NCBI GenBank assembly: GCA_014730295.1
Contig: WJIN01000262.1
Span: 1-40,172, forward strand
DNA length: 40,172 nt
Direction: 5' to 3'
Source: Promethearchaeota archaeon
Lineage (GTDB): Archaea > Asgardarchaeota > Lokiarchaeia > Sigynarchaeales > SOKP01
Shown here piece by piece: positions 1 to 40,172 of the stretch. Under the pieces are notes generated by a model, which saw only the letters and a program-made list of their open reading frames with translations, had not been told where the DNA came from and searched no databases. The position numbers were made by a program, and so were the translations under genes. The first letter of the stretch is position 1. The number at the start of each line of letters is the position of its first letter.

Positions 1-364
1 ATGACCTAGTATAGCACATTGAGTTCCTCCATGAGTAATAATTCCCAGGACTAGTTCGGTAGAAGGAAAGCAGGAGGGAATCAAAAATAGATTTTTCAAA
101 TATAATTGTCCATATGGTTCGGGGAAATTTAATTTTCCAAGGTTCGTAATGATTTAGCCATAATTTTCTTTATTTGGGATGAAAAATTGGTTTTGAGGAG
201 TTTAGAACATAGCTAGAAGCTTTCGTGGAATGGATGCGCAATCGGCGTAAGCAATATGCAAAAACTATTCTGGAGCTTTTTATCATTACCGATAAAATAT
301 CCTTTTTTTCTAAATGCCACAATATCATTAAAGCTCTCTGATGTCAGACGATTCCAAAGAATCT
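1..364. other. Left-edge non-coding stretch
   Basis: I see no convincing gene, RNA or repeat here. It lies downstream of the minus-strand radical SAM gene. A short minus-strand open frame at 213-410 overlaps the end of that gene and is probably a chance frame. Confidence 0.4.
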
Positions 365-1447
365 TTAAATTCTTTTTCCCATCAAAAATAAGATACAACA
401 CCCCGGGCAAATAGGCATAAAATTATTCTTTTTCATGTATGCCCGCAATTTTCGATATTGTTCACTGTTCCATATTTCGTGAAAAGATTGTTCATGCAAG
501 TTTCCCATGGTCAAATCATAAAAAATATGACACGGAGCAACATCTCCGTCCACGGTAATATCTATGGCCCTCCACGGCACGGCGCAACTCTTATATTGGT
601 CCTCCATTTTCTCCCAATCTGCTCTCAAGTATGCATCAAGGTTTCGCTCAGAATAAGTGGGAGGTTCTAATAGCACATTCTTTCCTAATTCTGTAAATCT
701 CGCACTAATCTTATCTACTTGTTCTACAATTTTGGATGTATCAATGGTTTGGAACTCCTTCGGATCTCGGATTAAGGATGTGCAGTAGTGGGTTGATTTT
801 ATGGAGAAGTTGGCTTGCAGAAACTCTGCATACTCATTGGCCATCTGTTCTGTGACATAATTTTGCATTTGAATGGTGATCCAATCAATGTGATCCAGAT
901 TGAGGTCATCTAAGAAAAATTGCTTCATATGCGCATAATTTAATGGCGTTATCGTGAAAATCAAACTTACAATTGGTTTCCTTACCCCTCGTGCTTTTTT
1001 TAACTCATGAACCTTCTCAATTCCTTTCAAGGCTCTTTTATACGATCCTCTCCCTCTTTGAATATCGTTAATCTCTTCTGGTCCGTCAAGCGAGATTCGT
1101 AACGTATCAAATTGTGATTCAACAAGCATAGGGGCATATTTCATCAGCAGTGTCCCGTTCGTTGGCGTGTCCACGATTCCTCCTGAGTCCTTAATTAAGC
1201 GGATGATTTCCCCAATTTGAGGATGTAAAAACGGCTCCCCTCCGAATAAGCTGTATAATGCCTTTTTTGAAGAAAATTCGTCGGTAATCGACTTGATAAG
1301 TTCGAGGTCAATATCTTTCGGATTCAGATCATTATGCTGGGTTGTATATAATCCCGTCTCCCCCCAAAAATAACACATCTGACACCTCAAATTGCAATTC
1401 TGCGTGACTTCAAGCGTTATTGATGTGGGATATTTTTGATCTTTCAT
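365..1447 (-). CDS. Radical SAM protein with C-terminal SPASM-like Fe-S domain
   Basis: A 360-residue radical S-adenosylmethionine enzyme. The CxxxCxxC motif that binds the catalytic 4Fe-4S cluster is at residues 18-25 (CNLRCQMC), and the following GGEP motif, which positions SAM, is near residue 70. The C-terminal part carries further cysteines (CAVPW near 288, APCHIF, and CPGCC at 347-351), as in SPASM/Twitch domains that hold auxiliary clusters. Such enzymes often modify peptides or build cofactors, but no precursor peptide or maturation partner is visible nearby, so the substrate is unknown. The start ATG follows an AT-rich leader with a TATA-like tract. The gene is monocistronic on the minus strand. 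The family is certain; the specific function is not. Confidence 0.85.
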   Translation of the reverse strand: MKDQKYPTSITLEVTQNCNLRCQMCYFWGETGLYTTQHNDLNPKDIDLELIKSITDEFSSKKALYSLFGGEPFLHPQIGEIIRLIKDSGGIVDTPTNGTLLMKYAPMLVESQFDTLRISLDGPEEINDIQRGRGSYKRALKGIEKVHELKKARGVRKPIVSLIFTITPLNYAHMKQFFLDDLNLDHIDWITIQMQNYVTEQMANEYAEFLQANFSIKSTHYCTSLIRDPKEFQTIDTSKIVEQVDKISARFTELGKNVLLEPPTYSERNLDAYLRADWEKMEDQYKSCAVPWRAIDITVDGDVAPCHIFYDLTMGNLHEQSFHEIWNSEQYRKLRAYMKKNNFMPICPGCCILFLMGKRI

Positions 1448-1808
1448 ATATAAAAATTTCCATTCTAATGTGTGAATATATACGAATTAAACTATTTAAT
1501 AATTTTATGGGTTTTTAAATCTTTTAAATCTATTATTAAGCTCTTTACAGTACCATTAGAAATATTGAGAGGAATTTATTTACGCTTCCTTATTTACCTT
1601 GAAAATCAATATAAAGGTGAAAGTGATTAAATAGGTTTTATGAAGATTTCGGAACATCTCTATGCTCAAATTATACTGAAAAGTTTTAATGTTCAAATTC
1701 AATAAAAAAAGAAAAATAAAAAAATTCGAGAGAAATTAAAAAATAAAGCCCGAAGACAGTTAAAATTCATACAAAATTTCGATTAATTTTATAATTTGGG
1801 TATAAATC
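1448..1808. other. Intergenic region with promoter and repeat/terminator
   Basis: No gene is seen here. The left end holds the probable promoter of the radical SAM gene, with a TATA-like tract about 30-40 nt upstream of its ATG on the minus strand. The right half holds the 55-nt repeat/terminator element described separately. Confidence 0.4.
1704..1758 (-). terminator. UUCG hairpin plus U-tract terminator; copy 1 of a 55-nt direct repeat
   Basis: Read on the minus strand, the element has a short stem with a UUCG loop (GTC-TTCG-GGC, with one G-U pair) followed by two long T-rich tracts, so transcripts would end U-rich. It lies about 50 nt downstream of the MazF-like gene. The same 55 nt recur at 6795-6849 with only two mismatches. 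One mismatch (1756) weakens the stem here relative to the other copy. Confidence 0.55.
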
Positions 1809-2168
1809 TCAAGAGAAAAAATAATCTTTAATTAAAGCTTTTATTCTGTTCAAATCCTCCTTATCAATCATTCCTATTTGAGTTTGAAATCTTTTATAAC
1901 TTAATGATCTAATTTGAAAAATTAATGCTATTGAATCGTAAGTTAGATTATTGATTTTAGTTTTTTTAATTAAATATGTATAAGGAAATCTTGAAGCTGC
2001 GATATGAGCTGTTAGAGGAATAATTGTGGTCAATCGAGCAAATTTATTATTTTTAATTATAAGACAGGGTCTCTTATTAGACTGTTCATGACCAACTGAA
2101 TCTGATTTAGAGTAAGATAATTGAACCCACCAAATTTGACCCTCTTTTAGTTTTGATTTCGCTATAAT
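1809..2168 (-). CDS. MazF/PemK-like endoribonuclease toxin, non-AUG start
   Basis: About 119 residues with clear MazF-family order: an N-terminal KEGQIWWVQL strand (family pattern G-D/Q-I-W-x-V), then GHEQ...RPCLII, then TTIIPLTA, then SIALIFQIRSLSYKRF and IGMIDKEDLNRI. MazF proteins cut mRNA at short motifs and are held inactive by an antitoxin. The frame is open only after a TAG at 2169-2171 and contains no ATG, GTG or TTG before residue 46. It therefore starts at ATT 2168 or ATA 2165, just behind a GGTGAT Shine-Dalgarno-like site, or it has a frameshift near a GTG at 2175 in another frame. It lies 12 nt after the YwgA-like gene, which suggests one transcript. A toxin or a decayed toxin are both possible. 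Confidence 0.75.
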   Translation of the reverse strand: MIAKSKLKEGQIWWVQLSYSKSDSVGHEQSNKRPCLIIKNNKFARLTTIIPLTAHIAASRFPYTYLIKKTKINNLTYDSIALIFQIRSLSYKRFQTQIGMIDKEDLNRIKALIKDYFFS

Positions 2169-2180
2169 CTATCACCAAAT

Positions 2181-2738
2181 CTAATCTTCTGCTTTATCCC
2201 AGAGTTCTAATTCTTCTTGGATTTTTTCATTTAGAAAATCATCTCGAAAATTTAGCTTTTTAGCAGTATTAAGAGCAATTATCAGAATTCTATCTTTTAA
2301 ATATCCCTTTAATTCCTTAACTTTTCGAAATATATCATCATCCATGAAATCTGGATATTCATTTTTAAGATACAAGATAGTTCCCAGAGCTTCTAAATAT
2401 TCGGATTTATGTTTATCAATTATAGGATTTGAAAGAATTTCTTTTTTAAGCAATTTCTGAATTTTTAATTCTCTTTCATTTAAAGAATAATCACTTTTCA
2501 AAGAAACAACTAGATTTGGATGGTTATAATAATCATTAGCTAAACTGGAACAATATGGACCATTTAAATACAAGCCAAAATTATATGAAAAATCCATTCC
2601 CAAAGATTTAGCAATATAAGTAATTTTTTGGAGGAAGAACCGAGTTTCGTAATTCCATTCTTCAGAAGGATTTTTAAGACTTAATCCTAGATTTTTCAAA
2701 ATAGCAATAATTTTTATTAAATCTTCATACATCTTCAT
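2181..2738 (-). CDS. YwgA-like / Panacea-like helical protein, candidate antitoxin
   Basis: A 185-residue, mostly helical protein. Residues about 30-70 (RFFLQKITYIAKSLGMDF, then LNGPYCSSLANDYY) match the pattern of YwgA-type proteins and of the related SocA/Panacea domain: a helix of the form LQKLxYLAK followed by a GPY/GPV turn. Panacea domains serve as antitoxins to many unrelated toxins. It overlaps the upstream winged-helix gene by 14 nt and precedes the MazF-like gene by 12 nt, so it probably shares their mRNA. ATG 2732 sits better than 2738 relative to an AGAGGT ribosome-binding site. The family assignment is by eye, and the antitoxin role is inferred from position. Confidence 0.6.
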   Translation of the reverse strand: MKMYEDLIKIIAILKNLGLSLKNPSEEWNYETRFFLQKITYIAKSLGMDFSYNFGLYLNGPYCSSLANDYYNHPNLVVSLKSDYSLNERELKIQKLLKKEILSNPIIDKHKSEYLEALGTILYLKNEYPDFMDDDIFRKVKELKGYLKDRILIIALNTAKKLNFRDDFLNEKIQEELELWDKAED

Positions 2739-3084
2739 TACCTCTAATAAATTTTTTAATATTTGAAATCCATGAAATAATCTTTTCTAATTCTTTTTTT
2801 CCTAATTGTGTTATCAAATAAATATGTAAAGATTTTTGATCCAAACTTACTTCTGTTTTTCTTAGGTAACCCATTTCTTCTAATATTTCTAAATTTGAGT
2901 GCAATTTTCCATCTGAGATGTCAAGAAAGGATTTAAATTCTCTATATTGAACACCATCTTTTATATAATATGTTAATAGCAAAATGATGATTCTTATTAA
3001 TTTAATAACTCTAGAATTTATTTCTCTTGATTTTAAAATAATTTTGTTTAGATCAATACTATCATCTGAATTCATCTTGTTCAA
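2725..3084 (-). CDS. Winged-helix transcriptional regulator
   Basis: A 119-residue protein with an archaeal winged-helix DNA-binding fold. Residues about 45-100 read as helix-turn-helix and wing (YREFKSFLDISDGKLHSNLEILEEMGYLRK, broken here as YREFKSFLDIS and DGKLHSNLEILEEMGYL), ending in the LITQLGKKELE helix typical of MarR/PadR-like single-domain regulators. It is the first gene of a three-gene minus-strand unit with the YwgA-like and MazF-like genes. A palindrome lies in its upstream region at 3121-3143. Autoregulation of the cassette is the natural inference. It could instead be a component of the antitoxin complex. Confidence 0.75.
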   Translation of the reverse strand: MNKMNSDDSIDLNKIILKSREINSRVIKLIRIIILLLTYYIKDGVQYREFKSFLDISDGKLHSNLEILEEMGYLRKTEVSLDQKSLHIYLITQLGKKELEKIISWISNIKKFIRGNEDV

Positions 3085-3120
3085 GTATTAAATTGATCTT
3101 AAGATATTTAAACTTCTTCA

Positions 3121-3143
3121 TTTACTTTAAAAATAAAAGTAAA
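3121..3143. promoter_or_regulatory. Palindromic candidate operator between divergent genes
   Basis: Perfect 8-nt inverted arms TTTACTTT and AAAGTAAA are separated by 7 nt. The site lies between the winged-helix gene (minus) and the RNase H gene (plus). A TATA-like tract (about 3150-3158) lies on its right side. It would be a suitable autoregulatory site, but the arms are simple AT-rich sequence. Confidence 0.35.
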
Positions 3144-3214
3144 AGATAAAGTTATATATTAAAAATCATTCAAATTATGTAATAGATGGAAATTCAAATA
3201 GGTAGGTGTTTTTT

Positions 3215-3649
3215 TTGAAAAAGAATCTGGTAAAAAGGCAAGATACTTTAAATATTTATGTGGATGGAGCTTCAAGAAGTAATCCTGGACCCTCGTCTTA
3301 TGCATTCATTTTTATATTAGGAGAGAGCATTATTAAAGAAAAATCAGAATATTTAGGTGAAATGACTAATAATCAAGCTGAATATGAAGCAATTAAACAT
3401 TCCTTAAAGGAAGCAGAAAAGGAAACTCGTTGGAAAATTAAATTATTTTCTGATAGTAAACTAGCAGTAAACCAACTCAATAAACAATGGAGAATTACTA
3501 AAGAACATTTATCTAAACTTTGTGATGAGATTTATTCTCAAATTAGAAAATTTGATGAGGTAAAAATTTTTCATGTTCCTCGAGATAATGAATATATTCA
3601 AAGATGCGATGAATTATGTAATAGGTGTTTAGATGACGAAGGTTTTTAA
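3215..3649 (+). CDS. rnhA: Ribonuclease HI family protein
   Basis: A compact RNase HI (about 144 residues) that cuts the RNA strand of RNA-DNA hybrids. The acidic catalytic set is visible: Asp in YVDGASRSNPG (residue 17 from this start), Glu in NNQAEYEA (56), Asp in FSDSKLAV (80), and a final Asp in the RCDELCNR segment replacing the usual ADxLAN. The His-rich basic handle of E. coli RNase HI is absent, as in archaeal and bacterial YpdQ-like members. TTG 3215 is preferred because a TAGGTG ribosome-binding site ends 6 nt before it; GTG at 3206 lies inside that site. It is divergent from the toxin-antitoxin-like cassette. The family is confident. Confidence 0.85.
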   Translation: MKKNLVKRQDTLNIYVDGASRSNPGPSSYAFIFILGESIIKEKSEYLGEMTNNQAEYEAIKHSLKEAEKETRWKIKLFSDSKLAVNQLNKQWRITKEHLSKLCDEIYSQIRKFDEVKIFHVPRDNEYIQRCDELCNRCLDDEGF

Positions 3650-3708
3650 ATTATGCTAAAAAACTATATTTCCCCAAATTTTCATATTAGTTTATTCATC
3701 CAGTCCAG

Positions 3709-5343
3709 CTATTTTGCCGAAAGAGCTAAAATTTTTCGAAATATTTCTCTGGAAAATTCAGTTTCTAGAGTTGTCAATAATTTTTTAAAGTTATTGGAGT
3801 CCTCTAAGTTCATTTTCTTATATTTCCATAATAATTTTATGAAAGAACATAATTCTGGACCTGATAGATCATCGAAATAGTTTATTAAGTTAATATGTCC
3901 TCTTAGTTCACTTTTATAACTCAAAAAATCGCCAACAAATATACTCAGTATTTCTAACCCAGTTAAATTATGACTCCACTCAGGAACTTGGTATCGTGTG
4001 CTATACGCTGGTAATATTATTTTTTTAAGATTTTTTAATTCCATTAAAGCTTCAGGGAGACTTGGTAAATCGTGAAGACCACCTAAATCTAAAGTCCTTA
4101 AATTTTTCAAATTTTTTATTGTATCTGGTAAGCTTAATTCATTATATTTGTAATCTTCTTGATAAATTCCTATCTCTTCTAAAGATGAAATATAGCCAAT
4201 TTCTTTTGGGATTTTCCTTAAATTACTATAAGCTCCATCATCAATAAAGATTTTTTGTATTTCAAGATTTTCTAATTAGTTTTTAATAAACCGTTCAATA
4301 TAACCAGTTTGTATTAATGCATTAAGTAGTTCACTTTCTTTACTTTCTGTTTTTAAAATTTTTAGAAATCTTGATTTAGATAAATTTCTTATAAACTCAT
4401 CTCCAAAATCATATATTAAAGAAGCTATAGAAAAAGATTCCATTCCATTTTTTTTCCAAAATTTGTTAAAATAAACATCAACCAGTTCTTTTTTGGTATT
4501 TTTAGCGAACTCTAGATTTTTTACATGCGATTTTTTCAAAATTCCCAAAAAAGCTTCAATATCCAAAAAATCATAGTCTTCTTCAATAAATTTGGGATAA
4601 TTAATGTTTTGAAAAAGGGGACTAATTAAATTTCCGTAATAATCAAAATTTTCTTTTTCAGTGATAAAATCTAAAAAATCAACAAAATAATGCAGTTTCG
4701 CGCAAGGAAATTCATAATATTTTTTATTTAGATTTTTTATATTGAATGTACTTAATAAATCAGCAAGAATTTCAGTTGGCATATCTACCTTAGAATAATA
4801 GAAATGATCAATTAAACCAATCAAACGAACAGAATCTTCATTCTTAAATTGTTCATAATCATTAATACAAAAATCTATTATTGATTTAAATTTTTGAAAT
4901 GAGTTTGGAAGTGATTTTATAGGATTATTTGTTAAATCTAAAACAATAAGTTGAGTAAGATTTCCTAAGAACTCTGGTAATTCTGTAAATTGGTTATCTG
5001 CTAAAAATAAAGACACCAAAGAAGTAAGATTTCCTATAGATTCAGGTAAGCTTTTTAGCTTGCAATTATAAAGTCCTAATGAGATGATTTTGTTGAATTC
5101 TATTTCAACACCGAAACTTTTTTCACTTATGCGATCCTCTACTGGAATAGGTTTATTTAATATTCTTTCTAGATCTTTTAAAGCTTCTGCATCTTTCTCA
5201 GATAATTTTGATTTGGCTTCTTGGTCCTTTTTTTGCTTATTAATTAAGTATTTTTCATATTCTTTTGGTGAAACATAATTATTATTCGAAGAATTTTTTT
5301 TCTCTGAAAATTGGTCTTTTTTTTTTATCGTAAAATATTGAAT
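3709..5343 (-). pseudogene. Leucine-rich-repeat protein, interrupted and lacking its own start
   Basis: One continuous minus-strand frame encodes LRRs of the Lokiarchaeal type: a lead-in (LSEKDAEALKDLERILNKPIP), then GLYNCKLKSLPESIGNL and repeats such as LFLADNQFTELPEFL, a roughly 200-residue helical insert, then more LRRs (LRKIPKEIGYISSLEEI, LKNLRTLDLGGLHDLPSLPEAL). The frame is broken by an in-frame TAA at 4276-4278, between the insert and the second LRR block. It also has no ATG, GTG or TTG for about 108 codons after the previous stop (5344-5346), where it overlaps the end of the upstream 418-residue gene. A one-base change in the A10 tract at 5317-5326 would fuse the two genes. It is either a decayed gene or the downstream half of a fusion. 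Confidence 0.7.
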
Positions 5344-6538
5344 TCATCCGCAACATTCTCTCCAAAATTTGGTAATCTTCCGATGGTTTTTCTTCTTTAC
5401 TTGGTCTGTTTTCATCATCTTCAAATTCGATTTTATAATCTATATTTATTCTTTCCTCTAATGGATATTCAATTGGGATAGTAGTTACTTCTATTGGCTT
5501 TTCTGCTGTATAATCCTTGAGTTTTGTGCGAAATTCTTTTGTATATTTTTTACGTTCCATTCTATCTTTTCTTTTTTCAAGCTGATCTTTATCCCACTTC
5601 CAATCGGAATATTTGAGAATTTTTTGTTTTAGATCATCGGTGATTATGGCTCCAAATTGCATTAAAAAGACACCCAAGACGATATATGCAAGGCGTGAAT
5701 CTTGCTGGGATAAATATTCGAGAAACTCATCGTAATAGCGTTCGATTATCTTTTTTCTAAACTTTCTTGGAATTCCTTCGGGATATTTCTCAAAATCAGC
5801 CGATTTCATATGATCATGAACGATATCCATATAATCCCATCGTATACGGCGTGCGCGATCGTTTCCAGTCATGGTATAAGCCCACGTCCTATCAGGTCCT
5901 CTATACTCCCCTGAAGTGTCCTCTCTCATGCTAGGATCTTTACCATCAAATTCTATCACACTGGTTCCAAAATCGTGACTTAGATAACATTTAAATTTAG
6001 TTTTAGGAACTTTTGCCAATGCTAACTCTAGCGCTCTACAGAATTGATTCTGCTCGTCTTCTGTCAGTGAAAAGGCGCTAGAGTTTAAATATTGCCAAAT
6101 ATGATTTTTCGGATAATTCTTCTCGGGGCTGTCTGACCAGATATTTACATTTGGATCTTTCTCTCCAACTGGAACAAGCGTTCCAATCCCAAGTGAAAAC
6201 TTGCGAAAATAGAAAGTAGCTAAAAATTTTTTGTTATTAGGAGCTTTAACAAATAGAGAAACATCGAAAAGGATCTCGTCGCCTCCGAGTTCGATGTCTG
6301 GAATTAGTGTTTTTAACTTCGCTGCAGTTTCGATGATATGTTCTATATTTCTGTATGTAATGTGAAAAGCTCCACTTCCAGTTACACGCTCCTTTGGTTC
6401 AAAAAAAAATTCTGTTTTTTTGAATATAAAAGCATAACCCATCCAACCTACTGCGCCCTCTTCTGTTTTATCATCTCCCTCTGCTACTCGCGAAGCTAAT
6501 TCTACTAATGTTTTGAAATCTTTCCGTTTTCTTTTCAT
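5282..6538 (-). CDS. Unrecognised 418-residue protein, possibly N-terminal part of an LRR fusion
   Basis: I do not recognise the family. The N-terminal half is a mixed alpha/beta domain with many aromatic residues (GWMGYAFIFKKTEFFFEP, residues about 30-47). It is followed by a segment rich in charged and aromatic residues (YRGPDRTWAYTMTGNDRARR, about 213-232) and a helical stretch with a hydrophobic segment near 285-297. The C-terminal third is highly charged and low-complexity, like a linker. There is no signal peptide or clear catalytic motif. The last codons lie in A-rich DNA. The LRR frame overlaps its 3' end, and the charged linker continues naturally into that frame, so this product may normally be the N-terminal part of a larger LRR protein. 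Confidence 0.65.
   Translation of the reverse strand: MKRKRKDFKTLVELASRVAEGDDKTEEGAVGWMGYAFIFKKTEFFFEPKERVTGSGAFHITYRNIEHIIETAAKLKTLIPDIELGGDEILFDVSLFVKAPNNKKFLATFYFRKFSLGIGTLVPVGEKDPNVNIWSDSPEKNYPKNHIWQYLNSSAFSLTEDEQNQFCRALELALAKVPKTKFKCYLSHDFGTSVIEFDGKDPSMREDTSGEYRGPDRTWAYTMTGNDRARRIRWDYMDIVHDHMKSADFEKYPEGIPRKFRKKIIERYYDEFLEYLSQQDSRLAYIVLGVFLMQFGAIITDDLKQKILKYSDWKWDKDQLEKRKDRMERKKYTKEFRTKLKDYTAEKPIEVTTIPIEYPLEERINIDYKIEFEDDENRPSKEEKPSEDYQILERMLRMNSIFYDKKKRPIFREKKFFE
5317..5326 (-). other. A10 homopolymer at the junction of two frames
   Basis: On the minus strand, ten A residues follow GAT in the 418-residue gene. Reading nine (or twelve) instead of ten moves translation from a frame ending 14 codons later into the LRR frame, with no intervening stop until 4276. 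It could be a mutation, a base-calling error or a slippage site. Confidence 0.5.
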
Positions 6539-6852
6539 CTTATAAAACTAATTTTTGTCTTAATTTAGGTAATTAGGTAAATTCCAAAATTTCAGAACTT
6601 ATTATATCATTTTATTATTATTTTGTATATAAATTTATCAACATTTAGTGAATGGAACTTTTCCAATTTATTGACTAAAGTAATTAAAATTTGAAAAATC
6701 GTATTATTTATTAAATTGACCAATACTTAAAGAATTCTTATCCAAAACAAGATAAAATTGAATTTGAATTATTAAGTTTACCTTCAGAAATAAGAAAAAA
6801 AGAAAAATAAAAAAATTCGAGTGAAATTAAAAAATAAAGCCCGAAGGCATAT
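6539..6852. other. Intergenic region between actin and the 418-residue gene
   Basis: No gene is seen. The left part holds the minus-strand promoter region of the 418-residue gene, including a short tandem repeat (TTACCTAA-type units at about 6563-6580). The right end carries the second 55-nt repeat, which is the probable actin terminator. Confidence 0.4.
6795..6849 (-). terminator. Actin-gene terminator; copy 2 of the 55-nt direct repeat
   Basis: Three bases after the actin stop codon the minus strand reads GCC-TTCG-GGC, a short stem with the very stable cUUCGg tetraloop, followed by TTTATTTTTT and a second T-rich tract. This fits intrinsic or U-tract termination. The element matches 1704-1758 at 53 of 55 positions in the same orientation. 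Confidence 0.65.
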
Positions 6853-7998
6853 TTAGAAACATCTATGAATTACTTGTGGTCCCATCTCTTTATATTCGCG
6901 ACGTGTCACCCACATTCGGTGGAAAGTCTTCAAGGAACTCAGGATTGAGCCGCCAATCCAGACCGAATACATTCTTTCGGGTGGTGCGATAATCTTTACA
7001 TCAACAGATTCTGGGATTTGTTCCTTAATTTCCTTGGTAAGTCTCTCTTTGATACCAGGGAACATTGTGGAACCTCCAGATAAGACAATGTTGCTGTAGA
7101 GGTCTCGTCGAAGATCGACATCGCACTCTGAAATGGAATTCACAATAACGTCGTCTAAGGGCTCTAATTCCTTCCCAATGACGGACGGATTGAAAAAGCA
7201 TTCGGGCGCAAGAAATCTTTCTACTCCCACGTTAATGGTCTCTCCATCGGGCAACATGTAGCTCTTCTCCATGCCCGCTACTTTCTTGGAAAGCATCATC
7301 TCCTTTTCGGGGTCAATTGCGACATAGCACAATTTCTCTTTGATATCCCGAACAATTTCTTTCTCTGCGGATGTGGTAAACGAATACCCTTTTTGTCTGA
7401 GTAAGCGTTGTAAGTAGGTCGTGATGTCTCTGCCTGCGAGGTCAATTCTCTGAATCGCGTGGCTTAATGCGAATCCTTCGAAAATTGGGACAACGTGAGA
7501 TACACCGTCTCCAATATCAATTACGCATCCTGTCGTACGACCAGAAGCATATAATGATAAAACTGCTTGCATTGCGACATATAATGCCGGTACATTGAAG
7601 GTTTCAAACATTATCTCTGCCATCTTCTCTCGATTTGGTCGAGGATTTAATGGCGCTTCTGTCAATAATACAGGATGTTCGGAAGGATCGATGCGTAAAT
7701 CAGTGTAAAAGGTGTAGTGCCAGATTTTCTCCATTGCAGTCCAGTCTTCGATGATACCATGCTCGACTGGAAACATGAGCTTCAATACACCCTTCAATTG
7801 CATCGCTTCTTCTCCGATATAATATTCTCGGGTATAGTGCTCGACATCAGTCATGATTGACTCATATTTAGGATATCCGATGAGCGTTGGAAACACCGAT
7901 CGTGGCTGATCTTCACCAGCGAACCCATTCTTCGAAATACCAGTTCCGTTATCGACCACAAGGGCCTTAGCGTTGAGGAAACTTTCTTCTTCTGCCAT
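6853..7998 (-). CDS. Actin homologue (Asgard actin, Lokiactin-type)
   Basis: At 381 residues this is close in length to eukaryotic actin (about 375) and reads as actin from end to end. Phosphate-1 loop: [18 protein letters not shown] (residues 13-30). Hydrophobic region: [22 protein letters not shown]. Phosphate-2: [13 protein letters not shown]. Adenosine-binding region: [14 protein letters not shown]-terminus: [14 protein letters not shown]...VIHRCF, close to the eukaryotic IVHRKCF end. It should bind ATP and polymerise into cytoskeletal filaments in the cytoplasm. Asgard actins of this type are known to form filaments and bind profilin. Its GC content is visibly higher than that of the LRR region beside it. 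It has its own terminator and an AT-rich upstream region. Identification is very secure. Confidence 0.97.
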
Positions 7999-8479
7999 TT
8001 TTTTCAGCCTTGTTAATTTTTTTTATTAATAGATTTTTTTAGTTGTATAGTTATATTCCTAATATAATTATTTTAACTTTTATATATTTTTATCCACGAT
8101 ATTGTGTTTTTTAGAACAATTAAAAATTAAAATAATTTGATGTGATAATAAAATTCTATATTTATAAATTTTGTTAATACAAAAACTAATTATTTTATAT
8201 TCAAGTGTGCGAAGGGGGGTTAATTTCGAAATTAGAATTTTATCGGAAGAAAAATCACTCACTTTGAAAAATTTGGAGAGATTTTGGGAGTTCTATATGA
8301 GGATTCAAGAATTTTTTTTTATCAAAATTTTTATACACACTCCAAGGTGGAGAGAATACGAGAGTGTAATACATCCACTCGATTTTATAATAGAGGATGG
8401 GTTAAATCGAATCTAGCAAGGAATTACTATTGTGAAGGGAAAAAGGAAAATTAATATAGCAGTTAACTAAGTCTATAGT
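7999..8479. other. Divergent promoter region between actin and acyl-CoA dehydrogenase
   Basis: A 481-nt AT-rich spacer. Near actin, the minus strand has TATA-like tracts about 40-70 nt before its ATG. Near 8450, a TAATATAG tract could serve the dehydrogenase. A plus-strand frame at 8171-8416 has no recognisable domain and unusual composition. I do not call it a gene. Confidence 0.4.
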
Positions 8480-9739
8480 ATGAAAAAGATCACGGGAGTA
8501 AATATATTAGACGATCAGATTGAGGAAAAATTGAACACACGAAACATTTTCCAAATATTCAACAATTTTATTATTCCTTTAATTAGTAAGGAGGAGCAAG
8601 AGTTTTTGGAAGAGCTTGAGGATTTTTTATTAGAAAACGTTGAACCGAAGATAGACTTAAATAAAGATGTATATGAATTATTTCCGCTCTTAGGTGAGGG
8701 AGATTATATACAGCGATTAAATCAGTTTGGGAACGTGAATAAATTTGGGATGCGTTATGAAATTTTATTGGCGATGGCGACTTCAATTATAGATCCCGAA
8801 TTAGATTTAGCCAGAGTAGTTTCGGGAGTTATCTTTGCGAATCCTTTATTCCAGCATGGAAGAGGAGACCATATACAAGAGATCCTCAATGAAATAATGT
8901 CAGGGAAGAAGATCGGAGCGATATGTATTACTGAACGGCAGCATGGGTCAGATGCGGTAAATATGCAAACATCCATAGAAGATCATGAGGATCATCTTGT
9001 TTTGAATGGAGAAAAAGTATATACTACCAATGGGTCTAAGGCAGATTATTTTGTGGTCTATGGAGTGTCAAATAAGCATGATCCGAGAGGTTCGATGTAT
9101 CAACTCCTTATAGATCGCGAGTTTGATGGAATTGAGACCAATCGTTTAGGAATCCAGTCTATCCCGCGCGTAGAAGTGAGTCAAACCATTTTTAACTCGG
9201 TAAAAGTGCCCAAAGAATATGTTATTGGGAAACAAGGCATCGGGTACAGAAACTTATTTTCAGGATTAGTAGCTGAACGTGATGCGATTATCGGTTCAAG
9301 CCTTGGAATTAGTTGGCTTACTGCGATTACTGCATTAATTTATACGAACCTCAGGATGCAATTTGGGAAACCATTATATGATTTCCAAGCGGTCTCGTTT
9401 CCGATCACACAGTTGTTTACTGAACTTATGGCAGCCACAGAATTAGGATTTAAATCCGCCACAGAATATAAAAAGACGCTGAAATATGAAGATCAGAAAT
9501 TTATCAAATATAATGCCGCTTTCAGTTCTGGAACCAAATTTTTAGCATCTAATCTGGCACAAAGAATCTCCTATGAGACGCAACAATTATGTGGAGGGAT
9601 AGCATTTACGGATAACATGCGAATTGATAAGGCACTCGAGGTTGCCAAGGTCCAAGAAATAATTGGTGGTGCACGGAACATCCAGCTGTATTTAGTGAGT
9701 AGGGGAATTAAAGATATTGTGAAACGGTTGGCCTTATAA
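8480..9739 (+). CDS. Acyl-CoA dehydrogenase family protein
   Basis: A 419-residue flavoprotein of the acyl-CoA dehydrogenase superfamily. These enzymes oxidise acyl-CoA to enoyl-CoA and pass electrons to an ETF-type carrier. Visible landmarks are the mid-domain FAD/substrate motif AICITERQHGSDAVNMQT (about residues 152-169), a beta-domain segment LNGEKVYTTNGSKADYFVVYG, and the C-terminal helical domain ending in QLCGGIAFTDNMRIDKALEVAKVQEIIGG with a usual family pattern (QxxGGxG...VxxxRD-like). The N-terminal region is longer than usual and poorly matched. It is a lone gene, with no ETF or CoA ligase nearby, so the substrate is open. The start is the only good ATG upstream of the conserved part. 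Confidence 0.88.
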   Translation: MKKITGVNILDDQIEEKLNTRNIFQIFNNFIIPLISKEEQEFLEELEDFLLENVEPKIDLNKDVYELFPLLGEGDYIQRLNQFGNVNKFGMRYEILLAMATSIIDPELDLARVVSGVIFANPLFQHGRGDHIQEILNEIMSGKKIGAICITERQHGSDAVNMQTSIEDHEDHLVLNGEKVYTTNGSKADYFVVYGVSNKHDPRGSMYQLLIDREFDGIETNRLGIQSIPRVEVSQTIFNSVKVPKEYVIGKQGIGYRNLFSGLVAERDAIIGSSLGISWLTAITALIYTNLRMQFGKPLYDFQAVSFPITQLFTELMAATELGFKSATEYKKTLKYEDQKFIKYNAAFSSGTKFLASNLAQRISYETQQLCGGIAFTDNMRIDKALEVAKVQEIIGGARNIQLYLVSRGIKDIVKRLAL

Positions 9740-9904
9740 TTTCTTAGCATAAATTCTAATGATGCCTTTATTTCAACCGTATATTCCAATCCTATTGAAT
9801 AATTAAGAGAAAAATCCGATTTGGCAAAGAATTTGTCAATATCGTGAGAGATCGAAAAATAATTAAATATTTTTGAGATGATTAATACATTCTAGTTGTG
9901 GATA

Positions 9905-11017
9905 ATGACAGAATCAGACGTTAAGAAGCTACAAAAGAAATTAACATCATTAGAAAGAGAGAATGAACAACTAAAGCGGGAATTAAGTGGATTTAAAGAT
10001 ATCATCGACAACATCAAAAAAAAGCCCTTACTCATCGGTTCAGTTGAGAGAGTGCTGGAGGATGGCCGAGTAATTGTGTCTCATGCCCCCGGGAATCGTG
10101 TAATTTTACCTCCAAATGATCTCATCGAGCCGCAAGCAGGGGATCAAGTTACCCTTCATCCGCAGAGTTATCAAATCTTAGAAATTTTGTCGAGAAAGAT
10201 CCGGGGACACGTTGCGAGTATGGAACTTATGGAGTCTCCCGAAGTGACTTTTGAAGATATTGGAGGATTGGATGCGCAAATCCAAGCAATTCGTGAGGTA
10301 GTGGAATTACCGATGCTCCATCCCGAATTATTTGAAAAGCTCGGAATTGACCCTCCCTCGGGTGCGTTACTTTCTGGTCCGCCTGGAACAGGAAAAACTC
10401 TTACGGCAAAAGCGATTGCAAATTCTACCAATGCTCGATTCATCCATCTGGTAGGATCAGATTTAGTACAAAAATTCATTGGAGAGGGATCGCGAATGGT
10501 TCGAGAGGTATTTACACTTGCAAAAGAAAATATTCCCGCCATCATATTCATAGATGAAATTGATGCGATCGCTATCAAGAGAACAAGTGAAGTTTACAAG
10601 GGGGATCGAGAAGTTCAGAGAACCTTTATGCAGCTACTCTCCGAACTTGACGGATTTGCTGATACCCAAGGTATAATGTTTGTCGCCGCTACCAATCGGG
10701 AGGATGTGTTAGATCCCGCAATTTTACGTCCTGGAAGGTTTGATCGCGTCATTAGATTTGACTTACCGGACGAGGAAGCCCGGAGGATGATCTTAAAAAT
10801 CCACACCAGAAAAATGAATTTGAAAGGGGTCAACTTTCAAGATCTTGCCAAAAAAACGGAAGGCTTCAGTGGCGCCCATATAAAAGCGTTAGTTACAGAA
10901 GCAGGTATTAAAGCATTGAGAGGACGAGAAGAAAACATTACCCAAAGTCATTTCAATAATGCGTTAACAGATATTATCGACAAGGAACATAGTGTAAAAG
11001 ATTATATTTATTCCTAA
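9905..11017 (+). CDS. pan: Proteasome-activating nucleotidase (PAN-like AAA ATPase)
   Basis: A 370-residue AAA+ ATPase that unfolds proteins and feeds them to the 20S proteasome. Order: an N-terminal coiled coil (VKKLQKKLTSLERENEQLKR), an OB-fold segment (VERVLEDGRVIVSHAPGNRV), then the AAA domain with Walker A GPPGTGKT (about 157-164), Walker B IIFIDEID (about 212-219), the sensor/Arg-finger region ATNREDVLDPAILRPGRFDR and a C-terminal lid. The last three residues, IYS, form an HbYX motif, which docks into the proteasome alpha ring and opens its gate. ATG 9905 is chosen over TTG 9896 because it begins the MTESDVKK coiled coil directly. No proteasome subunit lies in this window. Confidence 0.9.
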   Translation: MTESDVKKLQKKLTSLERENEQLKRELSGFKDIIDNIKKKPLLIGSVERVLEDGRVIVSHAPGNRVILPPNDLIEPQAGDQVTLHPQSYQILEILSRKIRGHVASMELMESPEVTFEDIGGLDAQIQAIREVVELPMLHPELFEKLGIDPPSGALLSGPPGTGKTLTAKAIANSTNARFIHLVGSDLVQKFIGEGSRMVREVFTLAKENIPAIIFIDEIDAIAIKRTSEVYKGDREVQRTFMQLLSELDGFADTQGIMFVAATNREDVLDPAILRPGRFDRVIRFDLPDEEARRMILKIHTRKMNLKGVNFQDLAKKTEGFSGAHIKALVTEAGIKALRGREENITQSHFNNALTDIIDKEHSVKDYIYS

Positions 11018-11091
11018 GTAGTTTGATGCCATAAGTAAGCAAAACTTTATCAACATTTACCGTTCATATATTTTTACTCCTATCGAAGAGT

Positions 11092-12543
11092 ATGTGTGGT
11101 AAAATGCAATTAAATCCCACCAATATTCAAGAAAATTTACAGCAATTAGGAAAAAAGGAAGCCACAAATCTATTAAAAGAATGGATATGTAATTCTAATG
11201 AACAAGCCCTTCGAGAACAAGCCTTAGATGTACTAGGAGTTATTGACGAGGGAGATAAATACTTATTTTTTGAACAACTATTTTTATCAGACGCAAATTT
11301 AACTATTAGTTTAACAGCGGGTAAGATTTTAAGTAAAAAGTACAGGGATCATAAAAAACTTCTTTCTTTATTACAATATACCCTAGAAAAAGTAGAAAAT
11401 ATTGATAAAAAGCTGCTGGCTATAGAAATATTGAAAAAAATGGGTAATCACACATCATCTCGAATATTGAAGGATTTTCTGGTCATCAAGCTCCGCTCTA
11501 TTCCGGAAAAAGCTATTGGTAATCTTTCCACAGAATCGATATTTAAAAAAAATTATCAGATTGAGGAAAGATTGATTGATGTATGTATAAATCTGATTTT
11601 ATATCAATATTATATTGAAAAATTGGGATTCAATGTGACTCTTCGAGATGGACGCATAATTTTATTGAATTGTGAAGGAGCAGGATTTAAGTCCATTGGA
11701 GAAATACCCGCTATCAAACGTTTAGTTAGTCTCAAACACCTTATATTAAAGAGGAATAGAATTTCTAAAATTGAAAGTATACAACACCTAAAAAATTTAC
11801 AGATTTTAGACTTATCCGATAATGAGCTCTCCGAAATTGAATCCTTGGCGTATTTACCCAATCTTAAAGACTTAATTCTTACTAATAATAAAATTGACCA
11901 AATAAGAAACGTAAATATGCTTCAAAATCTCAGAAAACTTGCGATTAACTATAATGCACTCACAGAAATACAACATATAAGCGGGCTGAGATATCTGGAG
12001 GATTTGAATCTAAATAATAACCAAATTACACATATCAGTGGGCTTCGAGATTTGCCTCGCTTGGAAAAACTAAATTTATCTTTTAACCAAATCACTAAAA
12101 TCTCGGGACTCCATCGATTGGAAAACCTCCATTGGCTCCACTTGAATAATAATCGAATAGAAAAAATTGAAGGTTTGGCTAACCTAACCCAGCTAAAAGG
12201 GTTATATCTTTCTAATAACCAGATACAAAAAATCGAGAATTTGGAAAATTTGAGAGAATTAAGAAAGATCGAACTTTCTAATAATAAAATAATACAGATT
12301 GAGGGTCTTGAGACACTTCAAAAATTACAGGAATTGTTTTTAGATAATAATCAGATAGAACAGATCAGTGGACTGGAAACACTCAGACAATTAATAATTT
12401 TATTTCTGAAAAGTAATAATATTCGTCATTTTAGTAAGGAGATGATTGAAGAACTCCACAACCTTAATTTTATTTTTCTAAATGATAACCCTCTTACTCC
12501 TGAATCAAAGATATGTTATAATCGCAGATCTCGGTACCCTTAA
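11092..12543 (+). CDS. HEAT-like plus SDS22-type leucine-rich-repeat protein
   Basis: A 483-residue protein. Residues about 1-150 are helical and resemble degenerate HEAT repeats (EQALREQALDVLGVIDEG; LLAIEILKKMGN). From about 205 to 470 there are roughly eleven to twelve 22-residue LRRs of the SDS22 subfamily (for example LEDLNLNNNQITHISGLRDL and LKGLYLSNNQIQKIENLENL), a class that in eukaryotes binds protein phosphatase and other partners. There is no signal peptide or membrane segment, so it is probably a cytoplasmic scaffold. A TATA-like CATATATTT at about 11066 lies close to the first ATG, suggesting a short or absent leader. ATG 11104 is an alternative start. The cellular partner is unknown. 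Confidence 0.85.
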   Translation: MCGKMQLNPTNIQENLQQLGKKEATNLLKEWICNSNEQALREQALDVLGVIDEGDKYLFFEQLFLSDANLTISLTAGKILSKKYRDHKKLLSLLQYTLEKVENIDKKLLAIEILKKMGNHTSSRILKDFLVIKLRSIPEKAIGNLSTESIFKKNYQIEERLIDVCINLILYQYYIEKLGFNVTLRDGRIILLNCEGAGFKSIGEIPAIKRLVSLKHLILKRNRISKIESIQHLKNLQILDLSDNELSEIESLAYLPNLKDLILTNNKIDQIRNVNMLQNLRKLAINYNALTEIQHISGLRYLEDLNLNNNQITHISGLRDLPRLEKLNLSFNQITKISGLHRLENLHWLHLNNNRIEKIEGLANLTQLKGLYLSNNQIQKIENLENLRELRKIELSNNKIIQIEGLETLQKLQELFLDNNQIEQISGLETLRQLIILFLKSNNIRHFSKEMIEELHNLNFIFLNDNPLTPESKICYNRRSRYP

Positions 12544-12565
12544 CTTGCTTAAAATCCCTCAAAAC

Positions 12566-13144
12566 CTAATTCTCTCTAATATAATCATCAATGAATAATT
12601 CCATTAATACCTCATCATAATATTGATCGTTGATAAGAAATTGTTTTTTACGAATGCCAACGTTTTGAAAGCCCATAGACCTATATAGATGAAGGGCGCG
12701 TTCATTTGAAGAAAAGCAGCTTAATATTATTTTTTGTTTTCCGTTTAACTTTTTCGATTCTCGAATGGCAATATCGATTAATATCCTGCCAATTCCCTCA
12801 TCCCTATAATTTTTTCGGACAATAATTCCTAAGTTTCCCACATGTGACGCAGCATCCCAATCGACATTCGAGATTTCACATTGCCCTAAAATGTTATTCG
12901 GACGTTCTAAATTCAAATTCTCAGCAACAATACAAATTTCATTCAATTTCTTCAGGTTATCATACCAACTGTGCTTTTCAAACTGGCTTTCCACAGGAAG
13001 AAACACGGGAAGATAGATACCCTCTTCAACAACTTGGTTAAAATTTTTCCATACGGCATTGGCGTCTTTTCTCTTTACATGACGGAATATAACCTCATCC
13101 CCGTTCCTCAATATGAAGTCCTTGGGGTATAAATCTTCTTTCAT
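12566..13144 (-). CDS. GNAT-family N-acetyltransferase
   Basis: A 192-residue acetyltransferase of the GNAT superfamily, which moves an acetyl group from acetyl-CoA to an amine. The acetyl-CoA-binding motif A is LGIIVRKNYRDEGIGRILID (R/Q-x-x-G-x-G/A pattern; here RDEGIG). The later NERALHLYRSMGFQNVGIRKK segment is the typical motif B end with the Y/F-x-x-x-GF signature. The gene converges with the LRR gene (22-nt gap) and diverges from the winged-helix gene at 13192. The substrate is unknown; similarity to RimJ/PhnO-like protein or small-amine acetylases is only general. Confidence 0.85.
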   Translation of the reverse strand: MKEDLYPKDFILRNGDEVIFRHVKRKDANAVWKNFNQVVEEGIYLPVFLPVESQFEKHSWYDNLKKLNEICIVAENLNLERPNNILGQCEISNVDWDAASHVGNLGIIVRKNYRDEGIGRILIDIAIRESKKLNGKQKIILSCFSSNERALHLYRSMGFQNVGIRKKQFLINDQYYDEVLMELFIDDYIREN

Positions 13145-13191
13145 TAGGTAAATATAAGTTTTTAAATAATAAAATTGTTTATAATGATATT

Positions 13192-13623
13192 ATGGGAGAT
13201 GATGAGAAAAAGGAAAAAATGAGATCCTATTTTGAAGAAGCCGCGAAGGGAAAAGAAAAAAAGGTTGCCAAGGATTTGGTTGAATTAAAGCATGTAGAAA
13301 CAGAGAAACAAAAAGCTAGCGAAGAGACGATGAATCTAGCACAAACTTTAAAGAACGAGGTCATTACCCGTGACAGTTTTGATAAACTGAGTAATGATGA
13401 AATTACCATAATCGAAAGTATTCAAGATAAGCGTATGTTTTTGAATCGTATTGCGATTATTGCAAATCAGAGTCGGATACCAATGGGTAAAGACCCTTTC
13501 AAGAAGGCAGATCTTGAAGAGATTCTAGATACCCTTATCGCTAAAGGATATGTGAAAACTGAATTAGTAGAAGAGAATCGAGTCTATTATCTTTCCGAAA
13601 AAGGACGATACCGCATACAATAA
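13192..13623 (+). CDS. Small protein with charged coiled coil and C-terminal winged helix
   Basis: A 143-residue protein. The first half is highly charged and helical (many K, E and A residues, probably a coiled coil). Residues about 70-143 look like a winged-helix domain: NDEITIIESIQDKRMFLNRI, then LEEILDTLIAKGYVKTE and the wing VEENRVYYLSEKGRYRI. It may be a nucleic-acid-binding or transcription-associated protein. It is convergent with rpoK, 24 nt away. I cannot assign a family. The ATG follows a GATATT leader with no obvious ribosome-binding site. Confidence 0.65.
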   Translation: MGDDEKKEKMRSYFEEAAKGKEKKVAKDLVELKHVETEKQKASEETMNLAQTLKNEVITRDSFDKLSNDEITIIESIQDKRMFLNRIAIIANQSRIPMGKDPFKKADLEEILDTLIAKGYVKTELVEENRVYYLSEKGRYRIQ

Positions 13624-13647
13624 AACAAGAAAAGAGAGAAATTATAA

Positions 13648-13953
13648 TTAGTCTTTCTTCAAAATAAGCTTATTGATCGGAATATCTTGAAATTCGTGGC
13701 TTGTTGGATGTTCCCGACGTATGGTTAAGGGAAGGATGCCTGATTTGAGCTCAAGTTGAGCTATCTTAATTGGGTCAATCACGTCTTTCGGTTTTTCTAC
13801 TAGGATTGGAGCACCAAAACTAATTTGTAAGGCACGCGCACCAACAATTCTGGCCTTCTCATATCTCGTGAGAAATATCGGGCCAATCTTTACATACTTT
13901 TTTGTATTTTTGTATTTCTTTCGCAATTCTCGAGATTCTAAAAAGCTGGACAA
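13648..13953 (-). CDS. rpoK: DNA-directed RNA polymerase subunit K (RPB6 homologue)
   Basis: A 101-residue homologue of archaeal RpoK and eukaryotic RPB6, a core subunit that clamps the C-terminal tail of the largest RNA polymerase subunit. The conserved block is clear: LTRYEKARIVGARALQISFG, then APILVEKPKDVIDPIKIAQLEL and the ending LPLTIRRE...FQDIPINKLIL. The N-terminus (SRELRKKYKNTKKYVKIGP) is longer than in many archaea. The frame has no ATG; TTG 13953 is the first usable start after an in-frame TGA. It is separate from other polymerase genes. Secure. Confidence 0.95.
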   Translation of the reverse strand: MSSFLESRELRKKYKNTKKYVKIGPIFLTRYEKARIVGARALQISFGAPILVEKPKDVIDPIKIAQLELKSGILPLTIRREHPTSHEFQDIPINKLILKKD

Positions 13954-14113
13954 GATGAATCAAACTCAGAAAAAGGTAATTGATTGTTTAAATATAGCAT
14001 TTCATTTAATTTTTATTATTTTTACACACTATCTATATATCACAAAGATTTGCAAAAAGCGATTGAAAAAGATCCACTGAGAAAATCAATGGAATCCAGG
14101 AAATTATAAAAAA

Positions 14114-14124
14114 TGGTGCGCGGA
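14114..14124 (-). tRNA. Candidate 3' acceptor strand plus CCA of the split tRNA-Val
   Basis: The minus strand reads TCCGCGC-A-CCA: a perfect 7-nt complement of the acceptor strand GCGCGGA of the tRNA 5' part at 14336-14385, followed by discriminator A73 and an encoded CCA. It lies about 210 nt downstream of that 5' part, beyond a complete tRNA-Val. An 11-nt match of this kind in such AT-rich DNA is unlikely to be chance. Confidence 0.5.
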
Positions 14125-14155
14125 GAGATGATTGAGAAAATTTCAATGTAATAAT

Positions 14156-14226
14156 GAGCCAGGGGAGGATCGAACTCCCGATTTTTGCGATGTGAACGCA
14201 ACGTCATGCCACTAGACCACTGGCTC
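14156..14226 (-). tRNA. tRNA-Val (anticodon CAC)
   Basis: A complete 71-nt cloverleaf. The acceptor GAGCCAG pairs perfectly with CTGGCTC. The D arm begins GTCT and contains A14 and a GG pair. The anticodon stem TTGCG/CGCAA encloses TTCACAT, giving anticodon CAC (valine, GTG codons). The variable loop is AAATC, and the T arm GGGAG-TTCGATC-CTCCC is canonical. The discriminator is A and CCA is not encoded. It lies between the two parts of another tRNA-Val. Confidence 0.93.
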
Positions 14227-14335
14227 CGATTTATAAGCCTAAAAGTAATACAAAATTTTAATATTTACCGAAATGAATTGATTTCGGTTTGGATGTCGTC
14301 GATCTTGAGGGGTTGAATTTGAAGGCGATGATGAC

Positions 14336-14385
14336 GACCTACACGGTGTGAACGTGTCGTTATAACCGAGCTAAACTATCCGCGC
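14336..14385 (-). tRNA. 5' part (positions 1-48) of a second tRNA-Val (CAC), interrupted before the T arm
   Basis: Fifty nt fit tRNA positions 1-48. The acceptor 5' strand is GCGCGGA, the linker TA, and the D arm starts GTTT with A14 and GG. Anticodon stem ACACG/CGTGT encloses TTCACAC (anticodon CAC), and the variable loop is AGGTC. No T arm or acceptor 3' strand follows directly. A matching acceptor 3' strand with CCA occurs at 14114-14124. The intervening DNA has a GTCGTC/GACGAC pairing and a CCGAAAT/ATTTCGG hairpin, which could belong to an intron. It may be an intron-containing tRNA or a broken remnant. Confidence 0.6.
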
Positions 14386-14580
14386 ATTTTTTTCAAAAAT
14401 AATAATATGTTTTTTCAATTAAATTTACTGCTTTTATGGCATTTTAAACTCTCAGCAGTTTAATTATTAAAAAGATATTAATTGATTTTAAGTTAATCAG
14501 TAGACTCTATCATTTTATATATCTATCTACATTCAGTATAGATGACGTATCAAAACCGAATCTAAATCAATCTAATTCCT

Positions 14581-16926
14581 ATGGCATCCGAGAAACAAGA
14601 GTTTATCTCTCATCCGCTTATTCAAGAAGAGACAGTGCTCAGACGATCCTATCAAGAAAATATTTTTATCAATTGTTTAAATAAAAATTCATTAGTGGTT
14701 ATCCCAACTGGCTTAGGTAAGACAATAATCGGTCTAATGCTTGCGGTTCATAGACTAACCGAAGTGCCGGATTCACGAGTTATATTTCTCGCACCCACTA
14801 AACCATTAGTAAACCAACATTATGATTCATTTCGAAATCTGACGGCTTTAAACCACGATTCATTACAACCAATCACCGGCACTATATCGCCGGATGAGAG
14901 AAAACAGCTCTGGCAAGATCTAAAGATCGCGTTTATGACACCCCAAGTTCTTCAAAACGATATCATTTCTAATCAGTACACTTTAAAAGATGTGTCCTTA
15001 ATTATATTTGATGAATGCCATCGAGCAGTGGGGGATTATGCGTATTGTTTTATTGCGCAAAAATATATGGAAAATTCTACAAATCCTCAAATCTTAGGAT
15101 TAACCGCAAGTCCAGGCTCAGAGAGCGAAAAAATCCAAGAGATAAAGCACAATTTATTTATCGATCATATCGAAATCCGCACGGAAAATGATTCAGATGT
15201 GAAGCCCTATATCCATAATGTTGATAATGAATGGATTAAAGTCAAGCTCCCAAAAGAATTTGCGGAGATACAAAATATAATCTCGGAAAAGCTAAAAACC
15301 ATTTATAAATACTTGAAAAATCAAGAACTTCTCGATTCCTATAATATCAATAAGGTCACGAGAAAAGATTTATTAAAATTAAACAAAATAATTAACGGAA
15401 AAATTTCCAGGATTCGGTCTGATGAAGAAAAATTTGCTTTATTCTATGCGAAAAAATTACAAGCCAATGCCATCCGTCTCTCTCATATGAGCGAATTAAT
15501 TGAAACACAAGGCATTAACGCCCTGAAGGACTATTTAGACAAAAATCAAGAAAAAATTAAACAAAATAAGGCTAATAAATCACTTCAAGAATTATTCAAG
15601 GATAATGAGTTTAAGAGACTAATAAACCTTACTAATCAAATTCAATCGAAAGGAATCGTCCATCCCAAAATTGAAAAGCTGAATGAATTATTACGCGAAC
15701 AACTTATCAATAACCCACTCTCTCGTATCTTGGTTTTTTGCCATTATCGAGATTCGGTCAATAATATCGTCAAATATTTTAAAGATGATTCAATAGTAAA
15801 AGCGCATAAATTTGTAGGTCAAGCAAATAAGGGCTCGGATAAGGGATTAACTCAAAAGCAACAAATTGAACTCTTGGAGGAGTTTAAGGAGGGAATTTAT
15901 AATACCCTTGTGGGAACTAGTGTCGCCGAAGAAGGGTTAGATATTGCCGAATGCGATTTGGTCGTTTTTTACGATGTCGTACCCAGTGCGATAAGGTCCA
16001 TCCAAAGGAGAGGGCGTACAGGACGGAAAAAGGAAGGGAAGGTCTATGTACTAATGGCAGAAGGTACTCGAGACGAAGGATATTATTGGGCAGAAAAAGC
16101 GAAAGAATCTAATATGCGCAAGAATCTGAATAAAATAAAAAAGCTTCAACAAGCCACGGATTCTGAAGAACAAACGAGTTTAATGAATTATATTTCAAGA
16201 TCGGAGGAAAATGAAGGAAATAATGACGCCGAAAATGGGAAAATAACTCAAACAGAAAGAATTAAGGGAGCAGAAAAATTTACAATTATATGTGATAATA
16301 GAGAAACTGCTTCTCCCATCGTGAGAAAGCTTTCTCTTATGGGAATAAATCTGGAATTGAAGCAATTAGACCTTAGTGACTATGTAATTTCAGAGCGAGT
16401 GGGGATCGAACGAAAAAGCGGGCAAGATTTCCTTGATTCCATAAAAGATGGGCGATTATTCAAAGAATTGATTGAGCTTAGCGATAATTTTGAACGCCCA
16501 ATCCTTATTTTAGAGGGAGACCCCTTTAAAAATACGAATATCAATGCAAATGCGATTTATGGCGCGATTAGTTCAATTATTTTGAATTTAGGAATAACCT
16601 TGTATAAAACAACGGGTGGTGATGAAACCGCGACCTTTCTCTATCATCTTGCAAAAAAAGAACAAACTCACGAAACGACACCAGTAAAACTTAGATTTGA
16701 GAAAGCCCCAGTTGATTTAACTTATCTATTAGAATATATAATTGCGGGAATACCTGGAGTGAACACATTGCGAGCCAAAAGTCTTTTGGAAAAAATGGAA
16801 ACCCTTCAAGCGATATTTAATGCTGATATCGGTGATTTAATGCAAGTCGAAAATATAGGAAAAAAGATAGCTCAAGAGATATATAAAATAAGCCGTTTTA
16901 AATATAATAATGATAAAACTGCTTGA
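14581..16926 (+). CDS. hef: Hef: XPF/FANCM-type helicase-nuclease
   Basis: At 781 residues this matches the full archaeal Hef, which processes stalled replication forks and branched DNA and is the relative of FANCM/Mph1 and XPF. The N-terminal superfamily 2 helicase has Walker A IPTGLGKT (41-48), the DECH box (about 144-147), TASPGS, and the C-terminal motif VI QRRGRTGR. A linker follows. The ERCC4-type nuclease domain has the active-site signature VGIERKSGQDF (near 606-616; ERKxxxD) after CDNRE. Two helix-hairpin-helix motifs end the protein (IAGIPGVNTLRAKSLL; LMQVENIGKKIAQEI). No domain is lost. It is a lone gene with its ATG about 195 nt downstream of the divergent tRNA-Val 5' part. Confidence 0.96.
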   Translation: MASEKQEFISHPLIQEETVLRRSYQENIFINCLNKNSLVVIPTGLGKTIIGLMLAVHRLTEVPDSRVIFLAPTKPLVNQHYDSFRNLTALNHDSLQPITGTISPDERKQLWQDLKIAFMTPQVLQNDIISNQYTLKDVSLIIFDECHRAVGDYAYCFIAQKYMENSTNPQILGLTASPGSESEKIQEIKHNLFIDHIEIRTENDSDVKPYIHNVDNEWIKVKLPKEFAEIQNIISEKLKTIYKYLKNQELLDSYNINKVTRKDLLKLNKIINGKISRIRSDEEKFALFYAKKLQANAIRLSHMSELIETQGINALKDYLDKNQEKIKQNKANKSLQELFKDNEFKRLINLTNQIQSKGIVHPKIEKLNELLREQLINNPLSRILVFCHYRDSVNNIVKYFKDDSIVKAHKFVGQANKGSDKGLTQKQQIELLEEFKEGIYNTLVGTSVAEEGLDIAECDLVVFYDVVPSAIRSIQRRGRTGRKKEGKVYVLMAEGTRDEGYYWAEKAKESNMRKNLNKIKKLQQATDSEEQTSLMNYISRSEENEGNNDAENGKITQTERIKGAEKFTIICDNRETASPIVRKLSLMGINLELKQLDLSDYVISERVGIERKSGQDFLDSIKDGRLFKELIELSDNFERPILILEGDPFKNTNINANAIYGAISSIILNLGITLYKTTGGDETATFLYHLAKKEQTHETTPVKLRFEKAPVDLTYLLEYIIAGIPGVNTLRAKSLLEKMETLQAIFNADIGDLMQVENIGKKIAQEIYKISRFKYNNDKTA

Positions 16927-17080
16927 AATTTCGAATGTTTTACAGATATATTCAAAATAAGTCAAATATGTCAAATGTGAATTTTTTTCTGGATAAAATT
17001 TTCAAAATTTAATCAAATTCCATCAAAAATTTATAATCTATTTACATTACAATTAAAAGGGAGCTTGAATATTTATCATA

Positions 17081-17134
17081 TGAACTCAATCAGATTAAGA
17101 GGTGAATAAGTCACCAAAGTATCGGTGGAGTTCA
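17081..17134 (+). ncRNA. Candidate structured RNA element
   Basis: A 7-bp perfect closing stem (TGAACTC with GAGTTCA) encloses 40 nt. Inside are two mutually exclusive hairpins sharing CACC: GGTGA-ATAAG-TCACC and CACC-AAAGTATC-GGTG. A strong hairpin follows at once (17137-17166), and a TATA-like TTTATAATC lies about 45 nt upstream. The element has a higher GC content than its surroundings. It could be a small RNA with its own terminator, or, less likely, a leader with no plus-strand gene after it. Confidence 0.4.
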
Positions 17135-17136
17135 AG

Positions 17137-17166
17137 GGAAGGAGGTACCACTAAGTACTTCCTTCC
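17137..17166 (+). terminator. Strong 12-bp hairpin, probable bidirectional terminator
   Basis: Arms GGAAGGAGGTAC and GTACTTCCTTCC pair over 12 bp (one G-U pair) around a 6-nt loop. A T-rich tract follows on the plus strand. The hairpin abuts the stop codon of the minus-strand gene at 17167. It can end transcripts of the candidate RNA, of Hef, or of that gene. Confidence 0.65.
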
Positions 17167-17526
17167 TTATTTTATACTCATTTTACGTATTAATTTATAC
17201 AGACGAAATTTACTGGGGTAATTCTCTTTGCTGAGAGTCAATACCTTAAATAATACAGTTCCTCCGTTAGTGTAAGGTTTCCCGGGATCTAAACAGTGAA
17301 AATATGCATCCCCATCCTTTTTCTTTGAAAGTCCTAGATGAGCTGGTGGTACCCCTTCTCTAAGTGCCATCAAGAAGGGACCAAGACAAAATAATGCGTG
17401 CACACAAACTGCATCAGAGTTCTTAAGGTCGATAGTTGGACCCTTGATTACTGTTTTATCTCCCACACTATAAACGGGACATTTACCCTCTACTTTTATT
17501 GCTTCGAAAATTAAAATATGCTCCAT
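17167..17526 (-). CDS. TIGR04076-type small protein
   Basis: A 119-residue protein resembling the TIGR04076 family, whose function is not established. Family features are visible: an early VEGKCPVYSVGDKTVIKG segment (Cys-Pro then a VGD turn), the VCVHALFCLGPFLMALREGV core, HLGLSKKKDGDAYFHCLDPG, and a final strand GGTVLFKVLTL. The conserved cysteines (in GKCP, VCVH, FHCLDPG) suggest metal or redox chemistry. In other prokaryotes the family is often linked to anaerobic metabolism; that link is from general knowledge. It is monocistronic, and its stop is next to a strong hairpin. Confidence 0.75.
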   Translation of the reverse strand: MEHILIFEAIKVEGKCPVYSVGDKTVIKGPTIDLKNSDAVCVHALFCLGPFLMALREGVPPAHLGLSKKKDGDAYFHCLDPGKPYTNGGTVLFKVLTLSKENYPSKFRLYKLIRKMSIK

Positions 17527-17737
17527 TTTTATTTGTTGGTTTTAACCTACTTCTTAGAATGTATGAGATTTATTTATTTGCGTTCTTATTTAAATTGAAT
17601 CATTTTAATAAAATATACTTGTAGAATCCATTTTTAGTTTGAATTATTCTAAAGGTTTTTTGTTGAATATGTTAAGATGTTAAATTCATCAACATCTAAA
17701 ACAAAAAAAAATTATTAATCAATAAAGCTAATAATAT

Positions 17738-17745
17738 TATATAAA
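17738..17745 (+). promoter_or_regulatory. TATA box of the small GTPase gene
   Basis: TATATAAA is centred about 22 nt upstream of the GTPase ATG at 17764. With the usual archaeal spacing of 25-30 nt, transcription would start at or next to the ATG, so a leaderless mRNA is likely. No Shine-Dalgarno site is seen. Confidence 0.45.
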
Positions 17746-17763
17746 TTAATATTAAGAAACAAT

Positions 17764-18375
17764 ATGTCCGAAAATTCTAGAAGATTGCTGAAATTTAAGG
17801 TGGTGGTTGCTGGAGCGAAAAACGCCGGGAAAACAAGTTTAATTAGGCGGTATGCCACCGGCAAATTCCATTCTGATCTCTTATCTACGATCGGGGTCGA
17901 TTTTGAAACGAAAAAGGTCGAGATAGATGACACGGACATTCTCTTGAATATTTGGGACTTTGCAGGAGAAAAGAAATTCAGAATTTTACTTCCATCGTAT
18001 GTCTCTGGAGCTTCTGGAGCACTTATCTTGTATGATATCACTAATAAAGATTCCTTAATTGACCTGCATGATTGGATGAAAGTTATCAGCTCAGTCCCGA
18101 ACAATCCTAAAACAAAATTATTATTAGAAGCGAAGGGCGACCTTGAGGACCAGAGGGAGGTCTCAAAGGAGGAAGCGCAGAAAATATTTCAGAGGTATGA
18201 CTTCCAAGGTGAATTATTAAAAACGTCAGCGAAAACAGGGGAAAATGTAGAAAAAGCCTTTGAAATGTTAGGCAGGCAGATATTGGAAAATTCATTAAAA
18301 AAATGTCCTAATTGTGGTAATTTATATCCTATCGAACAAAAATTCTGTCAATACTGCGGAAGAAAAACTCAATGA
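17764..18375 (+). CDS. Ras-superfamily small GTPase with C-terminal zinc ribbon
   Basis: A 203-residue Rab/Ras-like GTPase of the expanded Asgard set. G1 is GAKNAGKTS (17-25). The switch I Thr is T42 in STIGVDF. G3 is WDFAGE (64-69), with Glu where Ras has catalytic Gln61. G5 is TSAKTG. The G4 motif is degenerate: NKxD is replaced by AKGD, which may alter guanine selectivity. After the G domain comes a four-cysteine zinc ribbon (CPNCG...CQYCG) in the place where eukaryotic homologues carry a lipidated tail, so attachment is likely through protein or nucleic-acid binding. It is a lone gene. GTP binding is likely; efficient intrinsic hydrolysis is doubtful. Confidence 0.93.
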   Translation: MSENSRRLLKFKVVVAGAKNAGKTSLIRRYATGKFHSDLLSTIGVDFETKKVEIDDTDILLNIWDFAGEKKFRILLPSYVSGASGALILYDITNKDSLIDLHDWMKVISSVPNNPKTKLLLEAKGDLEDQREVSKEEAQKIFQRYDFQGELLKTSAKTGENVEKAFEMLGRQILENSLKKCPNCGNLYPIEQKFCQYCGRKTQ

Positions 18376-18561
18376 GGGAGAATATACTCGTAGCTTTGGT
18401 GCTTGGAGGATCTACTACAAGGAATTGATTTATGGTTAATCTCTTAGAATTCTAATTTTAATTGAATTGCAATAGTAATGCAGCGAAGCATAACACAACT
18501 AAAAAATATAAAATAGAATTGAATATTTTATTGATCAAATTTGATCAATGAGCATCCTATT

Positions 18562-19632
18562 ATGAATTATGATATAGAAAAAGATATCAGTGAAATCTTA
18601 GACCGCTTAGAAAAGGATAATATATCGTTTAAAAACCAGACAGTCTTGGTTACAGGAGGCGCAGGATTTCTTGGTTCCTGGGTTTGTGATGTGTTAGTGC
18701 GACAAGGAGCCTATTGTATCTGTTTAGATAATTTTGCTTCGGGAAAATTTGAGAACATAGAACATTTGAGGGATCTTGCCAACTTTCGCTTCATAAACCA
18801 TGATATTTCAAAACCGATTTATTTTGGGTTAAGTAATCATCCTGAAGGAATATGCATTGGAGACATTAAGAAACTTGACATTGTTATGCACATGGCTTCA
18901 CGAGCATCTCCATTTGAATTTCGACAATATCCAATTCCCATATTAAAAAGTAATACTTTAGGGACGATGAATGCGTTAGGGATTGCTAAAGCTCATAATG
19001 CTCTTTTTTTCTATACAAGTACTTCAGAAGTATATGGAAATCCTCCAGATGAAGCCGTACCAACTCCAGAAACATATTTTGGTAACGTCAATCCCGTAGG
19101 TCCCCGTTCGTGCTACGATGAGTCAAAACGTGCGGGAGAAGCCTTTATAAAAGCCTATGAACTCCAACATAATATGCGGGCTAAAATCGTTCGAATATTT
19201 AATACGTCGGGACCAAGGATACGTTATGGACCGGAGTTTGGACGCGTGATCCCAAATTTCATCCACCAAGCTTTAAATGATTTAGATATTACGGTCTTTG
19301 GTGATGGGTCCCAAACTCGTTCGTTTACCTATGTAATTGATGAGATCGAAGGATTTTTTAAAATTGTGGATAGAGACGAAACATTAGGAGAAGTTATCAA
19401 TTTAGGTAATAATAAAGAATATACAATTTTAGAGTTAGCTGAAATTATTTTAGAATTGACCGATTCCAATTCAGAAATTATATTCAAACCCCTTCCGATC
19501 GATGATCCAGAGCGCCGATGTCCCGATCTTAGTAAGGCAAAACAATTATTAGATTGGGAGCCAAAGACTCCCTTGAAAGAAGGTTTAAAAAAAACAATTG
19601 AATGGTTTGAGGATTTAGAAGAAAATGAGTGA
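18562..19632 (+). CDS. NAD-dependent epimerase/dehydratase (UDP-glucuronate decarboxylase-like)
   Basis: An extended short-chain dehydrogenase of about 356 residues acting on nucleotide sugars. The Rossmann motif VTGGAGFLGSW binds NAD, and the catalytic set is visible in YTSTSEVYGNP and in SCYDESKRAGE (YxxxK). The later KIVRIFNTSGPRI and FGDGSQTRSFTYVIDEIEGF segments are typical of UDP-glucuronate decarboxylase and UDP-glucose 4-epimerase. The product probably feeds protein glycosylation or surface polysaccharide. ATG 18562 is preferred to TTG 18541. An extra N-terminal segment of about 30 residues precedes the Rossmann fold. It overlaps the next gene by 8 nt, so they are co-translated. Confidence 0.9.
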   Translation: MNYDIEKDISEILDRLEKDNISFKNQTVLVTGGAGFLGSWVCDVLVRQGAYCICLDNFASGKFENIEHLRDLANFRFINHDISKPIYFGLSNHPEGICIGDIKKLDIVMHMASRASPFEFRQYPIPILKSNTLGTMNALGIAKAHNALFFYTSTSEVYGNPPDEAVPTPETYFGNVNPVGPRSCYDESKRAGEAFIKAYELQHNMRAKIVRIFNTSGPRIRYGPEFGRVIPNFIHQALNDLDITVFGDGSQTRSFTYVIDEIEGFFKIVDRDETLGEVINLGNNKEYTILELAEIILELTDSNSEIIFKPLPIDDPERRCPDLSKAKQLLDWEPKTPLKEGLKKTIEWFEDLEENE

Positions 19633-20164
19633 AAACAATAATAATAATAATAATGAAAGTGATTATAAACGGAAATTAAAGGAAAGCTTTGAGCATTTTG
19701 ATAAATTAGTGACCGTATGTTTACTTGCGGGAATTCTTATAGTTTCCGGATTTATAGTCTATTATGTGTTAAATCCGGAACCACCCTTCACTACTTTTAC
19801 GATTCTAAATGAGGAAAAAGAGATGGGTAATTACCCCACTAACGCAACCGTAGGTGAAAATATTTCTTTTTATGTAGGAATAGGAAATTACTTGGAAAGA
19901 GAGGCAACTTTTGCTGTTAATATCTCTAAAGGTGATAATGAAACCACCTTAGGGTCGAATGGTGCTGAAAATGCAGAATATAATTTCACAACTCCCAACA
20001 TAACCCTTGATCATAATGAGGAATGGATTTCAGAACAACTAAATATATCATTTTACACTCCAGGAAACAGAACGCTAATCGTGGAACTTTTTGAGGTCAT
20101 ATCTCCATCGAAATCTACCTTTCTAAACATATTATTTCTACGCATTAATGTGACCGTGTCATAG
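19625..20164 (+). CDS. DUF1616-like membrane-anchored protein
   Basis: A 179-residue protein. A short Asn-rich N-terminus is followed by one membrane segment (LVTVCLLAGILIVSGFIVYYV, about 29-49; 20 residues shown as LVTVCLLAGILIVSG plus FIVYY). The exterior domain has the DUF1616 C-terminal pattern: FTILNEEKEMGNYPTNATVGENISFYVGIGN (here split FTILNEEKEMGNYP and TVGENISFYVGIGN), then a final strand pair with NEEW and LNISFYTPGN. It has many N-x-S/T sequons (for example NAT, NIS, NET, NFT, NIT), so it is probably an externally displayed glycoprotein. Overlap with the epimerase gene suggests a shared role in surface glycosylation. Confidence 0.75.
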   Translation: MSENNNNNNNESDYKRKLKESFEHFDKLVTVCLLAGILIVSGFIVYYVLNPEPPFTTFTILNEEKEMGNYPTNATVGENISFYVGIGNYLEREATFAVNISKGDNETTLGSNGAENAEYNFTTPNITLDHNEEWISEQLNISFYTPGNRTLIVELFEVISPSKSTFLNILFLRINVTVS

Positions 20165-20204
20165 AAATATCAACTCTAAGATTAAATTTAAAAGAAAAAT
20201 GAGA

Positions 20205-21587
20205 CTATGCAGAGCCGATTATCTGCATATCTTCAATTTTTACATACGGAGCCCAAAAGGACCCATATACTTTATAATCTTTAGAAATCGCCGAGATATT
20301 TTTAAAAAGATCCATTAAATTAATCCCAAACATTGTCTCATTGAGCGAATGTGAAATCTCTCCATTTTGTATAAGATTGCCATGTAAGATTAAGCCAGAA
20401 AAGTCTCCGGTCGCGATATTCGGCGAATCTCCTGTATAATCAAATAAGATACCTTTTTTAATATCGCGAATCATTTCATCTTTTGAAAGCTCTCCGGTCT
20501 TTAAGATAAAATTTGTGGAGCTTATAGAGGGTGTGGAACTATAAGAAGAGCGGACTGCATTTCCGGTACTTGTTATTCCCTCTTTCGAGGCGGTATAACT
20601 GTTGTGCAATAATCCATTTTTAAGGAAGTTCCCTTCTTCAACGATCATCTTATTCTTGCACGGTACACCTTCATCATCAAACGTAGAAGAGCCCGTTGCT
20701 CCATCAATTAAAGCATTATCTTCCACCGTGAGCATAGAAGATCCTATTTTCTTACCTCGTTTGCCTACTAAAAAGCTTCTTTTATATTGAAATGTTTCCG
20801 CATTGATGGCTGAAGCTAAGGGACCCAAAATTAGGCTTGAGGTCCCTTTTGGGGTTAAAATCACGGGAACCTTCAGATTTTTAATTTTTTTTCTATTTAA
20901 ATTTTGTTTAGCATCCTCTAAGGCAAGACTGGCTGTATCTTTTCCATTTAATTCTCGCAAATCTCGTACTGATTGTCGTTCAAATCCAGAAGATGTTTCT
21001 CCCGTAGAATCGTCTTTAACAATGATATTTGAACTAATGGAGGCAATGGTTTTTTTACCCGTTGTCTCGACTCCGTTAGAATTAAACACATAAGTTTCCG
21101 AATAATTTGTCTTGAATGTCGCTGACTGAGAGATTGCCAACTTATCTTCATCACATACTTCAATCAAATCAGCAACATATCGGGACGCTTCTTCAATTTT
21201 AAAATTTTCAATATTTTCATTATAAAGTGCTTTGACATTCGGATAATTGTCATAATGAGAAGGCAAGTCCTTAAAATCAGGATCTGGTGTTCCCGCATTC
21301 ATCATTTTAAAAGCATTTTTTATCATCATATCTAAAGCGAATTTTTCGAAGCGATTCGTATACGAAAAGCCGAGAGAACCTCGCTTATCAAATATACGTA
21401 CTGACATTCCATTTTTTGTTCCAACTTCGCTATTTTTAATCGCATTTTCTTCAATCTCAATATTCATATACCGATTAAGATCGATATATATTTCCGCAGC
21501 TTTAATCATATTGCCTTTTTGTTCAATTTCCTTTAATTTTGTCTCTGCAATATGATAATAGTCAATTTCTAGGTTATTCTTCATCAT
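20205..21587 (-). CDS. pmbA: TldE/PmbA-type subunit of the TldD/TldE protease
   Basis: About 460 residues of the PmbA/TldE family, partner of TldD in a heterodimeric metalloprotease that trims unfolded or modified peptides. There is no HExxxH motif, as expected for the non-catalytic subunit. Recognisable segments are VRIFDKRGSLGFSYTNRFE, LTPKGTSSLILGPLASAINA, and the C-terminal block with SGLILHGNLIQNGEISHSL. ATG 21587 is chosen because it overlaps the stop of the tldD gene (ATGA) and stands 6 nt after a clear GGAGG ribosome-binding site; the open frame extending to 21671 lies inside tldD. The two subunits are translationally coupled. Confidence 0.92.
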   Translation of the reverse strand: MMKNNLEIDYYHIAETKLKEIEQKGNMIKAAEIYIDLNRYMNIEIEENAIKNSEVGTKNGMSVRIFDKRGSLGFSYTNRFEKFALDMMIKNAFKMMNAGTPDPDFKDLPSHYDNYPNVKALYNENIENFKIEEASRYVADLIEVCDEDKLAISQSATFKTNYSETYVFNSNGVETTGKKTIASISSNIIVKDDSTGETSSGFERQSVRDLRELNGKDTASLALEDAKQNLNRKKIKNLKVPVILTPKGTSSLILGPLASAINAETFQYKRSFLVGKRGKKIGSSMLTVEDNALIDGATGSSTFDDEGVPCKNKMIVEEGNFLKNGLLHNSYTASKEGITSTGNAVRSSYSSTPSISSTNFILKTGELSKDEMIRDIKKGILFDYTGDSPNIATGDFSGLILHGNLIQNGEISHSLNETMFGINLMDLFKNISAISKDYKVYGSFWAPYVKIEDMQIIGSA

Positions 21588-23029
21588 TGCAATCCTCCTA
21601 CAACAATATCTTTGACTCTTATATATGGTCCTCCGTCTGAAACACGTACACTTTGCCCTCCTTTGCCACAATTCCCATCGGAGAATTTCAATTCCTTTCC
21701 GATGGCATTTATCCTATTTAACACTTCCAAGGTCATTCCTGAAAGTGCCACATCCCTCATCAATTCCTTTTTTTCTCCGTTCTCAATTTTATAGGAAAGT
21801 TTTGCTTTGAATTGAAAATTACCGGTGGTGGGATCTGTATACCCATAAGTGAAATCTTCGCAAAGAATACCTATTTTAGTATCGGCAATCATTTCATCAA
21901 GACTCCAATCTCCCGGTTCCAATTTAGTCACACCCATCCTAACTTGCGGTTTACTAGTACTAGAAGAGGCTCGACCATGACCATTGGGTGCCTGATTCAT
22001 GCGAGAAGCCGTTTCTAAATTATGGAGATAATTTTTAAATATTCCCTTTTCTATTATTGTTGTTTTTTGGGAGGGGATTCCCTCATCGTCAATAAAATAT
22101 GTTCCGTATAACTCATAAGGCAAGCCAAAATCCTTTCCAATCCCTAATCTAGGATCATCGATAACGGTTACATTTTCCCCAGCTACTTGTACCCCGATTT
22201 TTCCCTCTAAAATGCTTTCTTTATTCAACACTAAATCGGCCTCACAGGCATGACCGAAAGCTTCATGAATGAAAGTTCCTGTCAAACTTGGATCCATGAT
22301 AAGAGTGAACTTCCCTCCGAGTGGGGATTCTGCTTCTAATAATTCAACAGCATTTTTCGCAGACTTTTTGCTTAAATTTTCGGCTTTAGATGTTTTTAAT
22401 ATCTCCAACCCGCCAAGTCCACCAACAGAATTGGATCCTCTTTGAATAATACCATTTTTTTGAGCAAATATTGCTGAAAACATCCTTAATATTGATAGCT
22501 TCTGAGTAACTCTTGAGCCAAATGAATCAATATATAAACTAGTACCAGAAGCGTCAAAATACAAAGTATGAGTATTTTTAATGTATTCACTGTAATTATT
22601 AGCAATTTTCTCTTGGTTTTTTACCACCTCTATCTTCTCTGAAATATCACTAGTTTCTATTGGTTCTTTAGTTTCTAAATTAAAATTTTCTTGTAATGGT
22701 TTTTTTTCTTGAATCCTAAACTTGGTCTTGTTAAATGATTCTGAGAGGCGGGCAAGCTTTACAGCTTTTTTAAAATTTTGTTCAAGTACGTTTCGAGTTA
22801 AATCTTCTAATACAACGAAGCCCCAACCACCATTATAGAAAGTTCTAATTCCACATTTACTCGTCTCAAATGAGGAAATTTCTTTACTTTTCATATCAGT
22901 AAATTCAACTGAGGAACCTAATTTCAATTCTGCTCTAATGTCCCAATAATCGATTTTATTCTCAGAGAGTTGATCGAATTTACGGATTAATTTCTCATCG
23001 AGAATTTTTAGTTCTTCCGGAAGTTCCAT
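21584..23029 (-). CDS. tldD: TldD-type zinc metalloprotease subunit
   Basis: A 481-residue TldD homologue, the catalytic subunit. The zinc motif HExxxH is present as FIHEAFGHACEADLV (residues about 255-269). The rest follows the family: GGWGFVVLEDLTRNVLEQ near the N-terminus, DDEGIPSQKTTIIEKGIFKNYL in the middle (split here as DDEGIPSQKTTIIEKG and IFKNYL), and GNCGKGGQSVRVSDGGPYIRV at the end. It acts in the cytoplasm on small or unfolded peptides, and in bacteria matures microcin B17. It is first in a two-gene operon with tldE. The pair is complete, with both reading frames intact. Confidence 0.94.
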   Translation of the reverse strand: MELPEELKILDEKLIRKFDQLSENKIDYWDIRAELKLGSSVEFTDMKSKEISSFETSKCGIRTFYNGGWGFVVLEDLTRNVLEQNFKKAVKLARLSESFNKTKFRIQEKKPLQENFNLETKEPIETSDISEKIEVVKNQEKIANNYSEYIKNTHTLYFDASGTSLYIDSFGSRVTQKLSILRMFSAIFAQKNGIIQRGSNSVGGLGGLEILKTSKAENLSKKSAKNAVELLEAESPLGGKFTLIMDPSLTGTFIHEAFGHACEADLVLNKESILEGKIGVQVAGENVTVIDDPRLGIGKDFGLPYELYGTYFIDDEGIPSQKTTIIEKGIFKNYLHNLETASRMNQAPNGHGRASSSTSKPQVRMGVTKLEPGDWSLDEMIADTKIGILCEDFTYGYTDPTTGNFQFKAKLSYKIENGEKKELMRDVALSGMTLEVLNRINAIGKELKFSDGNCGKGGQSVRVSDGGPYIRVKDIVVGGLQ

Positions 23030-23116
23030 ATCCTTTGCCTTTTATAGTTAGACTATAGAATTTTTATTTGTAAATACTTAAAAAGATCTTGGTAAAAAGG
23101 CTAAAAAAGTTTGCTT

Positions 23117-23377
23117 TTATAATTCAAATTTCGTTATGGAATAGAAATGCTGACCATCGTTAATCTGAGATTTATGCTCCTTTTTTTTTTCTTTTAATCG
23201 TTTACTTATTTCTATCGCTTGCCTCGTTGAACACTCTTGAGAGAATTTAGAGGAATTTTTAAATGTAAAGGTTTTATTACATTTCCAACACTTTTTTTTT
23301 TGTATTTGCTTCCAAGAATAATACCACTCTCCACAGTGATAACATCTAAAAAAATAAAATTTCTTGATATTGTCCAT
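23117..23377 (-). CDS. Small zinc-ribbon protein (DUF1922-like)
   Basis: About 86 residues from ATG 23377 (MDNIKKF). A zinc ribbon is formed by CYHCGEWYY and CWKCNKTF, two CxxC pairs about 16 residues apart, followed by a basic helix (QAIEISKRLKEKKKEHK). This resembles archaeal DUF1922 proteins, which have a short rubredoxin-like ribbon and a helix of the AxExVRxLQ type. The role is unknown; nucleic-acid binding is plausible. An upstream TTG/ATG extension to 23404 adds only a hydrophobic stub. It lies downstream of the tldD promoter side and is transcribed leftwards from the shared promoter region at 23405-23553. Confidence 0.65.
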   Translation of the reverse strand: MDNIKKFYFFRCYHCGEWYYSWKQIQKKKCWKCNKTFTFKNSSKFSQECSTRQAIEISKRLKEKKKEHKSQINDGQHFYSITKFEL

Positions 23378-23443
23378 TTGAAGGAATAAAAACGCATTTA
23401 TCAAAAAATAGTAGAGAGTGAAGATTTAATGATTTTTATATAT

Positions 23444-23465
23444 ACCTATTTAGCTATTAATAGGT
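23444..23465. promoter_or_regulatory. Palindromic candidate operator upstream of the phosphate-transport genes
   Basis: Arms ACCTATT and AATAGGT are separated by 8 nt in the divergent region between the zinc-ribbon gene and the DUF47 gene. A TATA-like tract (CTATATATATTATA, about 23489-23502) lies to its right. A repressor site for the phosphate module is plausible but not proven. Confidence 0.35.
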
Positions 23466-23565
23466 CAATCGAAAATTTATATTATCTATATATATTATAA
23501 TAAACAAATCAGAATTCGAGTCTTTGAGATATGAAAATTCTTTTTAAAAACATTTGTGGATATAT

Positions 23566-24228
23566 ATGAAAGCGATTGATAATGAAAGATTAGAAAAATT
23601 GGATATTGATGAACTTACACATACTTTCGTTGATATTATTAACAAACAAACTTCAATATTAATAGATGGAATTGAAAATCTAATTAATGAAGATTTTACA
23701 GAATTTCAAGATAATATGAATTATGTTATCCAAACTAGTACAGAAGTTCAAGTGAAAAAAAAATTTGAGTCGAAAATCTTTAAGTCACGACTAATGTTCA
23801 GCAAAGCCGATCGACTAAAGATTTTCAGTAAGATTAATGATATTAAAAACATCGGGGAATTTCTTGCCAACAAAATGCTTCTTTATAAAGTTGTGTTTCC
23901 CGATGAAGAGTTCAAGCTTCGAATAAGAAGTATTATTAAATCATTAAGATTTATTTCTGTAAAAATTACTGATGCGGTGAAATTTATTGGTTCTGATTTA
24001 GAAAAATCACACGATATTTGTGAAGATATTAAGGAAGAAAGACGGCAAATGCGACAAGAGGAATTTGGCTTATTAAAGCGACTATGGAATTATGATATGG
24101 ATTACTTATCTCGAACATTCTTATATCTTAAAGAATTAATAGAAGGGATTATGATGTTAGCAGACCATATTAAGGATTTTGCCGAATATATTCAATTCTT
24201 ATCAACTAAATATCTTATCTTTGATTAA
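23566..24228 (+). CDS. DUF47/PhoU-like protein, first of two flanking a PiT permease
   Basis: About 220 residues, almost all helical, with the repeated three-helix pattern of DUF47/PhoU-like proteins (for example FVDIINKQTSILIDGIENLI, RIRSIIKSLRFISVKITDAV, FLYLKELIEGIMMLADHIKD). Proteins of this family accompany PiT transporters and are thought to gate or regulate phosphate uptake; some bind iron clusters through E/DxxxD patches. ATG 23566 is preferred over TTG 23554. It lies 18 nt upstream of the PiT gene, so it is probably cotranscribed. It differs strongly from the second DUF47 gene at 25327, so the two are not a recent duplication. Confidence 0.75.
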   Translation: MKAIDNERLEKLDIDELTHTFVDIINKQTSILIDGIENLINEDFTEFQDNMNYVIQTSTEVQVKKKFESKIFKSRLMFSKADRLKIFSKINDIKNIGEFLANKMLLYKVVFPDEEFKLRIRSIIKSLRFISVKITDAVKFIGSDLEKSHDICEDIKEERRQMRQEEFGLLKRLWNYDMDYLSRTFLYLKELIEGIMMLADHIKDFAEYIQFLSTKYLIFD

Positions 24229-24246
24229 TTTAGGGGAGTCTAATTT

Positions 24247-25272
24247 ATTGAAGAATTTGCTGTTTTTCTTATTCCAATACTCATAACTATGGGAATCTCC
24301 CTAGCATTTTCAATCGGTGCCAATGATGAGACGTTATCAGCTCTGGTGGGCGCTGGAGTAATTAAATTCAAAATTGCACTCATAATTGGAGGGGCAGCAA
24401 CGGGATTTGGGATGATTTTTTTTAGCCAAGGGGTAGGAGAAACAGTTGGAGCAGATATTCTTGGGAGTGGAATTAAATACACGCAATTCATGCTCCTTGC
24501 TGTGTTAATAAGCAGTATTATATGGTTAATTATCGGTTCATTTAGTGGAATTCCACTAAGTTCGACACACAGTACTGTAGGGAGCATTTTTGGTGTTCTT
24601 ATCATTTATTCTATATTTGAGGGAGGAATTGATCCCGCAACCGCTCTTAATTATGAAAAATTATTTAATGTAGTGCTGGGATGGTTTCTCTCTCCTGCTT
24701 TCGGATTGATAATTACCTTTATATTTTTTAAGATAATTGCTAAATTTTATCTTTCTAAATTAAGGGGTTTGAATCAAATAGAAAAAGCTGAAAGAAATTG
24801 TAATTGGTTACTATTGATTGCGGTCATATTTGCAGAAATCTGGGTTGGAGCAAATTCCGCCGAATGTATCGGAATTTTCTATGGATTATACAATAGTAAT
24901 TTCATAGATTTAGGTCAATATTATATTTTTGTTATATTATGTGGTATATTTGTTTTTTTGGGCATATATATTGCCGGAAGATATGTAATAAGGAATTTAG
25001 CAAGCCAAATGACAAATGCACGTCCTTCTGAAGGACTAATCCTCCAATCATCATCCGCTATAATTCTGATGATCGCCACTTTTATGGGATTACCAATTTC
25101 TCATTCTCATGTTATAGTATTTTGTATAATAGGTTTAAATTTATCACAAAAGAAAGAGACAGACAAGAAAGGATTGCTTAAAATGGGCGCTTATTGGGTT
25201 TTAACCTTTCCGATTGCGGCCATCTTAGCGGGTTTTATCTATTGGAATTTTCTTATAATTGGATTATCGTAA
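24247..25272 (+). CDS. PiT-family inorganic phosphate transporter, candidate ATT start
   Basis: About 342 residues of the PiT (PF01384) family, cation-coupled phosphate permeases. The two duplicated family signatures are visible: FSIGANDETLSALVGAG in the first half and VGANSAECIGIFYG in the second, with SSTHSTVGSIFGV and GLPISHSHVIV as the paired GxxxS/T-H motifs. About 10 membrane segments can be traced. ATG 24289 would leave only 8 residues before the first signature, truncating TM1. The frame is open back to 24244, and ATT 24247 stands 8 nt after AGGGGAG and adds IEEFAVFLIPILIT, completing TM1. It lies between two DUF47 genes. Identification is secure; the start is inferred. Confidence 0.88.
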   Translation: MEEFAVFLIPILITMGISLAFSIGANDETLSALVGAGVIKFKIALIIGGAATGFGMIFFSQGVGETVGADILGSGIKYTQFMLLAVLISSIIWLIIGSFSGIPLSSTHSTVGSIFGVLIIYSIFEGGIDPATALNYEKLFNVVLGWFLSPAFGLIITFIFFKIIAKFYLSKLRGLNQIEKAERNCNWLLLIAVIFAEIWVGANSAECIGIFYGLYNSNFIDLGQYYIFVILCGIFVFLGIYIAGRYVIRNLASQMTNARPSEGLILQSSSAIILMIATFMGLPISHSHVIVFCIIGLNLSQKKETDKKGLLKMGAYWVLTFPIAAILAGFIYWNFLIIGLS

Positions 25273-25326
25273 ACTATATAAAATATATAGATTATATATT
25301 ACTAAAAAAGCGGATTAGCGAAGGAT

Positions 25327-26007
25327 ATGGGATCATTAATAGAGTATTTTAAAAAGGAAACAGCTAAAAGTGTACTAGAAAAAGCAATTGATCACGCGAT
25401 AAAAGTTCAAGAAAGTGTTGAGAAATTAGATGAAGGAGTAAAAATTCTGATCCAAAATAAAGATTTAGATAAAGCTCATAATATTCTTCATCAGGTTGAC
25501 TTGTTGGAAGGAGATGCTGATACAATCAGAAGAGATATATTGGCATTGATATCAAAGGGAGAGCTTAATCCGAGTGTACGAACAGATCTCTCACATTTAA
25601 TAAAAAGACTGGATGATGTGGCCAATTGTTCTACTGGTGTGGCACGGAGAATAAATACAATTCCGATAACATTTTGGGAACAATCGAGTAATAGATCAAT
25701 AGATTTGATAATTCAAATGATGGACAAAACAGTGGAATGTTCTAAATATTTGGACAAGATTGTATCTGATCTACTGGGAAAAAGACAAAATATAAGGGAA
25801 TTTTCTGAAAAAATTAATAAATTAGAACATGAAGTGGATATTTTAAATATTGAGTTAAGACGCAGTCTCCAGGAAACTCCTTATGATGTGAATAGTTTTT
25901 CAATATTCGTAGTTGGCAATACAATTGATATTATAGAAGCTATTTCGGATGCTATTGAGGCTGTAGCGGATTATATAATGTTGTTATTAAGTAGTACCAG
26001 CGTATAA
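25327..26007 (+). CDS. DUF47/PhoU-like protein, second flank of the PiT permease
   Basis: A 226-residue, all-helical protein of the TIGR00153/DUF47 type. The family pattern is clear: VDLLEGDADTIRRDIL (E-x-x-x-D metal-site helix), LSHLIKRLDDVANCSTGVAR, INKLEHEVDILNIELRR and IIEAISDAIEAVADYIM. It begins 54 nt after the PiT gene, and the three genes form a phosphate-uptake unit. The likely role is regulation or assembly of the permease at the inner face of the membrane. It is closer to the family consensus than the copy at 23566. It is followed by 140 nt of promoter region for purB. Confidence 0.88.
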   Translation: MGSLIEYFKKETAKSVLEKAIDHAIKVQESVEKLDEGVKILIQNKDLDKAHNILHQVDLLEGDADTIRRDILALISKGELNPSVRTDLSHLIKRLDDVANCSTGVARRINTIPITFWEQSSNRSIDLIIQMMDKTVECSKYLDKIVSDLLGKRQNIREFSEKINKLEHEVDILNIELRRSLQETPYDVNSFSIFVVGNTIDIIEAISDAIEAVADYIMLLLSSTSV

Positions 26008-26147
26008 AATATTTTTGGTTTTAGAATTTTTTCAATCACCTTTTTTCTATCTCTTTTCCGGATCCTTAAATTTAGTATCTTATTAATAAATTCACAAATC
26101 AACTAGTAAAAAATATATTTTCTATACAATCTTAATAAGAAATAGAA

Positions 26148-27512
26148 ATGACACATAAATTTATACACCCAGTTGAAACTCGATATCGCACAGATATAGC
26201 TGAACTTTTCACGGAAGATAAAAAATTGGAAAATTGGCTTAAAGTGGAAGCCGTTTTAGCCAAAGCACATGCTGAATTGGGCAATATTCCTAAGGAAGCT
26301 GCTGAGGAAATAGCACTTAAAGCAAATTTAGATTTTGTAAAAGTGGAAAGAGTAAAGGAAATCGATAGAGAGATTCATCATGATCTTATGGCCATGGTAA
26401 AGGCATTAGATGAGCAATGTGATGGTGAAGCGGGGAAATACATTCACTTAGGGGCCACAAGTTATGATATCGAAGATACAGCTACAGCGCTCCAATTAAA
26501 AGAAGCATTGAATTATATAGAGAAATCTTTAACTACTTTACTTAAAGAATTAGCAATAAAAGCGGAAATTAAGAAGGAATTGGTTTGTATCGGTCGAACT
26601 CACGGTCAACATGCGATTCCAACTACTTATGGGATGAGATTTGGCGTATGGGCATATGAGATAGACCGCCATATCGATAGACTCCATCAAGTCCGAGAAC
26701 GTATATCATACGGGAAAATGTCTGGTGCGGTTGGAACAATGGCCAGTTTTGGAGAGAAAGGTATAGAAATTCAAAATATCGTAATGAAAGAACTTGACCT
26801 GAAGCCCGTAAAGATCGCCAATCAGATTGTCCAGAGAGATAGGCACGCTGAAATCCTTAATTTAACCTCACTGATAGGCCAGACTCTCGCCAAGATTGCT
26901 AGAGAAAATAGGATCTTACAAAGAAATGAGATAGCAGAGATGTTTGAACCATTTAAAAAGAGCCAAGTGGGAAGTTCTACGATGCCACATAAGAGAAATC
27001 CGCATAAATCAGAAAGAATTTGTAGCCTGGCAAGAATTTTAAAATCAAACGTAATTGCGGGATTAGACAATATGGTTTTAGAGGATGAGAGAGATCTGAC
27101 CAATTCTGCTGATGAAAGAGTATTATTTCCAGAAAATTTCATCTTTCTCGATTTTATGATTCAGCAGCTTACCAATAACATACAAAATCTGGTATTTAAT
27201 GAAGAAAATATTGAAAAAAATCTTAATTTAACGAAAGGAGCTTGTTTAGCAGAGAAAGTGATGGTTTCATTAGTGAAGCGAGGGATCGGGCGTCAAGATG
27301 CTCATGAATTATTACGGCGCGCGGCTATTAAAGCACAAGATGAGGATAGATTCATGATGGAAATTCTTTTGGAAGATGATAAAATTCAAAATAAATTTAC
27401 AAAAGAAGAAATGGAGGATTTATTTGATCCCCATAAATATATCGGCAAAGCAGTTGAACAGACAGAGAATTTAGTATCCTATATCAAAGAAAAATATAAT
27501 TTCCAATTCTAA
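26148..27512 (+). CDS. purB: Adenylosuccinate lyase
   Basis: At 454 residues, this enzyme acts twice in purine synthesis: it splits SAICAR to AICAR and adenylosuccinate to AMP, releasing fumarate. The superfamily signature GSSTMPHKRNPHKSE is at about 273-287. The general acid/base His regions are in HLGATSYDIEDTA and GRTHGQHAIPTTYG. Length and order match the bacterial/archaeal PurB. It is followed after 8 nt by a PurM-type gene, so they probably form a purine operon. The promoter region at 26008-26147 is AT-rich, with a TATA-like AAAAAATATATTTT tract. The reading frame is intact. Confidence 0.96.
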   Translation: MTHKFIHPVETRYRTDIAELFTEDKKLENWLKVEAVLAKAHAELGNIPKEAAEEIALKANLDFVKVERVKEIDREIHHDLMAMVKALDEQCDGEAGKYIHLGATSYDIEDTATALQLKEALNYIEKSLTTLLKELAIKAEIKKELVCIGRTHGQHAIPTTYGMRFGVWAYEIDRHIDRLHQVRERISYGKMSGAVGTMASFGEKGIEIQNIVMKELDLKPVKIANQIVQRDRHAEILNLTSLIGQTLAKIARENRILQRNEIAEMFEPFKKSQVGSSTMPHKRNPHKSERICSLARILKSNVIAGLDNMVLEDERDLTNSADERVLFPENFIFLDFMIQQLTNNIQNLVFNEENIEKNLNLTKGACLAEKVMVSLVKRGIGRQDAHELLRRAAIKAQDEDRFMMEILLEDDKIQNKFTKEEMEDLFDPHKYIGKAVEQTENLVSYIKEKYNFQF

Positions 27513-27520
27513 ACAAAAAA

Positions 27521-28708
27521 ATGGCAAAGCAAAGAGATAATTTATACGCTAAATTAGGTGCCTCTTCTAATAAGGAAGATGTACATAAAGCAATAGAAAA
27601 TTTAGATAAAGGTTTATTTCCAGGTGCGTTTTGTAAAATTTTACCGGATATACGTGGTAGGAAGGATTATTGTTCTGTATTTCACGCTGATGGGGCGGGA
27701 ACCAAAGCGGGACTTGCCTATATGTATTTTAAAGAGACTGATGACATAACCGTTTTTAGAGGTATCGTACATGATGCAATGGTAATGAATATCGATGATG
27801 TGTTCGCTGTCGGAGCTACAGAAAATTATTTCTTATCAAATAGTATAGATCGTAATGGAAAACTCATATCGGGTAAGATTATTTCCACGATTATTAACGA
27901 ATATGATAAATTCAGTAGGGCTTTGAACTCTTTTGGATTTAAAATTTATAATTGTGGCGGTGAGACTGCTGATGTCGGAGATTTAGTTAGAACTTTATTG
28001 GTAAATGCATCGGTTTTTACCACGATGAAAAAAGCGGATGTAATTGATGCGGGCAATATCAATAAGGACAATGTTATCATTGGATTCGCGAGCTCTGGTA
28101 AATCCCGCTATGAAGATGAATTTAATAGCGGAATTGGAAGTAATGGACTTACTCTGGCTCGGCATGGAACATTATCTCATAAATATTATAAGAAATACCC
28201 AGAATGCTATGATCATAAATTAGACGAGGATTTAGCCTTTTTTGGTAATCATGAACTTACAGAAAAAGTAAATGGATTGGATATGGACATTGGAAAAGCT
28301 CTTCTCTCACCCACGCGGACCTATTCTCCTCTCCTTATTGATATCTTTGATAAATTCCGGTATGATATAAACGGGATAATTCATAATACGGGTGGAGGTC
28401 AGACAAAAGATTTGAATTTTGGGAAAGATATTCACTATGTAAAAGATGATCTTTTTGACCTTCCTTCGATTTTTAAAATTATTCAAGCATCATCACAGAC
28501 AACCTGGAAAGAAATGTATCAAGTGTTTAATATGGGACATAGGCTTGAAATTTTTTGTGAAGAATCAATTGCGAACGAGATTATAAAGATATCAGAAAAA
28601 TATCAAATCAAAGCAAAGATAATAGGTCACTGTGAAAGGTCAGAATCAAGGAATCAGAATATTTTAACTATAGATTCTCCATTTGGAAAATTTAGATATA
28701 ACCATTAA
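27521..28708 (+). CDS. purM: Phosphoribosylaminoimidazole synthetase (PurM-type), Bacteroidota-like form
   Basis: A 395-residue AIR synthase-like protein, which closes the FGAM ring to AIR with ATP. The sequence resembles the distinctive form found in Bacteroidota: KEDVHKAIENLDKGLFPGAF, FHADGAGTKAGLAYMYFKET, VMNIDDVFAVGATENYFLSN, NCGGETADVGDLVRTLLV, and SPTRTYSPLLIDI. It is longer than the ordinary 340-residue PurM of archaea. The start lies 8 nt after purB and its stop overlaps the next ATG (TAATG). Function as PurM is very likely from context. The resemblance to Bacteroidota is recalled, not computed, and suggests lateral acquisition. Confidence 0.9.
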   Translation: MAKQRDNLYAKLGASSNKEDVHKAIENLDKGLFPGAFCKILPDIRGRKDYCSVFHADGAGTKAGLAYMYFKETDDITVFRGIVHDAMVMNIDDVFAVGATENYFLSNSIDRNGKLISGKIISTIINEYDKFSRALNSFGFKIYNCGGETADVGDLVRTLLVNASVFTTMKKADVIDAGNINKDNVIIGFASSGKSRYEDEFNSGIGSNGLTLARHGTLSHKYYKKYPECYDHKLDEDLAFFGNHELTEKVNGLDMDIGKALLSPTRTYSPLLIDIFDKFRYDINGIIHNTGGGQTKDLNFGKDIHYVKDDLFDLPSIFKIIQASSQTTWKEMYQVFNMGHRLEIFCEESIANEIIKISEKYQIKAKIIGHCERSESRNQNILTIDSPFGKFRYNH

Positions 28709-29697
28709 TGGTATCTGAAATGTCAAAAAAATATGATATAATCTGCATTGGAGCCGCTTTGGTGGATATGGTGGCTCAAGTGGAACGTCATCCGTTAGAA
28801 GATGACGAAGTGTTTGTTTCGGAGTTAAATATCTTGTCAGGCGGTGCTGCTGCGAATACTTCGGTAACGTGTTCCAAATTAGGACTGAATACCGCATTTA
28901 TAGGAAAATTAGGATTAGATGATGAATTCGGAGCAAAAATTATTAAAGATTTCGAAGAGGATTCTGTGAGTATTGAATATATCAAATACTCAAAAGCATA
29001 TAAAACGGGTTCTGCGTATGTCGCATTAAATCCGGCGGGTGATAGGAGAATATATGCCCATAGTGGAGCCGCGAATTATTTATCAGCTTCGGATATTAAA
29101 GAAAATGAAATTAGCAATGCCAATATTCTATATTTAAGCAGCCTAAAAAATATTGAGCCCTTTATTAAAGCTTCTACAATTGCGAAAGCCTCTCGCATCC
29201 CAATCATCTTAAATCCTGGAATGTTAATAATAGAACAAGGATTTGAACTCATCAAGTCTCTTCTTCAAAAGATAGATATTTTAATTCTCTCTGAGAATGA
29301 ATTTAGGTCATTATTAGCGATTAATAGGGAAATCGGCTTCCAAAAAGATTATTATGAAACGTCTTGTGAAATCCTTAAGGAATTGGGTATAAAAATAATT
29401 ATCATTACCCTGGGAAAAAGGGGTGCATTATTAATATCTCATAAAGATTCTCAAATTATTAACCCTATTGAGAATATAAATATTGTAGATACTACTGGAG
29501 CAGGAGATGCATTCTCAGCTGGATTTATATACAAATTTCATAAGAAAAAGCGCTTACAATTTGGAGAATTAATTAAGTGTGTGGAAATAGGAAATTTTGT
29601 GGCTGGAAAATGTATCGAACAATTAGGAGCGCGTTATGGAATCCCTTCGCTAAAAGAAGTTAAGCAGTTCGGAAATTCTATAAATAACAAAATTTAA
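28708..29697 (+). CDS. PfkB-family carbohydrate/nucleoside kinase
   Basis: A 329-residue ribokinase-like kinase. The N-terminal GAALVDMVAQVERHP and GGAAANTSVTCSKLG (sugar-site GGxxxN) and the C-terminal PfkB signature VDTTGAGDAFSAGFIY (about 259-274), with its catalytic Asp in GAGD, are all intact. Such enzymes phosphorylate sugars or nucleosides, such as ribose, adenosine or inosine, with ATP. The start codon overlaps the purM stop by one base, so they are translationally coupled. A nucleoside kinase role in purine salvage is therefore the best guess, but substrate cannot be read from sequence. ATG 28720 is a possible alternative start. Confidence 0.9.
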   Translation: MVSEMSKKYDIICIGAALVDMVAQVERHPLEDDEVFVSELNILSGGAAANTSVTCSKLGLNTAFIGKLGLDDEFGAKIIKDFEEDSVSIEYIKYSKAYKTGSAYVALNPAGDRRIYAHSGAANYLSASDIKENEISNANILYLSSLKNIEPFIKASTIAKASRIPIILNPGMLIIEQGFELIKSLLQKIDILILSENEFRSLLAINREIGFQKDYYETSCEILKELGIKIIIITLGKRGALLISHKDSQIINPIENINIVDTTGAGDAFSAGFIYKFHKKKRLQFGELIKCVEIGNFVAGKCIEQLGARYGIPSLKEVKQFGNSINNKI

Positions 29698-29747
29698 AAT
29701 TTCTTATTTATTAATCTTCAAATTGACATCAAAAAGGAGTGTTTGAT

Positions 29748-30809
29748 TTGAGTCTACAAGAAAAGCCAAGTAAAAAAATTTTGCGAGATCGATTTCGTTT
29801 CTTTATTGAAGTGATATTAGTATTTTTGGGAATTTTTCTATTTACGTTTATTCCATCCTTATTATTTCAAGATTTGATTGTCGAAAATCCCATTCTCTTT
29901 GGAGCGTTATCCTTTGTTCTTCGTGCAATAGGGATAATAATAGCAATCCCCGTATTTTTATTGCTCACCAACTTCATTCTAGAATGGCAAAAGCGAGAAG
30001 TAATTCTTGAAGAAGATATCAATCCAGCAAAAAGTCATTTAAGATTATATAGTATAACCTCTTCGAATTTTAAATATCAAATGTTATATGGAATACTTAT
30101 ACTATTTATCGTCTTTATACCTCTTGATTTCATAATTTACCTTCTTATGCCAGGGACAATTGAATATACTGTCAATTCTCTGACCTATGCCAATAGCGCG
30201 AATAATTATTTGTTGAATGATAATTATTTTATTTTTCTCATCTCGGTTCTTCTCGTCCAATTCTCCGTGGGTATTTATGAAGAGACTCTTGCCAGAGGTT
30301 TTATTACTAAGAGGGGTAGCGATTATTTCCAAAAGAATTCGGCAGTTTTTATATCATCGCTCTATTTTGGTTTAGGACATTTTGCATATTTTTTCAATCC
30401 AATAAGCGCTAATTATCCGATATGGTATCCCTTAGTATGGTTTACCCAAACATTTTTAGTGGGAATAATACTAGCCTTGTTTTTATTAAGAAAAAAGTGG
30501 ATCTTTCCATTGATTTTCGCACATGCGCTTAACAATATTATTTCAGCGCATGTTTTATGGAATTATCCAAATGATTTTATACCTTTTTCGCTTTATCTTT
30601 ACATTCCCTTGCTCATTATCGGATTAGCATTATTTGTTTGGCAATTTTCCAGGATTAGAACTGCGATCCAAAATGGATTGAAAGAATTTGGGAAATATTT
30701 TAAAAATAATCAAAAGATAGGAGAAACTGGCTCTGATAAATATATTCGCATTTTAGTTGACCTACTCATTGGAGCTCTTATTTTCATTGTTGGTATTTTT
30801 ATAATATAG
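29748..30809 (+). CDS. CPBP-family intramembrane metalloprotease
   Basis: About 353 residues with roughly eight membrane segments, of the CPBP/Abi (PF02517) family related to CAAX prenyl protease 2 (Rce1). The catalytic motifs are present: EETLARGF (EExxxR), FGLGHFAYF (FxxxH) and FAHALNNI (HxxxN). The glutamates and histidines act as general base or metal ligands inside the membrane. TTG 29748 is preferred to GTG 29739 because a GGAG site ends 9 nt before it and directly abuts the GTG. It lies 50 nt after the PfkB gene. Asgard Ras-like proteins make a CAAX-type role interesting, but the GTPase here has no CAAX tail. Confidence 0.88.
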   Translation: MSLQEKPSKKILRDRFRFFIEVILVFLGIFLFTFIPSLLFQDLIVENPILFGALSFVLRAIGIIIAIPVFLLLTNFILEWQKREVILEEDINPAKSHLRLYSITSSNFKYQMLYGILILFIVFIPLDFIIYLLMPGTIEYTVNSLTYANSANNYLLNDNYFIFLISVLLVQFSVGIYEETLARGFITKRGSDYFQKNSAVFISSLYFGLGHFAYFFNPISANYPIWYPLVWFTQTFLVGIILALFLLRKKWIFPLIFAHALNNIISAHVLWNYPNDFIPFSLYLYIPLLIIGLALFVWQFSRIRTAIQNGLKEFGKYFKNNQKIGETGSDKYIRILVDLLIGALIFIVGIFII

Positions 30810-30821
30810 AGTAAGATAATA

Positions 30822-31355
30822 ATGGTTAAATTCGGCATAATTTCAGATACACATATAGATAAACTAAGAGAAAAGGAAATAATATCCATATTAAAAGAAT
30901 TAGAAACCATATTCGGAGATGTAGATCGTATAATCCACGCCGGGGATATTGGTTCCAAAAGGATACTCCGAACTCTTCAAACCATTGCTCCCGTCACTTT
31001 TGTGTTAGGGGAGAATGATATCGAATTTGATTCTGAAGCATTTTTAACAATAGCTACCCAAGAGTTTTCAAAAAAAATAGGAGTAATTCATAAATTACCA
31101 GAAGATTTGAAGGTATTTTGTGAAAAAAATAAATTAATAGATGGGATTTTGATTTTTGGTCATACTCATAAACCATTGATAAAAGGAACAGAATATAATG
31201 TATTATTATTAAATCCTGGCTCCCCAACTATGCCAGAAGCACCCAAACAGATAAAAGGCTTTGAAAAACCCATTGCGCGACCGAGTGTCATGAAGCTGTC
31301 GATTGAAAAGGGAATTGTAACCACATATATTATCAATCTCAAATATGAATTATGA
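30822..31355 (+). CDS. YfcE/MJ0936-type metallophosphodiesterase
   Basis: A 177-residue calcineurin-like phosphoesterase of the small YfcE/MJ0936 type. The two-metal site motifs are visible: ISDTHIDK (residues 8-15, D and H), IHAGDIGS (D), LGENDIEF (N, replacing the commoner GNCD), and FGHTHKP (HTH). YfcE-like enzymes hydrolyse phosphodiesters in nucleotides or cyclic nucleotides. It begins 12 nt after the CPBP gene and ends the collinear plus-strand run from purB. The insertion around residues 85-110 is ordinary. The substrate is not established. Confidence 0.92.
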   Translation: MVKFGIISDTHIDKLREKEIISILKELETIFGDVDRIIHAGDIGSKRILRTLQTIAPVTFVLGENDIEFDSEAFLTIATQEFSKKIGVIHKLPEDLKVFCEKNKLIDGILIFGHTHKPLIKGTEYNVLLLNPGSPTMPEAPKQIKGFEKPIARPSVMKLSIEKGIVTTYIINLKYEL

Positions 31356-31674
31356 GATCCACTTTTGAGGCTTTTTATTTGAATAAAATTGAGTGCAAAT
31401 GTGAATTTTTACCATTTTCTATTTATTGTATCGCTATTAAAAAATATGCGGGATATAATACGATATTAATTTAGTGAAAGATTTATCATTCTCACAATAA
31501 CTTGCCCATTTTATCTTTATATAATATATGAAAAATGGAACTTTCCAGAGAAGATGGTTGTTGAGAAATGCATCTGTAAAGAAATGAAAAAATTAAATAT
31601 CAGAAATTTCTTATTATTATTACATACTTAATTCAATAGCATATAATATAATTTAAAGAGCAAGGGAGAGCGAA
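31356..31674. other. Intergenic region upstream of the Roadblock gene
   Basis: A 319-nt AT-rich spacer with no gene. A TATA-like CATATAATATAATTT (about 31640-31654) lies about 30 nt before the Roadblock ATG, with a GGGAG ribosome-binding site just after. A second TATA-like tract near 31519 (TTATATAATATATG) has no coding frame behind it; I see nothing else. Confidence 0.4.
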
Positions 31675-32073
31675 ATGGTCTCTAAATTAGAAATGGTCTT
31701 AAAAGAACTTAATACAAATGGTAATTTCCGCGCCTCGTTATTCTCCACTGGTACGGGATTAGTCTTAGCTTCTCAAAAGTCAGAAGAGATCGATGAAAGA
31801 GTTGTGGCTGCGATGTCTTCTTTATTAAGCGATTCTGCATATAAAGCCCGAGAAGAATTAAGCTTATCAAATTTATCATCTATGAAAATAAAATTTGAGG
31901 AAGATCTAATTATTATGGAAAATATACCAATGCCCCAAGAAGATAATCAATTTCTCTTAGCGATCTTAGCACGCGCACCGGATTCTGAAGAAGTAGAGAA
32001 ATACTACGACGATTTAATAGCGTGGGCAGTCGACAATGCGAGAGAAGATCTTAGAAAACTCTCCTCAATTTAG
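31675..32073 (+). CDS. Roadblock/LC7-domain protein
   Basis: A 132-residue single-domain protein of the Roadblock/LC7 (longin-related) fold. Features are the N-terminal helix (VSKLEMVLKELNT), the strand pair FRASLFSTGTGLVLASQ, a central helix VVAAMSSLLSDSAYKAREEL, then strands MKIKFEEDLIIMENIP and QFLLAILARAP, and a C-terminal helix. In bacteria and eukaryotes such proteins dimerise and bind small GTPases (MglB-MglA; LAMTOR-Rag). Asgard archaea carry many. It is monocistronic, about 13 kb from the small GTPase gene, so any pairing is speculative. The GGGAG site supports this ATG. Confidence 0.88.
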   Translation: MVSKLEMVLKELNTNGNFRASLFSTGTGLVLASQKSEEIDERVVAAMSSLLSDSAYKAREELSLSNLSSMKIKFEEDLIIMENIPMPQEDNQFLLAILARAPDSEEVEKYYDDLIAWAVDNAREDLRKLSSI

Positions 32074-32174
32074 TTTTCTCATTTATGATATAATTTCTCT
32101 TTTTCCTTATTATGCAAATCCATTTATAATTCACAAATATCAGATTTAAGTAGGATAAAGGTATTTGGAAGATT

Positions 32175-33212
32175 ATGAAAGCAGCTTTTATCACCCAACA
32201 TGGCGACCCGGAAAATATTCAAATTGGAGAAGTTGATACCCCCCAAATTGGTCCGAATGAAATATTAATAGAAACAAAATTTGGCGCATTAAACCATATA
32301 GATTTATTTGTGGTGAAAGGATGGCCGGGATTAAGCCTAAAAATGCCCCATGTACTAGGAAGTGATGGAAGTGGGATTGTAAAAGAGATTGGATCCGAGA
32401 TAACGACATTAAAAAAGGGAGATCGGGTGAGCATAAATCCGGGTATTAGTTGCGGAAAATGTGGGATGTGTCTGGCAGGGAAACAAAATTTTTGTGATGA
32501 ATTTTCCATTTTAGGAGAGAACCAATGGGGTACTTTTGCCGAGTATATTAAAATACCCGAAATAAATGTGATTAAGATTCCAACAGATTTTACTCTCATT
32601 AAGGCAGCGGCTGCCCCTTTGACGTTCTTAACCGCATGGAGGATGCTAGTGACCAGAGCAAAAATCCAGCATCATGACATGGTATTTATCCACGGAGCTG
32701 GAGGGGGTGTTGCAACCGCAGCCATTCAAATTGCGAAATTTTTTGACACTGAGGTTATAACTTCAACCAGCACTCAGGAAAAAATGGAACGAGCCAAGAT
32801 GATTGGCGCAGATCACGTTATTAATTATAAGGAACACCCTGATTTTGAAAAACATGTGTATACAGAATTAACCAACAAACAAGGGGTTGATATTGTAATC
32901 GACAGCGTAGGACATGAAACTTTTCAAAAAAGCATTCGTCTACTTAAACCCGGCGGAAGGCTAATCACCTGTGGAGCTACTACGGGCCCAAAATCAGAAA
33001 TAGATATACGACACATTTTTTGGAAGCAGTTACAAATAAAAGGATCCACAATGAGTAATCAAAAAGAGTTCCGAGATGTGATGAATTTGGTTTTCAGCGA
33101 TAAAATTACTCCTATCATCGATAAGACATATAATTTAGATGAAATTGTGGAAGCTGAAAAGTATCTCGGTAAGGCAAACCAATTTGGGAAAGTTATACTA
33201 AAAATTTCTTAG
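32175..33212 (+). CDS. MDR-superfamily alcohol dehydrogenase/quinone oxidoreductase-like
   Basis: A 345-residue medium-chain dehydrogenase. The nucleotide-binding Rossmann segment is VFIHGAGGGVATAAIQIAKF (AxGxxG-type). The structural zinc loop is intact, with four cysteines in SCGKCGMCLAGKQNFC. The usual first catalytic zinc ligand Cys is replaced (GALNHIDLF), and GHE is replaced by GSDGSG, as in quinone-oxidoreductase-like members, so catalysis may not need zinc. It reduces or oxidises a carbonyl or alkene using NAD(P)H. It converges with the hydrolase gene, overlapping its end by 4 nt. No pathway partner is obvious. Confidence 0.9.
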   Translation: MKAAFITQHGDPENIQIGEVDTPQIGPNEILIETKFGALNHIDLFVVKGWPGLSLKMPHVLGSDGSGIVKEIGSEITTLKKGDRVSINPGISCGKCGMCLAGKQNFCDEFSILGENQWGTFAEYIKIPEINVIKIPTDFTLIKAAAAPLTFLTAWRMLVTRAKIQHHDMVFIHGAGGGVATAAIQIAKFFDTEVITSTSTQEKMERAKMIGADHVINYKEHPDFEKHVYTELTNKQGVDIVIDSVGHETFQKSIRLLKPGGRLITCGATTGPKSEIDIRHIFWKQLQIKGSTMSNQKEFRDVMNLVFSDKITPIIDKTYNLDEIVEAEKYLGKANQFGKVILKIS

Positions 33213-33853
33213 GATGATGCGGTTAGTTTTTGATAAAAACTCATCACCACACGAGCAATCTCATCCTCATATCCCCGATAAAAATGGTCTGCACCATTTA
33301 TAATAACAAATTCTTTTGGTTCGTCATATTCTTCATAATGCGTTTTAAAATTCTGAGCTCTAGCAACATCATCTCGGCCTCCTTGGATAAAATATTTTGG
33401 TTTATTGGTTTGTGATAGTTTCTTATACTTTTTTCCCATTAAATCGAAGGGAAATGATACTGCGATAAAACCTAGTATTTTTTCTGAATAATTTACGGCC
33501 GAACATCCCACTGCAGCACCATATGAATATCCACAGATTAGAATCTTATCTATACCATTATCATCTAATAAAAAATCTATACATGTTTGAACCTCATAAA
33601 TTCGGTCATCTTTTCCAGATTTTATTCTTCTAGAGTTTCCGACTCCGCTGAAGTTGAATCGCAAACATGTTATTTTTTCATTAGTAAATTTGTTGAATAT
33701 CGCGGAAACTACATTATTATGCATTGTTCCTCCAAAATCTGGATGTGGATGTAAAACCAAAACCGCAGGTGATTGTTTTTGGGATGATTGGTAAAATTCT
33801 GCCTCCAATTTAACATACTCATTTGATACGAAAAATTTATTAGTTTCACGCAT
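33209..33853 (-). CDS. Alpha/beta hydrolase (dienelactone-hydrolase-like)
   Basis: A 214-residue alpha/beta hydrolase. The order is LVLHPHPDFGGTMHNNVVSA (oxyanion region, as in the CocE/YpfH-like alpha/beta group with HPHP), the nucleophile elbow ICGYSYGAAVG, then an acid in QGGRDDVARAQ and the catalytic His in NGADHFYRGYEDE. This layout is typical of small hydrolases often annotated as DeoC-like or alpha/beta hydrolase of COG2945 type. Their substrates are usually unknown. Its stop overlaps the dehydrogenase stop in a tail-to-tail arrangement. ATG is preceded by a TATATATC leader. Confidence 0.85.
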   Translation of the reverse strand: MRETNKFFVSNEYVKLEAEFYQSSQKQSPAVLVLHPHPDFGGTMHNNVVSAIFNKFTNEKITCLRFNFSGVGNSRRIKSGKDDRIYEVQTCIDFLLDDNGIDKILICGYSYGAAVGCSAVNYSEKILGFIAVSFPFDLMGKKYKKLSQTNKPKYFIQGGRDDVARAQNFKTHYEEYDEPKEFVIINGADHFYRGYEDEIARVVMSFYQKLTASS

Positions 33854-33915
33854 ATATCTACCTAATAGTAGAATTTCTTTAAATTTAATCTCTCAAACAC
33901 GAGTAATAATTTAGG

Positions 33916-34776
33916 ATGAATTTGAATAAATTATTAATAGAAAAAAAACTAAAGCAATTCTTAGAAGAAGATTGCCATTTCAAAGATGTGTCTTCCGAAT
34001 TTATTCCAACAGACTCCAAAGTGAAGGCAAAAATAATCGCGAAAAGTTCTGGTTATATTTCTGGATTGGAAGTGGTCTCAACTCTGTTTAAAATGTTAAA
34101 AGTAAAAGTTAATTTATTAAAAGAAGAAGGAGAACAGTTCAATGAAGGAGACATCTTAGTAAGATTGGAAGGTAGTACTCGAAAAATCTTATTAGGTGAG
34201 CGTATAAGTCTTAATCTTCTTACTTTGATGAGCTCAATTACTACAACTACTCGTGAATTTGTAAAATTAAGTGAGAAATATGATGGTAAGACCAGAATTG
34301 CTTGTACCAGAAAAACCACACCCGGGCTTCGATTATTTGAGAAAAGAGCAGTGGAGTTAGGTGGGGGAGATACACATAGGTATTCCTTAGATGATATGAT
34401 TTTACTAAAGGACACACATTTAAGATACTATAAAGGAAATATTGAGAAATTACTAACAATTGTAAAAGAAAAAGCAAGTTTCTCAAAAAAAATTGAAATT
34501 GAAATTGAAAATGTAGATGATATTGTGATAGCTGCTCAAAAAGGAGCGGATATTATCATGTGCGATAATATGACCCCACAACAAGTCGAAGAATCTATTC
34601 AAAGGTTAAAAAATGCACATTTACAAGAAAATATAAAACCATTAATAGAAGTTTCTGGGGGGATTACACTGGATAATATAGAAGAGTACCTGAAAGTGGG
34701 TCCTGATATCATAAGTACAAGCGAATTAACCCTATATCCAACTAATAAAGTGGATCTTTCTCTACGCTTTGAATAA
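33916..34776 (+). CDS. nadC: Nicotinate-nucleotide pyrophosphorylase (quinolinate phosphoribosyltransferase)
   Basis: A 286-residue type II PRTase. It makes nicotinate mononucleotide from quinolinate and PRPP for NAD synthesis, releasing CO2. The key blocks are LGERISLNLLTLMSSITTTT, ACTRKTTPGLRLFEKRAVELGG (split as ACTRKTTPGLRLFEK and RAVELGG; substrate arginines and lysine), GGDTHRYSLDDMILLKDTH (usual GGGxxHR), and the end ISTSELTLYP. The ASGGI-like sheet segment is present as EVSGGITLDNI. A ModD role cannot be wholly excluded. It is divergent from the hydrolase and convergent with the NikR-like gene only 6 nt away. No nadA or nadB lies in this window. Confidence 0.92.
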   Translation: MNLNKLLIEKKLKQFLEEDCHFKDVSSEFIPTDSKVKAKIIAKSSGYISGLEVVSTLFKMLKVKVNLLKEEGEQFNEGDILVRLEGSTRKILLGERISLNLLTLMSSITTTTREFVKLSEKYDGKTRIACTRKTTPGLRLFEKRAVELGGGDTHRYSLDDMILLKDTHLRYYKGNIEKLLTIVKEKASFSKKIEIEIENVDDIVIAAQKGADIIMCDNMTPQQVEESIQRLKNAHLQENIKPLIEVSGGITLDNIEEYLKVGPDIISTSELTLYPTNKVDLSLRFE

Positions 34777-34782
34777 GCGATT

Positions 34783-35178
34783 TCAGTCAATAACTACCTC
34801 ATGCATCGAGCTAATAACGTCTTTGATATTTGATAATTTATCTCTAAGGTCTCTAATTAGTCCAAATTTTCCCACCGCAAGAATTGTTTCGATCTTCTTA
34901 TCAGCAATCCTCCAGTCAGATACATTTTTTATGATTTGGTGATATTGAGAATAAAGCTCGGCAATTTCATTGATAATCACCTCTCGAAAAGGATATACTA
35001 AATGAATCGTCATTATTCGATATCCTTCAAAATTTTCAAGCTCCTCGTATTCTTCAATAAATTTAACTATAGCTTCTCGAAGGGCTTGACTTTTAGAACT
35101 AAATCCGCTACGATTACGCACATGCTCAAAACGTTCTAATAAATCATCAGATATTTGTAGGGAAATTATCGGTGACAT
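34783..35178 (-). CDS. NikR-like ribbon-helix-helix regulator without nickel ligands
   Basis: A 131-residue protein. The N-terminal ribbon-helix-helix DNA-binding domain (PIISLQISDDLLERFEHV...SKSQALREAIVKFI) is followed by the four-stranded ACT-like tetramerisation domain of NikR (YRIMTIHLVYPF, YSQYHQIIKN, KIETILAVGK, IRDLRDKLSNIKDVISSMHE). In NikR, nickel is bound by His residues and a Cys around the HxHxxC-type stretch; here that position reads VSDWRIADKKIE, with no His or Cys. So it is probably a metal-independent or differently sensing repressor. It converges with nadC, 6 nt between the stop codons, but is oppositely transcribed. Target genes are unknown. Confidence 0.82.
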   Translation of the reverse strand: MSPIISLQISDDLLERFEHVRNRSGFSSKSQALREAIVKFIEEYEELENFEGYRIMTIHLVYPFREVIINEIAELYSQYHQIIKNVSDWRIADKKIETILAVGKFGLIRDLRDKLSNIKDVISSMHEVVID

Positions 35179-35265
35179 TTTTAATGTTTATCTCTCATTC
35201 TGATTGTGAATCTCTCTTTATAATAGACTTTTGATAATTAAAAAATTTTCTAGCTCACTCGATTT

Positions 35266-36105
35266 TTAAAGTAATCGACTGAGAAAATCTAAACTTGTTG
35301 GAATCTCCTTTGCAGATGAAAGTTCAATTATTAAAGGGCCTTTATACCCATAAGTTCCTATAAAACTAAAAATTTCCTCAAAATTTATTTTTCCAGTTCC
35401 CAATCCGGGATGAGAATCTTTATTTTTATCATCATTATCCACTAAATGAATATTTTGAATCCGTTCATGAAACTTTTGCCATAATTCAGAGAGATTTCCA
35501 TCACATGTCCAAAAATGAGAAGTATCATAAGTCAAATAGAGTTCCTCATTATTAAAATGGCTAAAAAACCTTGAAATCTCTCTAATATTTAGGAGCATAT
35601 TTGCATTTTTAGGCATATTTTCAATTAATATTTTTTGTTCCATAGAATTGGTGAATTTAAGAAGCTCATGGGTTTTTTTAGTGAGAATATTTTCGTTGTG
35701 AGTCTTTAAAGAAGGGATTAAAAAATTGGCTAATCCAGGATGTATAGTTAAGCGTTTTGAACTAATCTCTCGACCTAGTTCTGCGGAAGTCATATATGAT
35801 TTCAGAGACGCATTTGAAATTTGCTCATTTTGGGAACATAAACAGAGATCAACAAAAGGGCCGTGAAGTTGTTTTTCAATATTAAAATTATCACAGAGTT
35901 CCTTAAAATGTTCGATTTTTTGAGAAGATAATATTAAAGAGGGTTCTAATACAAGCTCACAGAGCTCAAGGTCATATTTTTCAGTGTCTTTAAGACATTC
36001 TCGTGTAGCTTCCAAGAATAATTCAATAGGAGAAGGGTGTGTTTGATACAAACCATAATCTATCAAATATCCCAAGGAACTTATACCAAGTTTCAATTTC
36101 TTCAA
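35266..36105 (-). CDS. TIM-barrel AP endonuclease 2-like sugar isomerase/epimerase
   Basis: A 279-residue Xylose isomerase-like/endonuclease IV-like TIM barrel. Pattern residues for three metal ligands can be followed: QLHGPFVDLCLC and LTIHPGLANF (His), ILIENMPKNA (Glu), TYDTSHFWTC (Asp-x-x-His), NIHLVDND (His), and the terminal GPLIIELSS (Glu). These proteins include deoxyribose- and sugar-phosphate epimerases as well as AP endonucleases. The first residues (KKLKLGISSLG) follow TTG 36105; no ATG is better placed. It is followed on the same strand by two class II aldolase genes upstream, suggesting sugar catabolism. The substrate is not known. Confidence 0.82.
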   Translation of the reverse strand: MKKLKLGISSLGYLIDYGLYQTHPSPIELFLEATRECLKDTEKYDLELCELVLEPSLILSSQKIEHFKELCDNFNIEKQLHGPFVDLCLCSQNEQISNASLKSYMTSAELGREISSKRLTIHPGLANFLIPSLKTHNENILTKKTHELLKFTNSMEQKILIENMPKNANMLLNIREISRFFSHFNNEELYLTYDTSHFWTCDGNLSELWQKFHERIQNIHLVDNDDKNKDSHPGLGTGKINFEEIFSFIGTYGYKGPLIIELSSAKEIPTSLDFLSRLL

Positions 36106-36157
36106 CTATGAAAAGAATCGTTTAGAATTAAGGATTAAAAGGAAAAAAGGACCTTTC

Positions 36158-36823
36158 TTATTTTTTCTCTCGTGCATAACACGCAAATAAAGCGTCAAAA
36201 TGTTTTTTAAAGCGATTATAGTGTTCTTCGGGAATATTGTATGGATTTCCCACTTGTAAGGCCCCCCAATACATTTTACTCAACTTCTCTACTAGCTCCG
36301 CGAATTTAACGCAATGATCGATATTTTTTCCACATAAAATAACTCCATGATTCGCAAGGAGCGCTGCGTTTTTTATACCCAACGCTTCTAATGCCGCATT
36401 TCCAATCTCATCGGTATGAGCCTTTCCAAACTGAGAAACATCGATAGATCCACCCAAAAAGATAACTTGTTCCTCCATGATGATAGGTATCCCTTTCCGA
36501 ACTATAGATAAGAGTGTTGCATATGTTGAATGCGTATGGATAACGGCTCCTACTTTTTTCCTTGCTTTATAGATAGCCGTATGCATTTTCGCTTCAGTCG
36601 AAGGAAGTTTGCCACTACTGAGTGCTTCGCCTTCAAAATTCATATGGACAATTTCATCTTTTTGGAGTGAGTCGTATTGATTAAAGGAAGGAGTGATAAA
36701 AAATTCCTCTTTCCTTCCGAATCTCACACTTACATTTCCCTCACCCGCCTCAACTAAACCTTTATTAAATATTGCTTTAGCGGCTTTTGTTACACTTTCG
36801 CGAATTTCTTCTTCATCAACCAT
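36158..36823 (-). CDS. Class II aldolase/adducin family protein, copy 1
   Basis: A 221-residue zinc-dependent aldolase family protein, which includes L-fuculose-1-phosphate aldolase, ribulose-phosphate epimerase and methylthioribulose-phosphate dehydratase. The metal-ligand motifs are GAVIHTHSTYATLLS (HxH) and NAALLANHGVILCGK (His). The phosphate-site region is AGEGNVSVRFG and ITPSF. A conserved acidic residue is in IIMEEQVIFLGG. It is a paralogue of the gene at 36885-37571, and the two run in the same direction, 61 nt apart. The catalytic carboxylate and ligands are intact in both copies, so both may be active. It lies between the isomerase-like gene and copy 2. Confidence 0.85.
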   Translation of the reverse strand: MVDEEEIRESVTKAAKAIFNKGLVEAGEGNVSVRFGRKEEFFITPSFNQYDSLQKDEIVHMNFEGEALSSGKLPSTEAKMHTAIYKARKKVGAVIHTHSTYATLLSIVRKGIPIIMEEQVIFLGGSIDVSQFGKAHTDEIGNAALEALGIKNAALLANHGVILCGKNIDHCVKFAELVEKLSKMYWGALQVGNPYNIPEEHYNRFKKHFDALFACYAREKK

Positions 36824-36884
36824 CTTTACAAATCACATATCTATAAAAATAATTTCTATACTATTAACTATGCACTATTTAAAA

Positions 36885-37571
36885 TTAATCTTCTTCACAT
36901 TGTAGGATCCGATTTGAATGAGTGGCAAAATTTTCTTCAAATTCGTCAATGAACATAGGACAAGATTTTTCGGATATTCTCACAGTTCCACCCATCTGGG
37001 TTGCGCCATAATGAATTTTTGCAAGTTTTTCCACTAATTCTGCCATCTTTATGGCATGTTTCATAGTTCTACCACATACAATACAGCCATGATTAGCCAT
37101 AAGGGTTCCATTACGACTTCCTAATGCTTTAATAACTTTTTTACTGAATCCTTGGGTATGCGCCGATGCAAAGTCTGAAATATTTACAAATCCTCCGAGA
37201 AATATGACCTGTTCTTCAATCAATACAGGTATAGTCTTTCTTGCCGCGGAAAGCATCGTCGCATATGGAGAGTGTGTATGAATAGCTGCCATTGCTCTCG
37301 GTCGTGCTTGATAGATATCGGCATGTAATTGATATTCAGATGAGGGTTTTCGCCCTCTACTCAGGACTTTACCGCTAAATTCCAGGTGTACAATCTCCGC
37401 TTTTTCGAGATTTTTATAGGTGTTGAAGGTCGGGGTTATGAACATCTGGTTTTTATCTGGTACCCGAACACTGATATTCCCTTCTCCTGCTTCAACTAAT
37501 CCTCTGGAATATACTTGTTTAGCACCCTCTACGACCAGTGATCGTAATTTATCTTCCTCTAGTAAGCTCAT
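36885..37571 (-). CDS. Class II aldolase/adducin family protein, copy 2
   Basis: A 228-residue paralogue of the gene just downstream at 36158. The same motifs are present: AGEGNISVRVPD, FITPTFNTYKNL, AAIHTHSPYATMLS (HxH ligands), VLIEEQVIFLGGFVNIS and GTLMANHGCIVCGR (His ligand). The similarity is clear, but the two have diverged at many residues, so the duplication is not recent. It may be a heteromeric partner or act on a different aldol substrate. It is probably the first gene of the minus-strand unit that continues with copy 1 and the isomerase-like gene. The AT-rich region upstream (37572-37718) is shared with the divergent dinB gene. Confidence 0.85.
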   Translation of the reverse strand: MSLLEEDKLRSLVVEGAKQVYSRGLVEAGEGNISVRVPDKNQMFITPTFNTYKNLEKAEIVHLEFSGKVLSRGRKPSSEYQLHADIYQARPRAMAAIHTHSPYATMLSAARKTIPVLIEEQVIFLGGFVNISDFASAHTQGFSKKVIKALGSRNGTLMANHGCIVCGRTMKHAIKMAELVEKLAKIHYGATQMGGTVRISEKSCPMFIDEFEENFATHSNRILQCEED

Positions 37572-37718
37572 AATTTTGTTTAGAATAGATTTTTATTAAA
37601 TTACTCCCTACTAAATTAAAAATTTTTTATACTCCTCATTATTAAATTGAAAGTTATAATACTTAAATTGGGTTTTACACTATAAAAAATAAATTATTAC
37701 TATTTGGACTAATAGCTA

Positions 37719-38804
37719 ATGCCTCGTGTTATTCTCCATTGTGATTTAGATTGTTTTTTTGCTGCGGTCGAGATGCGAGATAATCCCGAGCTGAGAAACA
37801 AACCCGTTATCATTGGAGCCGATCCCAAGGAAGGCAAAGGCAGGGGGGTAGTTTCAACATGCAGTTATGAGGCTCGAGAATTTGGCATTCATTCTGCTCT
37901 CCCTATTTCTCAAGCCTATAAATTATGTCCTCACGGGATATACCTTCAGCCAAGCCATAAAAAATATAAGAAAGTCTCAAACCAAGTGATGGAGATTGTA
38001 AGTAGCTTCTCTCCTTTATTCCAACAAGTAAGCATCGACGAGGCTTATTTAGACATTTCTGAAAAATGTGAGAATTTTCAAGAAGCAAAACAAATCGCAG
38101 AATCAATTCGAGAAGAAGTAAAAGAAAAAATTGGAGTGACTCTTTCTATTGGATGTTCTTCCACAAAATCCATCGCGAAAATTGCTTCAGATCATAATAA
38201 GCCTAATGGGATCTGTATCGTGTCTCCTGAAGGAATAAAAGATTTTTTGCGGGATATGCATATCACAAAGATTCCTGGAATTGGGAAAAAAACGAAAAAA
38301 TATTTCTACAAGGAAGGGATCAGAAAAATTGGGGATTTAATGGAATTACCACTCCATCAACTCATGAAAATGTTTGGAAAACACGGAAAGTGGATTTGGA
38401 AAGTAATTAATGGGCGCGATAAGCGCAAAGTTAAGGAATTTGACGAGGGAAGAAAATCGATTAGTAAGGAACGGACATTTTATGAGGATACAAAAAATTT
38501 TGATACAATCTTGGAAAAATTAGAAGAAATCAATGAAAAAATCCATTATATGTTAATTAAAGAAAAAATTTCATATCGCACAATTACCTTGAAAATTAGA
38601 TTTGAGGATTTTGAGACTTACACGCGATCCAAATCAATATCGTATCCCATTTGTAATAAAGAAATGGTGTTAGATACAATCTTAGATTTATACCAAGAAT
38701 TTACAGACAGCAATAAAAAAATTCGATTGATTGGGATTAAGTTATCAAATTTTGAGAGAACACCTAAAATTAAGCAAGCAACCCTACTAAATTACATAAA
38801 TTGA
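37719..38804 (+). CDS. dinB: DNA polymerase IV (Y-family translesion polymerase)
   Basis: A 361-residue Y-family polymerase that copies past damaged bases. The conserved set is complete: VILHCDLDCFFAAVEM (Asp 9 for metal binding; Phe 14 is the steric gate), GRGVVSTCSYEAREFG, VSIDEAYLDIS (catalytic Asp-Glu), the thumb helix-hairpin-helix TKIPGIGKKTKKYF and the little-finger domain (residues about 235-350). The C-terminus lacks an obvious PCNA-binding box. The order matches Dpo4. It diverges from the aldolase gene, 147 nt apart, and has an AT-rich upstream region. Secure. Confidence 0.96.
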   Translation: MPRVILHCDLDCFFAAVEMRDNPELRNKPVIIGADPKEGKGRGVVSTCSYEAREFGIHSALPISQAYKLCPHGIYLQPSHKKYKKVSNQVMEIVSSFSPLFQQVSIDEAYLDISEKCENFQEAKQIAESIREEVKEKIGVTLSIGCSSTKSIAKIASDHNKPNGICIVSPEGIKDFLRDMHITKIPGIGKKTKKYFYKEGIRKIGDLMELPLHQLMKMFGKHGKWIWKVINGRDKRKVKEFDEGRKSISKERTFYEDTKNFDTILEKLEEINEKIHYMLIKEKISYRTITLKIRFEDFETYTRSKSISYPICNKEMVLDTILDLYQEFTDSNKKIRLIGIKLSNFERTPKIKQATLLNYIN

Positions 38805-38837
38805 AGATTCTGATATGGAATATTCAATAGCCCAAAC

Positions 38838-39308
38838 TCACATAATGTCAAGAATTTGCTTACCCATTACAGATCGTTCAATTTTCTTAAACAGAGTGGG
38901 ACCTTCAGCAACCTCTTTATAATTTAATTTCTCAAATAATTCCTGAACATTTTTTCTGGCATTTAATTTTAAATAAGGGATGCCTAAACTGATTGCATAC
39001 CATTCTATATGATCTAATAAATTTTTTGCGATACCTTGACCACGATATTCTTTTTTTACGGCGAGATATCTTATCTGTCCTTCATGCTCATTATCTCGAT
39101 GAAATCGAGCGGTGCCAACAATATCGTTATTTTTCAGTGCAATAAAAGGATATACCCCATCATCTTTCAAATCCAATTTATCTTTTTCAGTCCCCTTGGG
39201 TTGATTCCATGGCTCTCTTAACACCTTATATCGAAGTTCATACATTTCTTCATATTCTTGTTTATCGCATGGTTGCCGAATAATTAATATATCCTTTTCT
39301 TTATTCAT
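38838..39308 (-). CDS. GNAT-family N-acetyltransferase
   Basis: A 156-residue acetyltransferase. Features are an N-terminal EMYELRYKVLREPWNQP (substrate-side helix typical of the ElaA/YjcF-like group), IRYLAVKKEYRGQGIAKNLL (acetyl-CoA motif RGQGIA), LGIPYLKLNARKNVQELFEKL and the end LNYKEVAEGPTLFKKIER. The pattern resembles the ElaA/LPXTG-like GNAT proteins. The acceptor is unknown. It is divergent from the membrane-protein gene at 39622 and convergent with dinB (33 nt between the stops). The ATG follows an AT-rich leader, with no visible ribosome-binding site. Confidence 0.9.
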   Translation of the reverse strand: MNKEKDILIIRQPCDKQEYEEMYELRYKVLREPWNQPKGTEKDKLDLKDDGVYPFIALKNNDIVGTARFHRDNEHEGQIRYLAVKKEYRGQGIAKNLLDHIEWYAISLGIPYLKLNARKNVQELFEKLNYKEVAEGPTLFKKIERSVMGKQILDIM

Positions 39309-39621
39309 ATTTTCCCACCTAATTATGAGGATTAAATTATGTAGTTTAAAATTAAGGGAATTATAAAATTTTCGTTGTAATGGGGATCACATTACTTTTA
39401 TTATAATAACGTTTACTGTTTACCTATTTAAAACTTTTTATGAAGGGATTGAGAACGTTTGTTTATTACCGAAAGAAACAAGAATATTTTTAAATTCAGA
39501 TTTTTTGCTATAATTTATGAAAAAGGTATAGTAAATTTTTATATAATAATTTTGTCTAAATATTTATATGTTACTTTATTCTATTAGTGGTCCCTATGAA
39601 AGGTATTTAAATTTCATAGGT
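39309..39621. other. Divergent intergenic region with a perfect inverted repeat
   Basis: A 313-nt AT-rich spacer without a gene. Both flanking genes read outwards. The right end carries a 9-bp perfect inverted repeat (39593-39601 with 39612-39620), which abuts the start of the membrane-protein gene. TATA-like tracts lie near 39540. Confidence 0.45.
39593..39620 (+). promoter_or_regulatory. Inverted repeat just upstream of the membrane-protein start
   Basis: Arms CCTATGAAA and TTTCATAGG (9 bp, perfect) flank a 10-nt loop and end 1 nt before ATG 39622. The left arm includes an ATG that begins a 4-codon reading frame (MKGI). It may be a repressor site or an RNA hairpin that controls ribosome access. 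Confidence 0.4.
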
Positions 39622-40172
39622 ATGTTTTATGAATTATTTGTTATTCTCGTTGCCTTAATTCTCGTGATATTAGTAATAAGAAAATATCAAGAAAAGAAGC
39701 ATAAATTAACTTTATATTTGCTTATAATATTTATCCTTTATTTATTAGCGGTGGTGTTTTCTTGGCTTTCGAAAGTGTTTGTTGTTTTGCGATTGGATGA
39801 GGTGGTAGGAGAATACACCATAGGTGGGATTTTCTATTATAGAATTGCCAGTTTTAGGTTCAGTGAATTTTTAGTATGTATAGCAATCGTGCTTTCCTAT
39901 ATTTTCAAGGTTGAGATTTTTCAGGAAGAGTATAATAAAACTCAAAAAATTCTTTTAATCATCTATAGTGCCATTACTTCGTTTTATGTATTAGTAATTT
40001 ATGACCCAGGAGACACAGAACTTAGTATTTTATTAGATGCTATTGCATTCCTTTTAGTGTTCATACTTATGACTGGTGTATATATTCCATTTATGTACCG
40101 TGCAATCGAAGCATATAGAGGAGTTCAAGAAAAAGTATATAAAACTGGGTTTCTGGCACTCGCAATAATGTC
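39622..40172 (+). CDS. Multi-pass membrane protein, 3' end outside the window
   Basis: The frame is open from ATG 39622 to the window end (183 codons shown). Repeated hydrophobic segments (for example LFVILVALILVILVI, LLIIFILYLLAVVFSWLS, CIAIVLSYIFKV, ILLIIYSAITSFYVLVIY, AIAFLLVFILMTGVYIP) suggest at least six membrane helices, with short charged loops such as RKYQEKKH. This arrangement resembles the N-terminal 7TM-type sensor modules seen in archaeal signalling proteins, but no domain can be identified in the visible part. The upstream inverted repeat may regulate it. The rest of the protein is needed to name it. Confidence 0.7.
   Translation, partial: MFYELFVILVALILVILVIRKYQEKKHKLTLYLLIIFILYLLAVVFSWLSKVFVVLRLDEVVGEYTIGGIFYYRIASFRFSEFLVCIAIVLSYIFKVEIFQEEYNKTQKILLIIYSAITSFYVLVIYDPGDTELSILLDAIAFLLVFILMTGVYIPFMYRAIEAYRGVQEKVYKTGFLALAIM

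Follow-up and report, generated by a model that had tools for sequence, protein, structure and literature searches.

In tRNA remolding, a copy of a tRNA gene acquires a new anticodon, and the gene that previously carried this anticodon disappears; in the parts of the reports drawn on here, the process is described for animal mitochondria and eukaryotic genomes (PMC4783518, PMC3923123). Almost all archaeal chromosomes encode nonredundant tRNA genes, according to the portion of a further report used here (PMC3293823), so the way in which one such gene is exchanged for another is hard to see afterwards. The same source describes, at the tRNA-Thr(GGU) locus of Caldiarchaeum, a 5' tRNA fragment with exactly the sequence of a tRNA gene present in the population; an intact tRNA with this anticodon lies nearby, and introns are involved (PMC3293823). 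Among Asgard archaea, the tRNAs of Atabeyarchaeia and Freyarchaeia are described, in the part of the report considered, as rich in non-canonical introns (PMC11291895).

Here we analyze a stretch of 40,172 nt (the window), corresponding to positions 1 to 40,172 of contig WJIN01000262.1 from assembly GCA_014730295.1 of a Promethearchaeota archaeon, in which a complete tRNA-Val lies between the two remaining ends of another tRNA-Val. The explanation that we favor, and hold with good confidence, is that the native outer gene was inactivated when its T arm and the intron in it were swapped for a segment carrying a CAC tRNA derived from the UAC class, that is, isoacceptor remolding with replacement in place.

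Layout of the tRNA-Val site and its counterpart in BC3

The features of the site are collected in Table 1. At normal thresholds, the inner gene is the sole tRNA called at the site by ARAGORN and by Rfam; it scores 62.2 bits against RF00005 and carries the anticodon CAC, in agreement with the full tRNA-Val(CAC) of the original prediction. With relaxed thresholds in Rfam, the start of the outer gene (14385-14324) also aligns as a tRNA, with 22.5 bits, below the cut-off of 29. On the far side of the inner gene, positions 14124-14114 read as the exact complement of the outer 5' acceptor strand followed by ACCA, and the 12-mer CTCTCCGCGCAC of this outer 3' piece occurs once in the window when both strands are searched. 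Elsewhere in the window, inspection by eye revealed what we take to be an actin homologue (6853-7998), a small GTPase with a C-terminal zinc-ribbon-like tail (17764-18375), and a roadblock-like protein (31675-32073).

Table 1. Features of the tRNA-Val site, in coordinates of the window.
Feature	Position	Strand	Evidence or remark
Native tRNA-Val(CAC) 5' part, positions 1-48 (acceptor 5' strand, D arm, anticodon arm, variable loop)	14336..14385	-	50/50 nt identical to BC3 orthologue
Native tRNA-Val 3' remnant: last T-stem bases, acceptor 3' strand, A73, CCA	14114..14127	-	12-mer CTCTCCGCGCAC common to BC3
Acceptor 3' strand TCCGCGC of native tRNA-Val	14118-14124	-	
Replacement segment, 207 nt (BC3: 43 nt, T-arm remainder and intron)	14128..14334		BC3 match breaks at 14335, common 12-mer resumes at 14127
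Inner tRNA-Val, complete, intron-less, anticodon CAC, without encoded CCA	14155..14226	-	ARAGORN, Rfam
Possible fragment of about 20 codons, transketolase N-terminal-like, abutting the tRNA 5' part	14277..14335	+	Antisense-reading matches cluster in relatives' transketolase genes; profile match
Spacer between native tRNA gene and Hef (presumed leader/promoter)	14386..14580	-	187/195 positions as in BC3, gap-free
Hef/FANCM-like helicase-nuclease, synteny anchor	14581..16926	+	90% identical in BC3; named Hef nuclease or FANCM in relatives
RNA polymerase subunit K/Rpb6, gene flanking the tRNA site on its downstream side	13648..13953	-	PF01192, 33.9 bits

By its Hef helicase the contig falls near Lokiarchaeota, the nearest named relatives of this protein being labelled Promethearchaeota or Lokiarchaeota; Hef proteins P0003-P0007 are 81-82% identical to that of the window. 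The comparison with Asgard relatives proposed along with the original prediction was carried out, and the nearest relative with available DNA, the Lokiarchaeota isolate BC3 (locus L016), was found to have an intact tRNA-Val(CAC) gene at the same place and in the same orientation. The first 50 nt of this gene are identical to window 14385-14336, which upholds the assignment of that part to tRNA positions 1-48 with anticodon CAC. After those 50 nt the BC3 gene continues with GAGGG TTCGA, about 30 nt, and TT CCCTC TCCGCGC A; with the site placed by analogy to relatives, this is read as an intact T arm split near position 58/59 by an intron of about 30 nt, whose boundary is uncertain by a few bases. 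The gene ends with the same CTCTCCGCGCAC, so the acceptor complement with A73 and CCA noticed in the original prediction is the end of the outer gene, and the bases that follow the 12-mer are mostly common to the window and BC3. The encoded CCA of the window remnant may be fortuitous, since BC3 has CTA there.

The window and BC3 are collinear from 14335 to 26928 (12.6 kb, 89% identity), a match that ends inside the tRNA and resumes on its far side at 13940-14022 (95%); a second BC3 contig matches window 12567-14016 at 92%. This collinearity supports the proposal that a gene was broken by an insertion. In this comparison 43 nt of BC3 correspond to 207 nt of the window, and the portion lost from the outer gene is the T arm with its intron. 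The inner tRNA is intact. The spacer next to the outer tRNA differs from BC3 by 4%; at that rate, 50 unchanged nt such as those in the outer 5' part would occur with a probability of about 0.1, so that their identity hardly argues for constraint. In BC3 a segment of about 2 kb that the window lacks (L016 84-2100) separates the tRNA from the rpoK side; it contains a repetitive reading frame of 401 aa (362-1567).

Descent of the inner tRNA and content of the insert

The inner tRNA was compared with 46 tRNA-Val forms, giving best identities of 61/72 for UAC genes, 59/72 for GAC genes and 56/72 for any CAC gene. Its identity to the native CAC gene of BC3 is 49/72. For the phylogenetic analysis, trees were built with FastTree and IQ-TREE from 49 rows and 76 columns with the anticodon columns masked; they rest on about 70 sites and are weak, with moderate support, and intron-bearing tRNAs were spliced by hand, the boundaries being uncertain for BC3 and L132. 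In these trees the inner tRNA and four tRNA-Val(UAC) genes, that of BC3 included, make up a clade of five (FastTree 0.864, UFBoot 84). This clade sits next to L137 (0.791 and UFBoot 66), with values of 0.875 and 66 for the wider clade of six, and five native CAC genes located beside Hef form a separate clade of their own (FastTree 0.971, UFBoot 100). By sequence comparison, the inner gene groups with Lokiarchaeal tRNA-Val(UAC), at moderate support. By the criterion applied to remolding, it is nearer to another anticodon class (UAC) than to its own CAC class, and with 49/72 identity to the native gene and a place among UAC genes it does not fit the description of a second copy of the outer tRNA.

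A weaker alternative would derive the inner gene from the intron-less CAC genes of the GTCTAG type, present in 18 of 227 genomes of the phylum, none of those compared exceeding 56/72. Counting against descent from the UAC class, the T arm of the native CAC gene of L134 matches that of the inner gene letter for letter.

No donor of the inner tRNA together with its flanks was found in the 227 phylum genomes, in which the strong matches to the insert correspond to tRNA and the best tRNA-free match is a 37-nt A+T-rich spacer (E 6.4e-5). Phage and plasmid collections yielded no match over 80% of the insert, with 10 and 8 records, respectively, showing short matches at E 0.2 or worse, and no exact match of two insert probes was found in viral contigs.

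The upstream part of the insert had been considered as the end of a frame read on the same strand as the tRNA, and this candidate was rejected, as its matches lie instead antisense to transketolase genes. The 26-residue query in this antisense reading matched 13 of 58 genomes at E 1 or better, and 10 of the 15 match places listed, five loci (L187-L191) among them, are inside transketolase genes in antisense orientation. The sense reading scored 9.1 bits (E 0.049) against a transketolase profile, the best of 1556 window pieces, through a match that extends 7 nt into the tRNA; 9487 pieces from the shuffled insert reached at most 4.8 bits. This profile was built from 15 of 16 loci (L199 was left out because it had no frame with the chosen motif), for a family selected after the matches were seen, and a first profile from 2 transketolases ranked the same piece third, with E 1. 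At the DNA level, the comparison of the piece with the five transketolase loci was not better than with shuffles. A 24-residue piece had no match in Pfam or PDB, a 21-residue piece a single match (E 0.69) in the 227 genomes, and the 26-residue query none in phages, and PF00456 was not found in BC3. The identification of about 60 nt at 14277-14335 as a plus-strand remnant of a transketolase gene is suggestive only, and such a remnant could possibly be filler DNA at the break.

Fate of the outer gene and competing readings

For the favored replacement we infer an order of events in which the native tRNA-Val(CAC) would have been disabled as the 207-nt segment took the place of the 43 nt formed by the T arm and its intron. 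The intron-less tRNA brought by the segment, belonging to the UAC class by descent, would serve GUG codons, and since its anticodon is now CAC, it most likely fills the role that the native gene had. Its expression could depend on its own A+T-rich leader or on read-through from the native promoter. In this reading the inner gene would be the only CAC gene of the organism; on the evidence of one contig, an intact native gene may nevertheless lie elsewhere. The coexistence of a broken native gene with a complete tRNA of other descent and the same anticodon points to a replacement in progress and not to an interleaved gene.

Alternatively, the site could be the remnant of the integration of a mobile element into a tRNA gene, as proposed for the tRNA-Thr of Caldiarchaeum, a possibility to which we assign a low probability. 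The 5' tRNA fragment beside an intact tRNA resembles that case, in the part of the source considered (PMC3293823), and BC3 has at the same site, downstream of the tRNA, the further segment of about 2 kb with its 401-aa frame. However, an insert of 207 nt is too short for an integrase gene, its borders show no repeated tRNA end, given the single occurrence of the outer 3' 12-mer in the window, and no substantial matches were obtained in the phage, plasmid and viral collections.

Less probable still is an assembly artefact, by which two sequences would have been misjoined within one contig. The evidence does come from a single contig, and the altered stretch coincides with a tRNA, a kind of site at which repeats can lead assemblers astray, but both sides correspond to the same locus in BC3, with the acceptor remnant and the bases downstream of it at the expected place, so a misjoin would need to have inserted 207 nt and then returned to the same site.

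The original prediction had also contemplated a large intron or split arrangement enclosing the inner tRNA, and a T arm shared between both tRNAs. Just ahead of the outer acceptor strand the window reads ATCTC where BC3 reads CCCTC, with C61 and C62 gone; the 5' strand of the outer T arm is absent from the window locus, and no full five-base partner for ATCTC was found within the insert. Three hairpins with a perfect 5-bp stem and a 7-nt loop exist in the insert, two of them being the anticodon and T arms of the inner tRNA and the third an A+T-rich structure without TTC, in line with the earlier observation that the only canonical T arm in the interval is that of the inner tRNA. The outer exons thus do not form a complete cloverleaf of their own, and only the T arm of the inner tRNA would serve. 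No strict 3-4-3 bulge-helix-bulge motif was found in 14101-14390 (100 shuffles average 0.8), and with relaxed rules 6 motifs were detected in the region versus a mean of 5.0 in 60 shuffles. In two registers of the relaxed motif the 5' cut falls at 14335/14336, the outer junction, although these would not give a tRNA because the 3' cut, at about 14210, lies inside the inner tRNA.

The absence of motifs is weak evidence, as the detector is incomplete: in its relaxed form it found a motif in 8 of 13 T-arm introns of relatives, one of them misplaced, and missed 5/13, the T-arm intron of BC3 being detected only if a 4-nt bulge was allowed, and the 3 positive controls of the strict scan were picked because strict motifs were already known in them. 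Lacking a T-arm partner and a useful hairpin, and with motifs at chance level, a spliced or hybrid outer tRNA is unlikely, though not impossible. Within the interval scanned, an enclosing large intron or split gene found no support, and the hairpin, pairing and splice-motif scans make a shared T arm improbable. An intron is indeed involved at this site, as had been suspected, but in relatives it is a short one in the T arm, lost here together with that arm, and not a large one around the inner gene.

A functional interleaved gene, in which the outer 5' part, the inner T arm (GGGAG TTCGATC CTCCC) and the outer gene's own acceptor strand would be joined so that the locus gives two tRNAs, is scarcely credible. 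In its favor, the joined product has on paper the form of a canonical tRNA-Val, A73 and the two outer acceptor strands have been kept, the fold of the region is more stable than that of shuffles (z -3.7, much of which the inner tRNA alone could explain), and two splice-like registers cut at the outer junction. Against it, two introns with suitable ends would be needed, and splice motifs were no more frequent here than in shuffles. It is likewise very improbable that one transcript yields two valine tRNAs, with the outer one borrowing the inner T arm or having a T arm supplied in trans. Most likely, the outer gene is a carcass, from which we infer that no expressed tRNA is produced.

The Hef-adjacent slot in relatives and known systems

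A scan of 30 Hef loci from genomes of relatives (L107-L136) detected a CAC tRNA starting 142 to 578 nt from Hef in 24 of them. Among the six loci without a match, L113, L120 and L127 have Hef at or near a contig end; L119 and L135 had no CAC tRNA within 900 nt beside Hef, so the slot may be empty there or the gene too altered for the scan; and L136 was missed by the scan and has a tRNA-Val(CAC) with a different acceptor stem according to ARAGORN. The native GCGCG acceptor start was present in 22 of the 24 slot tRNAs and, counting by eye, a T-arm intron in 12/24 and three introns in 6/24. The latter apparently lie at about 29/30, then 37/38 or 45/46, and 58/59 (L111, L118, L121, L122, L124 and L133), and none of these six loci gave a tRNA in ARAGORN. 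With its many introns, the native tRNA-Val(CAC) beside Hef could be used to test whether intron-burdened tRNAs are discarded for isoacceptor copies.

L130 and L132 have GGGCCAA acceptor strands in the slot where relatives have a GCGCG-type gene. The hand-spliced CAC gene of L132 pairs with a GAC gene (FastTree 0.85, UFBoot 85), a second GAC gene joining it with 82 in IQ-TREE, in a grouping absent from FastTree. By eye, the L130 gene is nearly the same as that of L132, and the sequence upstream of the L132 gene resembles that upstream of native genes. These data suggest that L132 represents a second, completed and independent replacement in the same slot, and that in-place tRNA replacement is recurrent at this slot. 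DNA searches for the native gene elsewhere gave no match in genome G019 and a 19-nt T-stem match only in G012, in a type of search that misses intron-split genes, as G016, which has an intron-bearing native gene (L108), also gave none. The tRNA upstream of Hef in L011 is likewise a CAC tRNA with a GGGCCAA acceptor strand.

Regarding described systems, the native gene of the slot resembles the tRNAs of Atabeyarchaeia and Freyarchaeia in having, in relatives, non-canonical introns, up to three; that study deals with other Asgard lineages, and nested or broken tRNAs are not described in the part of it considered here (PMC11291895). The tRNA-Thr locus of Caldiarchaeum is the nearest archaeal precedent found; both sites combine a 5' tRNA fragment with a nearby intact tRNA of matching anticodon, and introns are involved in both. 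There, as far as the portion of the source used here goes, about 1.8 kb with a putative recombinase gene separates the fragment from the intact tRNA, and the two are of one tRNA lineage (PMC3293823), whereas in the window the intact gene has a different descent and is enclosed by the broken one. Among the papers retrieved by searches of open-licence PubMed Central, no comparable pair of nested tRNAs appeared.

As in the remolding described in the cited parts of that literature, the inner gene of the window is closer to tRNAs of another class than to those sharing its anticodon. The difference is that an archaeal isoacceptor switch, from Val UAC to Val CAC, would be involved here, with the new gene inside the wreck of the one replaced. 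What is left of the old gene still surrounds the new one, and L132, from a related lineage, shows an apparently finished exchange in the same slot. Remolding itself was already known; what would be new is its occurrence in an archaeon, with the old gene still visible around its successor.
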